Of a DNA stretch of 64,000 nucleotides, positions 1 to 64,000 are shown piece by piece (position 1 is the stretch's first letter; each line of letters starts with the position of its first letter). Under the pieces are notes generated by a model, which ran no database searches, was not told where the DNA came from, and saw nothing but the letters and a program-made list of their open reading frames with translations. The stretch comes from Chromobacterium haemolyticum. Lineage in GTDB: Bacteria; Pseudomonadota; Gammaproteobacteria; Burkholderiales; Chromobacteriaceae. Position numbers and translations under genes: made by a program. The stretch covers positions 1 to 64,000 of the forward strand of contig NZ_MUKU01000006.1 of the NCBI RefSeq assembly GCF_002081825.1. The letters are read 5' to 3'.

Positions 1-90
1 GGTCACTGCAAGGGCGTGGACGATCCATTGAGGATCAATTTTCTGAGAAAGAGCAGAGAAATCAGGGTGTTTGTGAGCCTTGCCAACCAT
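1..90 (-). CDS. IS4-family-like transposase, N-terminal fragment (runs off left edge)
   Basis: The minus strand reads 30 open codons from an ATG at 88-90 to the window edge. The segment contains FSALSQKIDPQWIVHALAVT, which resembles the N-terminal domain found at the start of many IS4-group transposases. Only the first 30 residues are visible, so neither family nor integrity can be settled. No strong ribosome binding site precedes the ATG. The inverted repeat at 151-180 may belong to the end of the same element. Family recognition comes from the motif only. Confidence 0.45.
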   Translation of the reverse strand, partial: MVGKAHKHPDFSALSQKIDPQWIVHALAVT

Positions 91-146
91 AGGGACGGAA
101 ATGAGTGAGTCAACATGAGCGAAGTATGAGCAAGATTCGCACCATG

Positions 147-180
147 AAAAATGCCGTTCACTTGCTTAAGTGAACGGCAT
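147..180 (-). terminator. Perfect 13-bp hairpin with T tract on the minus strand
   Basis: Arms ATGCCGTTCACTT (151-163) and AAGTGAACGGCAT (168-180) are perfectly complementary around a GCTT loop. On the minus strand the hairpin is followed by a run of five T. It lies just downstream of the minus-strand acyl-CoA synthetase gene, as expected for a Rho-independent terminator. It could equally be part of an insertion-sequence end, because a transposase fragment starts at position 90. Confidence 0.7.
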
Positions 181-211
181 TACCGCGTTGCGGGGCTTTG
201 TCGCGTAGCGT

Positions 212-1966
212 TCAGGCCGGGGCGTAGAGGCTTTCTATCATTGCGCGGCAGCGTTCGGCAATGACTTTGCGGCGCAGCTTCAGCGTGGGCGCCAGTTCGC
301 CGGCGTCAACGCACCAGGGCTTGTCGATCAGGGTGAATTTCTTGATGTGTTCCCAGTTGCCGAAGTAGCGGTTGAAGCGCTTGATCTCGCGGTCTATCAA
401 CTCGACGATCTTGGGGTGGCAGCTCATCTCGCTGTCGGTGGTGTAGGCGACGCCGTGCTCGGCGCACCATTCCTTCAGTTTCTCGAAGAGCGGGACAATC
501 AGCGCCGCCGCGTATTTCTGACCGTCGCCCACCACCATGATCTGGTCGATAAAGGCGGATTCCTTCAGCTTGTTCTCCAGCGCTTGCGGCGCTATGTATT
601 TGCCGTTGCTGGTCTTGAACATTTCTTTTTTGCGGTCGGTGATGCGCAGGTAGCCATGTTCCAGCACGCCGATGTCGCCGGTGTGCAGCCAGCCGTTGTT
701 CAGCGCTTCGGCGGTGAGTTTGGGCTCCTTGTAATAGCCGAGCATGACATTGTCGCCGCGCACCAGGATTTCGCCGTCGTCGGCCAGGCGCACTTCCACG
801 CCGGGCAGGGGCAGGCCCACGCTGCCGATCCGGGTGTCCCGGGCGTTGAACGGGTTGGCGGAGATCACCGGCGCGGATTCGGTCATGCCGTAACCTTCCG
901 CTACAGAAACGCCGCAGGCCCAGAACAGGCGCGCCAGCCGCGGTTGCAGCGCGGCGGAGCCGACATTGATCCATTTGAGCTCTCCGCCCATGGCCGTCCG
1001 CCATTTGCGGTAAACCAGCTTGTCGGCCAGCGCGTGTTTGGCGGCTTCCAGCGGCGAGCGCCGCGCATTGGGGTCGAAGCGTTCGGCGTGCTCCACCGCC
1101 CATAGATAAAGACGACGTTTGAGGCCGCTGAATTCGCGCGCCTTGCCCACCAGCTTGTCGTGCACTTTCTCCAACACGCGCGGCACCGCGCTGAAGGTAT
1201 GCGGACGGATGTCGGCGAGGGCGGAGGATAGACATTCCACGCTGGAGAAATAGACCCCGGCACTGCTGTACATATAGTAGAACACTCCGGCGCGCTCGAA
1301 GATGTGCGACAGCGGCAAAAAGCTCAGCGCGCGGCATTCTCCGTGAGGCAGACGGGTGAACTCCGCGGTGGCGATGACGGTGCTGAGCACGTTGCGGTGA
1401 GACAGCATCACGCCTTTGGAGCGTCCCGTGGTGCCGGAGGTATAAATGATGGTGTAGACGTCGTCCGGCTGGATGGCGTCGCGGCGGCGTTCCAGCTCGG
1501 CTTGACGCTCCGGTTTGGCCAGCGCCAGGATCTCGGTCCAGGACGGGCAGCTTTCGATCTGGGCCAGGCCGTAGATCGGACAGCTGAATTTGCCCAGCGC
1601 CTCATGCAATTTGCGTTGCAACGCGGCATTGCCGACGAAAGCGAGCTTGACCTCGGCATGAGTCAGGATATAGCGTGCATCATCGAGGGTCATGGTGGGA
1701 TAGAGCGGCACGCTGACGGCGCCGATTTGTTGCAACGCCAGATCGGCGAGCACCCATTCGATGGAGTTATCGGCGGCGATGGCGACTTTGTCGCCGCTGG
1801 CGATGCCTAATTCCAACAGACCCAGACTGAAGCGGTTGACGCTGTCCGCAACTTCCTCGGTGGACAGCCTGCGCCATTCCTTGCCGGCCTTGGCGGCGAG
1901 GCAGTCGGTGCGCGGGTGGCGTGCGAGTTGGCGGGGCAGGATGTCAAATACGCGTTCTAGCTTCAT
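212..1966 (-). CDS. Long-chain acyl-CoA synthetase (AMP-binding family)
   Basis: 584-residue adenylate-forming enzyme that should activate a fatty acid to acyl-AMP and then acyl-CoA in the cytoplasm. The AMP-binding signature IIYTSGTTGRSKG lies near residues 173-185. It is followed by YGMTESAP, GWLHTGDIG and DRKKEMFKTSNGKYIAP, the usual order of ATP/AMP-binding and hinge motifs in the long-chain (FadD15-like) subgroup. Length is normal and the frame is intact. The ATG at 1966 has a weak ribosome binding site but matches the family's N terminus. It is transcribed alone, divergent from the PLP enzyme at 2201, and followed by the hairpin at 147-180. Exact chain-length specificity cannot be read from sequence. 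Confidence 0.9.
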   Translation of the reverse strand: MKLERVFDILPRQLARHPRTDCLAAKAGKEWRRLSTEEVADSVNRFSLGLLELGIASGDKVAIAADNSIEWVLADLALQQIGAVSVPLYPTMTLDDARYILTHAEVKLAFVGNAALQRKLHEALGKFSCPIYGLAQIESCPSWTEILALAKPERQAELERRRDAIQPDDVYTIIYTSGTTGRSKGVMLSHRNVLSTVIATAEFTRLPHGECRALSFLPLSHIFERAGVFYYMYSSAGVYFSSVECLSSALADIRPHTFSAVPRVLEKVHDKLVGKAREFSGLKRRLYLWAVEHAERFDPNARRSPLEAAKHALADKLVYRKWRTAMGGELKWINVGSAALQPRLARLFWACGVSVAEGYGMTESAPVISANPFNARDTRIGSVGLPLPGVEVRLADDGEILVRGDNVMLGYYKEPKLTAEALNNGWLHTGDIGVLEHGYLRITDRKKEMFKTSNGKYIAPQALENKLKESAFIDQIMVVGDGQKYAAALIVPLFEKLKEWCAEHGVAYTTDSEMSCHPKIVELIDREIKRFNRYFGNWEHIKKFTLIDKPWCVDAGELAPTLKLRRKVIAERCRAMIESLYAPA

Positions 1967-2200
1967 TCGTACAATTGTTTGAATGCGAAACGCTGCAAAA
2001 TAGTCCTAAAGCGCGTGGATGTAAAGCCAAAGCTGCTAAAAATTTAGTCAAGATCAAGGGAGTAGCCGCCATTTTTGCAGTGGTTTCCTTGAAGTTTTCG
2101 AAAAATGATGAAAGAGTCATGGCCGCGGGGCGCTAGGAGCTTGATTGCGGTCAGTTTGTCGGACAATGTAGGCAAGTAAGTGATTTTTTGAGGAAAAGCC

Positions 2201-3346
2201 GTGAAATTTGCAACCAGATCCATTCATGCCGGCTATGACAACGCAGATCATGGCAAGGCGGTGATGCCGCCTGTGTATCAGACTTCGGTGTTCGAATACG
2301 GGCATGTGGGCGAATCCATGCCCTTTGTTTATGCCCGTACCGGCAATCCCACGCGGGCGGCGCTGGAGGCCTGCCTGGCCAGCCTGGAAAACGCCCGCCA
2401 CGGCCTGGCCTTCGCCAGCGGCATGGCGGCCATCGACGCGGTGCTGCGCGCTTGTCTGAAGCCGGGCGACGAGGTGATCGCGGTGGCGGATCTGTATGGC
2501 GGCGCTTACCGCTTGCTAAGCAAGGTGATGGAGCCGGCTGGCGTCAAGGTCACTTTCGCGGATTTGAGCGATAGCCGGAGCTTGTCGGTGCTGATCAGCG
2601 CGTGGACCAAGCTGCTGTGGCTGGAGTCGCCCACCAATCCGTTGTTGGGCATGGTGGACATCGCTGAGTTGTCCAAGATCGCGCACGCCCACGGCTCGCG
2701 AGTGGCGGTGGACAGTACTTTCGCCACGCCTTATCTGCAGAACCCGCTTGATTTAGGCGCCGACATCGTTGTGCATTCCGCCACCAAGTACTTGGCCGGT
2801 CACTCCGACGTCCTGCTGGGTCTGGCGGCGGTCAACGATGATGCCTTGCATCACGAGATCAAATTCATTCAGAACGCGGCCGGCGCGGTGCCGGGGCCGC
2901 AGGATTGCTTCCTGACCCTGCGCGGCATCAAGACCTTGCATCTGCGCATGGATCGCCATTGCGACAACGCGGAGCGGGTGGCGAATTACCTGCAATCGCA
3001 CCCCAAGGTGGAGCGGGTGTTCTTCCCGGGGCTGCCGGAGCATCCGGGTCATGAGCTGGCCCGTCGGCAGATGCGCCGCTTTGGCGGCATCGTCAGCATC
3101 TGGCTGAAGGACGACCGCCGCGAGGCGGCCAGCAGATTGGCGGAGCGGCTGCGCTTGTTCGCGCTGGCCGAATCGCTGGGAGGGGTCGAATCGCTGATCA
3201 ATCACAGCTATACGATGTCGCACGGCGGCATGCCGCCCGAGCAAAAGGCCCGCTTGGGGATCCGCGAAGGCGGGGTGAGGCTGTCTATAGGCATAGAAGA
3301 CATCGAGGACATCCTAGCCGATCTGGAGCAGGCTTTGGCGGACTGA
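2201..3346 (+). CDS. Cys/Met metabolism PLP-dependent enzyme (cystathionine gamma-synthase/lyase type)
   Basis: 381-residue trans-sulfuration enzyme. The N terminus KFATRSIHAGY, the YARTGNPTR motif and the PLP-lysine motif VHSATKYLAGHSD (Lys196) are typical of the MetB/MetC/cystathionine gamma-lyase family. These act on cystathionine, O-acylhomoserine or related substrates. Start is a GTG at 2201 with GAGG about 9 bases upstream; the protein begins exactly where the family does. The family is notoriously hard to split, so gamma-synthase, gamma-lyase and beta-lyase are all possible. It stands upstream of the nitronate monooxygenase gene in the same orientation, with a 68-bp gap. Confidence 0.88.
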   Translation: MKFATRSIHAGYDNADHGKAVMPPVYQTSVFEYGHVGESMPFVYARTGNPTRAALEACLASLENARHGLAFASGMAAIDAVLRACLKPGDEVIAVADLYGGAYRLLSKVMEPAGVKVTFADLSDSRSLSVLISAWTKLLWLESPTNPLLGMVDIAELSKIAHAHGSRVAVDSTFATPYLQNPLDLGADIVVHSATKYLAGHSDVLLGLAAVNDDALHHEIKFIQNAAGAVPGPQDCFLTLRGIKTLHLRMDRHCDNAERVANYLQSHPKVERVFFPGLPEHPGHELARRQMRRFGGIVSIWLKDDRREAASRLAERLRLFALAESLGGVESLINHSYTMSHGGMPPEQKARLGIREGGVRLSIGIEDIEDILADLEQALAD

Positions 3347-3414
3347 TTGGAGAGCGCTTCTGAACAGCGCAGTCTTTCAACCGACGCCCGCGCGGGCGTA
3401 ATCTGAGGATAAAT

Positions 3415-4470
3415 ATGGCTTCCGCTTTGTGCCGTCGCTGGCAGTTGCGCACCCCTTTGATTCAGGCGCCGATGGCGGGAGGCGCCACCACCCCGACCTT
3501 GGTGGCTTCGGTCAGCCAGGCCGGCGGCCTGGGTTTCCTGGCGGCGGCGTTGCTGCCGCCGGAACACCTGATCGGCGAGGCCGCCGCGGTGCGGCGCCTC
3601 ACGGACAAGCCTTTCGGCATCAATCTCTTTGTACAGGACGATCCCGTTCCCAGCAGGGAGGCCTTGGAACAGGCGTTGGCATGGCTGGCGCCGCTGCACC
3701 GGGAGCTGGGGCTGCCGGCGCCGCAAATTCCAGAGCGCTTTTGCGAGCCGTTCGCACGTCAGTTCGAAGCGCTGTTGGAGGCTAAGCCGGCGGTAGCCAG
3801 CTTCACCTTCGGCATCCTCAACCGCAATCAGCTCAAATTGTTGAAGCAGGCCAAGATAGACGTGATCGGCACCGCCACCAATATGGCGGAAGGGTTGGCC
3901 TGGGCCGAGCTGGGCGCTGACGCGATCTGCGCCCAGGGCCGGGAAGCGGGCGGCCATCGCGGCACCTTCATCGGCCGGCCGCAGGACAGCCTGCGGCCCA
4001 CGCTGTCGCTGGTTTATGAACTGGCGCAGAACCAACCGCTGCCGGTGATCGCCGCAGGCGGCATCATGCATGGGCGAGATATCGCCGCCTCGATGCGCCA
4101 CGGTGCGCAAGCGTGCCAGTTGGGCACCGCGTTCTTGCGTTGTCCGGAGTCCGGCATTTCCGCCTTGTGGAAAAGCGAGCTGGCCAAGGCCGCTCCCGGC
4201 GGCACCCGTTTGACCCGAGCGTTTTCCGGGCGCCACGCGCGCGGCCTGAGCAACCGTTATATGGAGTTGATGGCCGACAAGGAAGACCTGGTGCCGGCTT
4301 ATCCTGTGATGAACGCCTTGACCGGGCCCTTGCGCGCCGCGGCAGCCAAGGCCGGGCTGAGTGATTTTCTGTCCTTGTGGGCCGGGGAAAACGCGGCCGC
4401 CGGCCGCGAGCTGCCGGCGGGGCAACTGGTCGCCGCGCTGCATGAGGAATGGTTGGCCGCCTATCGTTGA
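3415..4470 (+). CDS. Nitronate monooxygenase (2-nitropropane dioxygenase family)
   Basis: 351-residue FMN-dependent TIM-barrel enzyme that oxidises alkyl nitronates such as propionate 3-nitronate. The N terminus TPLIQAPMAGGATTPTLV, the central VIGTATNMAEG, the GREAGGHRGTF motif (with the histidine expected near the active site) and the PVIAAGGIMHGRDI phosphate-binding region are class-typical. ATG at 3415 follows GAGG at -9 to -12. Length is normal. It lies between the PLP enzyme and fpr in the same direction, with short gaps, but no functional link is obvious. Confidence 0.88.
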   Translation: MASALCRRWQLRTPLIQAPMAGGATTPTLVASVSQAGGLGFLAAALLPPEHLIGEAAAVRRLTDKPFGINLFVQDDPVPSREALEQALAWLAPLHRELGLPAPQIPERFCEPFARQFEALLEAKPAVASFTFGILNRNQLKLLKQAKIDVIGTATNMAEGLAWAELGADAICAQGREAGGHRGTFIGRPQDSLRPTLSLVYELAQNQPLPVIAAGGIMHGRDIAASMRHGAQACQLGTAFLRCPESGISALWKSELAKAAPGGTRLTRAFSGRHARGLSNRYMELMADKEDLVPAYPVMNALTGPLRAAAAKAGLSDFLSLWAGENAAAGRELPAGQLVAALHEEWLAAYR

Positions 4471-4520
4471 GCGCCGCGGCGGCGCAGGCTTGAAGGCGTA
4501 GCCGATCTGGAGGACAATAC

Positions 4521-5333
4521 TTGAGTGATTTACTTGGGTATTGGCGAGCAATGGATACAGCGATCGAAGAGAAATACACGGTTCAACCCATTTTGTGGTT
4601 GCGGCGCTGGGCGGACAATCTGCTCAGCTTCCGCTTGCGGCGTCCGGACGCCTATCGTTTTGAGCCAGGGCAGTTTGCGCGTTTGGGCTTGCCGCTGGGC
4701 GATCATGGCGGCCAAGTTTGGCGGGCGTACTCGATGTGTTCGGCGGTGACCGACGAGTATCTGGAGTTCTATTCCATCGTGGTGCCGGAAGGCCAGTTCA
4801 GTTCGCGTCTGGCGCAGCTGCAAGTGGGCGCAGAAGTGATGTTGGACAAGAAGGCGATGGGCTTCTTCCTGGCGGACCGGCTGCCGGCGGGCAAGGATCT
4901 ATGGCTGCTGGCTACCGGTACTGGTTTGGCGCCGTATCTGTCGATTCTGCAGGATCCGGGGCAGTGGCGGCGTTTCGAGCGCATCGTGCTGGCGCACTGC
5001 GTGCGACGCGCCGAGGAGCTCAGCTACCAGGATTTCATCGCCGCTTTACGCGAGCATCCACTGTGGGACGAGCACGGCCATAAATTGCAATACCTGCCCA
5101 TCGTGACGCGCGACGCGCCGGAAGGCGTGTTGGACGAGCGTATACCGGCCTTGCTGGCCAATGGGCGTTTGGAGCGGGCGGCGGGGCTGGCGATGTCGCC
5201 GGAAGACTCGCGCTTCATGATCTGCGGCAACCCGGCCATGGTGGAGGACACCCATAGGCAACTGATGAAGATGGGCTACCGGATGAGCCGGCAAAGCGCG
5301 CCCGGCCACCTGGTCTTGGAGAACGGCTGGTAG
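4521..5333 (+). CDS. fpr: Ferredoxin--NADP+ reductase
   Basis: FAD flavoprotein that passes electrons between NADPH and ferredoxin/flavodoxin. The FAD-binding RAYSMCSA motif (RxYS), the EFYSIVVPEGQFSSRL segment and the NADPH-binding LLATGTGLAPYLSIL motif match bacterial subclass-I Fpr. The C terminus MICGNPAMVEDT and the final GHLVLENGW are also family-like. Two starts are possible. TTG at 4521 has GGAGG 7 bases upstream and gives 270 residues; ATG at 4551 gives 260 residues but has a poorer ribosome binding site. Translation from TTG adds only ten residues, so either fits the family. Confidence 0.9.
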   Translation: MSDLLGYWRAMDTAIEEKYTVQPILWLRRWADNLLSFRLRRPDAYRFEPGQFARLGLPLGDHGGQVWRAYSMCSAVTDEYLEFYSIVVPEGQFSSRLAQLQVGAEVMLDKKAMGFFLADRLPAGKDLWLLATGTGLAPYLSILQDPGQWRRFERIVLAHCVRRAEELSYQDFIAALREHPLWDEHGHKLQYLPIVTRDAPEGVLDERIPALLANGRLERAAGLAMSPEDSRFMICGNPAMVEDTHRQLMKMGYRMSRQSAPGHLVLENGW

Positions 5334-5352
5334 CCGTTACGCTCCAACAGGC

Positions 5353-5802
5353 CTACAAGGCTTTGCTCATGAACAGGCTGAGCGGATCGGGAACGTAGGC
5401 GCCGAATGGAGGACAGGGGCTGAAGCCGGCGCGTTGGTACAGGCCGATGGCCTCTGGCTGCGACACCCCGGTTTCCAGTTTCAGCGTGGATAGGCCGGCG
5501 ACGCGGGCCTCCTCCTCCAGGCGGGCCAGTAGTGCCTGGGCCACGCCCTTGCCGCGTTGGGACGGAGCCACGAACATGCGTTTGATTTCGCCGCAATCCT
5601 CATGTTGCACCAGCGCGGCGCAGCCGACCGCCACGAGCTTCTCGTCGCGGGCAACGATGAAGCGTACCTGAGGTCGCTCCAGCGCCGCTGGGTCCATCAG
5701 ATGATTGCTTTCTGCCGGATAGAGGGCGGCTTGGTATTCGTCCAGTTGGCGGATTAGCTCCAACACATCGTGTTGCCGCGGTGATTCCAATTGCAGATGC
5801 AT
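5353..5802 (-). CDS. GNAT-family N-acetyltransferase
   Basis: 149-residue acetyl-CoA-dependent acyltransferase. Central motif A, MFVAPSQRGKGVAQALLARL, contains the Q/RxxGxG/A pyrophosphate-binding loop; ETGVSQPEAIGLYQRAGF is the usual C-terminal motif B. The end PPFGAYVPDPLSLFMSK resembles a small-molecule acetyltransferase subgroup. The substrate is unknown. It sits 7 bp downstream of the LysE-type exporter at 5810-6421 in the same orientation, so the two are probably co-transcribed. A link to export or detoxification of an amine or amino acid is only a suggestion. Confidence 0.82.
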   Translation of the reverse strand: MHLQLESPRQHDVLELIRQLDEYQAALYPAESNHLMDPAALERPQVRFIVARDEKLVAVGCAALVQHEDCGEIKRMFVAPSQRGKGVAQALLARLEEEARVAGLSTLKLETGVSQPEAIGLYQRAGFSPCPPFGAYVPDPLSLFMSKAL

Positions 5803-5809
5803 GGCGTTT

Positions 5810-6421
5810 TTACTTGTTGGCGTTGGCGAGCAGAGCGCCGAACAGCAGGAAGGTCATGCCACCGGCTTTGTTCACCCATTTACCGCCGCGCTCGCTGGTC
5901 AGCCAGCGCCGCGCACGTTGCGCGGTCAGTGCGTACACGGTGTGAATCAGGATGATCAGGCTGCTGAAAGTGCCGACCAGTAATAGGAATTGCGGCGCGT
6001 AGGCGCCTTGGATGTCGATGAACTGCGGGAAGATGGATAGAAAGAAGAAGATGGATTTGGGATTGGTCAGCTGTACCGCCATGCCTTCTCCAAAGCGTCG
6101 GTCAAAACCGCGCGGCTGGGTTTGAATCTCATCAAAGCGGAAAGCCGGCGCGCGAAGCAATTTGACGCCCAGATAAAACAGATAAGCGGCGCCTATCCAT
6201 TTCATCACGGTGAAAGCCAGCGCCGAGGCCGCCAGCAACAGGCCGAGGCTGGTGGCCGACACGCTGGCGACGATGAAGGAGCCGCAGGCGGTGCCGAGAA
6301 TGCCGCCCATTGTGCCGCGTAGGCCGAACCGCAGAGAATTGGTCAGGGTCATCAAAATGCCGGGGCCGGGGCTGAGCACGGTGGCTGCCGCCATCAGTAG
6401 ATAAAGCGGATAGTGTTGCAT
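5810..6421 (-). CDS. LysE/RhtB-family exporter
   Basis: 203-residue inner-membrane protein with about six hydrophobic segments. The N-terminal AAATVLSPGPGILMTLTNSLRFG carries the PGP motif of the LysE/RhtB amino-acid efflux superfamily, and LTNPKSIFFFLSIFPQF is the second conserved block. Members export amino acids or derivatives such as homoserine and threonine; the cargo here cannot be told. It is probably an operon with the downstream acetyltransferase. The only other LysE-type gene in the window, at 6978, lies close by on the opposite strand and is clearly divergent in sequence. Confidence 0.85.
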   Translation of the reverse strand: MQHYPLYLLMAAATVLSPGPGILMTLTNSLRFGLRGTMGGILGTACGSFIVASVSATSLGLLLAASALAFTVMKWIGAAYLFYLGVKLLRAPAFRFDEIQTQPRGFDRRFGEGMAVQLTNPKSIFFFLSIFPQFIDIQGAYAPQFLLLVGTFSSLIILIHTVYALTAQRARRWLTSERGGKWVNKAGGMTFLLFGALLANANK

Positions 6422-6528
6422 AAGGATTGTTCTGGTTGGAGGCAGGTCCTTAGTCTACTCAGGGTTCGCCATCGATGACAATGTTGTTCCGCGCGGCGCA
6501 GGGGCCGCGTAGTTTCGGAGAACGAGCT

Positions 6529-6915
6529 ATGACGATACGCGTGGTGCAATTGGGCAGTCCGCGTCACCCGCAGGAGGGCACGCGCATCGGCACGGTGCGG
6601 AGGCCGCCGCGCGGTGTGCCCAAGGAGGCATTTGCCAGTGGTGATTGGTACGACGTGTGGTTTCCCAACCTGGCGCCCAGCGCGGAACTGGTGAAGCAGG
6701 CGCAGGCGGCGCAGAGCTCCGCCGAATGGCAGGCGTTCGAGCGGGCGTATCGCGCGGAGATGAAGGCGCCGGCGCAAAGCCGCGAGCTGGATTTGCTGGC
6801 GGCGCTGTCGCACGGCAGTCACTTTTCCATAGGCTGTTACTGTCAGGACGAGACGCGCTGCCACCGTTCGGTGTTGCGAGCCTTGCTGCGGGAGCGCGAC
6901 GCGGCGCTGGATTGA
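6529..6915 (+). CDS. DUF488 family protein
   Basis: 128 residues beginning TIRVVQLGSPR at an ATG with GGAG 8 bases upstream; the frame is open 54 bases further but that start lacks a ribosome binding site. The sequence YDVWFPNLAPS and the C-terminal HFSIGCYCQDETRCHRSVL, with a cysteine-rich end, match the DUF488/YeaO-like family. These are small cytosolic proteins of unknown function. It is divergent from the LysE exporter at 5810-6421 and followed by another LysE exporter gene after 62 bp. Confidence 0.75.
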   Translation: MTIRVVQLGSPRHPQEGTRIGTVRRPPRGVPKEAFASGDWYDVWFPNLAPSAELVKQAQAAQSSAEWQAFERAYRAEMKAPAQSRELDLLAALSHGSHFSIGCYCQDETRCHRSVLRALLRERDAALD

Positions 6916-6977
6916 GGCTTTGATTCCGTCGGGCCGGCTTGTATCATATCCATCTATATCTATTCGGAATGTCCGTC

Positions 6978-7607
6978 ATGCCTGATTTGTCTACGTTATT
7001 GTTGTTCAGCCTCGCCTGCGTCGCGCTCGCGGCGACGCCGGGTCCGGATATGCTGTTGATCGCCAGTCGCAGCGCCAGCCAGGGGTGCAGGGCCGGCTTC
7101 GCCACCTTGGCGGGCATCCAGATGGGTACTTACTGCCACGCTCTGGCGGCGGCCTTCGGCTTGGCGCAGCTGTTCGCGCATGCGCCGCTGGCTTACGATG
7201 CGGTGCGCATCGCCGGCGCCGCCTATCTGTTCTACCTGGCCTGGACCACACTGCGAAGCGGCAGCGTGTTAAGCGTCCCAGGCGCGGCGGGCGCGCAGGC
7301 GATGCCGCGCATCGTGGCCCAAGGTCTGATCACCAACCTGCTTAACCCCAAGATGGCGCTTTTCGTGTTGGCTTTGTTCCCCCAATTCGTGCACCCGTCC
7401 GCGGGGCCGGTTTCCCTGCAGATCATGGTGTTGGCGACCTTGCTGAACGCGATTGGCCTGCTGATCAATGGCGCGATCATCTTGGCGGCCAGCCGTTTCG
7501 GACGCGCGCTTGGCGACAAATTGGGAAGCAGCCGGCTGCCGCAATGGCTGCTGGCGTCTGTGTTTGGCGGGCTGGCTTTGCGGCTGGCGCTGGCGAGCAA
7601 GGACTGA
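6978..7607 (+). CDS. LysE/RhtB-family exporter
   Basis: 209-residue membrane exporter. The start chosen is the ATG giving PDLSTLLLFSLACVALAATPGPD; a second ATG three codons earlier is equally open. TPGPDMLLIASRS and LLNPKMALFVLALFPQFV are the two LysE-superfamily signature blocks, and about six hydrophobic segments are visible. Probable role: efflux of an amino acid or small metabolite. Its TGA stop codon (7605-7607) coincides with the left target duplication of the MITE-like element at 7608-7748, so the element abuts the gene without altering the reading frame. Confidence 0.85.
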   Translation: MPDLSTLLLFSLACVALAATPGPDMLLIASRSASQGCRAGFATLAGIQMGTYCHALAAAFGLAQLFAHAPLAYDAVRIAGAAYLFYLAWTTLRSGSVLSVPGAAGAQAMPRIVAQGLITNLLNPKMALFVLALFPQFVHPSAGPVSLQIMVLATLLNAIGLLINGAIILAASRFGRALGDKLGSSRLPQWLLASVFGGLALRLALASKD

Positions 7608-7748
7608 GAACCTGTTTACGATCTGCTACGCGTCGTGGAACGTTACACGGTGAGTACGTCTTCAAAATGCTCATGTACCGTGTGTACACTCCGCTTTTTC
7701 AGCCGCAACGCCTTGTCTCGCCCTTGCTGCGAGATCGTAAAGAGGTTC
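7608..7748. mobile_element. MITE-like element, copy 1
   Basis: 141-bp non-coding element with inverted ends: GAACCTGTTTACGATCT on the left and, reading inward from the right, GAACCTCTTTACGATCT (one mismatch). It is bounded by TGA at 7605-7607 and 7749-7751, a 3-bp TNA target duplication of the kind made by some IS5-family transposases. The interior shares AAATGCTCATGTACC and CATTCCGCT/CACTCCGCT-type blocks with the copy at 57954-58093. No transposase is encoded, so it would need to be moved in trans. It separates two convergent genes. Confidence 0.75.
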
Positions 7749-7755
7749 TGAGGCA

Positions 7756-9189
7756 TCACGCGCCGCGCTTGGCCCAGGGCAATATCAGTTGGGCGATGAC
7801 GCCGCCGTTGGCGGCGTTTTGCACGTGGAGCTTGCCGCCTTGGGCCCGTGCCAAGGTCTCGCAGAGCGGCAAACCCAGGCCCATACCGCGAGAGCGGGTG
7901 GTGAAGAAAGGCAGGAAGATCTTGGGCAGGATGGCGTCGGGAATCCCCGGGCCATTGTCCATGACTTTGAAACGATAGTTGTGCCCGTCGCTTTCGCCGC
8001 TGATCACGATGCGGCCTCCTTGTTCCTGTAACGCGTCGCAGGCGTTCTGCACCAGATTGTGCAGGATCTGTTCCAGCGCCGTGCGTTCCGCACGCGGCCA
8101 TTCATCCGGGCTTAAGTTATGCCATTCCAGAGTGATGTTTTGGTTGGCTAGTTCGGCCTGGCGTAGGAACAGTAGGGAGCTCACCAGGGCATCTGGGTCC
8201 AGCGGTGTGGTTTCCGTGGCTTTGGGATGAGCTAGCAGGCGGCTGAGCCGACTGATTAAGGCGGCGGCGCGGCGCGCTTGAGCGCCGGTGGCCAGCAGCG
8301 TGTCGCGCACGGTTTCGCGCTGAGAGGGCTCGTCCAGCGTCCGCTCCAACTGGCGGGTGTTGGCGATGATGGCGGTTAGCGGCGGGTTCAATTCCTGCGC
8401 CAACCCGGCCATCATTTCATTCAGGGTGTTGAGCCTGGCTTGAGCGGCCAGCCGGTCCTGCTGCTGCTGGCGCTGTTGCGAGGCGCGTTGGCGATGTCTG
8501 GCGTATAGGGCGACGGCAATGGCCGCGAGCAGCGCGTTCCACAGCAGGATTTCTATCCAGGGCAAGCTGTTCCAACTCAAGGCGGTGCGGCTGGATAGAC
8601 GGAAGGGTTGGCTGGCGCTGGGCAGTTTGCGATCCAGGCTCAGGTCCCAGTCATTGGCCGGCGCGCCGGCCTTGCGTTGCAGCAATTCGATGCGGTGGCC
8701 GCGCAATTGCAGGGAGATGTTTTCCAGCGGTTCGGGCAGTTCGGCTTGGACCAGCATGCGGAGCGGGTCGATCAGCAGCGCCCAGCCTTCGGGGCTTTGC
8801 AGCCAGTAGCGCTGTTGCGCGTCGAAGCCGAGGATGGTCTGGCCTTGTTGCTGGGCCTGCCACAACAAGGCCAACGGCGGGCGGAGACCGCCGGGGTCGC
8901 CATGCCATTGCTGTTGCCGCCAGTAACCAATGGCGCTGAGCTGGGGCATAGCCGTTTGCAGGCGCTTGAGCATGTCGGCCGGCAAACGGCTTTGCTCCGA
9001 GGCGGCCAGGGTGGCCAGCACCGCGTCGTGTTGCGAGGCTTTCTGGCTCAGCAGGCGCAGAGTAATAAAGGATTCCTGGCGGAAGCGCTGCTCCAATTCG
9101 CCAAACTGGCGCCAGCCCAGCCATAGGCAGCCGGCCAGGCTGAGTAATAGCCAGGCGGTGAGGGCGTAACGGCGGTCCAATGACATCAT
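7756..9189 (-). CDS. Membrane sensor histidine kinase lacking the phospho-acceptor histidine
   Basis: 477 residues. Membrane segments near residues 9-26 and 210-228 enclose a periplasmic sensor region. These are followed by a coiled-coil, a HisKA-like helix and a complete HATPase domain. The ATPase boxes are intact: NLVQNACDAL (N box), DNGPGIPD (G1), FLPFFTTR (F) and GMGLGLPLCETLA (G2). The dimerisation helix reads MMAGLAQELNPPLTAI, where DctB/FixL-type kinases have a histidine; Gln265 (CAG at 8397-8395) replaces it. No response regulator gene is adjacent. It may be a pseudokinase, a phosphatase-type partner, or act by heterodimerisation. ATG at 9189 or 9186 may be the start. Confidence 0.82.
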   Translation of the reverse strand: MMSLDRRYALTAWLLLSLAGCLWLGWRQFGELEQRFRQESFITLRLLSQKASQHDAVLATLAASEQSRLPADMLKRLQTAMPQLSAIGYWRQQQWHGDPGGLRPPLALLWQAQQQGQTILGFDAQQRYWLQSPEGWALLIDPLRMLVQAELPEPLENISLQLRGHRIELLQRKAGAPANDWDLSLDRKLPSASQPFRLSSRTALSWNSLPWIEILLWNALLAAIAVALYARHRQRASQQRQQQQDRLAAQARLNTLNEMMAGLAQELNPPLTAIIANTRQLERTLDEPSQRETVRDTLLATGAQARRAAALISRLSRLLAHPKATETTPLDPDALVSSLLFLRQAELANQNITLEWHNLSPDEWPRAERTALEQILHNLVQNACDALQEQGGRIVISGESDGHNYRFKVMDNGPGIPDAILPKIFLPFFTTRSRGMGLGLPLCETLARAQGGKLHVQNAANGGVIAQLILPWAKRGA

Positions 9190-9259
9190 GGCGGCGATTA
9201 TCGCACGCCGCCGCGAGCGCGCCAGCCTGGAGTGTTAAAGATTATTGTGTAGAAATTGT

Positions 9260-9288
9260 GCGGCGGCACATTGGCCGAGCGCCGCCGC
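9260..9288 (-). terminator. GC-rich hairpin after the decarboxylase gene
   Basis: GCGGCGGC (9260-9267) and GCCGCCGC (9281-9288) can pair around a 13-nt loop, just past the end of the minus-strand decarboxylase gene. Only short T stretches follow on the minus strand, so an intrinsic terminator is possible but weak. Confidence 0.35.
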
Positions 9289-9294
9289 CGTTCC

Positions 9295-11550
9295 TCATTT
9301 CACACAGTCGACGCAGTAGATCTTGCGGCCGTTAAGATCCGTCGCCACCAGCCCATGCACATCCGTCTCGAAACCGGGCAGCTCGCGGTTGAAGTCCTGG
9401 GCGAAGCGCAGGTAGTCGACGATGGTCTTGTTGAAACGCTCGCCGGGAATCAGCAAGGGGATGCCCGGCGGATACGGCGTCAGCAGCACCGCGGTGACGC
9501 GGCCTTCCAGCTGCTCCACCGGCACGCGTTCGATCTCGCGGTGGGCCATCTTGGCGAAGGCGTCGGCTGGGCGCATGGCCGGCTCCATTTCCGATAGATA
9601 GATCTCCGTGGTGATACGCGCCACGTCGTGCTGGCTGTAGAGAAGGTGGACGCGCTGGCACAGATCGCGCAGGCCGACACGCTCGTATTGCGGGTATTTG
9701 GCGATGAACTCCGGCATGACCCGCCACATCGGCTGGTTCTTGTCGAAGTCGTCCTTGAACTGCTGCAAGAGGGAGATCAGCGTATTCCAGCGGCCCTTGG
9801 TGATGCCGATGGTGAACATGATGAAAAAGCTGTACAAGCCGGTTTTTTCCACCACGACGCCGTGCTCGGTCAGATACTTGGTGACGATGGCGGCGGGAAT
9901 GCCCATCTCCTCGAAGCTGCCGTCCACATCCAGGCCCGGCGTCAGCACCGTGGCCTTGATCGGGTCTAGCATATTGAAGCCGTCTTCGATGCCGGCGAAG
10001 CCGTGCCAGCGTTCATTCGGGCGCAGTTGCCACTCGGCGGGGTCGCAGATGCCGTCGTCTGACAGGTCGTCCGGTCCCCAGACGCTGAACCACCAGTCGC
10101 GGCCGTACTCCTCGTCCACCTTGCGCATGGCGCGGCGGAAGTCCAGCGCCTCCACCAGCGATTCTTCCACCAGAGCCTGTCCGCCTGGCTGTTCCATCAT
10201 CGCCGCTGCCACATCGCAACTGGCGATGATGGAGTATTGCGGGCTGGTGGAAGTGTGCATCAGATAGGCCTCGTTGAACCAGGCGGTGTCCAGCTGTCGT
10301 TGCTCCGGATCTTGCACCAGAATCTGCGAGGCCTGGCTGATGCCGGCCAGCAGCTTGTGGGTGGACTGGGTAGAGAAGATCAGGCTGTCTTTGCAGCGCG
10401 GCCGGCCTTCGCCGATGGCGTGGAAGTCGCCGTAGAAATCGTGGAAGCTGGCGTGCGGCAGCCAGGCTTCGTCGAAGTGCAGGGTATCGACCTCGCCGTC
10501 CAGCAGATGCTTGATTTCCTCGACATTGTAAACAATGCCGTCGTAGGTGGACTGGGTCAGCGTCAGGATGCGCGGCTTGGCCCGCGGGTTCTTGGCCAGC
10601 GCTTCGCGGGCGAAGGGATTGGCCTGGATTTTCTTCTTGATGTTGTCGAGCTGAAATTCGGATTTCGGAATCGGGCCGATGATGCCGTAGTGGTTGCGCG
10701 TCGGCATCAGGAATACCGGGATGGCGCCGGTCATCATGATGGCGTGCAGATTGGATTTGTGGCAGTTGCGGTCCACCAGCACGATGTCTCCGGCCGCCAC
10801 GCAGCTGTGCCAGACGATTTTGTTGGAGGTGGAGGTGCCGTTGGTGACGAAGAACAGATGGTCGGCGTTGAAGATGCGCGCGGCGTTGCGTTCGGAGGCG
10901 GCGATGGGGCCGGTGTGGTCCAGCAACTGGCCCAATTCGTCCACCGCGTTGCAGACGTCGGCGCGCAGCATATTTTCGCCGAAGAACTGGTGGAACATCT
11001 GGCCCACCGGGCTCTTCAGGAAGGCGACGCCGCCGGAGTGGCCGGGGCAGTGCCAGGAGTAAGAGCCGTCGTGGGCGTAATCCACCAGCGCGCGGAAGAA
11101 CGGCGGCGCCAGGCTATCCAGATAGCTCTTGGCTTCGCGGATGATGTGGCGGGCGACGAACTCCGGCGTGTCCTCGTGCATGTGGATGAAGCCGTGCAAC
11201 TCGCGCAGGATGTCGTTGGGAATGTGGCGCGCGGTACGGGTTTCGCCGTACAGATAGACAGGGATGTCCGGGTTGCGGCGGCGGATTTCCGCGACGAAGC
11301 CGTAGAGCTTGCCCAGCGCTTCCTGCGCCGCGTCTTCGGTGTGGAATTCCTCGTCGTCTATCGACAGGATGAAGCCGGCTGCGCGGCTTTGTTGCTGGGC
11401 GAAGGAAGTCAGATCGCCGTAGCTGGTGTAGCCGATCACGCTCATGCCTTCCGCCTCCATGGCGGCGGCGAGTTCGCGGATGCCGGAGCCGCTGGTGTTT
11501 TCCGAGCGGAAGTCCTCGTCGATGATTACGATGGGGAAATGAAAACGCAT
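9295..11550 (-). CDS. Arginine/lysine/ornithine decarboxylase (fold-type I, AdiA/LdcC-like)
   Basis: 751-residue PLP enzyme that decarboxylates a basic amino acid to its amine, for acid resistance or polyamine supply. Domain order is N-terminal wing (1-130), PLP-binding aspartate-aminotransferase fold, and C-terminal Orn/Arg/Lys decarboxylase domain. The PLP lysine lies in STQSTHKLLAGISQAS (Lys399); LHFDEAW supplies the conserved aspartate. Length is closest to biodegradative arginine decarboxylase (about 755), but the GFETDVHG end recalls lysine decarboxylase, so substrate is undecided. The ATG at 11550 is chosen because it follows AAGGA and matches family starts. The frame remains open upstream to an ATG at 11796, giving an arginine-rich extension that looks non-coding. 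Confidence 0.9.
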   Translation of the reverse strand: MRFHFPIVIIDEDFRSENTSGSGIRELAAAMEAEGMSVIGYTSYGDLTSFAQQQSRAAGFILSIDDEEFHTEDAAQEALGKLYGFVAEIRRRNPDIPVYLYGETRTARHIPNDILRELHGFIHMHEDTPEFVARHIIREAKSYLDSLAPPFFRALVDYAHDGSYSWHCPGHSGGVAFLKSPVGQMFHQFFGENMLRADVCNAVDELGQLLDHTGPIAASERNAARIFNADHLFFVTNGTSTSNKIVWHSCVAAGDIVLVDRNCHKSNLHAIMMTGAIPVFLMPTRNHYGIIGPIPKSEFQLDNIKKKIQANPFAREALAKNPRAKPRILTLTQSTYDGIVYNVEEIKHLLDGEVDTLHFDEAWLPHASFHDFYGDFHAIGEGRPRCKDSLIFSTQSTHKLLAGISQASQILVQDPEQRQLDTAWFNEAYLMHTSTSPQYSIIASCDVAAAMMEQPGGQALVEESLVEALDFRRAMRKVDEEYGRDWWFSVWGPDDLSDDGICDPAEWQLRPNERWHGFAGIEDGFNMLDPIKATVLTPGLDVDGSFEEMGIPAAIVTKYLTEHGVVVEKTGLYSFFIMFTIGITKGRWNTLISLLQQFKDDFDKNQPMWRVMPEFIAKYPQYERVGLRDLCQRVHLLYSQHDVARITTEIYLSEMEPAMRPADAFAKMAHREIERVPVEQLEGRVTAVLLTPYPPGIPLLIPGERFNKTIVDYLRFAQDFNRELPGFETDVHGLVATDLNGRKIYCVDCVK

Positions 11551-11864
11551 ACCTGAGTCCTTGGTTGCTTTAACTCGGACACGCGCGGCGGGCGGGACGC
11601 GGGGAGGCCGCCGGTTCGCCCTAGGGCGGGGCCGGAGCCGCGGGCACCTGTAACCCTTTGCGGTGTCACTCGGTGCGCGTTGGGGCGCAGTTCTGTACGC
11701 ACGGGCAGACCGGGGTCCGCCGCCGCCATGGAGGCTGGCCTTGAGGCGCGAATAAAAACAGGGCGCTTTGCGCCGCGGTCCGTAGTTGGCGCGCATCTCG
11801 ATTCAGTCTGCGCGCGCTTCACGTCTGCCGGCCTGGAGAACATCCCAAGAAAGCGCGCATTTTA
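11551..11864 (-). promoter_or_regulatory. Long GC-rich 5' leader of the decarboxylase gene
   Basis: About 300 bp without a convincing gene separate a -10-like TAAAAT (minus strand, 11864-11859) from the decarboxylase start. The segment is very GC-rich and can form several stems. An in-frame reading path from ATG 11796 encodes an Arg/Lys-rich stretch (RANYGPRRKAPC) without a stop before the gene. Such a leader suggests post-initiation control, but no known riboswitch class is recognised. The rest of the gap, 11865-11987, holds nothing I can assign. Confidence 0.35.
11753..11774 (-). terminator. Possible attenuator in the decarboxylase leader
   Basis: On the minus strand a GGCGC-AAA-GCGCC hairpin (11774-11762) is followed by CTGTTTTTATT. 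This is a small intrinsic-terminator-like structure about 200 bases before the decarboxylase start. The stem is only 5 bp, so efficiency would be modest. Arg and Lys codons (CGG CGC AAA) of the overlapping reading path fall in the hairpin. Confidence 0.35.
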
Positions 11865-11987
11865 GACCTTTTGCTTGTCATGTTGTTGCGCAGCAAAAAC
11901 TTTTCCGAGAAAAAAGCGACTGGCGACGGTCAGGCGCGGTGCGGCGGGGTTCTCCTGAAGACGTCGCCATAGGTCAAAGAGTTGTTT

Positions 11988-13508
11988 TTAATCGCATTTG
12001 TCCTGAGGCGCGCCATCTTGAGCGCTTGCCGGCGCGGCCGGCGGCGGCTGTTGTTTTTTGCCACGCCTTGCCCAGTACAAACCCAGGGCCTTGGCGACGA
12101 TGGCCCCGCCGCTGAGCAGCAGCAGAAAGAGCAAAGGCGCCGCCACCAGCCAGGGGAAGAAAGCGATCAGGCCGGCGAAGATCAGCAGGGCCATGCCTAT
12201 GGTCAGGAAGGCGGACGCTTCGCTGGCGTCGACACTGCGGGTGCCGCGCACCACCACGCCCAGCGCATCGCCAATCCGGGCTGCTTGTCGCGCGGCGGCG
12301 CTGGCGCCGCTGAGGGCGGCGGTATGCGGAGGCAGCAGCAGGCCGTGATAGTCTTTGGGGCGCGGCTTGGTCAAAGTCGGCCGACGGCGTTGCCCGGCCA
12401 GAATCACTTCGGTGGCGTGGTCCAGATCCTGCAGGAACCGCTCGGCCAGCTTTTCCGCCAAGGCCTGGTCCTCCACCGCCACGTCCAGTTCGCGGTTGGC
12501 CAGCCAACTGGAGAGGTTGAGATTGGTGGAGCCGATGCGCGCCCAGCGTCCGTCCGCCACGGCGGTTTTGGCGTGGATCATCGGGCCGTCCCATTCGAAA
12601 ACGCGAACGCCGGCTTCCAGCAGAGGGCGGTATTGGGTGCGCGACACGGTGGCGATCCAGCCGATGTCGCTGGAGCGAGGCACCAGCAAGCGGACGTCGA
12701 CGCCGTCGCGTGCGGCCTGTTTCAGCGCGGTCAGATACATGCTGGTGCCCATGAAGTAGGCGTCGGTCAGCCACAAGGTGCGCCGGGCGAAGCAGGCGAT
12801 CAGCAAATCCAGCCGCATCATTTGCGCGGTGGCGGGCGTGGTGGCGATCAGGCGCGCCGCCACCGCGCCGCAGTTCTCCGGCGGCGGCGGAGTTATCCAT
12901 TCCGCGGGCAACGGGCCGCCGCAGCTGGCCCAGCTGTCGGCGAAGGCCGCCAGCGCGTCGGCCGCCAGCGGCCCGCTGAATTTGACGCCGGTATCACGCC
13001 AGGGCTCTTGGCCGCGCTCCGGGCGACCTTCCCAACTGGAACTGATGCACAAGCCGGACACGAAGACGGTTCGGCGATCGATCACGATCAGTTTGCGGTG
13101 ATTGCGGCCCAGCATGCTGAGGCCAGCGGTCAGCGATGGCGGGTTGTAGGCGCGCAGCTCCGCTCCCGCGGCCTGCAAAGGTTTGAAGAAACTACCCAGA
13201 TGCGTTTTCCAGCTGCCCAGCCAGTCGTAAAGCACGCAGACCTTCATTCCGGCGCGCGCGCGTTCGATCAGTAGATCCCGGATTCGCAGGCCAAACGCGT
13301 CGTTGGCGAAGATGTACATTTCTATGAACACCGATTCCCGGCTGTCGGCGATGGCTTGCTCCCAAGCCGGGAAGTTTTCCACGCTGTCGTAGAGTAGTTC
13401 CAAGTGATTGCCGCCCACCAGAGGGGCGCCGGCGGAGCGGGAAAACGCCTGCTCGGCTAGGTGTCGGATCAGCTCCTGATTGGCAGGGTGGGGGGACAGA
13501 ATGGGCAT
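11988..13508 (-). CDS. Phospholipase D-type cardiolipin synthase
   Basis: 506-residue protein with two HKD catalytic motifs: NHRKLIVID (His137, Lys139) and IHAKTAVAD (His312, Lys314), each followed by the conserved Gly/Ser-containing stretch (FVSG; RIGSTN). This is the bacterial ClsA/ClsB transphosphatidylase family, which condenses phosphatidyl groups to cardiolipin at the inner membrane. There is no N-terminal membrane anchor; hydrophobic segments occur instead in the C-terminal 90 residues (around 415-475). That arrangement is closer to ClsB-like proteins with an added membrane tail. It is transcribed alone, divergent from gltB. The start ATG is the first in frame. Confidence 0.85.
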   Translation of the reverse strand: MPILSPHPANQELIRHLAEQAFSRSAGAPLVGGNHLELLYDSVENFPAWEQAIADSRESVFIEMYIFANDAFGLRIRDLLIERARAGMKVCVLYDWLGSWKTHLGSFFKPLQAAGAELRAYNPPSLTAGLSMLGRNHRKLIVIDRRTVFVSGLCISSSWEGRPERGQEPWRDTGVKFSGPLAADALAAFADSWASCGGPLPAEWITPPPPENCGAVAARLIATTPATAQMMRLDLLIACFARRTLWLTDAYFMGTSMYLTALKQAARDGVDVRLLVPRSSDIGWIATVSRTQYRPLLEAGVRVFEWDGPMIHAKTAVADGRWARIGSTNLNLSSWLANRELDVAVEDQALAEKLAERFLQDLDHATEVILAGQRRRPTLTKPRPKDYHGLLLPPHTAALSGASAAARQAARIGDALGVVVRGTRSVDASEASAFLTIGMALLIFAGLIAFFPWLVAAPLLFLLLLSGGAIVAKALGLYWARRGKKQQPPPAAPASAQDGAPQDKCD

Positions 13509-13569
13509 TATTTTTGGCTATTGTTTGACAATATACTTAATTTGATTGAAATGGCCATTTTGGATGTCC

Positions 13570-13598
13570 TTGACAAGGTGGCTTGACAGTCGTTTTAT
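13570..13598 (+). promoter_or_regulatory. Candidate sigma-70 promoter for gltBD
   Basis: TTGACA at 13570-13575 and TTTTAT at 13593-13598 are separated by 17 bp in an AT-rich stretch upstream of gltB. Transcription from here would give a leader of roughly 185 nt. The -35 is consensus; the -10 matches 4 of 6. Confidence 0.4.
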
Positions 13599-13644
13599 TG
13601 AACGTTCGCGTCACAAAATAACAATTAATCCGTAGCGAAAATAC

Positions 13645-13666
13645 GATTTTTCGACATCGAAAAATC
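13645..13666. promoter_or_regulatory. Perfect 10-bp palindrome upstream of gltB
   Basis: GATTTTTCGA and TCGAAAAATC are exact inverted repeats separated by CA. The site is downstream of the candidate promoter and 124 bp before the gltB start. It looks like an operator for a dimeric regulator. A weak AT-rich transcript hairpin is the alternative. Confidence 0.4.
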
Positions 13667-13790
13667 AAAAAAACATCTGTAACATGATGATTTTTATCGT
13701 CTAATGCGGTGCACAAAAACCGGTTGCAGGGTCAAGCTCCTTGCCCTTAGAATCGAAACATTCGTTTCACATTATAAGCAGGACAAAGCT

Positions 13791-19750
<5,960 letters not shown>

Positions 19751-19756
19751 GAGTGA

Positions 19757-19775
19757 GGTCCGGCTTTGCCGGACC
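19757..19775 (+). terminator. Hairpin after gltD
   Basis: GGTCCGGC and GCCGGACC form a perfect 8-bp stem with a TTT loop, starting 7 bp after the gltD stop codon. No T run follows, so it may be a weak terminator or an mRNA-stabilising hairpin. Confidence 0.45.
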
Positions 19776-19886
19776 AGCCATCTCGCGGCAAGACATTGCG
19801 CAAGGAAGTGAGGTCGGCTTATTCATTGAGTGAAATCCGGTCGGCCCGCGGAAACGCTATTTAAGCTGTCTCGCGAGAAGGATCGC

Positions 19887-19917
19887 TTACTGCGAGCAGC
19901 TAATTTTTCTGTATAAA
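19887..19917 (+). promoter_or_regulatory. Candidate promoter for the nonulosonate/O-antigen locus
   Basis: A good -10-like TATAAA (19912-19917) lies 22 bp before the first gene of the polysaccharide locus. The nearest -35-like hexamer, TTACTG (19887-19892), is poor and spaced 19 bp away. No ops/JUMPStart-type element was seen in 19751-19939. Confidence 0.3.
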
Positions 19918-19939
19918 ATATCTACTCGCGTGGTGTTTG

Positions 19940-20920
19940 ATGAAAACTGTTCTTGTTACCGGTGCAGATGGTTTTATTGGTTCCCATCTGACCGAGATGC
20001 TCGTGAAGCAGGGGTATAAGGTTAAGGCTTTATCGCAATACAATTCGTTCAATTACTGGGGCTGGCTGGAGGATGTAGATTGCCTTTCAGAAATTGAGGT
20101 GCTGAATGGCGATGTTCGTGATCCGCATTATTGTAAGCATATTACCAAGGAGGTGGATACGGTGTTCCATCTTGCTGCGCTGATTGCTATTCCTTACTCT
20201 TATGTAGCTCCTGACAGCTATGTGGATACCAACATCAAAGGCACGTTGAATATTTGTCAAGCAGCGTTGGATAACGGTGTTAGCCGAGTCATTCATACCT
20301 CGACCAGCGAGGTATACGGCACTGCGCGTTATGTGCCTATTGATGAAAATCACCCGCTACAACCTCAGTCGCCTTACAGCGCTTCGAAAATCGGTGCAGA
20401 TGCGATGGCGATGAGTTTCTATAATGCTTTCGATTTGCAGCTAACTATCGCCCGTCCATTTAACACCTATGGCCCCCGGCAATCTGCTCGGGCGGTAATA
20501 CCAACAATCATTAGCCAGATCGCTAGTGGTAAAAAGCAGATCCAGCTTGGGGATGTTACTCCTACCCGTGATTTTAATTATGTCGCAGACACTTGCCGTG
20601 GATTTATAGAGCTTGCGAATTGTGATAAGGCTATTGGCGAAACGATAAATATCGGTTCTAATTATGAGATATCGATAGGTGATACTCTTAAATTGATTCG
20701 CGAGCTGATGGGGAGTGATGTGGAATTTCTGGCTGATGAGCAACGTATTCGACCAGAAAAGTCGGAGGTTTTCCGCTTGTGGTGTGATAATGCAAAGATT
20801 CATGCCATGACGGGATTTGTGCCAAGCTATGATATTCGATCAGGACTGAAATCTACCATCGATTGGTTTGTCAATCCAGACAATCTGCGGAAGTATAAAA
20901 TCGATATTTACAACGTATGA
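19940..20920 (+). CDS. legB: Nucleotide-sugar 4,6-dehydratase, LegB type
   Basis: 326-residue extended SDR. TGADGFIGSH near the N terminus binds NAD, STSEVYG supplies the catalytic Ser/Thr-rich segment, and SPYSASKIGADAMA holds the YxxxK pair. The sequence is typical of the LegB group, which in Campylobacter acts on GDP-GlcNAc to give the 4-keto-6-deoxy sugar that starts legionaminic acid synthesis. The PtmE-like guanylyltransferase in the same operon supports a GDP-linked substrate; this is inference. The ATG at 19940 is preferred to an immediately preceding TTG. legC follows after 7 bp. Confidence 0.85.
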   Translation: MKTVLVTGADGFIGSHLTEMLVKQGYKVKALSQYNSFNYWGWLEDVDCLSEIEVLNGDVRDPHYCKHITKEVDTVFHLAALIAIPYSYVAPDSYVDTNIKGTLNICQAALDNGVSRVIHTSTSEVYGTARYVPIDENHPLQPQSPYSASKIGADAMAMSFYNAFDLQLTIARPFNTYGPRQSARAVIPTIISQIASGKKQIQLGDVTPTRDFNYVADTCRGFIELANCDKAIGETINIGSNYEISIGDTLKLIRELMGSDVEFLADEQRIRPEKSEVFRLWCDNAKIHAMTGFVPSYDIRSGLKSTIDWFVNPDNLRKYKIDIYNV

Positions 20921-20927
20921 GGTAGTT

Positions 20928-22070
20928 ATGATTGATGATCTTATTTGCTTTGTGCGCGATCAGTATCGTACTAAGGATTTCATACCACTTCATGCGCCAA
21001 TCTTTCGCGGTAGAGAGCGCGAGATGGTTCTCGATACCATTGAATCCACTTTTGTCTCCAGTGTCGGTGCCTATGTAGATCGATTTGAGATGGATATGGC
21101 CAGTTTCACGGGGAGTCCGCGAGCCGTTGCAGTAGTAAATGGGACTGCTGGATTGCATACTGCGCTTAAATTGGCAGGTGTATCGCAGGGGGATCTAGTT
21201 GTAACTCAATCTTTGACATTCGTGGCTACCTGTAATGCAATTGCTTACTGTGGAGCTGACGCATTATTTGTTGATGTTGACAAAGATACGTTAGGCATGT
21301 CTCCGACAGCCTTGGAAGCTTGGCTGTCGGAACATGCATTTATAGATGATGAGGGCAATTGTAGAACACGCGAAGGGCATCGTAGAATTAAATCGTGTAT
21401 TCCGATGCATACCTTTGGCCATCCTGTCGATTTGGATGCTTTAATTATTGTTTGTAAGCGCTGGAATCTCTTTCTTATTGAAGATGCTGCAGAGTCATTA
21501 GGTAGTTATTACAAAAATCAGCATACTGGTACGCTTGGTCAGATTGGTGTGTTGAGTTTTAATGGAAATAAAATCATGACTACCGGCGGCGGTGGCATGT
21601 TACTTACGAATGATATATTTGGAAAAAAAGCCAAGCATCTAACTACTACTGCGAAAATTCCACATCCATATGAGTTTTTTCATGATGAGATAGGGTATAA
21701 CTATCGGCTGCCTAACCTTAATGCTGCTCTTGGCTGTGCGCAATTAGAGCAGTTGCCATTTTTTCTGAAAGCAAAGCGTGAATTAGCTTCGAGATATATT
21801 GATTTTTTCCGCGGGATTGGTTTGCAGCCGATTGTTGAGCCCGAGGGATGTTGTTCAAATTACTGGCTTAATGGAGTGATTTGTTCAGACATTGAACAGA
21901 GAAATGTACTACTCAAGGCGACCAATGATGCTGGGGTTATGACGAGACCAATTTGGATGCTGATGAATCGGCTTCCGCAATTTGAAAGTACAATTATGGG
22001 TCCGTTGCCAAATTCTGAATGGTTGGCAGAGCGAGTGGTAAATTTACCTAGCAGTGTACCTCAATATTAA
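20928..22070 (+). CDS. legC: Nucleotide-sugar aminotransferase, LegC type
   Basis: 380-residue DegT/DnrJ/EryC1-family PLP aminotransferase that would place an amino group at C4 of the LegB product. The PLP-binding aspartate is in LIEDAAESLGS (Asp186) and the Schiff-base lysine in SFNGNKIMTTGGGG (Lys215). The N terminus FIPLHAPIFRGRE and the region around HTFGHPVDLD are characteristic of the LegC subgroup found beside LegB. The ATG at 20928 has GAGG just upstream, overlapping the legB stop. The gene is low in GC and in operon with its neighbours. Confidence 0.87.
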   Translation: MIDDLICFVRDQYRTKDFIPLHAPIFRGREREMVLDTIESTFVSSVGAYVDRFEMDMASFTGSPRAVAVVNGTAGLHTALKLAGVSQGDLVVTQSLTFVATCNAIAYCGADALFVDVDKDTLGMSPTALEAWLSEHAFIDDEGNCRTREGHRRIKSCIPMHTFGHPVDLDALIIVCKRWNLFLIEDAAESLGSYYKNQHTGTLGQIGVLSFNGNKIMTTGGGGMLLTNDIFGKKAKHLTTTAKIPHPYEFFHDEIGYNYRLPNLNAALGCAQLEQLPFFLKAKRELASRYIDFFRGIGLQPIVEPEGCCSNYWLNGVICSDIEQRNVLLKATNDAGVMTRPIWMLMNRLPQFESTIMGPLPNSEWLAERVVNLPSSVPQY

Positions 22071-22081
22071 GGAAAAATTAA

Positions 22082-22504
22082 GTGGGTATTTTTTTTGCTG
22101 ACAAATCAATTGATGATCTTGCCGTGGGGATGTCGGAATCGTATTCACAAACAATAACAGATTCTGATATAAAAGCATTTGCGGGATTGTCAGGTGATAG
22201 AAATCCTGTACATCTTGATGAAGATTTTGCTTCTAATTCACGTTTTAAAGGCCGTATAGCACACGGTTTTTTGTCTGCATCATTTTTTTCAGCAATTTTT
22301 GGAACTAAAATACCAGGTCCTGGTTGTGTATATGTATCGCAGTCACTCAATTTTAAACGTCCAGTTTATCTTAATGATACAGTGGTAGCAACTGTTACTG
22401 TCTCAGGGATAGATATAGAGCGGAGGCGGGTGACTTTCTTAACCTTATGCACTGTTCGTGGGAAAACCGTTATAGACGGGGTCGCCGAACTATTTATTCC
22501 CTGA
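22082..22504 (+). CDS. MaoC-like (R)-specific enoyl-CoA hydratase
   Basis: 140-residue single hot-dog-fold protein. GLSGDRNPVHLDEDFA contains the hydratase-2 motif with catalytic Asp and His, and RIAHGFLSASF completes it. Such enzymes hydrate short 2-enoyl-CoA to (R)-3-hydroxyacyl-CoA. A GTG start at 22082 has AAGGA 7 bases upstream. Placement between legC and a GNAT gene inside a nonulosonate operon suggests it may supply (R)-3-hydroxybutyryl-CoA for an N-acyl group. That role is inference; known nonulosonates do carry 3-hydroxybutyryl. A FabZ-like or non-catalytic role cannot be excluded. Confidence 0.8.
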   Translation: MGIFFADKSIDDLAVGMSESYSQTITDSDIKAFAGLSGDRNPVHLDEDFASNSRFKGRIAHGFLSASFFSAIFGTKIPGPGCVYVSQSLNFKRPVYLNDTVVATVTVSGIDIERRRVTFLTLCTVRGKTVIDGVAELFIP

Positions 22505-22511
22505 TTAAACC

Positions 22512-23309
22512 ATGAAGATAACATCTATTGCGAGTAAGAACGATTTGCTGTTCTTTCGGGAAGAAATTGAGGATTTGTTTTATTCTTGCTTTGGGCAGCG
22601 TTCTATAGGGGCTGTTTGGGACTGGGCGTACCTTGATAATCCAAACGGTGAACCAATCGTTACACTTTGCCATGATAACGAAAGGCTTGTTGGGCACTAT
22701 GCAATTGTTCCAATGCCGCTGAGTAACGCTTTTCAAAGTAAAAATTCATATATTTCAATGACGACTATGGTCGCTGAGTCTCATCGAAAGTTTGGCTTAT
22801 TTACTATGCTTGCACAAGCCTCTTATAGCCTGGCGGCTGAGAATGGTGTCGATTTTGTTTTTGGGTTTCCTAATGGTCAGTCGACGCCAGGATTCAGAAA
22901 GCGACTAAATTGGATGCTGCCAGAGTCGGACTATGTCGCTACTATCGATAAAAATGAGTTGGAGGCGTTTGTTAAGAAGGGGGGGGGTAAAAAGTATGAT
23001 CTTTTGGGCTTGAATCTCATGGATCAAAATATACGAGAGTGGCGACTATCTCGGCCAGGTGCCTTCTATCAATTTGAAAATGGTGTTGCGTTTAAGGTTC
23101 ATAATGATTCGTTAGATTTGCTTTGGTGGGAATCTCCTGAGTGTTTGTACTCTTTGCCGGATGATAAATTGATTAATTTCTTGGTTTTAGCAGATTCTGG
23201 GCTTCAGCGAAATATAGAGTTTGATTATCAATTCGGAGGGATTGGTCTTTGCTCTTCATTTGATGCTGCTGGGATCAATCGAGAGATGGCCATTTCTGAT
23301 TTGTTCTGA
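22512..23309 (+). CDS. GNAT-type acyltransferase in the nonulosonate operon
   Basis: 265 residues. The N-terminal half resembles GNAT acyltransferases: ERLVGHYAIVPMPL is followed by ISMTTMVAESHRKFGLFTML, an acyl-CoA-binding-like stretch, and then FVFGFPNGQSTPGF. The C-terminal part is unassigned. It lies 7 bp after the MaoC gene and 8 bp before legG, so it may transfer the acyl group made available by MaoC to an amino sugar or nonulosonate. It carries a run of nine G (22979-22987, encoding KKGGGKK), a slippage-prone tract. There is no close match to the LegH type known to me, so substrate is open. Confidence 0.65.
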   Translation: MKITSIASKNDLLFFREEIEDLFYSCFGQRSIGAVWDWAYLDNPNGEPIVTLCHDNERLVGHYAIVPMPLSNAFQSKNSYISMTTMVAESHRKFGLFTMLAQASYSLAAENGVDFVFGFPNGQSTPGFRKRLNWMLPESDYVATIDKNELEAFVKKGGGKKYDLLGLNLMDQNIREWRLSRPGAFYQFENGVAFKVHNDSLDLLWWESPECLYSLPDDKLINFLVLADSGLQRNIEFDYQFGGIGLCSSFDAAGINREMAISDLF

Positions 23310-23317
23310 GCTAGATT

Positions 23318-24490
23318 ATGAAACGAATATTGGGTATGACTTCCATTAGGTCCGATTATGATCTAATGAGCGGTGTTTATCGCAGATTAAGCCAAGAGCC
23401 AGACGTAGATTTTAAGGTTTTGGTTTCGGGTGCTCATTTGTCGGCTCAGTATGGGTATTCCATTGATCTAATTAAAAATGATGGCTTGGATATTCTTGCT
23501 GATGTAGAGACTTTAATAAATGGTGACAGCAAGGCTGCTCGATTGAAAACAGCTTCGGGGCTGCTGAGCGGAGCGCTAGATTTGGTGAAAAATTTTCACC
23601 CTGATGTGTTGATTTATGCCGGTGACCGCGAGGATGTTCTTATCGGAGCAATGCTGGGGGCATTTCTCGATATTCCAACGGTTCACTTTTTTGGGGGGGA
23701 TCATGCCGCTGATGGGCATGTTGATAATCCAGTTCGGCATGCGACATCGAAGCTTTCGACTGCGCACTTTGTTAGCATTCAAGAGCATGCCAATCGATTG
23801 GCGTGCCTGGGTGAGGATATGAGTCGCGTTTTCGTTATTGGGAGTGTCGCGTTGGATAAGTTCGTTGCGGAGCCTCGACTCGATAGAGACGCAACACTAT
23901 CTGGTATAGGTGCTAAATCGCATGCCTTCCAGGGCCCCCCCCTCGCGATCCTAATTTTTCATCCTGTTGATCAGGAACGCCAATTGGCCCCTAGCTATGT
24001 TCGTGATGCGACTGAAATACTCATTGAGCGTGGATTTCATGTCTTGATTGGTGCTCCAAATGCGGACCCTGGAAATGCTCCGCTATTGAAAACAATGCAC
24101 GAATTAGCCCGAGTTCCTGAGGTAACTTTCTACGGTAATATGGCACGGTTACACTTTGTGAATTTGATGCGTCATGCAGCATTGATGGTTGGTAACTCGT
24201 CAGCAGGAATACTAGAGGCGGCTTCAGTTGCTTTGCCCGTAATTAATTTAGGTGAGCGCCAGCGTGGTCGTCTTTGCGGTCAAAATGTTATTTTTTGCGA
24301 TGGAGATCCTGAATCCATTACAAAGGCTCTCAGTCGTATTAGTGATGATGGGTATACAGCGGCAATGCACGGGATCGTAAATCCTTATGGTGATGGTCAC
24401 AGCGAGGCTCGCGCAGTGGATCTGCTTAAGAGGCTCGATTTTGCTTCCATATTCAAAAAAACAGAGGATCCTCTGTATGTTCACTCCTGA
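23318..24490 (+). CDS. legG: Hydrolysing NDP-N-acetylamino-sugar 2-epimerase, LegG/NeuC type
   Basis: 390-residue GT-B-like epimerase. Features include the N-terminal MTSIRSDYDLMSGVYRRL, IYAGDREDVLIGAMLG, VHFFGGDHAADGHVDNPVRH and MVGNSSAGILEAASV, the hallmarks of NeuC-like hydrolysing 2-epimerases. In legionaminate synthesis this enzyme releases 2,4-diacetamido-2,4,6-trideoxymannose from the nucleotide sugar. The G7 run at 23693-23699 and the C8 run at 23935-23942 sit in the reading frame, which is intact. It overlaps the start of the deacetylase gene by 14 bases. Confidence 0.87.
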   Translation: MKRILGMTSIRSDYDLMSGVYRRLSQEPDVDFKVLVSGAHLSAQYGYSIDLIKNDGLDILADVETLINGDSKAARLKTASGLLSGALDLVKNFHPDVLIYAGDREDVLIGAMLGAFLDIPTVHFFGGDHAADGHVDNPVRHATSKLSTAHFVSIQEHANRLACLGEDMSRVFVIGSVALDKFVAEPRLDRDATLSGIGAKSHAFQGPPLAILIFHPVDQERQLAPSYVRDATEILIERGFHVLIGAPNADPGNAPLLKTMHELARVPEVTFYGNMARLHFVNLMRHAALMVGNSSAGILEAASVALPVINLGERQRGRLCGQNVIFCDGDPESITKALSRISDDGYTAAMHGIVNPYGDGHSEARAVDLLKRLDFASIFKKTEDPLYVHS

Positions 24491-25160
24491 ACCCAAAATC
24501 ATTGCTGTAGTGGCTCCACATCCTGATGACGAAACACTTGGTTGTGGGGGAACGATACTCAAGCACGTCGCACGTGGCGATCGCGTGCACTGGATTATTT
24601 TTACAAGTATTTCGACCGGGCAAGGCTTTACTGAGGAGCGCGTACGATCTCGAGAAGATGAGATTGAACGAGTTTCGAAAGCCTATGGTTTTCACGATGT
24701 TCATCGATTTTCTTTTGCTAGTATGCAGCTGGATCAATTGCCAAAATCAGATCTTGTTGGCACTCTAGGAGGGCTAATAAAGAAGCTCGGTGTTCAAACA
24801 CTATATGTGCCATACCGCAATGATGCCCATAGTGATCATGCAGCTGTTTTTGATGCATGCGCTTCTTGTTCCAAATCATTTCGTTATCCTTCTGTTACAT
24901 CCGTGCGAGTTTACGAAACTCTGTCAGAAACTGAATATGGCCTGAAACCTGAGGATCCAGGGTTTCGGCCTAATTTGTTTATAGATATCGCTGACTTTAT
25001 CGATAAAAAACTCGAGATTATGAGTTTTTATGCTGGCGAAATGGCTGAATTTCCCTTCCCTCGCAGCGAAGTCACACTACGAGCCTTGTCACAGCTACGA
25101 GGAAGTCAATGCGGAGCAAATGCAGCCGAAGCTTTCATGCTTCTGAAGGAGATTGAGTGA
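24477..25160 (+). CDS. LmbE/PIG-L-family zinc-dependent deacetylase
   Basis: 227 residues. The APHPDDETLGCGG motif (zinc-binding His and Asp-Asp) and YRNDAHSDHAAVFDAC (second histidine motif) define the LmbE-like/PIG-L superfamily, which removes N-acetyl groups from sugars. The ATG at 24477 overlaps the end of legG; longer in-frame starts lie deep inside legG. The operon position between legG and legI suggests it deacetylates a 2,4-diamino-sugar intermediate or the final nonulosonate, making room for another acyl or an acetamidino group. This is an inference from context; such an enzyme is not part of the core legionaminate pathway. Confidence 0.82.
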   Translation: MFTPEPKIIAVVAPHPDDETLGCGGTILKHVARGDRVHWIIFTSISTGQGFTEERVRSREDEIERVSKAYGFHDVHRFSFASMQLDQLPKSDLVGTLGGLIKKLGVQTLYVPYRNDAHSDHAAVFDACASCSKSFRYPSVTSVRVYETLSETEYGLKPEDPGFRPNLFIDIADFIDKKLEIMSFYAGEMAEFPFPRSEVTLRALSQLRGSQCGANAAEAFMLLKEIE

Positions 25161-26230
25161 AATCGAACTATGTCTATATAATTGCAGAGGCTGGTGTCAA
25201 TCATAATGGTAGTCTTGAGCTGGCACGCAAACTGGTAGATTGTGCAGCTATGGCAGGCGCAGATGCTGTTAAATTTCAAACGTTTGATGCAAAAAAATTA
25301 GCTACTAATTCGGCTCCAAAAGCAAGTTATCAAAAAAAGACTACAGATGCATCAAAATCCCAGTTGGAGATGTTACATAAGCTCGAGTTGCCACGTGATT
25401 GGCATCATGAGCTGCGTGAGTATGCCTATACGAAAGGTATCCAGTTTTTATCTACGGCTTTTGACATTGGCAGCCTTCACTTTTTAGAAGGGCTTGATAT
25501 GCCCTTTTATAAGGTTCCGTCTGGAGAGCTAACTAATGGGCCATTGCTTTGGCAGTTCGCTCGGCAGCGTCGGCCTCTGGTAGTTTCAACGGGCATGGCG
25601 ACGATTTCAGAAGTAGAGCAGGCGTTGGCGGTCATTGCGCATGCTTTTAACGTCGATCGGGAGCCGCTGAGCGAGGCGGAAGTATGGGAGGGGTGGAGCA
25701 AACCGGCTTGGCGTGAGTCCTTACAGGGGCGAGTGACGCTACTGCATTGTACATCGCAGTATCCTACGCCGATGGCTGAAGTCAATCTAAAAGCCATGGA
25801 TTCCTTGTGTGTTTTTGGACTCCCAGTTGGTTATTCCGATCACACAGAAGGTGTCCTGATTCCTGCGGCGGCTGTTGCTCGAGGAGCAGTTCTGATAGAA
25901 AAGCATTTTACGTTGGACCGTTCCCTGCCAGGTCCGGATCACCGAGCTTCACTGGAGCCTGATGAGTTGGCACTTATGGTGAGCCAGATTCGTCAGCTGC
26001 AAGATGCTATGGGAGATGGGGCCAAGTGTCCTCAGCCCAGTGAATGGAGTTCGCGTCAGGCTGCTCGCCAGCAAGTTGTGGCGGCCAGGGCGATCGAAGA
26101 GGGAAGTATCCTGACACGTGATGATTTAACGACTTCGCGCTGCGGCAGAGGCATGATGCCAAATGTTCTCTGGGAATTGGTTGGCTTGCGTTGTCCGCGC
26201 GCATATGAACAAGGCGAAGTTATTGAGTGA
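25157..26230 (+). CDS. legI: Legionaminic/nonulosonic acid synthase (NeuB family)
   Basis: 357-residue enzyme that condenses phosphoenolpyruvate with an amino-sugar to form a nine-carbon acid. The N terminus IAEAGVNHNGSLELARKLVD, the FYKVPSGELTNG and STGMATISE blocks, GYSDHTEG, and the C-terminal SAF (antifreeze-like) domain from about residue 290 are all present. The GTG start at 25157 overlaps the previous stop, with AAGGAG upstream. The GYSDHTEG and IEKHFTLDR motifs are shared by NeuB, LegI and PseI; LegI is inferred from the legB/legC/ptmE neighbours. It overlaps the next gene at a TGATG junction. Confidence 0.9.
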   Translation: MKSNYVYIIAEAGVNHNGSLELARKLVDCAAMAGADAVKFQTFDAKKLATNSAPKASYQKKTTDASKSQLEMLHKLELPRDWHHELREYAYTKGIQFLSTAFDIGSLHFLEGLDMPFYKVPSGELTNGPLLWQFARQRRPLVVSTGMATISEVEQALAVIAHAFNVDREPLSEAEVWEGWSKPAWRESLQGRVTLLHCTSQYPTPMAEVNLKAMDSLCVFGLPVGYSDHTEGVLIPAAAVARGAVLIEKHFTLDRSLPGPDHRASLEPDELALMVSQIRQLQDAMGDGAKCPQPSEWSSRQAARQQVVAARAIEEGSILTRDDLTTSRCGRGMMPNVLWELVGLRCPRAYEQGEVIE

Positions 26231-26871
26231 TGAGTGTTCCTTCTATTATTGTTGTCGGCGCCGGCGGACATGCTGTTGCAGTGGCTGATGCGCTCCTGGC
26301 GCAAGGACGGTCGGTAAAGGGGTTTATTGACCCGGCTATTTCTATGAAAAACCGTTCTTTTTGTGGGTTACCCGTACTCGGTGGCGACGAAATTCTTGAG
26401 CAGTACAACAGTTCAGAAGTAATGCTGGTAAACGGAATCGGTGGAGTTGGGAGTACTCAAGTTAGAATGCGAGTGCAAAATCGCCTTCAGGACTTGGGGT
26501 GGAAGTTTGACGGAGCTATTCATCCCTCAGCGCTTATATCGCCGTTTGCAAAAATCGACTCAGATGTTCAAATATTGGCCCGTGCGGTAGTACAACCCAA
26601 TGCACGTATTGAGACTGGTTGTATTGTTAATACCGGCGCGATTATTGAGCATGATGTATATCTCGGTGCTTGGACACATGTGGCTCCTGGAGCCATAATC
26701 TGTGGCGGCGTTCAAGTGGCTGAAGGTTGCCATGTGGGAGCCGGCGCGATCATGAAGCAAGGAATAAGGCTTGGTTCACAGACAGTGGTGGGTGCAGGTG
26801 CTGTTGTTGTACGTCCTTTTGAGGGATGTGGAACTTTGGTGGGTGTCCCGGCCCATAAGTTGGAGGTCTGA
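26230..26871 (+). CDS. PglD/NeuD-like hexapeptide-repeat acyltransferase
   Basis: 213 residues. The N terminus IIVVGAGGHAVAVADALL is the sugar-binding Rossmann-like domain of PglD/NeuD proteins. The C-terminal half is a left-handed beta-helix of hexapeptide repeats (for example GCIVNTGAIIEHDV) ending in GVPAHKLEV. Members N-acetylate UDP-4-amino sugars or O-acetylate sialic acids. In this operon it is the best candidate for the 4-amino N-acetyltransferase (LegH role), with O-acetylation as alternative. The ATG at 26230 overlaps the legI stop; the next gene starts immediately after. Confidence 0.82.
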   Translation: MSVPSIIVVGAGGHAVAVADALLAQGRSVKGFIDPAISMKNRSFCGLPVLGGDEILEQYNSSEVMLVNGIGGVGSTQVRMRVQNRLQDLGWKFDGAIHPSALISPFAKIDSDVQILARAVVQPNARIETGCIVNTGAIIEHDVYLGAWTHVAPGAIICGGVQVAEGCHVGAGAIMKQGIRLGSQTVVGAGAVVVRPFEGCGTLVGVPAHKLEV

Positions 26872-27921
26872 ATGACACGTTGGGAGAAAGCGCTAATCAG
26901 TCCGGAAAGCACTTTGCGCGAAGCGCTGGAGCGGATAGATTCTTGTGGATGCCAAATGGCATTGGTAGTCGACGACTCGCGTAAATTATTGGGGATGTTA
27001 ACTGATGGGGATGTGCGTAGGGCATTGTTAAAGGGTACGTCTCTCACAGACTTGGCCTCAAGTGTTATGAGGACTCGTCCGCATTGTGTCCATGTAGGAG
27101 ACGATCGCGGTACAATTTTAGCCTTAATGCATGAACTCGGAGTTCATCACATTCCTGTTCTCGATGCCAACGATGTTATCGTTGATCTCGAAATGGTTGA
27201 AGATTTTTTGTTGCCAAGAGTGCGTGATGAGTGGGTGATTGTAATGGCTGGAGGTTTAGGAACTCGCCTCGAGGATCTGACGAGAGATACTCCTAAGCCA
27301 ATGCTTAAGGTTGGTTCTAGGCCTTTGCTCGAAACTATTGTTCACAATTATGCGGATCAAGGTTTTAGAAAATTTTACTTCGCGGTTAACTACAAGGCCG
27401 AACAGATAGAGGCTTATTTCGGCGATGGCACAGAATTAGGTCTTGAGATTCGATATCTCAGGGAAAACAAGAGAATGGGTACTGCAGGGGCTTTGACATT
27501 GCTGCCTGAAAAACCTAATGCACCGATTATTGTTACGAATGCCGATTTACTGACTAAGCAAGACTTTGGACAAATGATGGATTTGCATATTGCCTCCCGT
27601 GCTGATGCGACAGTTAGCGCGCGCGATTATGAAATACAAGTTCCATTTGGAGTGATTTGTGAGTCTGGTGGTCGAATGCAGGGTATACAAGAAAAGCCAA
27701 CCCATAGTTTTAACGTTAGTGCGGGCGTGAATATTCTGTCTCCTAATGTTCTGAATCTGATTCCAAAAGACACATTCTTTGATATGCCATCGCTATTTGA
27801 AGCGATGATGAGCCAAAGCTTGCATGTCCGAGTCCATAAATTTAATGGCTATTGGTTAGATATCGGGCGGTTAACTGATTATGAAAAAGCTAATTTAGAT
27901 TTTGAAAGGGAGTTCTATTGA
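26872..27921 (+). CDS. ptmE: CBS-domain nucleotidyltransferase, PtmE-like GlcN-1-P guanylyltransferase
   Basis: 349 residues. The first ~115 contain two CBS repeats (QMALVVDDSRKLLGMLTDGD; VHHIPVLDANDVIVDLE). The remainder is a nucleotidyltransferase with MAGGLGTRLEDLTRDTPKPM, RMGTAGALTLL and FNGYWLDIGRLTDYEKA. This CBS-plus-transferase architecture is that of Campylobacter PtmE, which makes GDP-glucosamine for legionaminic acid. Its presence argues that the pathway uses GDP rather than UDP carriers. The start directly abuts the previous stop codon. Confidence 0.85.
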   Translation: MTRWEKALISPESTLREALERIDSCGCQMALVVDDSRKLLGMLTDGDVRRALLKGTSLTDLASSVMRTRPHCVHVGDDRGTILALMHELGVHHIPVLDANDVIVDLEMVEDFLLPRVRDEWVIVMAGGLGTRLEDLTRDTPKPMLKVGSRPLLETIVHNYADQGFRKFYFAVNYKAEQIEAYFGDGTELGLEIRYLRENKRMGTAGALTLLPEKPNAPIIVTNADLLTKQDFGQMMDLHIASRADATVSARDYEIQVPFGVICESGGRMQGIQEKPTHSFNVSAGVNILSPNVLNLIPKDTFFDMPSLFEAMMSQSLHVRVHKFNGYWLDIGRLTDYEKANLDFEREFY

Positions 27922-27923
27922 GC

Positions 27924-28847
27924 ATGCTTTCAAAAAAAAATTGCTTAGTGGTTGGTTATGGATCAATTGGCTCTCGGCATTCACGCATTCTCCAGGAGTT
28001 AGGCTGCGATGTTGCGGTCGTCAGTCGGCGTGTTCAAGTTGGTCTGAATGCCTATGCGAGTATTGATGAGGCAGTAAGGCGGTATCAACCAGAGTATGTA
28101 GTGATAGCGAATGAAACAGCTTTACACCATGATGCATTGATTCAACTGATCAATGCGGATTATCAAGGGGCCGTTTTAATGGAAAAACCCTTGTTTGATT
28201 CTTCGCGGAAGGTTCCAAGTCATAAATTCAATAAATTGAGGGTTGCATACAATCTGAGGTTTCACCCGGTTCTTGTACGTCTAAAGTCATTGTTGGCTGG
28301 GCAGAGTGTTTTATCAGTTCATAGCTATGTTGGGCAGTATCTTCCAAACTGGCGGCCTGGAACTGATTATAAACAGTCATATTCAGCCCGGTCTGATATG
28401 GGGGGCGGAGCCTTACTCGATCTGAGCCATGATTTAGACTATTTAATATGGATGTTGGGTGATTGGGTGCAAGTCTCCGCACTTGGTGGGCACATGAGTG
28501 CGCTTGAGATAACAAGTGATGATTTATTTAGTATGCTTATAAGGTTCTCGCATTGCCCCGTTGCGGCGATTCAGCTCAACTATCTGGATCGTAGAGGACG
28601 GCGAGGGATTGTAGTCAATACTGCTGAAAACACCTACGAAGCAGATCTGATTGGAAATAGACTGATTATAGATGCAACTGAAGAATTGTTTTCCGTTGAG
28701 AGGGATGATGCCTACCGCCTTATGCATTTAGCTATGCTTGGGGTTGGCGAGGATTTTAGTTGCACAATTGAGGAAGCAATGACGACCCTGCATCTTATTG
28801 ATGCATCCCGGCAGTCTTCCCATAAAAGTGAATGGATAACAAGATGA
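27924..28847 (+). CDS. Gfo/Idh/MocA-family oxidoreductase in the legionaminate cluster
   Basis: 307 residues from ATG 27924; a TTG at 27918 with closer GGGAG is a possible alternative. The N-terminal LVVGYGSIGSRHSRIL binds NAD(P), AVLMEKPLF holds the EKP catalytic motif, and GGALLDLSHDLDYLIWMLG matches the C-terminal family block. Similar oxidoreductases accompany ptmE/ptmA in Campylobacter flagellin-glycan loci. The reaction is unknown; sugar dehydrogenation or reduction is expected. It overlaps legF by an ATGA junction. Confidence 0.78.
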   Translation: MLSKKNCLVVGYGSIGSRHSRILQELGCDVAVVSRRVQVGLNAYASIDEAVRRYQPEYVVIANETALHHDALIQLINADYQGAVLMEKPLFDSSRKVPSHKFNKLRVAYNLRFHPVLVRLKSLLAGQSVLSVHSYVGQYLPNWRPGTDYKQSYSARSDMGGGALLDLSHDLDYLIWMLGDWVQVSALGGHMSALEITSDDLFSMLIRFSHCPVAAIQLNYLDRRGRRGIVVNTAENTYEADLIGNRLIIDATEELFSVERDDAYRLMHLAMLGVGEDFSCTIEEAMTTLHLIDASRQSSHKSEWITR

Positions 28848-29566
28848 AGCAGATTTGTACTATTTGCGCCCGGGGAGGGTCTAAAGGTGTAAAAGGTAAG
28901 AATTTCAGGCTGCTACTAGGAAAGCCACTAATCGCATATAGTATTGAGCAGGCTCGTGCGTCAGATCAGTTTGATGTAATTGCAGTTAGTAGTGACTCGG
29001 AACATATCTTAAATGTTGCGCTAGAATATGGCGCAGATATTTTAGTAAAACGTCCAGATGAGTTGGCTACAGATAGGGCAGCAAAACTACCAGTAATAAG
29101 GCATTGCGTAGAAGAGGCAGAACGAATTTCCGGCCAGGTATTTGATGTCTGTGTTGATTTGGATGCAACTTCACCCCTTCGCTCAATCGATGATATCAAG
29201 CGGGCAGTTGAAATGCTAAAGTCACATAATGGGCTGAATGTTATCACTGCAATGCCTGCTAGGAGGTCTCCATATTTTAATTTGATTGAAGTTTTGAATG
29301 ATGGAACACCGCGGCTAAGTAAAGTATTGGATCAAGCTATTGTACGTAGACAAGATGCTCCCGCATGTTTTGACATGAATGCGTCTATTTATGTTTGGAC
29401 TAGAGAAACTCTATTTTCAGAATTGGGGCTATTTAATGAAGGGACTAAATTGTATGTGATGCCAGAAGAGCGTTCAATCGATATTGACTCTGAAAATGAT
29501 TTTCTTTTTGTTGAGTTCCTGATGAAGCATACATGGGAGAAATCACAAGGAGGCAAAAGTGAGTGA
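28844..29566 (+). CDS. legF: CMP-nonulosonate cytidylyltransferase (LegF/NeuA family)
   Basis: 240 residues. The N-terminal ICARGGSKGVKGKNFRLLLGKPL is the CTP-binding signature of CMP-sialate synthetases, followed by DLDATSPLRSIDD and SIDIDSENDFLFVE near the C terminus. It should activate the nonulosonic acid to its CMP form for transfer. The start used is the ATG overlapping the previous stop codon; an ATG four codons earlier (28832) is also open. The LegF/PtmB assignment over NeuA rests on the operon context. Confidence 0.87.
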   Translation: MKQICTICARGGSKGVKGKNFRLLLGKPLIAYSIEQARASDQFDVIAVSSDSEHILNVALEYGADILVKRPDELATDRAAKLPVIRHCVEEAERISGQVFDVCVDLDATSPLRSIDDIKRAVEMLKSHNGLNVITAMPARRSPYFNLIEVLNDGTPRLSKVLDQAIVRRQDAPACFDMNASIYVWTRETLFSELGLFNEGTKLYVMPEERSIDIDSENDFLFVEFLMKHTWEKSQGGKSE

Positions 29567-30350
29567 TATTATGCAAGAGCGACCTCTTAGTCATAAAGTC
29601 GTAGTCGTAAGCGGCGGAGCCGGTTTGCTAGGGCGTACTTTCAGTTTCTCTATTGCTGCTGCTGGCGGCATAGTTGTGGTAGCGGACATTAAATTAGAAA
29701 ATGCTCAGCTAGTAGCAAACGAAATTTGTGCGGAATACCCTGATCGTGCTCTCGCCATAGAACTGGATATTACTAGTAAAGAGTCGATTGCTAAGGCAAT
29801 TACGCTAGTGTGTGAAAAGTTTGGTACGATAGATGCTGTTGTGAACAATGCTTACCCTCGTAATACAAATTATGGTAGGCAAGTCGAAGATGTAACTTAT
29901 GAAGATTTTTGTCAGAATTTAGGGTTACATGCAGGTGGGTATTTTCTTGTAATGCAGCAGTTCTCTGCCTACTTTAGTTTACTGGGACATGGAAATATCA
30001 TAAATATTTCATCCATTTATGGGGTAATTTCTCCTCGTTTTGAAGTTTACGAGGGAACGACCATGACAATGCCGGTTGAATATGCGGCCATAAAGGCAGG
30101 TGTGATTCACTTAACAAAGTACTTTGCACAATACCTGAAAGGTAAGAATGTGCGCGTGAATGCTATTAGTCCTGGTGGTGTTCTAAATCAGCAACCTGAA
30201 GTTTTTCTAAATAAGTATAAAATGTATTGTAGTAGCAAGGGGATGCTAGAGCCCAGCGATATAGCAGGTGTTCTGCTATTTTTATTGTCGGATTCTTCTC
30301 ATTATTTGACAGGGCAAAACATCATTGTGGATGATGGTTTTTCACTTTAA
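29559..30350 (+). CDS. ptmA: Short-chain dehydrogenase/reductase, PtmA-like
   Basis: 263-residue classical SDR. VSGGAGLLGRTF resembles the glycine-rich cofactor loop, DAVVNNAYPRNT holds the NNA motif, INISSIYG is the serine block and EYAAIKAGVIHLTK gives the YxxxK pair. The end SSHYLTGQNIIVDDGFSL is SDR-typical. Homologues (PtmA) are found next to ptmB/legF in legionaminate loci; the exact reaction is unsettled. The GTG at 29559 has AAGGAGG just upstream. It overlaps legF by 8 bases. Confidence 0.78.
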   Translation: MSDIMQERPLSHKVVVVSGGAGLLGRTFSFSIAAAGGIVVVADIKLENAQLVANEICAEYPDRALAIELDITSKESIAKAITLVCEKFGTIDAVVNNAYPRNTNYGRQVEDVTYEDFCQNLGLHAGGYFLVMQQFSAYFSLLGHGNIINISSIYGVISPRFEVYEGTTMTMPVEYAAIKAGVIHLTKYFAQYLKGKNVRVNAISPGGVLNQQPEVFLNKYKMYCSSKGMLEPSDIAGVLLFLLSDSSHYLTGQNIIVDDGFSL

Positions 30351-30373
30351 AATAAATTATTAAAGTAATAAAT

Positions 30374-31348
30374 ATGTATAATATTGCCGTTGTTGGTGCT
30401 GGACAGCTGGGCAGCCGACATCTCCAAGGTTTGCTGAAGTTGGATTTGAGGTGTCAATATTTTGTCACGGATCCTTCCGAGAATTCTTTGAAGGTTACCC
30501 AGAGCAGGGTTGCTGAACTGGGAATGCCTGAAAATTCTTTTAAAATTACTTACACAACCACACAAAGTGAGTTGCCAGAGCATCTCGACTATGTGGTAGT
30601 TGCTACTACCGCGGATGTTCGTCTTGAGGTGTTGAAGAATTTGCTTGGCAAGCATTCAGTTGGCAATTTGCTTCTTGAAAAAGTTCTCTTTCAGTATACA
30701 GATGACTACGAGGTTGCCGCAGAGTTAATTCATAAATCAGGCACCAAGGCTTGGGTAAATTGTCCTCGGCGTGCATTCCAGATATACCAGGATGTGCGCA
30801 ATTTTTTTGCAAATCAAAATTTACTGCATTTCCATGTGCATGGAGGAGATTGGGGACTCGGATGTAATAGTATTCATTTTTTGGACTTGCTTGAATACCT
30901 AACTGATGAAGCTCCGAGCAAGCTATCAACCTCTGGATTAGATCGCTCTTTGATTGCAAGTAAGAGGGAAAATTTTTATGAATTTACAGGGTCGCTGAGG
31001 GGATTTAGTGGTGCAGCATCTTTTGAGATTACATCATTAGCATCATCAAAAGCACGGTTGATGGTTTTATTGCGTTCAGAAGAACGAACCTGTCTAATTG
31101 ATGAAGCAGCTGGTCAAGCTTTTTTCTATGATATCAGATCACCCCAATCTTGGCTTCAAAAGGAGTTCAAGAGCCCGCTATTGAGTGAGCAGATTACAAG
31201 TATTGCTAGAGAAACCTTAGTCAATACATGTACATCACTGACTGATTTTGATAAGTCTGTTCAAATTCACTTGCCACTCATCAGTGCGTTGGGAGCTCAC
31301 GCTGCAGAAATACTGCGCACATCTGAAGATTTTTGTCCAATAACATAA
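30374..31348 (+). CDS. Gfo/Idh-like oxidoreductase with altered EKP motif
   Basis: 324 residues. IAVVGAGQLGSRHLQGL is a typical nucleotide-binding start and VVVATTADVRLEVL follows the family pattern. The usual EKP catalytic motif reads LLLEKVLF here, with valine for proline. HVHGGDWGLGCNSIHFLDLLEYL resembles the C-terminal block. It lies 23 bp after ptmA and 15 bp before a second oxidoreductase. It may modify the nonulosonate or another sugar. It is clearly different in sequence from the oxidoreductases at 27924 and 31364. Confidence 0.7.
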   Translation: MYNIAVVGAGQLGSRHLQGLLKLDLRCQYFVTDPSENSLKVTQSRVAELGMPENSFKITYTTTQSELPEHLDYVVVATTADVRLEVLKNLLGKHSVGNLLLEKVLFQYTDDYEVAAELIHKSGTKAWVNCPRRAFQIYQDVRNFFANQNLLHFHVHGGDWGLGCNSIHFLDLLEYLTDEAPSKLSTSGLDRSLIASKRENFYEFTGSLRGFSGAASFEITSLASSKARLMVLLRSEERTCLIDEAAGQAFFYDIRSPQSWLQKEFKSPLLSEQITSIARETLVNTCTSLTDFDKSVQIHLPLISALGAHAAEILRTSEDFCPIT

Positions 31349-31363
31349 TTTTACTGCTTAACT

Positions 31364-32323
31364 ATGAATACATTGAATATTTGGCTTGTTGGTGCAGGTG
31401 GAATGGCTGTCGATTATGTTAAAGTCCTGAACGACTTAGAGGCCACTGTTACAATTATTGGTCGAGGTGAGGAGTCGGCTCGGCGTATGGAGGAGAAATG
31501 CGGCATACCTGTCGTGCGTGGTGGGCTTGAAGCATTTTTGAAAAATACCACTACTATCCCTGATGCTGCTATTGTCGCGGTAGGTGTAGAAGGACTTGCT
31601 TGTACTGCGATGCAATTGATTGAGGCTGGCGTTAAGCGTGTTCTCTTAGAGAAGCCTGGTGCATTATATTACTCTGAATTACAAGCACTGCATCAACGAG
31701 CGGAAAAATTTAATGCGGAAGTAAAAATTGCTTACAATCGAAGAATGTATTCTTCGGTATTAACTGCTCGGAAAATGATCGAAGAGGATGGTGGTGCCCA
31801 ATCGATGCATTTTGAATTTACTGAATGGGGGCATGTTATAGAAGCATTGACTAAAGCTCCTGGTGTTAAGGAAGCGTGGTTGCTAGGGAACTCAACTCAT
31901 GTAATTGATTTGGCATTCTATCTGGGGGGGGTACCAATTGAGTTGTACAATTTGAATAATGGCAGTCTGTCTTGGCATCCAAGCTCTTCTGTTTTCGCTG
32001 GCGCGGGGAAAACTGATCGAGGAGTTTTATTTTCGTATAATGCAAATTGGGATGCGCCGGGTCGTTGGGGACTTGAAATTCTTACTTCACAAAGAAGATA
32101 TATTTTCCGCCCAATGGAGTCGTTACAAATTATGAAACGTGGCTCAATCGAGATAGTCCCGGTTGAGATTGATAGTGTAGAAGATATAAATTTTAAACCA
32201 GGTTTGTATAATCAAGTACAGGAATTCCTTTCGGTTGAAGGTAGTATTGGTCTTTGCTCGCTTAAAGAGCAATTAGAGATGTGGCCCATCTATGAAAAAA
32301 TTGCCGGTTATGTGAGAGGGTGA
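31364..32323 (+). CDS. Gfo/Idh/MocA-like oxidoreductase
   Basis: 319 residues. WLVGAGGMAVDYVKVL is the N-terminal nucleotide-binding loop, VLLEKPGAL the EKP motif, and STHVIDLAFYLGGVP the family C-terminal block with a catalytic-type histidine. A run of eight G (31924-31931) lies in the codons for GGV and is slippage-prone. The gene follows the other oxidoreductase closely and overlaps the SGNH hydrolase start. Function is unknown; a role in tailoring the nonulosonate is inferred from operon membership. Confidence 0.72.
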   Translation: MNTLNIWLVGAGGMAVDYVKVLNDLEATVTIIGRGEESARRMEEKCGIPVVRGGLEAFLKNTTTIPDAAIVAVGVEGLACTAMQLIEAGVKRVLLEKPGALYYSELQALHQRAEKFNAEVKIAYNRRMYSSVLTARKMIEEDGGAQSMHFEFTEWGHVIEALTKAPGVKEAWLLGNSTHVIDLAFYLGGVPIELYNLNNGSLSWHPSSSVFAGAGKTDRGVLFSYNANWDAPGRWGLEILTSQRRYIFRPMESLQIMKRGSIEIVPVEIDSVEDINFKPGLYNQVQEFLSVEGSIGLCSLKEQLEMWPIYEKIAGYVRG

Positions 32324-33009
32324 TGTCACTATCATCTCTGTCCGCTCATGAAAATGCAGAGCAGCCTTATATTCTTATATTTACTGATTCACTAGGGTTT
32401 CCTCGGTCTGAGCCTGAGATGGTTCGCTATGAAGAAACATATGTAGCGTTGTTGAAAGTTAATTTTCCTGACTATGATTTTATTCATGTTGGCAGGGGGG
32501 GCGCTACGATAGTTGATCTCTATAAGCATACGAACTACTTTCATGGCACGATTAAGCCCGCACTGGTGTTGATCCAGTGCGGTATTGTGGATTGTGCACC
32601 ACGAGCACTTAAGCTGGTTGAGCAGCAAATCATTTCAAGAGTGCCGGTGTTCGGTTCATTGATTGGTCGTATTGTGAAGCGTTATGCGAAATCTATTCGA
32701 CGGTGGAGAAAGATAAGCTATACCCCCCTCTCCATCTTTGTTGAATATAAGAACCGTTTTGAATTAATTTTTCCCAATATTTATTGGATAGAAATTTTAC
32801 CTGCGGTTGATGAGTATGAAACTTCGATTGATGGGATATCAAAAAATATTCGCCAATACAATGAAGTTCTTGCTCGTGGAAACTCTATTTGTACTAACGA
32901 CTTTTCAGGCGAACAGATTATGTCAGATTACCATCACTTGAATACTGACGGACATAGGAAAATGTTTGAAAAAATATCTTGCTTAATTTATAGCCAGATT
33001 TCGCGATAG
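32323..33009 (+). CDS. SGNH/GDSL-type hydrolase-like protein
   Basis: 228 residues without a clear signal peptide. LIFTDSLGFPR corresponds to block I, with the nucleophile Ser in a TDS rather than GDS context. GRGGATIVD, QCGIVDCAPR and the DYHHLNTDGH block with Asp and His complete an SGNH-like set. Members are esterases, or O-acetyl transferases/esterases acting on glycans. As last gene of the nonulosonate part, it could handle O-acyl groups; this is context only. A G7 run lies at 32495-32501. The ATG at 32323 overlaps the previous stop. Confidence 0.62.
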   Translation: MSLSSLSAHENAEQPYILIFTDSLGFPRSEPEMVRYEETYVALLKVNFPDYDFIHVGRGGATIVDLYKHTNYFHGTIKPALVLIQCGIVDCAPRALKLVEQQIISRVPVFGSLIGRIVKRYAKSIRRWRKISYTPLSIFVEYKNRFELIFPNIYWIEILPAVDEYETSIDGISKNIRQYNEVLARGNSICTNDFSGEQIMSDYHHLNTDGHRKMFEKISCLIYSQISR

Positions 33010-33333
33010 CGTCAAAAGATATTGGAATTATTTATTGGGTGGGAGTTTTCTATTGAAATTAGACGTTGCTTTTGCTTGGGATTATAAATAATTTGGTTAC
33101 AATTTAGTGAAATGAAATGTCTATTTAGAGACTAGTTACAGGCTTTTATCAGTACTTGTAAGCTGACGAAGATGATTGAAATAGTAATGCCCTTTCTTGT
33201 GAAGCTAATCATCAATATTCCAAAGCCAACGGCGGGTGACTTATTCATTGCAGGAGCAATGTCGAAGATGCCGTTGGCAACATCGGATCTAAAATTGAGT
33301 GTGGCTAATTCGCAATACATGGTCATTACGAAA
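33010..33333. other. AT-rich intergenic stretch before IS481
   Basis: No convincing gene in about 320 bp between the SGNH hydrolase gene and the IS481-type element. A short plus-strand frame (from 33172) runs into the insertion sequence and is chimeric; a short minus-strand frame (33132-33326) encodes a hydrophobic stretch without recognisable family. No terminator is evident. Confidence 0.5.
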
Positions 33334-33339
33334 CTTAGG

Positions 33340-34404
33340 TGTCGTATCCCGGACGATCATCTGAGTAAACGTATCTGGAAGCTTACCCTGGCCCGTAAAG
33401 GTTTGGGTAAGCTTCTGGAGTCGCTCAAGGCTCAAGCAAAATGATCGTCAAACTGCACAAACGGGCTTGCACCACGCCAGCTACTCGCATGGAAATCCAG
33501 CAAGCCACCGGCACTCAGGCGGAGCTGGCTGCCCGCTACAACGTCACCATCGATACGATCCGCAAATGGAAAAGCCGGGATAGCGTCGAAGATCGTTCGC
33601 ATACGGCGCACAGGCTACAAAGCACGCTGACACCGGCTCAGGAACGCGTCGCGGTTGAGCTACGCAAGACCCTCAAGTTGGGTCTGGATGATCTGTTGGT
33701 GGTGATTCGGGAATTCCTGAATCCAGCCGTGTCCCGATCTGGGTTGGATCGTTGTTTGCGTCGCCATGGCGTGGCTAGCCTGCGTGACCTGGAGCCTGTC
33801 ACGGCGACAAAAAGCAGCAAGCCATTCAAGGCTTACGATCCGGGCTATTTCCACATCGACGTCAAATATTTGCCACAAATGCCGGACGAAACGGCTCGAC
33901 GTTACCTGTTTGTGGCCACCGACCGAGCCACCCGCTGGGTATTCGTACAAATCAAACCCAACAAAACGGCGGCTGCCGCCAAGGCTTTCCTGAATGCCCT
34001 GCAGAAGGCGACCCCATGCCACATCCGAGCTATTCTCACCGACAACGGCAGCGAGTTCACGGATCGGCTGTTCAACAAACAAAAGCAGGCCAGCGGCGAA
34101 CACGAATTTGACCAACTGTGCGTTGCTTTGAGTATCGAGCATCGCTTAACCAAGCCGAGCGGCCCGCAAACGAATGGGATGGTCGAGCGCTTCAACGGTC
34201 GCATCAGCGATGTGCTGGCGACACACCGTTTCGAGTCGGGGGAGGACTTGGCCCAGAAGCTGGGGCGCTATGTTCTGCTCTACAACCAACATCTCCCGCA
34301 GCTGGCTTTGCAGCACCAAACCCTCATTCAGGCGATGAAGAGTTGGCAGAAACAGCGGCCGGAATTATTCAAAAAGCCGGTCAGCAATCGTCCGGGACTG
34401 GACA
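33340..34404 (+). mobile_element. IS481-family insertion sequence, 1065 bp
   Basis: The left end, TGTCGTATCCCGGACGAT, and the right end read inward, TGTCCAGTCCCGGACGAT, form 18-bp imperfect inverted repeats. Both sides are flanked by CTTAGG (33334-33339 and 34405-34410), a 6-bp target duplication. One transposase gene fills the element. It sits at the left edge of an IS5-like element, between the nonulosonate genes and wzx. Confidence 0.9.
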
Positions 34405-34409
34405 CTTAG
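33441..34409 (+). CDS. IS481-family transposase
   Basis: 322-residue DDE transposase. The N terminus holds a helix-turn-helix (QAELAARYNVTIDTIRKWKS) and the catalytic core includes HIDVKYLPQ (first Asp), LTDNGSEF (second Asp) and GMVERFNGRISD (Glu). GC content is higher than in surrounding genes, as expected for an imported element. The stop codon TAG (34407-34409) lies outside the terminal repeat, in the duplicated target CTTAGG, so the insertion site supplies the stop. The protein appears intact and possibly active. Confidence 0.9.
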   Translation: MIVKLHKRACTTPATRMEIQQATGTQAELAARYNVTIDTIRKWKSRDSVEDRSHTAHRLQSTLTPAQERVAVELRKTLKLGLDDLLVVIREFLNPAVSRSGLDRCLRRHGVASLRDLEPVTATKSSKPFKAYDPGYFHIDVKYLPQMPDETARRYLFVATDRATRWVFVQIKPNKTAAAAKAFLNALQKATPCHIRAILTDNGSEFTDRLFNKQKQASGEHEFDQLCVALSIEHRLTKPSGPQTNGMVERFNGRISDVLATHRFESGEDLAQKLGRYVLLYNQHLPQLALQHQTLIQAMKSWQKQRPELFKKPVSNRPGLDT

Positions 34410-35562
34410 GGATTGTCTGAACAAGCCCTGGCCTTCCTGTAAAATAACCCCATCTCAGACTGACCCAGGATGCAGCAATGCGACAACAGGTGACCTCCAC
34501 CAATCTCGAACTCGCCGTTAAGAAGAAAGGGACCTGCTGCGAAGTCTTCCTAGCCGAGATTGAGCAGACCATACCTTGGGAGCAGCTCAAAGCCGTCATC
34601 GGCCCGGTCAATCCCAAGCCTGGCAACGTCGCTGTCCCTATCCACTGTCCGCTTGTTATGCATCTACGGCCTGCAGCAGTGGGGCTGCTTATCCGATGGA
34701 AGTAAGCCTGTACAAGATCGCCTCCAGGCGCCAGTTTGCTGGCTTCACTCAGGATGCCATCCCGAATGAAACTACCTTGCCCTACTTCCGCCATCTATTG
34801 GAGAAGCACCTCCTGACCCATGCGCTGTTTACCGCTATCAACGAGCATCTCTCCAATATGGAGCTGATGTTGATGCAAGGTACTATTGTTGATGCAACCT
34901 TGATTCACTCGACCGGCTCTACTAAGAACCCCCAGGACGAGAGCGATCTGGATATACATCAAACCAAGAAGGGGAAGCAGTGGTGTTACAGCAAGAAGGT
35001 CCATATCGGGGTGGATGCTGATTCCGGCCTGGTGCATCATGTGATCGTTCCCGTCCCCAACGTGGCGGATGTCACGATGGTCGATCAGTTGCAGCATAGC
35101 AAGGAAATCGATGCATTTGGCGATGCTGGTTTTACCGGTGTGTGCCAGCGAGTCGAACAGCGCTCGTGGAAGGTGCGCAGATGTCTCGCCTTGAAGTCAG
35201 GCCAGTGCAAAGCGTTGACCGATTTCGCAGATGAACAGCGTACCTGCTTGGTCGACACGGTCAACGCCAAGATCCGAGTCAAAGCCGAGTATCCCTTCCG
35301 GGTCAACAAACAACAGTCTGACTATATGAAAACGCACTACCAGGGTTTGAAGAGGAGCGCTGCGCAACTGATGACGCTGTTCGGGCTGGCTAATATCTGG
35401 CTAACGAGAGGGACTTTATTGATGGGCGGTTGAAAGGGCAGATGACTGGAGAATCTGGCCTTCCCGCTGGCGAAATACCTGAAATTGAGGAGTCAATTGC
35501 CACCAAAGTTCCTACAAGGAAATTGCATTTCTGTCAGCCGGGTGTGATTATTCAAACTTTCC
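34410..35562 (+). mobile_element. IS5-like element, degenerate
   Basis: The left end GGATTGTCTGAACAAGC and the right end read inward GGAAAGTTTGAATAATC match at 12 of 17 positions. TTAG flanks the right end (35563-35566) and the left end (34406-34409, shared with the IS481 duplication). The 1153-bp size and YTAR-type duplication fit IS5. The transposase gene inside is frameshifted. Boundaries are less certain than for the IS481 element. Confidence 0.55.
34478..35433 (+). pseudogene. IS5-family transposase, frameshifted
   Basis: Reading begins RQQVTSTNLELAVKKKGTC and WEQLKAVIGPVNPKPGN in one frame. It continues as RRCPYPLS in a second, IYGLQQWGCLSDG in a third, and MEVSLYKIASRRQFAGFTQD onward in the second frame again. 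At least three small indels between about 34625 and 34700 therefore break the gene. The rest shows LVDAT-like TIVDATLIHSTGSTKN, HQTKKGKQW, KKVHIGVDADSGLVH and the C-terminal KTHYQGLKRSAAQL of IS5 transposases. It ends at a stop at 35431-35433. Not expected to be functional. Confidence 0.85.
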
Positions 35563-35800
35563 TTAGTGGTGATTTATTCATGCTGCATCGACTTTTCGGA
35601 ATAAAATTTTGTCAAATCTGGTCTGATCAAAAGTATGTCTCAAGTTTGAGAACAAAAAAATTTGTTTTTGATGTTTTTTTATTGAAACTGAAGCAGTTCT
35701 TGATAGTAAAATCACCAGATTTTCTCATTTAATTCGAGGGATTTTAGTGCATTTACTGTTTGGCCTATATGCTGTATAAACTAAAAATATAAAGCCATAA
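35434..35800. other. IS5 right end and AT-rich region before wzx
   Basis: The first ~130 bp belong to the IS5-like element; the remaining ~235 bp are AT-rich with no recognisable gene. A 100-residue open frame (35430-35732) crosses the element end and has no family features. A promoter for wzx may lie here, but no clear -35/-10 pair was found. Confidence 0.45.
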
Positions 35801-37249
35801 TTGAATAGCGTATCAGAAATTGCAGAATTGGACAAAAAGCAAGTGACTAAGCCTGAATCTAAGCGAGAACGCATTGGTTGGCAAGTTTTGAATCAATTTG
35901 GGGTAGCTGTTGTAAGTAAGTTGAGTGCACTTGCGTCTATTTTTATTTATAGCCACTTTATCGGAGTTGCGGATTACGGTGTATTAAATATTAGTCAATC
36001 TTACTTTTGGATTTTCTTGCTGTTTTTGTCCTTTAATTTACATATTGCTGTTGGGCGCTATATATATGAGCCAGGAGCGGATGAAAATACTTTTCTTGGC
36101 GGAACCATTATTGTTGTTGGATTTGTTTTTTTGTTTAGTAGCGGCGTACTTTATTTTACAGCTAGCTGGTTGGCTCCGCTATTAAATTTGCCGGCATCTG
36201 TGATTTTAATAATCCTCCCGATTGTGCTTGGAATGCTTTCAGAGTCATTGTTGACGCAGTTGGCAATTCATGATCGAAGAGGGGGGGTGCTCTTCATTAC
36301 TCTTGCAACTAAAGCATTGCTTAGCTTTTTTGGCAGCATAATTTTGCTTCAAACCCTAACGAAGGAGAAGTTTTTAGCAGTTCTTTTCTCTGAGTCGATT
36401 GCAAGTATAGGCTTATGTGGGTTTGTAATTTATTTCTTAAGGCATAGGGTTACTTGGAGATTGCGTAGTAGCGATGTCGCATATATGGTAAAATATGCGG
36501 TTCCCCTTATCCCATATATGCTTTCACTCACGCTTATGTCTCAATTTGATAGAGTTTTGGTGAGTAAATTTTACGGAAATGTCGTGACGGGTTATTACAG
36601 TCTTGCATTTAATGTTGGTGCTTTACTTACGATGGCAGTGAGCGCTGTGCTCAATGCTTTGACCCCGTCATTTTTTGATGCACTAAACAAAGATGATGTG
36701 TCTCAGTTAAAAAGGGACACAGCTGCAATATTTAACTGCTCCGTCATTGCTGCTGCTGTAATTGTTCTATTTGGTATTGATTTTGCAAATTGGATATTGC
36801 CTACGCGGTATAATGAAGGATTTAATTTAATTCCTATAGTTGCAGTTGGCGGATTGTGTTCTGTTATTTTCCAGAGCTGGATTCGTGTTTTAGCTTTTAA
36901 GCATCGCACTATGCTAATTGCAGGATTGGGTATGCTGGGCTGTGCCTTAAGTATGGGGCTTAATTTGTGGCTGTTACCTATAACGAGCTATAAGATAGCA
37001 GCTTATACAAATATGGCAACTTATCTCTTTATTAGTATTTTATGTGTAGTAATTGTAAATAAAGTGAGTTCATTCAGTATTTCATTGAAGAGAGAACTAA
37101 AATGGATTGGCTTGATGGGGATGTTGTTGCCATTGTCCCTCGTGAAACAAACACCCCAGTTGCTGCTGTTAAAAGCTATAATATTAGTTTGCTGTGTTTG
37201 GTCGCTTAGACAGAGTATCCAGTTATTGATTTCAAGGAAGCGGAGATGA
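35801..37249 (+). CDS. wzx: Wzx-type polysaccharide flippase (MATE/MVF-like)
   Basis: About 482 residues with roughly 12-14 membrane segments. The N-terminal region VVSKLSALASIFIYSHFIGVADYGVLNIS and YMLSLTLMSQFDRVLVSKFYG match the polysaccharide biosynthesis/export (PST) family, which moves undecaprenyl-linked repeat units across the inner membrane. The start is uncertain: TTG at 35801 gives the family-like N-terminal helix but lacks a strong ribosome binding site, and no ATG lies nearby. A G7 run (36281-36287) is present. The gene ends in an ATGA overlap with the next membrane protein. Confidence 0.87.
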   Translation: MNSVSEIAELDKKQVTKPESKRERIGWQVLNQFGVAVVSKLSALASIFIYSHFIGVADYGVLNISQSYFWIFLLFLSFNLHIAVGRYIYEPGADENTFLGGTIIVVGFVFLFSSGVLYFTASWLAPLLNLPASVILIILPIVLGMLSESLLTQLAIHDRRGGVLFITLATKALLSFFGSIILLQTLTKEKFLAVLFSESIASIGLCGFVIYFLRHRVTWRLRSSDVAYMVKYAVPLIPYMLSLTLMSQFDRVLVSKFYGNVVTGYYSLAFNVGALLTMAVSAVLNALTPSFFDALNKDDVSQLKRDTAAIFNCSVIAAAVIVLFGIDFANWILPTRYNEGFNLIPIVAVGGLCSVIFQSWIRVLAFKHRTMLIAGLGMLGCALSMGLNLWLLPITSYKIAAYTNMATYLFISILCVVIVNKVSSFSISLKRELKWIGLMGMLLPLSLVKQTPQLLLLKAIILVCCVWSLRQSIQLLISRKRR

Positions 37250-38625
37250 GCATGGGTAGGCAGCTAAAATTTCTATTTTACGCATCGTTGATTATATTTT
37301 TGAATGTAATGATGCTGGCCCTGCCATGGGGAAGTGCTTATCTATCATTGATCATTATTGCAACCTATCTAATTTTTAGACCGCACCATGTTTTTCATCC
37401 GAATAATATGGTTTTTGCATCATATGGTTTGTATGTTGTTGTTTCAAGTACATTGACTTTGATATTGGATCTAATTGACTGGGAATATGTCTTGCCTTGG
37501 GGGCAGACAGTTTTCTGGAAGGAAATGTCTTTATATCTTTTGTTTCAAGTAGAGTTTACATTTTTAATTTTGTTTTTTGGGCTGCATTATTTTAGCCGGT
37601 CCAAAGGTATCGCAAGTAAGCAAGTTGTAGAAAGTTTTAGTGTCAAGGAAAATTTCACTAATGCGCTATATGTCGCATGTATTTTGTTAGTTTTCTTGTT
37701 TATGCAGTTGACGGCAGGTGTGAGTGAGTGGGTTGAAAATTATAGCTATACCTATCTCACAAAGCGGGAAGGGTTTGGCTTGCTTAATGTGACAATTATA
37801 GTGCTTGGGAATATTGTCGTATATTTGCTTGGGTTGCAGACAATAACGGCTCGCTGTAAATTCCCGCTGATCCTGAAGGCGATTTTCCTTTGCATGATAC
37901 TTTCAGTTATTGGTGGAATTAAAAGCAGATTTATATTTCTTTTAATTGTTTACTTGTCACCGCGGTTTCTACATCTAAGCTTTAAACTGCGGTCTGTCGT
38001 TATGTTTTCGGTTGCATTTTTTGTGTTGTTGTATTTGGGTACTTTATTCAGGACAGATTTCTTTTATGCATCTGCGCCCTATTTCTTAGAAATGCTAATT
38101 GGTTACTTTAACTCGTATCAGTTGCATGATTTAGTTGTTACCAGTCGTGATTCTGCCTTTTTCCAAACGCTGTCGCAATTCTTCGTAAAACCTCTCCAAA
38201 TTTTGGGTATTGAGTCGAAAGATGCAAGTTTTGATATTAGTATTATGCTGACAAAGGAGTTTTTTCCTGAGCAATGGGAGAATGAACACGCTACGCAACA
38301 ATGGCCAATCGAAACTGAGATGTATCTAAATTATTTCGGATTTTACTTGTCTTGGGTGCCATTGTTATTGTATGCGGCTGCTATAGGCTGGTTATATAGA
38401 ATAGCTATTATAGGTCGGAATTATTGGCTGTTACTGATTTATGTTATGGAGTTTCAACGTATTTTTAGCACATTGCGAGGGACATTAATCCCTTGGGAGA
38501 TGCCAGTATACATTGTGCAGTATTTTTTAATATACATAACTTGCAAATATGCATGTCAAGTTAACACTAGTCGGGTGCAATCAAGTATAAGTTCAAATGA
38601 GCTTCTGAGCTATAAGCGGTGTTGA
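37246..38625 (+). CDS. wzy: Putative O-antigen polymerase (Wzy-like)
   Basis: 459 residues, strongly hydrophobic with about 11-12 membrane segments and a larger loop around residues 280-360. That topology is usual for Wzy polymerases, which have little sequence conservation. It overlaps wzx by the ATGA junction and lies among glycan assembly genes. IESKDASFDISIMLTKEFFP and the late NYFGFYLSWVPLLLYAAAIGWLYR segment resemble O-antigen polymerase-like proteins only in general character. The assignment therefore rests mainly on topology and position. Confidence 0.65.
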   Translation: MSMGRQLKFLFYASLIIFLNVMMLALPWGSAYLSLIIIATYLIFRPHHVFHPNNMVFASYGLYVVVSSTLTLILDLIDWEYVLPWGQTVFWKEMSLYLLFQVEFTFLILFFGLHYFSRSKGIASKQVVESFSVKENFTNALYVACILLVFLFMQLTAGVSEWVENYSYTYLTKREGFGLLNVTIIVLGNIVVYLLGLQTITARCKFPLILKAIFLCMILSVIGGIKSRFIFLLIVYLSPRFLHLSFKLRSVVMFSVAFFVLLYLGTLFRTDFFYASAPYFLEMLIGYFNSYQLHDLVVTSRDSAFFQTLSQFFVKPLQILGIESKDASFDISIMLTKEFFPEQWENEHATQQWPIETEMYLNYFGFYLSWVPLLLYAAAIGWLYRIAIIGRNYWLLLIYVMEFQRIFSTLRGTLIPWEMPVYIVQYFLIYITCKYACQVNTSRVQSSISSNELLSYKRC

Positions 38626-38684
38626 CTAATTATTATTGAAGTTGTCTCTGTCGTCGTTTATCAAAGGCAAATTAGGTATAACAA

Positions 38685-39872
38685 ATGAAATTTATTGGTA
38701 TTGTTCGAGTTGTTTTAAATGATTGCTGGTTGCTAGCAAGATTGGTTTTTAACTCGTTGGAAAATGAAAGAGCAATTGATGTTAAACAGCGTGGGGTATA
38801 TGTTAAAGATGAGGATGCAGGCTTTATACCAAATTATAAAGTAATGAAGCAAGTGGCTCTTACTAAACGTTTGGGTAAATTTTACCGTGTTTTTATTTTT
38901 ATTTCTCCAGTTTTAATTGTTCTGTTGTGGCCTTTCCATTGGTTTTTGGGGGTTCTAGGTGGTGCGTTCAAAAGAGATGTATTTTCTGGTGTGAAAAGAT
39001 ATATCGTGGTAACTCCTAGCCGAGGCGGAATGAGTTTAATAAACTCAGCCATTTGTTTTGATATAGATGCTCAGGATGCAGCTATAAGTGAGCAAGAGTT
39101 ATCATGCTATAAATTGGGCCGTACAATAGGTCTTGTAGAGGTGTTTTTAAGTATTGTTACACATTTTTTATTTCTATATTTTATTTTCACCTCCTCCCGT
39201 GGCATACGGAAGGATATGATGCTGCATGCAAGAGATTCTTTTTCTCTCTGTATGTTGGCAAATAGTAAATCGCTTAGGCAAAGCACGGTGCTTACCGATG
39301 ACCACTATCAGCGATGGAGCTATATTCTTTCGCATTTAATCTCTGATTTCCGTATCGTACAACATGGCTTTCTTGATATTGACCTCGTGCTTCCCAATCC
39401 TTATGGGAAAGTCAGTTTGCTGTATTTGCGGGATCACCGCTTTTTAGAAGATTTTCAAAAGTTTTATCAAGTATTGCTCTGGCGGTTATTTGTTGTAGAA
39501 CAAGTATTTGTTAAAACTAATTTTCCGGAGAAGTCTATATTTCTTGCTTCATCATTTCCCGCGATAGACTCTGAAATTGAGCTGCTGACTATGTTGAAGG
39601 AGCGGTGTAGCATTCCAATATTTGTCAAATTTCATCCCGCGCACTTGTATGATGGCAGAAAAAAAAAGTTGGCTAATTTAGCTGATGGCGTATTTGAGGG
39701 AGAGGGTAATCCTGTATGCGGAGCATTCGTTAGTTACAACTCTTTCATGGAGTTTGATTATAGTAGTCACGGAGTAGCAACGGTTTCCATCGTTCGATCT
39801 GGTAGTGTAAACCGAGCATGTTCTGATTTATTAAACCATATCCAGGAAATAGATCTGGTGCTGGCTAAATAG
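38685..39872 (+). CDS. Putative glycosyltransferase, GT-B-like
   Basis: 395 residues of AT-rich DNA. Hydrophobic segments occur near residues 70-90 and 150-170. Later motifs such as RIVQHGFLDIDL, IFLASSFPAIDS, PIFVKFHPAHLYDGRKKK and SYNSFMEFDYSSHGVATVSI recall sialyl- or capsule-type transferases, which use HG, HPxH and Ser-rich donor-binding motifs. It could attach the CMP-activated nonulosonate, which otherwise has no obvious transferase in the locus. No family can be named with certainty. Confidence 0.5.
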   Translation: MKFIGIVRVVLNDCWLLARLVFNSLENERAIDVKQRGVYVKDEDAGFIPNYKVMKQVALTKRLGKFYRVFIFISPVLIVLLWPFHWFLGVLGGAFKRDVFSGVKRYIVVTPSRGGMSLINSAICFDIDAQDAAISEQELSCYKLGRTIGLVEVFLSIVTHFLFLYFIFTSSRGIRKDMMLHARDSFSLCMLANSKSLRQSTVLTDDHYQRWSYILSHLISDFRIVQHGFLDIDLVLPNPYGKVSLLYLRDHRFLEDFQKFYQVLLWRLFVVEQVFVKTNFPEKSIFLASSFPAIDSEIELLTMLKERCSIPIFVKFHPAHLYDGRKKKLANLADGVFEGEGNPVCGAFVSYNSFMEFDYSSHGVATVSIVRSGSVNRACSDLLNHIQEIDLVLAK

Positions 39873-39899
39873 AGTCGGTTGTTTTTATGGTGAAATGCT

Positions 39900-41048
39900 A
39901 TGAGTCACAATAATTCTTATCAAATCTGTTCTAATTGTATTATGGACACTTCAGACCAACATATTCACTTTGATGAAAATGGCGTCTGTGAGTATTGCAA
40001 TAATTTTAATACTACTATCAGACCAGTTTGGCATGATCATATGATGAACGGTCAAAAACTGATGGAGATGAGCAGGTCCATTAAGGAAGATGGAAAGGGA
40101 AGCGACTTCGACTGCATTATTGGTTTGAGTGGTGGCCTTGATAGCTCTTATGCGGCTTATATAGCCAAAGAGAAAATGGGTTTACGACCACTATTATTCC
40201 ATGTCGATGCTGGTTGGAATACCGATCAGGCTGTTGGAAACATTGAACGACTCGTCGATGGCCTAGGACTAGATCTGTACACGGATGTTGTGAATTGGGA
40301 GTCGGTCAAGCGAATGCAAGTTGCATTTATGCGGGCGGGTATACCGGATCTTGATTTGGTTCAAGATGCAGCTTTTTTCTCCGGGTTATATAAGTTTGCT
40401 CGGAAATATAAGATAAAGCATATTATAACGGGATCAAATTTTTCAACAGAATGTTGCCGCGAGCCTGAGGACTGGGGTGGGTATCTTGGTATTGATAAAA
40501 CATTATTTGGAAGTATCTGGCAGCAGTGTGGCGATGGCAAGCAGAATGATGAGTTTCCTCTGGTAGACATCATGATTTATAAAATTTTTTATCAGAAAAT
40601 TTTAGGTATGAAAGTGCATCACCCTTTGAATTGTGTGTCCTATGTCAAGCGAGAAGCTGAAAATGAACTGGATCAGCATTTTGGTTGGAAACGATTTCAG
40701 CATAAGCACCATGAGTCGCGTTTTACACGTTTCTATGAAGATTATTGGCTCCCGCGACGGTTCGGTTTTGAAAAGCGCCGGGCACACTTTTCTAGCCTAA
40801 TTATGACGGGCCAAATGACGAGGGATGAAGCTCTGGAACGCATCTCAAAGCCTGAGATGAGTGAACACTTTCTTACTCAGGAATTTGAATACGTTTCGCA
40901 CAAGCTGGGGTTAACTGTAGAGGAACTGCAGAAGCTTTTTGAATTGCCTAAGAAATCTTATCGTGATTACAAAAATAAGCGTTGGTTAATTACTCTAGGG
41001 GCTAACGCTATGCGCATGCTTGGTCTGGAGAAAAGGTATTTCCGATGA
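39900..41048 (+). CDS. wbpG: N-acetyl sugar amidotransferase (WbpG/PseA-like)
   Basis: 382 residues. The N-terminal zinc-like cysteines (CSNCIMDTSD ... CEYCNNF) precede an ATP-pyrophosphatase loop, IIGLSGGLDSSYAAYIAKEK, and the ITGSNFSTECCREPEDW motif. In Pseudomonas aeruginosa, WbpG works with HisH2/HisF2 ammonia donors to turn an N-acetyl group into an acetamidino group; PseA does so on pseudaminic acid and a WbpG-like protein is linked with legionaminic acid in Legionella. hisH2 and hisF2 follow directly here. The target sugar (nonulosonate or another) is inferred, not shown. Confidence 0.88.
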   Translation: MSHNNSYQICSNCIMDTSDQHIHFDENGVCEYCNNFNTTIRPVWHDHMMNGQKLMEMSRSIKEDGKGSDFDCIIGLSGGLDSSYAAYIAKEKMGLRPLLFHVDAGWNTDQAVGNIERLVDGLGLDLYTDVVNWESVKRMQVAFMRAGIPDLDLVQDAAFFSGLYKFARKYKIKHIITGSNFSTECCREPEDWGGYLGIDKTLFGSIWQQCGDGKQNDEFPLVDIMIYKIFYQKILGMKVHHPLNCVSYVKREAENELDQHFGWKRFQHKHHESRFTRFYEDYWLPRRFGFEKRRAHFSSLIMTGQMTRDEALERISKPEMSEHFLTQEFEYVSHKLGLTVEELQKLFELPKKSYRDYKNKRWLITLGANAMRMLGLEKRYFR

Positions 41049-41662
41049 TCTACTTAGTTGATTATGGTGTTGGTAATATACAGGCATTTCTGAATTTATT
41101 TAAGCGCCTTGGAGTTCATGCGCGTCGCGCTGAAACTTCTGAAGTTCTAGAGGATGCCACGAGGCTGATTTTACCCGGTGTAGGTCATTTTGACCATGCC
41201 ATGAAACGACTCAATGATTCAGGTATGCGCTCTAAGCTTGAAGAATTAGTTTTAGAAAAGAAAATACCAATTATTGGAATTTGTGTCGGCATGCAGATGC
41301 TAAGTGAAGGCTCAGATGAAGGTGAGATGCCGGGCTTGAACTGGATTCCTGGCAGAGTAAGGGCATTTGCAAGTCAGACTGAAAGTGCGGCACTGCCTAT
41401 GCCTCACATGGGTTGGAATGAGTTAAAACCCACTACGGGTAGCAAATTGTTTGCTACCGGGTTTGAGGATGGGGCGCAATTTTATTTTTTGCATTCTTAT
41501 TTTTTTGATGCTGCTGATAAAAAAGATGTTGTGGCTACCGCGAATTATGGTTTGGATTTTGATGCAGTTGTGTCGAGGGGTCATATTCATGGTGTTCAAT
41601 GCCACCCTGAAAAAAGCCACCATTGGGGTGAACAACTTCTAAAAAACTTTGTGGAGCTGTAA
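41045..41662 (+). CDS. hisH: HisH-like glutamine amidotransferase subunit for sugar modification
   Basis: 205-residue class I glutaminase. YGVGNIQAFLNLFKRLG starts the fold, GICVGMQML holds the nucleophilic Cys in a GxCxGxQ loop and GVQCHPEKSHHWG holds the His-Glu pair. It supplies ammonia through the HisF partner. This is the accessory copy found in surface-glycan loci (WbuY type), not evidence of a histidine operon; no other his gene is nearby. It overlaps wbpG by 4 bp and hisF follows after 3 bp. Confidence 0.9.
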   Translation: MIYLVDYGVGNIQAFLNLFKRLGVHARRAETSEVLEDATRLILPGVGHFDHAMKRLNDSGMRSKLEELVLEKKIPIIGICVGMQMLSEGSDEGEMPGLNWIPGRVRAFASQTESAALPMPHMGWNELKPTTGSKLFATGFEDGAQFYFLHSYFFDAADKKDVVATANYGLDFDAVVSRGHIHGVQCHPEKSHHWGEQLLKNFVEL

Positions 41663-41665
41663 AGT

Positions 41666-42451
41666 ATGTTGCGTCCTCGAATCATACCCTGCTTGCTGGT
41701 GCATCAGGGAGGGTTGGTCAAAACTCAAGGGTTCAAAGAACCAAAGTATGTTGGTGACCCGATTAATGCTGTTAGGATATTCAATGAGAAGGAGGCCGAT
41801 GAGCTTATGATTTTGGACATCGATGCAACCGTCAAAGGGGTGTATCCAGATTTTGGTTTAATCGCGAAGTTAGCCGCAGAATGCCGTATGCCTTTATGTT
41901 ATGGTGGTGGGGTCACCAAGGCCGAAGAGGCATTGCGCATTGTCGATATGGGAGTGGAGAAGGTGGCTGTAAGTGCCGCAGCTATTGCGAACCCGTCGGT
42001 ATTAACGGAAATAGCTGCTGCGGTGGGACGTCAGTCTGTTGTAGCGGTTCTTGATGTGCGTAAAAGGACTGGACTGTTCTCCAAAGGGTACGAAGTATGC
42101 ACGCATAATGCAAAAACAAGTTACAAAGCGGATCCTGTTGAGTTGGCAAAGCAATTGCAGGAAGCAGGTGCTGGCGAAATTGTTATTAATTCAGTTGATC
42201 TAGATGGCCAAATGAAAGGCTATGATTTGGATTTGGCTGCCCAGTTCAAGAGCGCGTTAAATGTGCCTGTGACCTTTTTAGGTGGAGCAGGGTCTTTGGA
42301 ACATTTAGGTAAATTGATTGAAAAAGTTGGTGTAGTTGGTGCAGCGGCGGGTAGTTTGTTTGTATTTAAGGGCAAATATCGCGCGGTTTTGATCAACTAT
42401 CCAACTCCAGAACAAAAGCTTCAACTTTGTCGTGAAGCCTTAAAAATCTAG
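41666..42451 (+). CDS. hisF: HisF-like cyclase subunit for sugar modification
   Basis: 261-residue (beta-alpha)8 barrel. PRIIPCLLVHQGGLVKT, LMILDIDATVKG, LCYGGGVTKAEEAL and GEIVINSVDLDGQMKGYD follow the HisF pattern, but loops such as FKEPKYVGDPINAVRIFNEK are those of the AglZ/WbuZ acetamidino-modification subgroup. In this context it channels ammonia from HisH to the WbpG amidotransferase. Length and frame are normal. The next gene starts 18 bp later. Confidence 0.88.
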   Translation: MLRPRIIPCLLVHQGGLVKTQGFKEPKYVGDPINAVRIFNEKEADELMILDIDATVKGVYPDFGLIAKLAAECRMPLCYGGGVTKAEEALRIVDMGVEKVAVSAAAIANPSVLTEIAAAVGRQSVVAVLDVRKRTGLFSKGYEVCTHNAKTSYKADPVELAKQLQEAGAGEIVINSVDLDGQMKGYDLDLAAQFKSALNVPVTFLGGAGSLEHLGKLIEKVGVVGAAAGSLFVFKGKYRAVLINYPTPEQKLQLCREALKI

Positions 42452-42469
42452 TGTTTTCGAAAGCCTTTT

Positions 42470-43498
42470 ATGTTTAAAAATAAAGTGCTCCTCATTACAG
42501 GGGGAACAGGCTCTTTTGGCAATGCAGTTTTGCGTCGCTTTTTGGATTCGGACTTGCGTGAAATTCGAATCTTTAGTCGAGATGAGAAAAAGCAAGACGA
42601 CATGCGGAAAAAGTACAATAGTACAAAGCTAAAATTTTATATTGGAGATGTCCGAGATTATCAGTCGGTTTTGAGCGCGGTACGTGGTGCCGACTTCATT
42701 TATCATGCGGCGGCACTAAAACAAGTCCCCTCGTGTGAATTCCATCCACTTGAGGCTGTCAAAACTAATGTGCTTGGGACAGAGAATGTACTAGAGGCAG
42801 CAATTAACTGCAATGTTAGTAGAGTTGTTGTGCTTAGCACTGATAAGGCGGTTTATCCAATTAATGCTATGGGTATTAGTAAGGCAATGATGGAAAAGGT
42901 TGCCGTGGCTAAGTCTCGAAGCAGTAATAGCACAATAATAAATGTCACCAGATATGGCAATGTCATGTGCTCGCGTGGTTCAGTGATACCCTTATTCGTC
43001 AATCAAATACGTGCTGGTCAACCTATTACAATCACTGATCCAAGCATGACTCGTTTTATGATGACGCTGGATGATGCCGTGGATCTAGTTTTGTTCGCTT
43101 TTAAAAACGGCCAACCTGGTGAAATTTTTGTTCAAAAGGCACCTGCGGCTACTATTGAGGTATTGGCTAGGGCGTTGACTGACATGCTTGGTATGCCGAG
43201 TCATCCTATAGATATTATAGGTACTCGCCATGGAGAGAAACTGTTTGAGGTATTATTAAGTCGCGAGGAAATGGTGGCTGCACAAGATTTAGGTAGATAC
43301 TTCCGAGTGTTACCAGACTTGCGCGACTTGAATTATGGTAAGTTTGTTGAACAGGGTGAGGTTAAGATTTCTGAGTCTACTGAATACAACTCGCATAACA
43401 CAAATCGTCTAGATGTACCCAGCATGCAAGAGCAGTTGAAGAGGCTGCGCTTCATGCAGTCCACCATGCATGGTGAGCAAGTTGAAGCCGAGGAGTAA
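42470..43498 (+). CDS. fnlA: UDP-GlcNAc 4,6-dehydratase/5-epimerase (FnlA/WbjB/CapE)
   Basis: 342-residue SDR starting the UDP-L-FucNAc pathway: dehydration and C5 epimerisation of UDP-GlcNAc to an L-arabino-hexos-4-ulose. LLITGGTGSFGNAVLRRFL binds NADP and IFSRDEKKQDDMRKKY is a signature of the inverting dehydratases. The catalytic region reads AVYPINAMGISKAMMEK, where the normal SDR tyrosine is methionine, as is usual in this subgroup. The C terminus extends well past PseB-type enzymes, matching FnlA length. fnlB and fnlC follow directly. Confidence 0.92.
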   Translation: MFKNKVLLITGGTGSFGNAVLRRFLDSDLREIRIFSRDEKKQDDMRKKYNSTKLKFYIGDVRDYQSVLSAVRGADFIYHAAALKQVPSCEFHPLEAVKTNVLGTENVLEAAINCNVSRVVVLSTDKAVYPINAMGISKAMMEKVAVAKSRSSNSTIINVTRYGNVMCSRGSVIPLFVNQIRAGQPITITDPSMTRFMMTLDDAVDLVLFAFKNGQPGEIFVQKAPAATIEVLARALTDMLGMPSHPIDIIGTRHGEKLFEVLLSREEMVAAQDLGRYFRVLPDLRDLNYGKFVEQGEVKISESTEYNSHNTNRLDVPSMQEQLKRLRFMQSTMHGEQVEAEE

Positions 43499-43501
43499 CT
43501 T

Positions 43502-44638
43502 ATGGGTGAGATTAGTCGTCGCATTCTGGTCACCGGTGCGAATGGTTTTATTGGAAAAAACCTAACACTTCGGCTGAGAGAGCGAGATGGCAATACGGTT
43601 AGTACGTTTTTGCGTGGTGACGATAGTGACCGGTTAGCGGCCTTAGTTGCCCAGGCTGATGCTGTTATTCATTTGGCGGGTGAGAATCGTCCGGCTGATG
43701 AAGATAGTTTTGCTGAGGTAAATACGGGGCTGACTGTTGCAATTTGCCATGCGATAAAAAATGAGTACAAAAACAGTGGTCGGCATATTCCATTGCTACT
43801 GGCTTCTTCTATTCAGGCCGACCAAAATAATCCCTATGGTCGCAGTAAATTAGCAGCAGAAGAGGCAGTTGAATCTCTGTCCCTAGCTACTGGTAATCCT
43901 TGTGTAGTATATCGTTTGCCTGGAGTCTTTGGGAAGTGGTGCAAACCTAATTACAACTCGGTTGTTGCGACTTTTTGTCATAATATTGCGAGAGATTTGC
44001 CAATACAGATTAATAATCCAGAAACTTTTCTGCAGTTGGTGTATGTCGATGATGTTGTTAGCGCCTTACTAGCTTCTCTCGAAGCTCCGGTGCCAGGGCT
44101 AAAAAAAGAGAAGGTTGAGCCAGAGTATTCTATTAGTCTTGATACATTAGCTGAGCATATACTTGGTTTTAAAGAGTGCCGAACAACGCTGATGACCGAT
44201 CGAGTGGGGCAAGGGCTGATTCGTGCGCTCTATGCCACTTATGTGAGTTTTTTGCCGAATGAGAGTTTTGCTTACGAGGTGTCTCGATACGTTGACCCGC
44301 GTGGTGTTTTTGTAGAAATGCTGAAGACGCCTGATTGTGGTCAATTTAGCTATTTTACGGCGCACCCAGGCATAACGCGTGGTGGCCATTATCATCATAC
44401 TAAAAGTGAAAAATTTCTCGTAATCAAAGGAAATGCTTTGTTCCGTTTTAGACACTTGGTGACTGATGAGTTATTTGAACTCAAAACTAGTGGTATGGAA
44501 GCACAGATCGTAGATACAATTCCTGGTTGGTCGCATGATATTACGAATATTGGCACTGATGAGCTGGTGGTGATGCTTTGGGCAAATGAAAACTTTGATC
44601 GGGAAAAACCTGACACAGTGGCTCATAAGGTTAAGTAA
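43502..44638 (+). CDS. fnlB: NAD-dependent reductase/3-epimerase with C-terminal cupin (FnlB/WbjC/CapF)
   Basis: 378-residue bifunctional enzyme. The N-terminal SDR domain ([44 protein letters not shown]) catalyses the reduction step. The C-terminal cupin, from about residue 260 and including [20 protein letters not shown], carries the metal-binding histidines for 3-epimerisation. The product is UDP-2-acetamido-2,6-dideoxy-L-talose. Domain order and length match CapF/WbjC. It overlaps fnlC by one base at TAATG. Confidence 0.92.
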
Positions 44639-45774
44639 TGAAAAAATTAAAAGTAGTTTCGGTTGTTGGGACACGGCCTGAAATCATTCGATTGTCCCGA
44701 GTTTTGACAGCTTTAGATCTTTACTGCGATCATGTGCTTATTCATACGGGTCAAAACTATGATTACGAGTTGAATCAAGTTTTTTTTGATGATCTAGGGA
44801 TTCGAAAACCTGACTTTTTTTTAGGTAGTGCCGAGGGTAGCACCAGCGCAGCCAACACGATTGGTAACCTTATTACCGCTGTTGATGGTGTGCTGGCTCA
44901 GGTGCAAGCTGAGGCGATGTTAGTTTTGGGCGATACAAATAGCTGCTTATCGGTAATTCCGGCGAAGAGGCGTAGAATGCCGATTTTCCACATGGAGGCT
45001 GGAAATCGCTGTTTTGATCAGCGTGTACCTGAGGAAACAAATCGCCGCATTGTCGATCATACTGCGGATATTAATCTCACCTATAGTACGCTTGCGCGGG
45101 ACTATCTATTGCGAGAAGGCTTGCCTCCGGATCAGGTTATCAAAACTGGCAGTCCAATGTATGAAGTGCTCCATCATTATCTACCACAAATTAAGGCGTC
45201 TGATGTACTGAGTCGACTTGGCTTGCAGCCGGGTGGCTATTTTGTGGTCAGCTCGCATCGCGAAGAGAACATCGAATCGGATAGATCGTTTTCAAAGTTA
45301 GTGACTGTTCTGAATGCGCTAGCAGAAGACTATAGCCTGCCGGTGATTGTGTCTACACATCCACGTACTCAAAAAAGAGTGGATACGATGGATGTTAAGT
45401 TTCATTCATTAGTACGGCTTATGAAGCCCTTAGGCTTTCATGACTATGTAAATTTGCAAATGCAGGCAAAGGTTGTCTTGTCCGACAGTGGTACCATTAA
45501 TGAGGAGTCATCCATTCTTAACTTCCCTGCACTTAACTTGCGCGAAGCGCATGAAAGGCCAGAGGGAATGGAGGAAGCCGCCGTTATGATGGTAGGCTTA
45601 GAAGTAGAACGGGTTCGTCAAGGACTGGCGATTTTACAGAATCAGCTTCGTGGTGAGGATCGTAGCCTGCGTCTTGTTGCTGACTACAGCATGCCTAATG
45701 TGAGTGAAAAGGTGGTACGCATTATTCACAGCTACACTGACTACGTGAACAGAGTAGTGTGGAAAAAGTACTGA
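44638..45774 (+). CDS. fnlC: UDP-N-acetylglucosamine 2-epimerase family, FnlC/WbjD
   Basis: 378 residues. [57 protein letters not shown] and [16 protein letters not shown] are the family landmarks. In this operon it performs the last step, C2 epimerisation to UDP-L-FucNAc. The [12 protein letters not shown] form distinguishes WbjD/CapG enzymes from WecB. Frame and length are normal. The putative transferase for the sugar follows 10 bp later. Confidence 0.92.
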
Positions 45775-45784
45775 GGATTGATTG

Positions 45785-46978
45785 ATGAAGATTGCGCTTA
45801 TCGCGGATACCTTTCCACCTCTTCGTAATTCTGGAGCAGTGCAGTTAAGGGATCTGTCGCGCGAGTTTGTACGTCAAGGTCATGCTTTGACGGTTCTCTT
45901 GCCATGTTCAGATCAGACGGCGCCTTGGTTGTTAGAGGAGCTTAATGGTGTGCAGGTATTGCGTTTGCGAGCTCCCAAGACTAAAGATATTAGTTATGTC
46001 CGACGAACCTTAGGTGAGTTGGCCATGCCTTTCGCCATGCTGCGGCAGTTGCGCAAAAGTCCCTTAGCTCGTGAGTCTTGGGAAGGGGTAGTGTGGTATG
46101 CGCCATCTATTTTCCATGCTCCGCTTGTTAGTGCTCTGAAGAAGTCAACTAAATGTAAAGGCTACCTTATCATTCGTGATATCTTTCCTGAATGGGCGGT
46201 AGATATGGGGTTGATGGGACGTGGGTTGCTCTATCGTTTCTTTAACGCTGTTGCCCGTTATCAGTATTCGATAGCAGATGTCATTGGAGTGCAAACACCT
46301 GGCAATAGAATGTATTTTGAGCAATGGCAAACACGACCTGGGCGTCAATTGGAGGTTCTGCAAAATTGGCTAGACAAGCCCGCAGATGTTCGTTGTTCGA
46401 TTCAAATTTGTGAAACAGCTCTGGCGGGTAGAAAAGTTTTAGTGTACGCCGGCAATATGGGTGTAGCTCAAGGTATGGACATTTTGTTGGAGCTGGCAGA
46501 TAAGCTGCGTAATCGGCAGGATATTGGTTTTTTATTTGTTGGTCGTGGAAGTGATGCAGGCCGGCTGAAGCAAACTGCTTTTGCAATGGGGCTAGAAAAT
46601 GTTCTTTTCTTTGACGAAATCCATCCGGATGAAATACCTGACTTGTATGCTCAATGTAGCGCTGGTATTGTTGCATTAGATAGGCGCCATAAATCACATA
46701 ATATTCCTGGTAAGTTTTTGACCTATATGCAGAATGGTCTACCTGTGTTGGCTAATGTGAACTCTGGTAATGACATTGCTCATTTGATCCGTGAGGAACA
46801 GGTTGGACAAGTTTGTGAAAGCAATCAAGTAGATGAGTTACTGCAGTTGACTGGCAAGTTAATGTCTCAGATTGAAGTTGATTCAACTCTTTCAGATCGC
46901 TGTAATCGACTTTTTCTACGTGATTTTTCTGTTGAACGGGCTGTGCAGCAGATAGTTGAGGCGCTATCTGATCGATAG
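45785..46978 (+). CDS. wbuB: Glycosyltransferase family 4, WbuB-like (probable L-FucNAc transferase)
   Basis: 397-residue GT-B enzyme. IALIADTFPPLRNSGAVQLRDLSREF starts the acceptor domain; LVYAGNMGVAQGMDILLELA, FLFVGRGSDAGRLK and YAQCSAGIVALDRRHKSHNIPGKFLTYMQ form the donor site. Its position after fnlABC mirrors O26/O11-type loci, where WbuB/WbjE transfers L-FucNAc. The ATG at 45785 is preferred over an adjoining TTG. Donor specificity is inferred from neighbours. Confidence 0.85.
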   Translation: MKIALIADTFPPLRNSGAVQLRDLSREFVRQGHALTVLLPCSDQTAPWLLEELNGVQVLRLRAPKTKDISYVRRTLGELAMPFAMLRQLRKSPLARESWEGVVWYAPSIFHAPLVSALKKSTKCKGYLIIRDIFPEWAVDMGLMGRGLLYRFFNAVARYQYSIADVIGVQTPGNRMYFEQWQTRPGRQLEVLQNWLDKPADVRCSIQICETALAGRKVLVYAGNMGVAQGMDILLELADKLRNRQDIGFLFVGRGSDAGRLKQTAFAMGLENVLFFDEIHPDEIPDLYAQCSAGIVALDRRHKSHNIPGKFLTYMQNGLPVLANVNSGNDIAHLIREEQVGQVCESNQVDELLQLTGKLMSQIEVDSTLSDRCNRLFLRDFSVERAVQQIVEALSDR

Positions 46979-47113
46979 GTTTAACGTTAGTTTTTTGAGC
47001 CTGATGAGCACTTTTCTATTTTTGGTTCACCTATCTGTCTAGAACATGAAACTATAACGGTTAATTGTGCGATTTCTTTGCATTCTTTCGTGGAATATAG
47101 ACGAGGCATATTA

Positions 47114-48217
47114 ATGCTAATAATCCTATTGTTGGCTACATTTCTTTCTTTGGCTGTTGGTATGTGTTTGATTCATTTTTCTCATTTGCATGGGGAGTTT
47201 ACTGCAGATCATGATCTAAGTGGAGTACAGAAATTTCATGCGAGACCGGTGCCTCGCATAGGAGGAGTACCAATTGCGGTAGGATTGACGGGGGGGTGTG
47301 TTCTGCTGGCATGGTTACAAAATGATACAACAGGATTGTTGCTATTGTTTGTAGCATTGCCTGCTTTTGCGGCAGGGATAGTTGAGGATGTGACAAAAAA
47401 GGTCGGGCCATTACCGCGCTTGCTCGCTACTTTTATAGCGGCAGTCTTGGGATATTTCATGTTGAATGCTGGATTGCAGCGTCTAGATATTTCTTTGTTA
47501 GATGGTTTGCTCTCGAAGTTTTGGCTGCTGTCCTTGCTTTTAACCGTTATAGCAGTTGGTGGTGTGGCACATGCAGTAAATATAATAGATGGGTATAATG
47601 GCTTGTCTGGAGTGGTATCTGTTTTTATTTTTCTGGCTATGGCATATGTTGCGTTCAAGGTTCAAGATTTAGCCTTGATGGGTGTCTGTTTCGCTATGAT
47701 AGGGGCGATTGCTGGATTCCTATTTTGGAACTTTCCTCGAGGCTTAATCTTTGCTGGTGATGGCGGGGCTTATTTGGTCGGTTTCATGATTGCAGAGGTG
47801 TCTGTATTGCTTGTGGCCCGCCATTCACAAATTTCTCCCTGGTTTCCATTGCTATGTGTAATTTATCCAGTCTTCGAAACATTATTTTCCATTTATCGCA
47901 GAAAGTTTTTACAAGGGCGTCGGATTGGTTCTCCGGATGCATTACACCTTCATCAATTGGTTTATATGCGTTTGGTCCGCTGGATGGTAGGAAGTCGTGA
48001 CGCTGATCACAAGACAATGCGTAATAGTCTAACCTCTCCTTATCTATGGGCACTATCATCAGTATCCGTTGTGCCGGCCATGTTGTTTTGGGATAATACA
48101 AAGATATTAATGTGTTTCGTCTTCGTTTTCATGTTAACTTATGTGAACCTGTACCGAATGATTATACGCTTCCGTACGCCTCGTTGGTTGATGCTACGTA
48201 AGTCAGCACATCGTTGA
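47114..48217 (+). CDS. WecA/WbpL-type undecaprenyl-phosphate sugar-1-phosphate transferase
   Basis: 367-residue polytopic membrane protein of the MraY/WecA family that starts glycan repeat assembly on undecaprenyl phosphate. GVQKFHARPVPRIGGVPIA, the Mg-binding NIIDGYNGLSG and FAGDGGAYLVGF, and the C-terminal IGSPDALHLHQLVYMR with the HIH-like loop are all seen. The ATG at 47114 has GAGG upstream; a TTG at 47078 is open but unsupported. A G7 run lies at 47290-47296. It is the last glycan gene before the right-flank insertion sequences. Confidence 0.88.
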   Translation: MLIILLLATFLSLAVGMCLIHFSHLHGEFTADHDLSGVQKFHARPVPRIGGVPIAVGLTGGCVLLAWLQNDTTGLLLLFVALPAFAAGIVEDVTKKVGPLPRLLATFIAAVLGYFMLNAGLQRLDISLLDGLLSKFWLLSLLLTVIAVGGVAHAVNIIDGYNGLSGVVSVFIFLAMAYVAFKVQDLALMGVCFAMIGAIAGFLFWNFPRGLIFAGDGGAYLVGFMIAEVSVLLVARHSQISPWFPLLCVIYPVFETLFSIYRRKFLQGRRIGSPDALHLHQLVYMRLVRWMVGSRDADHKTMRNSLTSPYLWALSSVSVVPAMLFWDNTKILMCFVFVFMLTYVNLYRMIIRFRTPRWLMLRKSAHR

Positions 48218-49020
48218 TCTCTGGACGTGCATTGATCCGACGATCACTATGCCAATTAACGTAAGCAGCGTGCCTCTTCCCGTCTAGGTTGATGACTTAA
48301 GGGCACCTCGACAAACCTAGACGAGCCCACCTGCTGTTAAAATTACGCTGTCCTGAACCTTGCCGAGCTTGAGCCCGATGAAACAGGGCAACGCCATCAA
48401 GAACGACCTGTTCGCCGCCGATCATCACCGCCAGAAGATCGACCGGCTGGGCGATCCGCTCTCCGAGATCGAGCAGCACATCGACTTTGCTGCTTTAGCT
48501 GCTGAGATCGACCGGGGGCACCGAGACCGGTCTGCCCACAGGGCGGTCGGCCGCCGTTTCCGATTGAAACGATGGTGCGGATTCTGGTGCTCAAGCGGCT
48601 TTACAACCTGTCCGACGAGCAGATGGAGTATCAACTGCTCGACTGTATAAGTTACCAGCGTTTCTGCGGTCTGAACCACGCCGTTAATATCCCTGACCGC
48701 ACCACGATTTGGACCTTCGAGAACCGGATCGGCGAGACCGGCGCTAATGCGCTGTTCGACGGTGTGTCGACCCAGTTGCTCAAGCATGGCTATATCGCAC
48801 GAGGCGGTCAGATTATTGACGCGACGCTGGTGCCGACGCCGAAGCAGCACAACAGTCGCGGCGAGAAAGAACTGCTTGATCAGGGCGCGACGCCGGCCGG
48901 TTAGAAACCGGACAAGCGGCGCCAGAAGGGCCAGGAGGCAAGCTGGACCAAGTGACCTGCTCCCCCTAAACAGGGCCATCCGAAACTTAGTAAAGTTCGT
49001 TTTACACAGGGGGAACGAAC

Positions 49021-49284
49021 TTGAAGAAGCGTTTCACGGAAGAGCAAATCATTGGATTTTTGAAGCAGGCCGAGGCTGGCGTTCCGGTGAAGGAATTGTG
49101 CCGCCAGCATGGCTTTAGTGATGCTTCGTTCTACAACTGGCGAGCCAAGTTCGGTGGCATGGATGTCTCTGACGCCAAGCGGTTGAAGGAGCTAGAGACT
49201 GAGAACGCCAGACTGAAGCGCTTACTGGCCGAGGCGATTCTTGATGCCGAAGCACTCAAAGTGGCCCTCGGCGTAAAGCGTTAA
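49021..49284 (+). CDS. IS3-family transposase OrfA
   Basis: 87-residue protein with a helix-turn-helix (TEEQIIGFLKQAEAGVPVKE; HGFSDASFYNWRAKFGG) and a leucine-zipper-like tail (LKELETENARLKRLLAEAIL). This is the DNA-binding half of IS407-group transposases. The TTG start at 49021 has GGGGA upstream. In intact elements, OrfAB is made by -1 frameshifting near the orfA end; here orfB is damaged. Confidence 0.88.
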   Translation: MKKRFTEEQIIGFLKQAEAGVPVKELCRQHGFSDASFYNWRAKFGGMDVSDAKRLKELETENARLKRLLAEAILDAEALKVALGVKR

Positions 49285-49286
49285 CC

Positions 49287-50158
49287 CCGCAGCAGAAGCG
49301 TGAGGCGGTGCAGCGAATGCGCGAGATGACCTCTATCTCGGAGCGACGGGCCTGCCGGCTGGTGGGGGGGCACGCAGCGTCCATGCCTATCAGGCAAAGA
49401 CGTCGGACCACAATACGCTCTTGAAGGACCGGTTGATTGAGTTGGTCCACGAGAGACGCCGCTTTGGGTATCGCCGCCTGCACATTCTCCTGCGCCGAGA
49501 TGGTGTCAGAGTTAACCACAAGCGGGTCTACAGGCTATATCGTAAAGCCGGTTTGATGGTGAAACACAGGAGGCGGTGCCATGGTGTAGCCGTTGAGCGA
49601 GAGCCGCTGGAGCGCCCTGGGAAACCGAATGCGGTATGGTCGATGGACTTTGTCTCCGATGCGCTAGCCAACGGGCGTCGCATCAAGGTGCTCACCATCA
49701 TGGATGATTTCAGTAAGGAATGTATCGACCTGGTTGCTGATTACGGAATCTCCGGACATTACGTCGTGCGGGTGTTGGAACAGGCCGCTCGATTTCGGGG
49801 CTATCCAGCGGCAATCCGTACCGACCAGGGACCGGAATTCACCGGCAACGCGCTGGATCAATGGGCCAGTGTCAGAGGAATCACGCTGAAGCTGACCCAG
49901 CCGGGCAAACCCACGCAGAATGCGTATATCGAAAGTTTCAACGGGCGCTTACGCGATGAATGCCTGAATGAGCACTGGTTCATGAGTCTCTCGCATGTTC
50001 GGGTCGAGCTTGCCGTGTGGCGGAAGGATTACAACGAAGCACGACCACACAGCTCGCTGAACTATCAAACGCCAGCCGCATTTGCGGCGGGCTTCCGCAC
50101 GGGGGAGCAAGCGGAGCTGGAGCAAAAGCAGGAATTTTTAACCGACTTTACTAAGTAG
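49287..50158 (+). pseudogene. IS3-family transposase OrfB, frameshifted
   Basis: The reading frame starts PQQKREAVQRMREMTSISER and reaches RACRLVG. One base is then missing just after a G7 run (49364-49370), so the rest lies in another frame: KDRLIELVHERRRFGYRRL, WSMDFVSDALANGRRIKVLT (first Asp), IRTDQGPEFTG (second Asp), NAYIESFNGRLRDECLNEHW (Glu) and SSLNYQTPAAFAAG. All DDE motifs survive in the second frame. The one-base deletion probably inactivates the transposase. Confidence 0.82.
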
Positions 50159-50892
50159 GCCTTGACCCTAATCCGGGGGGCAGGTCACAAGAGGCACAGC
50201 AATTCCTAGTTTGGCTACAAGCTGTCGGTGAACATCGACAATAAATACAAACTGATCCGCAAGTTCGCGACCGACACCGCCAGCACGCACGACAGCCAGC
50301 ATTTCGACAACGTCTTCGATACCGGCAACACAAGCCGGGACATTTACGCCGACCGCGGCTACCCGTCTGAAGCGCGTGAAGCTCAGCTTGCATAGGACGG
50401 ATTCCGGAACCAGATTCAGCGGCGGGGGTACACCAACAAGCCGCTGTCCGACTGCCAGCAGCGACGTAACCAGCGCATTGCCAAGGTGCGTGCCCGTGTC
50501 GAGCATGTATTCGCCGTGATCGAGCAGATGGGTGGCAAGTTAGTCCGCACGATTGGCCAAGCGTGTGCGAACTTCGGGCAGACGATGATGGCGACCTGCT
50601 ACAACCTGAAGCGATTGGTATTTCTCCGCAAGGCGGGAATCCAAGCCTTCTGATGCTCGAACTCGCCTGAATCGCCGGGTTTGAGCGGAGAACCGAGCGA
50701 AAAATCGCGTGACGCGCCCCGAAAAACGGCAGTTCATCTGGGAAGTTGCGCCGAATGTGGTCGCGGCAATCATGTTGTGGCCGGGTTCACTGAAGATCTC
50801 GGGTTATTCGAGGCGCCCTAATGGTTTGCGAGAAGAGGCTAGCCAGCCGTCCGTGGGTACAGATGGTCATCACAAAATTAGCGAGATGAACT

Positions 50893-50922
50893 CTTGAAAT
50901 CGCGCCCGCTCGTCCCTATCAT
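50893..50922 (+). promoter_or_regulatory. groESL promoter (sigma-70, possibly overlapping sigma-32)
   Basis: TTGAAA (50894-50899) and TATCAT (50917-50922) are 17 bp apart, a good sigma-70 promoter. The same stretch reads CTTGAAA followed after 14 bp by CCCTAT, resembling a heat-shock sigma-32 promoter. The -10 hexamer touches the CIRCE operator. Confidence 0.7.
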
Positions 50923-50948
50923 TAGCACTCGTAGCAGGTGAGTGCTAA
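50922..50948. promoter_or_regulatory. CIRCE operator (HrcA binding site)
   Basis: TTAGCACTC and GAGTGCTAA are perfect 9-bp inverted repeats separated by 9 bp, exactly the CIRCE consensus. It lies between the groES promoter and gene, so HrcA repression of groESL is expected. hrcA is not in this window. Confidence 0.95.
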
Positions 50949-51007
50949 CGCCCGCCTCAACTCAAACAGGTTTCAACTCTCAACAGCCACTGTAATAGGA
51001 GAGATCC

Positions 51008-51295
51008 ATGGCAATTCGTCCTTTGCACGACCGTGTTGTTATCAAGCGCCTCGAGGCTGAAGAAAAAACCGCTTCCGGCATCGTTCTGCCGGGCGCAGCC
51101 GCAGAGAAGCCGGACATGGGCCAGGTGTTGGCCGTAGGCAACGGCAAGATCTTGGACAACGGCGAGCGTCGCTCGCTGGAGCTGAAAGTTGGCGACAAGG
51201 TCATCTTCGGCAAGTACTCCGGTCAGACTGTCAAGGTTGACGGCGATGAAGTCCTCGTAATGCGCGAGGAAGATGTAATGGGCATCGTTGAGTAA
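51008..51295 (+). CDS. groES: Co-chaperonin GroES
   Basis: 95-residue 10-kDa chaperonin that caps GroEL and helps cytosolic protein folding. [21 protein letters not shown] and [21 protein letters not shown] (mobile loop) are diagnostic, as is the C terminus [12 protein letters not shown]. The ATG at 51008 has AGGAGA at the right distance. It is the first gene of the CIRCE-controlled operon, with groEL 49 bp downstream. Confidence 0.98.
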
Positions 51296-51311
51296 TCCGA
51301 CCCGCATCTGA

Positions 51312-52985
<1,674 letters not shown>

Positions 52986-53010
52986 GCTGACGCCTCATCG
53001 GCTTTGAACA

Positions 53011-53037
53011 ACCCCGCTACGGCGGGGTTTTTCTTTT
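53011..53037 (+). terminator. Rho-independent terminator of groESL
   Basis: ACCCCGC and GCGGGGT form a 7-bp GC-rich stem with a TACG loop, followed by TTTTCTTTT. It lies 25 bp after the groEL stop. Confidence 0.92.
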
Positions 53038-53105
53038 GTGGCCTTAAAATGAGTTGGCTTCTGGCAAAATAAAGCTGGGGCATATATTAAATTAAGGAGT
53101 GCGCG

Positions 53106-53852
53106 ATGGAATTGAAGGCGTTGCTGAGTAGTCTGGACACGATGTTGGAGCCGTGGCGGTTCAAGGACTACGCCCCCAACGGGCTGCAGGTGGAAGGCCG
53201 GCCCACGGTGTGCAAGTTGGTGACTGGGGTGACGGCCTCCCAGGCCTTGATTGATGAGGCGGCGTTGCGTGGAGCGGACGCCGTGTTGGTGCACCACGGT
53301 TATTTCTGGAAGGGAGAGGACGCCCGGATTTGCGGTATGAAGCGCCAACGGGTCAAGGCATTGCTGGAGCATGATTTGAGCTTGTTGGCTTACCACCTGC
53401 CTTTGGATGCTCACCTGGAGTTGGGCAATAACGCGATGCTGGGCAAGGTGCTGGATTTGGACGCTCTGGGGCAGGGGGGCGAGCAGGGCTTGCTATGGCA
53501 TGGATCATGGCGGCGTGGAGGCCGCGCGGTGGATTTTCGCGAGCACGTTTCCGCTCGCCTAGGGCGCGAGGCCTTGCTCTTGGGCAGGGCGGACAAGCCG
53601 ATTTCGCGCGTGGCCTGGTGTACCGGCGGCGCGCAGAGCTTCTTCGCCGAAGCCATCGATCTGGGGGTGGATGCTTTCATCACCGGAGAAGCGTCAGAGC
53701 AAAATCATCATATGGCAATGGAGTGTGATGTGGCTTTCATCGCCGCGGGGCATCACGCCACGGAGCGTTTTGGCATCAAGGCTTTGGGCGAGCGCATGGC
53801 TCAGCTTCATGGCATAAGTGTTGAATTTGTAGACATTTCCAACCCGGTTTAA
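53106..53852 (+). CDS. NIF3-family dinuclear metal-binding protein (YbgI-like)
   Basis: 248-residue protein of the NIF3/DUF34 family, widely conserved and often named GTP cyclohydrolase 1 type 2, though function is unproven. FKDYAPNGLQVEGRPTVCKL, ADAVLVHHGYFWKGED (metal-binding His pair), LLAYHLPLDAH and FIAAGHHATERFGIKALG supply the expected metal ligands. The ATG has AAGGAG upstream. It lies between groEL and petA, apparently alone. In many proteobacteria a NIF3 gene neighbours the bc1 genes. Confidence 0.88.
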   Translation: MELKALLSSLDTMLEPWRFKDYAPNGLQVEGRPTVCKLVTGVTASQALIDEAALRGADAVLVHHGYFWKGEDARICGMKRQRVKALLEHDLSLLAYHLPLDAHLELGNNAMLGKVLDLDALGQGGEQGLLWHGSWRRGGRAVDFREHVSARLGREALLLGRADKPISRVAWCTGGAQSFFAEAIDLGVDAFITGEASEQNHHMAMECDVAFIAAGHHATERFGIKALGERMAQLHGISVEFVDISNPV

Positions 53853-53966
53853 GAGGCTAAGCGGGGCTTCGGCCAATTTATTTGCATAGAAGCTTCAAGT
53901 CCCTACTCGGAATCGGGTAAAATCAGGCAGTTTTGGGCTCGGTTTCCACGTTTGAGGATGACTGTA

Positions 53967-54551
53967 ATGAGTGAACAACAAGTCGATGCGGGGCGCCGTC
54001 GCTTTCTGACGGTTGCAACCAGCGCTGTTGGTGGTGTGGCGGCGGCCGGAGTGGCTACGCCGTTTCTGATGAGTTTCTTCCCGTCCGAGAGGGCAAAGGC
54101 CGCCGGCGCTCCCGTCGAGGTGGATATCGGCAAGATCGAGCCGGGCCAGAAGATCAACGTTGAGTGGCGCGGCAAGCCGGTATGGGTGCTGAACCGCACG
54201 CCGGAGCAATTGAAAAACCTGCCGAAGCTGGACGAGAAGCTGGTGGATCCGAAGTCCGAGATGGATCAACAGCCGGCCTATTGCCAGAACGAGCATCGCT
54301 CGATCAAACCAGAGTTGCTGATTGCCGTCGGCATCTGCACGCATTTGGGCTGTTCGCCGACCCACCGTCCGGATATCGCGCCCGCCGATTTGGGCCCGGA
54401 CTGGCTGGGTGGTTTCTACTGCCCCTGTCATGGTTCCAAGTTCGATTTGGCCGCGCGCGTTTACAAAGGCGTGCCGGCGCCGAAGAACCTGGAAATTCCG
54501 CCGCACAAATATCTGTCCGACACCCGCCTGCTGATTGGCGAAGACAAATAA
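53967..54551 (+). CDS. petA: Ubiquinol-cytochrome c reductase, Rieske iron-sulfur subunit
   Basis: 194 residues. A twin-arginine-type N terminus (GRRRFLTVATSAVGG) anchors the protein in the membrane. The 2Fe-2S ligands are Cys124-His126 (CTHLGC) and Cys152-His155 (CPCHG), with Cys129 and Cys154 forming the disulfide. It is the electron-accepting subunit of the bc1 complex, passing electrons from ubiquinol to cytochrome c1. The ATG at 53967 is chosen over a 5-codon-longer start because the signal begins there. petB follows after 14 bp. Confidence 0.96.
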   Translation: MSEQQVDAGRRRFLTVATSAVGGVAAAGVATPFLMSFFPSERAKAAGAPVEVDIGKIEPGQKINVEWRGKPVWVLNRTPEQLKNLPKLDEKLVDPKSEMDQQPAYCQNEHRSIKPELLIAVGICTHLGCSPTHRPDIAPADLGPDWLGGFYCPCHGSKFDLAARVYKGVPAPKNLEIPPHKYLSDTRLLIGEDK

Positions 54552-54565
54552 GCTGAGGGGGCTAC

Positions 54566-55903
54566 ATGACTAAAGGACAAAAGCTGCTCAACTGGGTAGA
54601 CGAGCGTTTTCCGCTATCGTCGATGCTCAAGGAGCACGTTACCGAGTATTACGCGCCGAAGAACTTCAACTTTTGGTACTTCTTCGGTTCGCTGGCCATG
54701 CTGGTACTGGTGATTCAGATTGTCACCGGCATCTTCCTGACCATGAACTACAAACCGGACGGCACCTTGAATGGAGCCGGCATCCCGGTTGCCTTTGCTT
54801 CGGTCGAATACATCATGCGCGATGTGGCCGGAGGCTGGATCATCCGCTACATGCACTCCACCGGCGCATCGATGTTCTTCGTGGTGGTGTATCTGCACAT
54901 GTTCCGCGGCCTGATCTACGGTTCCTACAAGCAGCCGCGCGAACTGGTGTGGGTGTTCGGCACGCTGATCTTTCTGTGCCTGATGGCCGAGGCCTTCATG
55001 GGCTATCTGTTGCCTTGGGGCCAGATGTCGTTCTGGGGCGCGCAGGTGATCGTCAACCTGTTCGGTTCCATTCCGGTGATCGGTCCCGACTTGTCGGTGT
55101 GGATCCGCGGCGACTACGTGGTGTCCGACGCTACGTTGAACCGCTTCTTCGCGCTGCACGTGATCGCGGTGCCGCTGGTGCTGTTGGCCTTGGTGGTAGC
55201 TCACCTGATCGCCTTGCATGAAGTAGGCTCCAACAACCCGGACGGCGTTGAGATCAAGAAACTGAAGGACGATAAGGGCATTCCGCTGGACGGCATCCCC
55301 TTCCACCCGTACTACACCGTTAAGGATGTGCTGGGCGTGGTGGTGTTCCTGATCGTATTCTCGGCCATTGTCTTCTTCATGCCGGAAATGGGCGGTTACT
55401 TCCTGGAGCATCCCAACTTCGACCAGGCCGACCCGCTGAAGACCCCACCGCATATCGCGCCGGTATGGTACTTCACCCCGTTCTACGCCATCTTGCGCGC
55501 CATCCCGTCCTTCCTGGGTACCCAGGTATGGGGTGTATTGGCGATGGGCGCGGCCGTGGTGCTGATCGCCTTCCTGCCGTGGCTGGATCGCTCGCCGATT
55601 AAGTCCATCCGCTACCGCGGTCCCAAGTTCAAGTTCATGCTGGTCCTGTTCATCGTGTCCTTCATCGGTCTTGGCATTCTGGGCGCCTTGCCGTCCACCA
55701 ATGCCCGTACCGTGATCGCGCAGGTGCTCTCGTTCGTCTACTTCGCCTTCTTCCTGGGGATGCCGTTCTATACCAAGAACGATGTGGGCAGCATTCCGGT
55801 GCCGACGCGGGTGACCGATACCAACGCCCAGCGCCAAATCCGGTTTGCGGTGCTAGTGGTGGTGACCATAGTGGCCGCCGCCGTATTCGCCATGAACGTG
55901 TAA
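54566..55903 (+). CDS. petB: Ubiquinol-cytochrome c reductase, cytochrome b subunit
   Basis: 445-residue membrane protein with eight or nine helices. It holds two b hemes and both quinone sites. RYMHSTGASMFFVVVYLHMF and FALHVIAVPLVLLALVVAHL contain the paired heme-ligand histidines; LHEVGSNNPDG is a conserved loop. The Qo motif is PVWY where mitochondria have PEWY, a common betaproteobacterial form. It begins with GAGG upstream and is followed by petC after 16 bp. Confidence 0.97.
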   Translation: MTKGQKLLNWVDERFPLSSMLKEHVTEYYAPKNFNFWYFFGSLAMLVLVIQIVTGIFLTMNYKPDGTLNGAGIPVAFASVEYIMRDVAGGWIIRYMHSTGASMFFVVVYLHMFRGLIYGSYKQPRELVWVFGTLIFLCLMAEAFMGYLLPWGQMSFWGAQVIVNLFGSIPVIGPDLSVWIRGDYVVSDATLNRFFALHVIAVPLVLLALVVAHLIALHEVGSNNPDGVEIKKLKDDKGIPLDGIPFHPYYTVKDVLGVVVFLIVFSAIVFFMPEMGGYFLEHPNFDQADPLKTPPHIAPVWYFTPFYAILRAIPSFLGTQVWGVLAMGAAVVLIAFLPWLDRSPIKSIRYRGPKFKFMLVLFIVSFIGLGILGALPSTNARTVIAQVLSFVYFAFFLGMPFYTKNDVGSIPVPTRVTDTNAQRQIRFAVLVVVTIVAAAVFAMNV

Positions 55904-55919
55904 AAAGGGGAGAGGACTC

Positions 55920-56684
55920 ATGAAAAGCAAAATCCGCCACCTGATCGCGGCCATGGCGCTGGCGTTGCCGTTCAGCGCCACGGCGTTGGCTGCAGGCGAA
56001 GGGGCCAAGCTGCCCAAGGCGCCTATCAATATCCAAGATACGGAAAGCCTGCAACGCGGCGCGCAGATCTTCACCAACTACTGCCTGTCTTGCCACTCGG
56101 CCAGCGCGATGCGCTACAACCGCCTGACCGATATCGGCCTGACCGAAGAGCAGATCAAGGCGAACCTGCTGCCGGAAGGGGTCAAGATTGGCGATCAGAT
56201 GAACATCGCGATGAACAAGAAGGATGCTCAAGCCTGGTTCGGCGCCACGCCGCCGGACTTGTCGCTGATCGCGCGTTCTCGCGGCGCCGACTATCTGTAC
56301 GGCTATCTGCGCGGCTTCTATCGCGATCCGAGCCGGCCTACCGGCTGGAACAACGCGGTGTTCGACAAGGTGGGCATGCCTCACATCTTCTGGGAATGGC
56401 AAGGCGAGCAGGTGCTGAAAACCGAGAAGAACGCGGAAGGCCATGAGGAGCACAAGCTGGAGCTGATCAAGGCCGGTACTCTGACCAAGCTGGAAAACGG
56501 CAAGGCCAACACCGTGGAGTTCGACAAGCGGATGGCGGACCTGACCAACTTCCTGGTCTATGTCGGCGAACCGGCGCAAGTGAAGCGTCAGCAGATCGGC
56601 TATGTTGTATTGATGTTCCTGTCGTTGTTGCTGTTGCCGCTGGCGTATTTCTTGAAGAAAGAGTACTGGCGCGACGTGCATTAA
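55920..56684 (+). CDS. petC: Ubiquinol-cytochrome c reductase, cytochrome c1 subunit
   Basis: 254 residues. A cleavable signal (to about residue 25, TALAA) exports the protein. Heme c attaches at CLSCH (Cys55, Cys58, His59), and a C-terminal helix (IGYVVLMFLSLLLLPLAYFL) anchors it to the inner membrane. Together with PetA and PetB it completes the bc1 complex. A terminator lies 23 bp downstream. Confidence 0.97.
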   Translation: MKSKIRHLIAAMALALPFSATALAAGEGAKLPKAPINIQDTESLQRGAQIFTNYCLSCHSASAMRYNRLTDIGLTEEQIKANLLPEGVKIGDQMNIAMNKKDAQAWFGATPPDLSLIARSRGADYLYGYLRGFYRDPSRPTGWNNAVFDKVGMPHIFWEWQGEQVLKTEKNAEGHEEHKLELIKAGTLTKLENGKANTVEFDKRMADLTNFLVYVGEPAQVKRQQIGYVVLMFLSLLLLPLAYFLKKEYWRDVH

Positions 56685-56706
56685 GCGAGTTTTTCAGCTT
56701 TGATCA

Positions 56707-56734
56707 AGGCGGAGAAATCCGCCTTTTTTATTTT
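56707..56734 (+). terminator. Rho-independent terminator of petABC
   Basis: AGGCGGA and TCCGCCT form a 7-bp stem with a GAAA tetraloop, followed by TTTTTATTTT, just after petC. Confidence 0.92.
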
Positions 56735-56835
56735 CAAATCATGGGCTTATGATGCAGTGCTGGAAATGGGGTGGGGGAAAGTGCTAGAATGCCCAGCTGA
56801 ATCAACCCATTGTTAGTTAAGGATTTCCTCCTGCC

Positions 56836-57438
56836 ATGATGACTCTTTACTCCGGAATTACCTGCCCGTTCAGCCAGCGTTGTCGCATCGTGCTTTTTGA
56901 AAAGGGAATGGATTTCGAAATCATTGATGTGGACATCCATAACAAGCCGGAAGATCTGGCAGTGATGAACCCCTACAATGAGGTGCCGGTATTGGTCGAG
57001 CGCGATTTGATCCTGCACGAATCCAATATCATCAACGAGTACATCGACGAACGCTTCCCGCACCCGCAGCTGATGCCGGCGGACCCGGTGATGCGCGCGC
57101 GCGCCCGTTTGTTCCTCTACCGTTTTGAAAACGAGCTGTTCATCCACGTCAAGGCGCTGGAAGCCGGTGCCACCGGCAAGGAAGCGAACAAGGCTCGCGA
57201 GGCCATCCGTGACGGTTTGACTACGATCGCGCCGATTTTCGCCAAGCAGAAGTTCATGTTGGGCGATGATTTCTCCATGATCGACGTGGCGATTGCGCCG
57301 CTGATGTGGCGTTTGGAGCATTACAATATTGATCTGGGCAAAAACTCCGCGCCCATCCTGAAGTACGCCGAGCGTATTTTCCAGCGCCAGTCCTTCATTG
57401 ACTCGCTGACGCCGTCCGAAAAGGCTATGCGCAAATAA
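56836..57438 (+). CDS. sspA: Stringent starvation protein A
   Basis: 200-residue glutathione-S-transferase-fold protein that binds RNA polymerase and helps gene expression under starvation. The thioredoxin-like N-terminal domain starts TLYSGITCPFSQRCRIVL; NPYNEVPVLVERDLILHES is the cis-Pro region; the C-terminal helical domain starts near residue 85. Two adjacent ATG codons are possible starts. sspB follows after 9 bp, and the pair sits after petABC as in many beta- and gammaproteobacteria. Confidence 0.92.
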   Translation: MMTLYSGITCPFSQRCRIVLFEKGMDFEIIDVDIHNKPEDLAVMNPYNEVPVLVERDLILHESNIINEYIDERFPHPQLMPADPVMRARARLFLYRFENELFIHVKALEAGATGKEANKAREAIRDGLTTIAPIFAKQKFMLGDDFSMIDVAIAPLMWRLEHYNIDLGKNSAPILKYAERIFQRQSFIDSLTPSEKAMRK

Positions 57439-57447
57439 GGATTGCCA

Positions 57448-57891
57448 ATGAGCTCCAGCACCAAGCCCTACATGATCCGAGCGCTGCACGAGTGGTGCGG
57501 CGACAACGGTTTCACGCCCTATGTGGTGGTATGGGTCAACGAGCGCGCCGATGTGCCGCACGAGTACGTGAAAAATAACGAAATCGTGTTGAATATCGGT
57601 CTTTCGGCCACCAAGAACCTGCGTATCGACAATGACTGGTTGTCGTTTTCCGCTCGCTTCGGCGGCGTTTCCCGCGACATCTGGGTGCCGATTGGCAATG
57701 TGATGTCGATTTTTGCACGGGAAACCGGTGAAGGCATGGGTTTCGAAGTCGAGTTGGGAGAGGCTGAAGCCGCCGCGCCGGCACTGAAACCGGTGGTGGC
57801 CGACGACGAAGCCAAGCCAGCGGACAGTCCGGCGGAGCCTGAGGCTCCGATCAAGCCGACCGGGCGTCCTAGCCTGCGCATCGTCAAATAG
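57448..57891 (+). CDS. sspB: ClpXP protease specificity-enhancing factor SspB
   Basis: 147 residues. KPYMIRALHEWCGDNGFTPY starts the tag-binding domain, and NIGLSATKNLRIDNDWLSFS and IWVPIGNVMSIFARETGEG complete it. A flexible acidic/Pro-Ala linker leads to GRPSLRIVK, the ClpX-binding tail. SspB delivers ssrA-tagged proteins to ClpXP. The ATG at 57448 has AGG upstream; a TTG two codons earlier is less likely. Confidence 0.93.
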   Translation: MSSSTKPYMIRALHEWCGDNGFTPYVVVWVNERADVPHEYVKNNEIVLNIGLSATKNLRIDNDWLSFSARFGGVSRDIWVPIGNVMSIFARETGEGMGFEVELGEAEAAAPALKPVVADDEAKPADSPAEPEAPIKPTGRPSLRIVK

Positions 57892-57913
57892 CGGTTTCAA
57901 TGCCGTAAGCGAA

Positions 57914-57941
57914 AGCCGGTCCGTATAGGGCCGGCTTTTTC
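57914..57941 (+). terminator. Rho-independent terminator of sspAB
   Basis: AGCCGGTCC pairs with GGGCCGGCT (one G-T pair) around a GTATA loop, followed by four more T. It is placed 22 bp after sspB. Confidence 0.88.
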
Positions 57942-57953
57942 ACGGGCGTCTTA

Positions 57954-58093
57954 GAACCTGTTTACGATCTGCTGCGCGTCAGCGATACGGCGTTGAAAAC
58001 ACTTTCGAAATGCTCATGTACCGCAAGGACATTCCGCTCCCTTAGCTGTTTTCGCCTTGTCTTGCCTTAGCTCGCGAGATCGTAAACACGTTC
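57954..58093. mobile_element. MITE-like element, copy 2
   Basis: 140-bp element with ends GAACCTGTTTACGATCT (left) and, read inward from the right, GAACGTGTTTACGATCT. TTA flanks both sides (57951-57953 and 58094-58096). The interior shares AAATGCTCATGTACCG and CATTCCGCT with the copy at 7608. It lies between the terminators of two convergent transcription units, sspAB and glnK-amtB, and codes for no protein. Confidence 0.75.
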
Positions 58094-58121
58094 TTAGCTC
58101 GTGAAATCGTAAACACGTTCT
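58068..58121 (+). repeat. 27-bp tandem duplication of the element's right end
   Basis: TAGCTCGCGAGATCGTAAAC and its continuation to GTTCT (58068-58094) is repeated immediately at 58095-58121 with two differences (CGCGAG to CGTGAA). The second unit lies outside the element boundary set by the target duplication. Confidence 0.75.
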
Positions 58122-58123
58122 TG

Positions 58124-58148
58124 TAAAAAAAGGGCGCCAGCGGCGCCC
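58124..58148 (-). terminator. Rho-independent terminator of glnK-amtB
   Basis: On the minus strand GGGCGCC-GCT-GGCGCCC forms a 7-bp GC stem followed by seven T (58131-58125). It lies about 30 bp past the amtB stop codon. Confidence 0.9.
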
Positions 58149-58180
58149 CAAGTCCCTTACCACAACAAGAAAATTTGGGT

Positions 58181-59494
58181 TTACTCGACGCGCTCCCCGT
58201 GCAGGATCACGTCCAGCCCTTCGCGTTCTTCGTCTTCCGCGACGCGCAGTCCAATCGCTACATCGATCAGTTTTAGCAGGATGAAGGTGATGATGGCGCA
58301 ATAGGCCGCGGTGACGCCCACGCCGAGCGCTTGAGCGGCTAGGCTGCCTTCCGCGCCGCCGATTTCTTTGACGGCGAAGACTCCAGTGAGCAATGCGCCC
58401 AGGATGCCGCCGATGCCATGCACGCCAAAGGCGTCCAGGGAGTCGTCATAACCCAGCATGTGCTTGAGTCCGGTGGCGCCCCAGAAGCACACCACGCCGG
58501 CCGCCAGGCCGATGATCAGCGCGCCTTTGACGTCGACGAAGCCGGCCGCAGGCGTGATGGCGACCAAACCGGCGACCGCGCCCGAGGCAATGCCCAGCAC
58601 CGAAGGCTTTTTCTTGGTGAGCCATTCGGCAAACATCCAGGCCAGCGCGGCGGCGGCGGTGGCAAGCTGGGTAGTGACCATGGCCATGCCGGCGCGGCCG
58701 TCCGCCGCAGCGGCAGAGCCGGCGTTGAAGCCGAACCAGCCCACCCACAGCATCGATGCCCCCACCAGGGTCAGCACCAGGTTATGGGGGGGCATCGCTT
58801 CCTTGCCGAAACCCACGCGCTTGCCCAGCACCAAGGCGGTTACCAAGCCGGCGATACCGGCGTTGATATGCACTACGGTTCCGCCGGCGAAGTCCAGCAC
58901 GCCCTTGTCGGCCATCCAGCCACCCGGAGCCCAGACCCAATGGGCCACTGGCACGTAGACCAGCAAGGACCACAGGGCCATAAAGACCAACATCGCGGAA
59001 AACTTCATTCGCTCGGCGAAGGCCCCGGTGATCAGCGCGGGGGTGATGATGGCGAAAGTCATCTGAAAGGTCATGAATACCGATTCCGGTATGGTGCCGG
59101 CCAGCGGATGTACTGCCAATTTGCCGGCATCTTTCAGGTAAACCATGCCGTCCAGCATCACGCGGCTCAAGTCGCCGAGATAAGGCGTGCCGACGGTGAA
59201 GGCCAGGCTGTAGCCGATGACCGCCCAGAGCACCGTGATCAGCGCGGTGATGGCGAAACTTTGCATCAGCGTCGCCAATACGTTTTTCTTGCGCACCATG
59301 CCGCCATAGAACAGGGCCAGGCCGGGAATCGTCATGAACAGCACCAAGGCAGTGGAGATCAGCATCCAGGCGGTGTCGCCGGCGCTGATGCTCTTGGCGT
59401 CGGCAATCGCGGGGCCGGCCGGCGCGGCGGCGAACGCCAGCGGAGCCATTAGACCCAGGCCGGCGAGCTGAATGGTTGCGAGCAGTTTTTTCAT
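58181..59494 (-). CDS. amtB: Ammonium transporter AmtB
   Basis: 437-residue inner-membrane channel with a signal-like N terminus (LLATIQLAGLGLMAPLAFAA) and eleven predicted helices. DTAWMLISTALVLFMTIPGLALFYGG is the family start, and DFAGGTVVHINAGIAGLVTAL and DDSLDAFGVHGIGGILGALL carry the twin pore histidines. It conducts ammonia/ammonium and is closed by GlnK. glnK is upstream, 29 bp away, in the same operon under a sigma-54-type promoter. Confidence 0.96.
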   Translation of the reverse strand: MKKLLATIQLAGLGLMAPLAFAAAPAGPAIADAKSISAGDTAWMLISTALVLFMTIPGLALFYGGMVRKKNVLATLMQSFAITALITVLWAVIGYSLAFTVGTPYLGDLSRVMLDGMVYLKDAGKLAVHPLAGTIPESVFMTFQMTFAIITPALITGAFAERMKFSAMLVFMALWSLLVYVPVAHWVWAPGGWMADKGVLDFAGGTVVHINAGIAGLVTALVLGKRVGFGKEAMPPHNLVLTLVGASMLWVGWFGFNAGSAAAADGRAGMAMVTTQLATAAAALAWMFAEWLTKKKPSVLGIASGAVAGLVAITPAAGFVDVKGALIIGLAAGVVCFWGATGLKHMLGYDDSLDAFGVHGIGGILGALLTGVFAVKEIGGAEGSLAAQALGVGVTAAYCAIITFILLKLIDVAIGLRVAEDEEREGLDVILHGERVE

Positions 59495-59523
59495 TGTCGT
59501 TTCCCCTAAGTCTCTATTGCGGT

Positions 59524-59916
<393 letters not shown>

Positions 59917-59923
59917 TCAATAC

Positions 59924-59938
59924 GCATGAATCGTGCCA
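59924..59938 (-). promoter_or_regulatory. Sigma-54 promoter of glnK-amtB
   Basis: The minus strand reads TGGCAC, five bases, then ATGC, close to the RpoN consensus TGGCAC-N5-TTGC. The GC of the -12 box is 62 bp before the glnK start codon. Confidence 0.75.
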
Positions 59939-60009
59939 GGCCGGATTGGCGCAAAAGAAAACGCTAAGATCATGTTGCAACGCAAAAAAGGTCTGTACTG
60001 GCCTTTTTG

Positions 60010-60024
60010 GCACTTTCCCGGTGC
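60010..60024. promoter_or_regulatory. NtrC binding site 1
   Basis: GCAC-TTTCCCG-GTGC keeps the GCAC-N7-GTGC core of NtrC enhancer sites. It lies about 72 bp upstream of the sigma-54 promoter, on its upstream side. Confidence 0.65.
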
Positions 60025-60042
60025 ATGCGGCGTTGGGGCTCC

Positions 60043-60057
60043 GCACTGATTTGGTGC
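60043..60057. promoter_or_regulatory. NtrC binding site 2
   Basis: GCAC-TGATTTG-GTGC, a second GCAC-N7-GTGC core 33 bp (about three helical turns) from site 1. Paired, phased sites are typical of NtrC enhancers. Confidence 0.65.
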
Positions 60058-60174
60058 CGTTAGGGCGCGGAGTTGGGAGAGGCGCTCGTCAATGGGGACG
60101 CGCTGGCGAGTGATGGGCTTGGCTTTTTGCTACACTCTGCTCTGTTATCACTTACTCACTCAAGGAGCCGCGTC

Positions 60175-60462
60175 ATGTTGAGCCAAAAGCTGTTCGAGGA
60201 AATCGGCAACAAGATCAGCGAAACGATTGCCGCCAGCCCGGCCAAGGACATCGAGAAAAACGTCAAAGCGATGATGGCCTCCACCTTCAGCAAAATGGAT
60301 CTGGTGACGCGCGAGGAGTTCGACGTGCAGCAGGAAGTGTTGGTGCGGACTCGGGAGAAGCTGGCTCAACTGGAGCAGAAGCTAGCGCGCTTAGAGGCGC
60401 AGGTGTTCCCGGAGGAAGCGCGAGCCACGGTAGAAGCCCAATCAGAACTCGGCCACTCCTGA
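60175..60462 (+). CDS. ubiK: Ubiquinone biosynthesis accessory factor UbiK (BMFP/YqiC)
   Basis: 95 residues. LSQKLFEEIGNKISETIAAS starts an amphipathic region, and a C-terminal coiled coil (EVLVRTREKLAQLEQKLARL) forms trimers. UbiK is a membrane-associated factor that supports aerobic ubiquinone synthesis. The ATG at 60175 has AAGGAG 7 bases upstream; the in-frame extension to 60073 has no support. comM follows after 5 bp. Confidence 0.88.
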   Translation: MLSQKLFEEIGNKISETIAASPAKDIEKNVKAMMASTFSKMDLVTREEFDVQQEVLVRTREKLAQLEQKLARLEAQVFPEEARATVEAQSELGHS

Positions 60463-60467
60463 GCGAC

Positions 60468-61976
60468 ATGGCGCTGGCCGTGGTCGCAAGTCGGGCGCTG
60501 GCCGGAGTGGACGCGCCTGAGGTTGCGGTGGAAGTGCATTTGGCCAACGGCTTGCCCGCTTTCACCATTGTCGGCTTGCCGGACCTTGAGGTGAAGGAAA
60601 GTCGGGAGCGGGTCCGCGCGGCGATTTTGACCTCTGGTTTTGAGTTCCCGGCCCGGCGCATCACCGTCAATTTGGCCCCGGCCGATCTTCCCAAAGACTC
60701 CGGCCGTTTTGATTTGCCCATCGCCATTGGCATTCTTGTTGCCAGCGGACAGGTGCGCTGTCCCCAGTTGGCGGAATATGAAATCGCCGGAGAGCTGGCG
60801 TTGACCGGTGCCCTGCGGCCGGTGCGCGGTGCTTTGGCGATGGCGTGCAAGACGAGGGAAGCGGGGCGCGCCTTCATCTTGCCGGTAGCCAGCGCCAAGG
60901 AGGCCGCCGTGCTTGAAGGAATGCCCTTGTATGGCGTGAGCACCCTGGTTGAGGCCTGTGCCTTTCTCAACGGTCTTTCCGCGCTGGAACCGTATAGGCA
61001 AGAGGGCGGCTCGTCCCGATCGCTTCCGGATTACCTTGATCTGTTGGATATCAAAGGCCAGTCCTTGGCGCGTCATGCGCTGGAAGTGGCCGCGGCCGGA
61101 CGGCACAGCCTCTTGTTGATCGGACCGCCAGGCACCGGCAAATCCATGTTGGCAGCCCGCCTGCCCGGTATCTTGCCCGGTATGCCGGATGAAGAGGCGC
61201 TGGAAAGCGCCGCCGTGCGTTCTTTGGGGACCGATGGCTTCGCTCTGGACGATTGGGGCGTACGGCCGTTCCGTTCCCCGCACCATACCGCGTCCGCGGT
61301 TGCGTTGGTGGGCGGCGGCAGCGATCCCCGGCCTGGGGAAATCAGCTTGGCGCATCATGGCGTCTTGTTTCTGGACGAATTGCCGGAGTTTGATCGCAAA
61401 GTGCTGGAAGTCTTGCGCGAGCCGCTGGAGGCCGGGGTGATCCACATCTCGCGCGCAGCACGCCAAGCCAGTTTTCCCGCCCGATTTCAGCTGATTGCGG
61501 CAATGAATCCCTGTCCGTGTGGCTATCTTGGGCATTTCAGCGGAAAATGCCGGTGCACGCCCGAGCAAGTGGGGCGCTATCGAGGTAAAATATCCGGCCC
61601 CTTATTGGATCGCATCGATTTGCATGTTGAAGTGCAGTCCTTGCCTGCCGACGAGCTGGTGGATGGGGTCGCCGGCGAGCCGAGCGCTTTGGTGCGTGAA
61701 CGGGTAGAGTCGGCGTATCGTCGACAATTGGCGAGGCAGGGAAAGGCGAATGCCGGCTTGAGCGGGACTGAATTGGAGGCGCTTGGCGATTTTCACGCCG
61801 AGGGGCTGGCATTATTGCGGCAAGTTTTGGACAAGATCGGCTTGTCGGCGCGCAGTTATCATCGGATACTTCGAGTTTCCAGAACCATTGCCGATTTACA
61901 AGGTCAGGCTATGGTCATGCGGGAGCATGTGTTGCAGGCAATTCAATTACGACGCGCTGCAATGCCTAATGGCTAA
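60468..61976 (+). CDS. comM: ComM/YifB-family Mg-chelatase-like AAA+ ATPase
   Basis: 502 residues. An N-terminal Lon-like domain (VEVHLANGLPAFTIVGLPD) is followed by a Mg-chelatase AAA+ module: Walker A GPPGTGKSM near residue 222, Walker B LFLDELPEF, and zinc-like cysteines in NPCPCGYLGHFSGKCRCTP. A C-terminal Mg-chelatase subdomain ends the protein. ComM is a branch-migration helicase used in natural transformation. It is co-transcribed with ubiK. Confidence 0.92.
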   Translation: MALAVVASRALAGVDAPEVAVEVHLANGLPAFTIVGLPDLEVKESRERVRAAILTSGFEFPARRITVNLAPADLPKDSGRFDLPIAIGILVASGQVRCPQLAEYEIAGELALTGALRPVRGALAMACKTREAGRAFILPVASAKEAAVLEGMPLYGVSTLVEACAFLNGLSALEPYRQEGGSSRSLPDYLDLLDIKGQSLARHALEVAAAGRHSLLLIGPPGTGKSMLAARLPGILPGMPDEEALESAAVRSLGTDGFALDDWGVRPFRSPHHTASAVALVGGGSDPRPGEISLAHHGVLFLDELPEFDRKVLEVLREPLEAGVIHISRAARQASFPARFQLIAAMNPCPCGYLGHFSGKCRCTPEQVGRYRGKISGPLLDRIDLHVEVQSLPADELVDGVAGEPSALVRERVESAYRRQLARQGKANAGLSGTELEALGDFHAEGLALLRQVLDKIGLSARSYHRILRVSRTIADLQGQAMVMREHVLQAIQLRRAAMPNG

Positions 61977-62047
61977 CAATAAATAAAGAATTGATCAATC
62001 CAGATAGTTTTTTGAACTATTTGATTAGTTAAAAGCGTAAGTGCTGC

Positions 62048-62773
62048 ATGGCAAATCGAGATTTAAAAAATTCCTCCCGTAGTTCCCGCGGCCGCTCATC
62101 CAGCTCCAGAAGCGGAGGCGGCGGCATGGTGGCGGGCATCGTCATCGGCCTGATTGTCGGGGTTGCCGTCGCGGTAGGCCTCGCCATGTATCTGAATAAG
62201 TCCTCTACGCCGTTCAGCAACTTGGAAAAGTTGGATCGCAAAGCGGCCAGCGCTTCCGCGCCGCCAACGGAGTTGCTGGCGCCGGGCACCCGCATTGCGG
62301 ACGCCGCTTCGGAAACCGCCACTGCGCCGGCCCCGGTGAGCAAGCCGGCTCAGCCGCCATCCGCTCCACCGCCGATGCCGGCGGAAACTCCGGCCAAGCC
62401 GACCTCGGCCGCACCGGCGGCCAAGGAGGCCGGCAAGGACGAGCAACGCTTTGATTTCTACAAGATCTTGCCTGGCCAGGTGGATGCGGTGCCAGGCAAG
62501 AACGGCAAGGCGGCGGAACCTTCTGCTCAGCAGGCGGCCAAAAAGGTCTACTTGCAGCTGGGTTCTTTCCAGAATCAGGACGAGGCGGACAACCTCAAGG
62601 CCAAGCTGGCTTTGTTGGGCGTAGAGGCCAAAATCCAGTCGGTAACTGTGCCGGAAAAGGGACTGGTGCATCGGGTTAGGGTGGGGCCGTATAGCCGCCA
62701 GGACGAGGTGGATCGGGTGAAGGCTCAGTTGAAGCAGGATGGCATTGGCGCGACAGTCGTCAAGGCGGAATAA
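62048..62773 (+). CDS. SPOR-domain membrane protein (FtsN-like)
   Basis: 241 residues. A short basic Ser/Arg-rich cytoplasmic tail is followed by one membrane helix (MVAGIVIGLIVGVAVAVGLA, about 26-45), a long Ala/Pro-rich periplasmic linker, and a C-terminal SPOR domain from about residue 165 (KVYLQLGSFQNQDEADNLKA; HRVRVGPYSRQDEVDRVKAQ). SPOR domains bind denuded peptidoglycan at division sites. The topology matches FtsN, but the essential FtsN segment is not clear, so a general SPOR protein is the safer call. dsbA follows after 26 bp. Confidence 0.85.
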   Translation: MANRDLKNSSRSSRGRSSSSRSGGGGMVAGIVIGLIVGVAVAVGLAMYLNKSSTPFSNLEKLDRKAASASAPPTELLAPGTRIADAASETATAPAPVSKPAQPPSAPPPMPAETPAKPTSAAPAAKEAGKDEQRFDFYKILPGQVDAVPGKNGKAAEPSAQQAAKKVYLQLGSFQNQDEADNLKAKLALLGVEAKIQSVTVPEKGLVHRVRVGPYSRQDEVDRVKAQLKQDGIGATVVKAE

Positions 62774-62799
62774 ACTCTTCCTCTATTAGGGAATCGATA

Positions 62800-63411
62800 A
62801 TGAAAAAGTGGTTATTGCTTTCGTTGATGCTGTTCAGCGGCCTGGCAAACGCGGCGATTGAGCTGGGCAAGGATTACACCATGCTGGCGACGCCGCAGCC
62901 GGTGGCGGATCCGAAAAAGGTAGAGGTGATCGAGTTCTTCTCCTATCACTGCATTCACTGCCTGGAGCTTGAGCCGGCGATGAGCGCTTGGGAAAAGAGC
63001 AAGCCCGCCGACGTGGCTTTCTCCAAAGAGCAGATCGTGTGGCAAAAGTCGATGGAAGGCTTCGTGCGCATGTTCTCCGCCTTCAAGACCTCCGGCGCCT
63101 ACGACAAACTGCACCGCCCGGCTTTCGAGGCTGTGGTGAAGTCGCGCGTCAACCTGTCTGACGAGGGGGTGTTCGCCAATTGGCTCAAGCAGCAGAAGGG
63201 CGTTGACGCCGCCAAGGTGATGCAGGCGTACAAATCCTTCGGCGTGAACGCGCAGGTGGCCAAGGCGGCCAAGATGACTCGCGATTATGCGATTCAGGGT
63301 ACCCCGACGGTGATCGTCAACGGTAAATACGTAGTGACGCCGGTGGCGCCGGAGCGCATGGTGCAGGTGATTAACGAGCTGGTGGCTAAAGCCCGAGCCG
63401 AGAAAAAATAA
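62800..63411 (+). CDS. dsbA: Thiol:disulfide interchange protein DsbA
   Basis: 203 residues with a signal peptide ending LFSGLANA. The thioredoxin-fold active site is EFFSYHCIHCLELEP (Cys51, Cys54), a CIHC form of the usual CPHC. The cis-Pro loop IQGTPTVIVNGKYVV lies near residue 165. It introduces disulfides into exported proteins in the periplasm. The ATG at 62800 follows AGGGAATCGATA. Isoleucine in place of the active-site proline may alter redox potential. Confidence 0.9.
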   Translation: MKKWLLLSLMLFSGLANAAIELGKDYTMLATPQPVADPKKVEVIEFFSYHCIHCLELEPAMSAWEKSKPADVAFSKEQIVWQKSMEGFVRMFSAFKTSGAYDKLHRPAFEAVVKSRVNLSDEGVFANWLKQQKGVDAAKVMQAYKSFGVNAQVAKAAKMTRDYAIQGTPTVIVNGKYVVTPVAPERMVQVINELVAKARAEKK

Positions 63412-63436
63412 GAATCGAGCAAGACGCTTGGTGAAG

Positions 63437-63460
63437 AAGGCAGCCCCGGGGCTGCCTTTT
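63437..63460 (+). terminator. Rho-independent terminator after dsbA
   Basis: AAGGCAGCCCC and GGGGCTGCCTT form a perfect 22-bp palindrome (terminal loop formed from its middle), followed by two more T, 25 bp after dsbA. Confidence 0.75.
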
Positions 63461-63494
63461 GCGCATATTAAACCTTGATGGGGGATGGGTGGAC

Positions 63495-64000
63495 ATGGAT
63501 TTGATGCTGTTGGCTAAGGCTTTATTGCTGGGCATCGTCGAAGGGGTGACGGAGTTTTTTCCGATTTCCAGCACCGGACACTTGATTGTGGTGGGGGACC
63601 TGATCGGTTTTCAAAACAATGCTGACGTGTTTGAGGTGGTGATTCAGCTGGGGGCAATCCTGGCGGTGGTTTGGGAATACCGTCAGCGTTTTCTGGGCGT
63701 GGCGCAGGGCGCTTTGCAGCGGGATGCGCAGTCGTTGCGCTTCATCGGCAACTTGCTGGTGGCCTTCCTGCCGGCGGCGGTCATCGGTTTCTTCGCGATC
63801 AAGGCGATCAAACACTATTTGTTCAACCCGCTGACGGTGGCGCTGGCCTTGATAGTGGGCGGCGTCATCATTCTGCTGGTTGAGCGCAGACAGCGCGTGC
63901 CGCGGGTGAGCAGCGTGGACGCGATGAGCTGGCAAGACGCGTTGAAAGTGGGGGTCGCTCAGGTGTTCGCGATGGTGCCTGGCACATCGCGCTCCGGTTC
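63495..64000 (+). CDS. uppP: Undecaprenyl-diphosphatase UppP (BacA), N-terminal part
   Basis: 168 codons up to the window edge. [30 protein letters not shown] holds the (E/Q)GxTEFLPISSxGH motif, and the final residues VPGTSRSGS begin the second PGTSRSG motif. This inner-membrane enzyme recycles undecaprenyl pyrophosphate for cell-wall and O-antigen synthesis. The start ATG at 63495 follows GGATGGGTGG. The 3' part lies outside the window. Confidence 0.93.

Follow-up and report, generated by a model that had tools for sequence, protein, structure and literature searches.

A legionaminate-series O-antigen operon of Chromobacterium haemolyticum with a putative acyl-exchange cassette and a paired set of oxidoreductases

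The analysed stretch of 64,000 nucleotides (the window) contains an operon of 15 genes (19940-33009), all on the + strand, closely packed with intergenic gaps of -16 to +23 bases, and with all 15 reading frames intact (Table 1). Every gene named in an earlier sequence-only reading was found in its place and on the + strand. LegB, LegC, LegG and LegI, which it had called recognisable, each score above the NCBIfam cut-off, while PtmE (CBS plus nucleotidyltransferase), LegF (cytidylyltransferase), the SDR, the three Gfo/Idh oxidoreductases, MaoC (PF01575), GNAT (PF13527) and PIG-L/LmbE (PF02585) pass those of Pfam; the tight, often overlapping gene order is likewise as it described. The NeuD-type acetyltransferase was absent from its gene list. 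In 2-kb steps, the GC content falls to 37-49% at 20-48 kb, compared with 55-64% outside, and this drop fits an acquired island.

Table 1. Genes of the operon and the remainder of the O-antigen cluster in the window
Feature	Position	Strand	Profile match or content
legB, NAD-dependent 4,6-dehydratase	19940..20920	+	TIGR04180, 522.7 bits (cut-off 475)
legC, PLP aminotransferase	20928..22070	+	TIGR04181, 509.9 bits (cut-off 420)
MaoC-type (R)-specific enoyl-CoA hydratase	22082..22504	+	PF01575, 87.3 (cut-off 27)
GNAT N-acyltransferase	22512..23309	+	PF13527, 31.6 (cut-off 25)
legG', divergent hydrolysing 2-epimerase	23318..24490	+	TIGR03568, 341.6 bits (cut-off 235.9)
LmbE/PIG-L N-deacetylase	24477..25160	+	PF02585
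legI, nonulosonate synthase	25157..26230	+	TIGR03569, 453 bits (cut-off 399.65)
NeuD-type hexapeptide acetyltransferase	26227..26871	+	TIGR03570, 206.9 bits (cut-off 160.8)
ptmE, CBS + sugar-1-phosphate nucleotidyltransferase	26872..27921	+	PF00483, PF00571; position as in Plesiomonas
ptmF, Gfo/Idh oxidoreductase, proposed 8-keto reductase	27918..28847	+	PF01408, PF22725
legF, CMP-nonulosonate synthetase	28832..29566	+	PF02348, 79.5 bits (cut-off 22.6)
ptmA-like SDR, proposed C8 dehydrogenase	29559..30350	+	NF006619, 346.4 bits (cut-off 255)
Gfo2, first paired Gfo/Idh oxidoreductase	30374..31348	+	PF01408
Gfo3, second paired Gfo/Idh oxidoreductase	31364..32323	+	PF01408
SGNH/GDSL-type hydrolase	32320..33009	+	weak PF00657, E=0.0047, below cut-off
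Rest of O-antigen cluster	35801..48217	+	Wzx, Wzy, unknown gene (38685-39872), WbuX-HisH-HisF acetamidino module, FnlA-FnlB-FnlC (L-FucNAc), glycosyltransferase, Und-P sugar transferase

With LegB, LegC, LegG and LegI above curated cut-offs and a 4-N-acetyltransferase and CMP-synthetase beside them, the operon has the content of a legionaminate cluster, the roles being assigned by homology only. LegB is 84-87% identical to the copies in the clusters of Roseateles, Parvibium and Janthinobacterium. The NeuD-type protein is probably the 4-N-acetyltransferase, the LegH role; a NeuD homologue has been proposed for the 4-N-acetylation step in L. pneumophila, and that of Plesiomonas is named LegH in the accessible part of its description (PMC4481668). 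LegF does not reach the cut-off of the PseF model (134.3, cut-off 205.7), nor does the SDR reach that of the PtmA model NF050062 (267.9, cut-off 350). The presence of PtmE, PtmF and PtmA corresponds, by gene content, to the GDP-linked route of the C. jejuni type. PtmF is flanked by ptmE and legF, an order also seen in Plesiomonas and in two E. coli clusters, and the other PtmA-bearing loci have PtmF in 17 of 20 cases and a class-III aminotransferase in 3. A Gfo/Idh protein and an SDR thereby flank the CMP-synthetase (PtmF-LegF-PtmA), an arrangement that we read as defining an 8-epilegionaminate module.

The view that most of the additional genes lie outside the established pathway does not hold. 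PtmA, PtmF, PtmE and a NeuD-type LegH are part of the Plesiomonas shigelloides cluster legB-legC-legG-legI-legH-ptmE-ptmF-legF-ptmA, the core genes of which have the same relative order as in the window (PMC4481668, accessible part), and counterparts of all four also occur in an E. coli cluster whose flippase is of the O108 family. In the E. coli O108-type cluster L049, legC, neuC, neuB, neuD, ptmE, Gfo/Idh, legF and SDR follow in order, with Wzx, Wzy and fnlABC after the SDR as in the window (identity 29% for PtmF and 42% for PtmA). Its first gene, annotated as UDP-GlcNAc 4,6-dehydratase, matches FnlA and not LegB, and the cluster has no match to GNAT, LmbE, MaoC, Gfo2, Gfo3 or SGNH. Compared with the P. 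shigelloides and C. jejuni pathway, the window adds precisely these six genes and its LegG is divergent; beyond the published legionaminate set there are two modules (MaoC-GNAT-LegG'-LmbE and Gfo2+Gfo3) plus the SGNH gene. A similar principle applies to the lga/ela/aci genes of Acinetobacter baumannii, where the exchange or addition of a few genes yields acyl and epimer variants: lgaABCHIFG leads to 7-N-(R)-3-hydroxybutanoyl Leg, elaABC to 8eLeg and aciABCD to Aci (PMC9676051, PMC5595891, accessible parts). Unlike in the window, however, the variation there lies in an acyltransferase and the synthase, and the accessible part of PMC3628348, the source for this, makes no mention of a deacetylase.

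The best solved relatives of MaoC include two (R)-specific enoyl-CoA hydratases, 5cpg (3.5e-29) and 1iq6 (8.6e-24), and the stretch GDRNPVHLD is common to MaoC and 5cpg in the alignment. Like PhaJ, the protein combines the MaoC fold family with a conserved D..NP.H stretch, which we take to be catalytic, and it is a probable source of (R)-3-hydroxyacyl-CoA. No counterpart was found in any other mapped locus, the other GNAT clusters (L031, L036, L063, L104 and L113) included. The GNAT has relatives in Massilia agilis (L036, 51%), L104, L113 and L063 (31%), and a more distant one in L031; a class-level search gave matches in 8 of 369 genomes, extending over most of the length only in the window and in G137. 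It adjoins MaoC in the window and a 3-hydroxyacyl-CoA dehydrogenase (PF02737) in one other cluster, L063, which has GNAT and LmbE and no match to LegG of either kind.

In LmbE, the HPDDE and HSDH stretches are conserved in 6/6 cases. PF02585 and the HPDDE stretch are shared with the PIG-L deacetylases BshB and MshB. A thiol-pathway deacetylase of this kind was rejected as an identification, the scores with BshB1, BshB2 and MshB (49.2, 34.5 and 20.1) being far below the cut-offs (182.5, 195.25 and 224.35). Unlike those enzymes, the LmbE type of the window is tied to NulO clusters: in 399 genomes of the order, scoring the best seven LmbE and the best five LegI candidates at most per genome, all 15 places found are NeuB/PseI clusters. 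The 14 places outside the window all have a GNAT, formyltransferase or WbqC, as against 1/34 (strict) or 5/34 (relaxed) LmbE-negative loci, an association that was spotted before being tested and that was scored with HMMs for the acyl-adding enzymes and an LmbE profile built partly from the loci under test. All six LmbE-positive Leg loci of the order sample have NeuD. In eight LmbE clusters (L166-L173) the neighbours include a formyltransferase or WbqC, while L060, a plasmid locus outside the order search, has LegG' and LmbE with an ATP-grasp gene instead, no GNAT, WbqC or formyltransferase match being found. We propose a group of NulO-cluster N-deacetylases, characterised in the order search by a NeuB/PseI cluster and an adjacent acyl-adding enzyme.

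In the clusters of the closest kin, legC and legI are separated by an ordinary legG. A divergent LegG' is present instead in the window, Massilia agilis and other genomes, together with a PIG-L-type deacetylase and often a GNAT. LegG' of the window is 61% identical to that of M. agilis and 28-30% to legG of five otherwise similar clusters (28-34% when both proteins are compared with these five). For most shared genes the window is nearest to Roseateles/Parvibium and M. agilis to Janthinobacterium, and in the LegI tree the window groups with Roseateles (98/80), which is without the cassette, and Massilia with Janthinobacterium (98/91). The LegG tree (43 rows) has one LegG' clade of 9 (support 100/99), all from LmbE-bearing clusters and each beside LmbE; two clusters with LmbE and formyltransferase have ordinary LegG, and eight with GNAT or WbqC have LegG'. 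Among 25 Leg loci in the order, LmbE occurs in 5/5 with LegG' and 1/20 without (Fisher p=1.1e-4). What these computations reveal is a cassette swap. The unusual N-acyl substituent suggested by the sequence-only reading gains from this, as LmbE and the LegG variant, in some cases joined by GNAT, recur as a module for which a non-acetyl N-acyl group is the best reading. Its expectation that the extra genes accompany the core genes elsewhere is borne out for LmbE, GNAT, Gfo2, Gfo3 and SGNH and fails for MaoC.

We hold with roughly even confidence that the product is a CMP-activated legionaminate-series nonulosonic acid, made by an acyl-exchange cassette set upon the core pathway and destined for an O-antigen in which L-FucNAc, or the acetamidino form of it, would also occur; we infer each step of the chemistry, the nature of the acyl group, the assignments to C5 and C8, and what Gfo2 and Gfo3 do. 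LegB, LegC, NeuD (4-N-acetyl), LegG', LegI and LegF would constitute the core, with PtmE supplying the nucleotide sugar. LmbE would strip one N-acetyl group and GNAT would install a different acyl. The likeliest candidate is 3-hydroxybutanoyl, drawn from a CoA thioester that the MaoC (R)-hydratase would supply. The 3-hydroxyacyl reading is suggested by the (R)-enoyl-CoA hydratases nearest to MaoC and by the PF02737 dehydrogenase beside the L063 GNAT; as MaoC was not found in the other GNAT clusters, the case for this acyl depends on two neighbours that differ in kind. LegG' may be a 2-epimerase form tolerating the bulkier acyl, and the exchanged nitrogen is probably the GlcNAc-derived one (C5 of the product), as NeuD is retained. 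PtmA and PtmF probably invert C8, although the accessible part of the Plesiomonas paper puts PtmA in the GDP-GlcNAc step (PMC4481668). Several observations speak against the mechanism: LegI would be expected to meet the new acyl group and does not track the cassette, L060 combines LegG' and LmbE with none of the three acyl-adding enzymes, and L063 combines GNAT and LmbE with no LegG match.

An unlikely alternative is that the acyl group is exchanged downstream of LegI, at C5 or C7 of the nonulosonate in its free or CMP-bound state, LegG' being carried along only because the cassette moves as one block between legC and legI. LegI indeed shows no clear correlation with the cassette (the tree has 8 label changes, and 40/500 shuffles give no more than that), and LmbE is found alongside ordinary LegG in L105 and L066 and also in the clusters read as pseudaminate-type (L166-L173), but LegG' forms one clade limited to LmbE-positive clusters despite differing gene order (L031, L060, L110, L111, L127), which is more than block transfer alone predicts. 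The intact, tightly packed reading frames and the restriction of the LmbE type to NulO clusters at 15/15 places weigh against a plain di-N-acetyl (8-epi)legionaminic acid, with MaoC, GNAT and LmbE as relics or serving another molecule; we consider this quite improbable, even though the gene set of the E. coli cluster with the O108-family flippase stops at PtmA and 8-epilegionaminic acid is reported from the O108 O-antigen. PtmE takes GlcN-1-P as a substrate. That LmbE supplies GlcN-1-P or GDP-GlcN for PtmE, with GNAT restoring the acetyl of an ordinary product, is highly improbable, as LmbE occurs in eight clusters (L166-L173) in which PtmE matches do not exceed 100 bits and the neighbours include formyltransferase or WbqC. 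In its favour, GDP-GlcNAc is the product of the first pathway segment, and an N-acetyltransferase, GlmU, connects this segment to the second (PMC4481668, accessible part).

For the second module, a Gfo2 match lies beside Gfo3 in 15/15 loci on genome contigs, 11 of them with Leg genes. Invariant residues are E102-K103, H168 and D171 in Gfo2 (16 rows) and E96-K97-P98, H179 and D182 in Gfo3; the models have pLDDT values of 92.9 and 92.2, that of Gfo2 being similar to Gfo/Idh folds including RgNanOx and YjhC. Since these two remaining Gfo/Idh proteins occur as a pair, a better reading of the oxidised substituent proposed before is an oxidation with a subsequent reduction, leaving an inverted carbon: Gfo2 and Gfo3 would be a second dehydrogenase/reductase pair acting on the same sugar, probably inverting C4 or C8. 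Nearly as probable as not is that they act at C8, in place of PtmF/PtmA or alongside them and whether or not C7 is inverted too, leaving C4 untouched and giving another known Leg epimer. In several loci, LegF and Gfo2-Gfo3 are present but PtmF and PtmA have no match (L041, L044, L047 on a short contig, L127, L164), and 8eLeg, Aci and 8eAci of A. baumannii are reached by different genes added to lgaA-F (PMC9676051, PMC5595891, accessible parts); yet PtmF and PtmA are both retained in eight Gfo2/Gfo3 loci other than that of the window, where the two pairs would duplicate each other at C8.

As a long shot, NulO pathways might share an exchangeable step in which the LmbE subfamily would remove the GlcNAc-derived N-acetyl, with interchangeable partners (GNAT with MaoC or 3-hydroxyacyl-CoA dehydrogenase; formyltransferase; WbqC plus methyltransferase) and a dedicated LegG' for bulky acyls. 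The window would combine this acyl exchange with inversion of C8 (PtmA/PtmF) and C4 (Gfo2/Gfo3), giving 4,8-di-epi-legionaminic acid with a 5-N-3-hydroxybutanoyl group. This stereoisomer is absent from those named in the accessible parts of the literature consulted. As far as we found, the open-access literature offers no explanation for the origin of non-acetyl groups at C5 of pseudaminic and legionaminic acids, and in it PIG-L, LmbE or WbqC were not found named alongside both. Plug-in genes with acyl-adding enzymes that vary across bacteria suggest how sialic-acid-like sugars may come to be chemically so varied, in a way open to testing, and a NulO-linked deacetylase with interchangeable partners would bring formyl, 3-hydroxybutanoyl and other variants under one hypothesis that can be assayed. 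The LmbE type may serve as a gene marker predicting clusters that make non-acetyl variants, LegG' and LegG are a natural pair to probe the acyl selectivity of 2-epimerases, and the joint inheritance of Gfo2 and Gfo3 suggests a nonulosonate inversion that is as yet uncharacterised.

The SGNH protein has no Pfam match at E 0.001, so that its identification relies on motifs recognised by eye and on its conserved position, the gene following Gfo3 also in L030, L034, L035, L036 and L045. The protein resembles a hydrolase, and the O-acylated substituent of the sequence-only reading gains no support. In the same five loci the order from Wzx to FnlA is identical to that in the window, and one of these relatives is from another phylum.

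The operon comprises 15 genes, all on the plus strand between 19940 and 33009 with intergenic gaps of -16 to +23 bases, and GC content is 37-49% at 20-48 kb versus 55-64% outside (2-kb steps). The idea that all three Gfo/Idh oxidoreductase genes are extra to the legionaminate (Leg) pathway was not borne out, the first of them being PtmF. One region of Table 5 of a Plesiomonas paper lists GlmU, PtmA, LegF, PtmF (an oxidoreductase), PtmE, LegH (a NeuD homologue), LegI, LegG, LegC and LegB (PMC4481668), and from PtmA on this is the order of the window in reverse, apart from the window's added genes. The order acetyltransferase-nucleotidyltransferase-Gfo/Idh-cytidylyltransferase-SDR found in the window recurs in two E. 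coli clusters, of which one has an O108-family flippase, and a NeuD-type protein of L. pneumophila has been proposed as the acetyltransferase for diNAc-bacillosamine (PMC3766260). The stretch 30374-33009 has no E. coli homologues at the DNA level. Among phage matches to PtmA, the best 20 of 70 records were all below 37% identity and were read as generic SDRs. A 16S search of the assembly gave no SSU match.

Features of the operon, its 3' neighbourhood and related loci
Feature	Sequence	Position	Strand	Remark
legB, legC, maoC, gnat, legG', lmbE, legI, neuD, ptmE, ptmF, legF, ptmA, gfo2, gfo3, sgnh	window	19940-33009	+	gene order; families by Pfam and NCBIfam
gfo2, gfo3	window	30374-32323	+	paired Gfo/Idh oxidoreductases
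sgnh	window	32320-33009	+	probable hydrolase gene
Integrase-core transposase gene	window	33441-34409		3' of operon
DDE transposase gene	window	34576-35433		3' of operon
Conserved gene	window	38685-39872		between Wzy and WbuX
Second NeuB-family gene	window's genome	G000:C67:160347-161264
Class-III aminotransferase	L104	13163-14551
Class-III aminotransferase	L110	2484-3773
Class-III aminotransferase	L113	4648-7104

A LegI profile search of 399 genomes of the window's order, scoring at most 5 candidates per genome, found 64 matching genomes (E 1e-40 or better), that of the window among them. Outside the window, the 40 best LegI regions (down to E 3.5e-61), which came from 38 of the 63 other matching genomes, were mapped by HMMs; LegI and LegC score thresholds kept 25 as core loci, and the 15 left out were read as mostly pseudaminate (Pse)- or Neu-type. 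The core loci contained PtmA in 9 cases, PtmF and LmbE in 6 each, and GNAT, Gfo2, Gfo3 and SGNH in 2 each, while MaoC was mapped in none (0/25); LmbE, GNAT, Gfo2, Gfo3 and SGNH were all absent from the HMM maps of the other 15. LmbE was present in 5/5 loci with LegG', the divergent hydrolysing 2-epimerase, versus 1/20 without it (p=1.1e-4). The reverse search of the same genomes, with a profile built from six LmbE proteins of nonulosonate clusters and at most 7 candidates scored per genome, gave 15 places at E 1e-20 or better, every one (15/15, the window's included) with a NeuB/PseI-family gene in the locus. The window's genome also holds a second NeuB-family gene, about 40% identical over two stretches.

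Unassigned frames near LmbE were listed and scanned for families, and HMMs were then built from these. In tests that were post hoc and partly circular, as models and tests share loci, a GNAT, WbqC or formyltransferase was found in 14/14 LmbE-bearing loci versus 1/34 LmbE-free loci by a strict count (p=3e-11) or 5/34 by a relaxed one (p=2e-8), and the 40-locus set alone gave 6/6 versus the same 1/34 or 5/34. The 14 genomes are spread over 13 different families, and the midpoints of partner and LmbE lie 0.3-3.6 kb apart in all 14 (a second partner in locus L171, a WbqC, is 5.8 kb away). Near LmbE, the family scan placed WbqC in L110, L127 and L170, a methyltransferase in L110, L168 and L170, a formyltransferase in L066 (and, just below the cut-off, in L171), its C-terminal family in L166, L171, L172 and L173, a 3-hydroxyacyl-CoA dehydrogenase in L063 and an ATP-grasp protein in L060. 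The eight loci L166-L173, in which LegI and LegC match more weakly and the dehydratases are FnlA-like, are read as pseudaminate-type. A WbqC-family protein near LmbE, usually with a methyltransferase, was seen in L110, L111, L127 and L167-L170, which include Leg-type clusters and clusters read as Pse-type. An apparent LmbE-formyltransferase fusion in L105 (a 532-aa frame) was rejected: the LmbE match covers residues 312-531, and the formyltransferase is in a separate frame just upstream.

In pairwise comparison, the window and Roseateles share 87% identity in LegB, 75% in LegC, 77% in LegI and 66% in Gfo3, yet only 30% in LegG; Janthinobacterium and Massilia share 74% in LegC and 77% in both LegI and PtmE, yet 31% in LegG; and the window and Massilia share 61% in LegG, 60% in LmbE and 51% in GNAT. 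On these values an ordinary legG between legC and legI therefore appears to have been swapped for a GNAT-LegG'-LmbE cassette on two branches. Massilia agilis has this cassette, with no MaoC seen, and Janthinobacterium PC23-8 has the cluster but lacks the cassette. A few genes depart from the pairing (window Wzy 31% to Roseateles vs 70% to Parvibium; Massilia WbuX closest to the plasmid). In the 45-row LegI tree Roseateles is the partner of the window (98/80) and Janthinobacterium that of Massilia (98/91), and the LmbE label takes 8 changes, a number as low in 40/500 shuffles. In the LegG tree (43 rows), the 9 LegG' rows form one clade (100/99), every row coming from an LmbE-bearing cluster, with GNAT as partner in 5, WbqC in 3 and neither in 1; L105 and L066, where LmbE accompanies a formyltransferase, fall in the ordinary-LegG part. 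Alignments A6 and A7 were made without plasmid rows, and A7 also without the Roseateles locus L033 (X residues).

As to the acyl group, the MaoC protein is closest among solved structures to (R)-specific enoyl-CoA hydratases, and 7 bases separate the end of its gene from the GNAT gene; in L063 the GNAT adjoins a 3-hydroxyacyl-CoA dehydrogenase instead. Because both kinds of enzyme yield 3-hydroxyacyl-CoA, their place beside GNAT points to a 3-hydroxyacyl group. Known bacterial structures include 8eLeg and FucNAm in P. aeruginosa O12, Pse with 5-hydroxybutyryl and 7-formyl groups in P. aeruginosa strain 1244, and an 8-amino, 3-hydroxybutyramido nonulosonate in Tenacibaculum. With a free 4-amine on the LegC product, a new acyl at C7 would require no deacetylase, and A. 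baumannii, which is reported to make Leg with a 7-N-(R)-3-hydroxybutanoyl group, uses another acyltransferase and synthase for it. A deacetylase would be needed for a change of the GlcNAc-derived N-acyl, which would be C5 of the product. NeuD is kept in 6/6 LmbE-bearing Leg loci of the order sample, and removal of the acetyl it adds would amount to a futile cycle; because of this, and because C7 would need no deacetylase, we favour exchange at C5. Among the open-access papers listed, none bore on a described deacetylase step, PMC3438082 gave no match for deacetylase and related terms, and no open-access paper was found that joined PIG-L, LmbE or WbqC with both pseudaminic and legionaminic acid; the step may be published elsewhere.

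A Gfo3 search gave 15 loci in genome contigs and 4 plasmid records, three of which were examined, and the relatives' loci were mapped with 26 window proteins. The order Leg genes-Gfo2-Gfo3-SGNH-Wzx-Wzy-orf-WbuX-HisH-HisF-FnlA is common to a Sphingomonadaceae plasmid (L030), Parvibium (L034), Janthinobacterium (L035), Massilia agilis (L036, which begins within legC) and Mucilaginibacter (L045), a member of another phylum; L033 has this order too, but with no match for SGNH or Wzx. In L045 (Bacteroidota) the O-antigen gene order of the window comes with identities of 53% for Wzy, 64% for WbuX and 59% for FnlA, a likeness that suggests transfer between phyla. SGNH, at 57%, is near Wzy and WbuX in this comparison and unlike Gfo2 (32%), NeuD (31%) and PtmE (33%), but LegB (61%) and LegC (57%) are equally high, so the contrast is not clean. 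We count SGNH, whose protein has no Pfam name at E 0.001, with the polymer genes, as a probable O-acyl esterase or transferase.

SGNH and Wzx adjoin in L034 and other relatives; in the window two transposase genes (33441-35433) separate them, followed by Wzx, Wzy, an unknown gene, WbuX-HisH-HisF, FnlA-FnlB-FnlC, a glycosyltransferase and an Und-P sugar transferase. WbuX and HisH exceed their cut-offs (264 vs 203.2 for TIGR03573; 210.7 vs 105.4 for TIGR01855), HisF and FnlA-C are named from matches to annotated relatives, and Wzy, without a Pfam match at E 0.001, from position and relatives. The conserved gene between Wzy and WbuX has no Pfam match and 28-47% identity among relatives, and is possibly a glycosyltransferase. 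L164, L037 and L046 have a HisF/HisH pair and a weak WbuX match shortly before Gfo2, because of which the nonulosonate of these clusters may bear an acetamidino group.

A Gfo2 match adjoins Gfo3 in 15/15 genome-contig loci (weak in L037, partial in L040), with Leg genes in the fetched DNA of 11; that of L038, L039, L040 and L042 held none, L040 and L042 being near contig ends. Within the order, Gfo3 reached 1e-20 in five places: LegF is present too in four of them (the window, L127, L164, L165), and the fifth, L113, has no LegF match but does have PtmA, PtmE, NeuD and LegI. At class level 23/369 genomes matched, four (the window among them) better than 1e-20; G060 and G149 have Leg genes, and G342 none of LegI, LegF and PtmE within the 12 kb fetched. 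Alignment A1 (Gfo3) omits L047 (partial) and L066 and L067 (27%-identity loci), and A2 (Gfo2) omits L032, L037 and L040 (weak or partial), L005/L065 and L066. Both proteins keep the family-typical lysine and histidine positions, and their predicted models (pLDDT 92.2 for Gfo3, 92.9 for Gfo2) are Gfo/Idh folds. Structural matches to Gfo2 include RgNanOx and YjhC, which are reported to act at C4 of a sialic acid; the folds listed for the pair belong to Gfo/Idh enzymes in general, with 9-19% identity, and give a weak clue to the position of action.

Leg has free secondary hydroxyls at C4 and C8 only. PtmF and PtmA could account for inversion at C8, because they are the only such oxidoreductases seen in an E. 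coli O108-type cluster and the O108 O-antigen is reported, in a reference title, with 8-epilegionaminic acid (PMC3628348). Giving C8 to PtmF and PtmA would leave C4 for Gfo2 and Gfo3 where all four genes occur, and 4-epimerisation is our guess. Against a C8 role of PtmA, the Plesiomonas paper places it in the GDP-GlcNAc step (PMC4481668). A class-III aminotransferase, detected with a model built from two of the three loci, lies near PtmA in 3/20 PtmA-bearing loci (L104, L110 and L113), with PtmF absent (2) or divergent (1); such an arrangement fits a shared 8-keto intermediate, and these clusters may make an 8-amino nonulosonate. In L104 and L110 the aminotransferase gene sits between LegF and PtmA; L113 has no LegF match.
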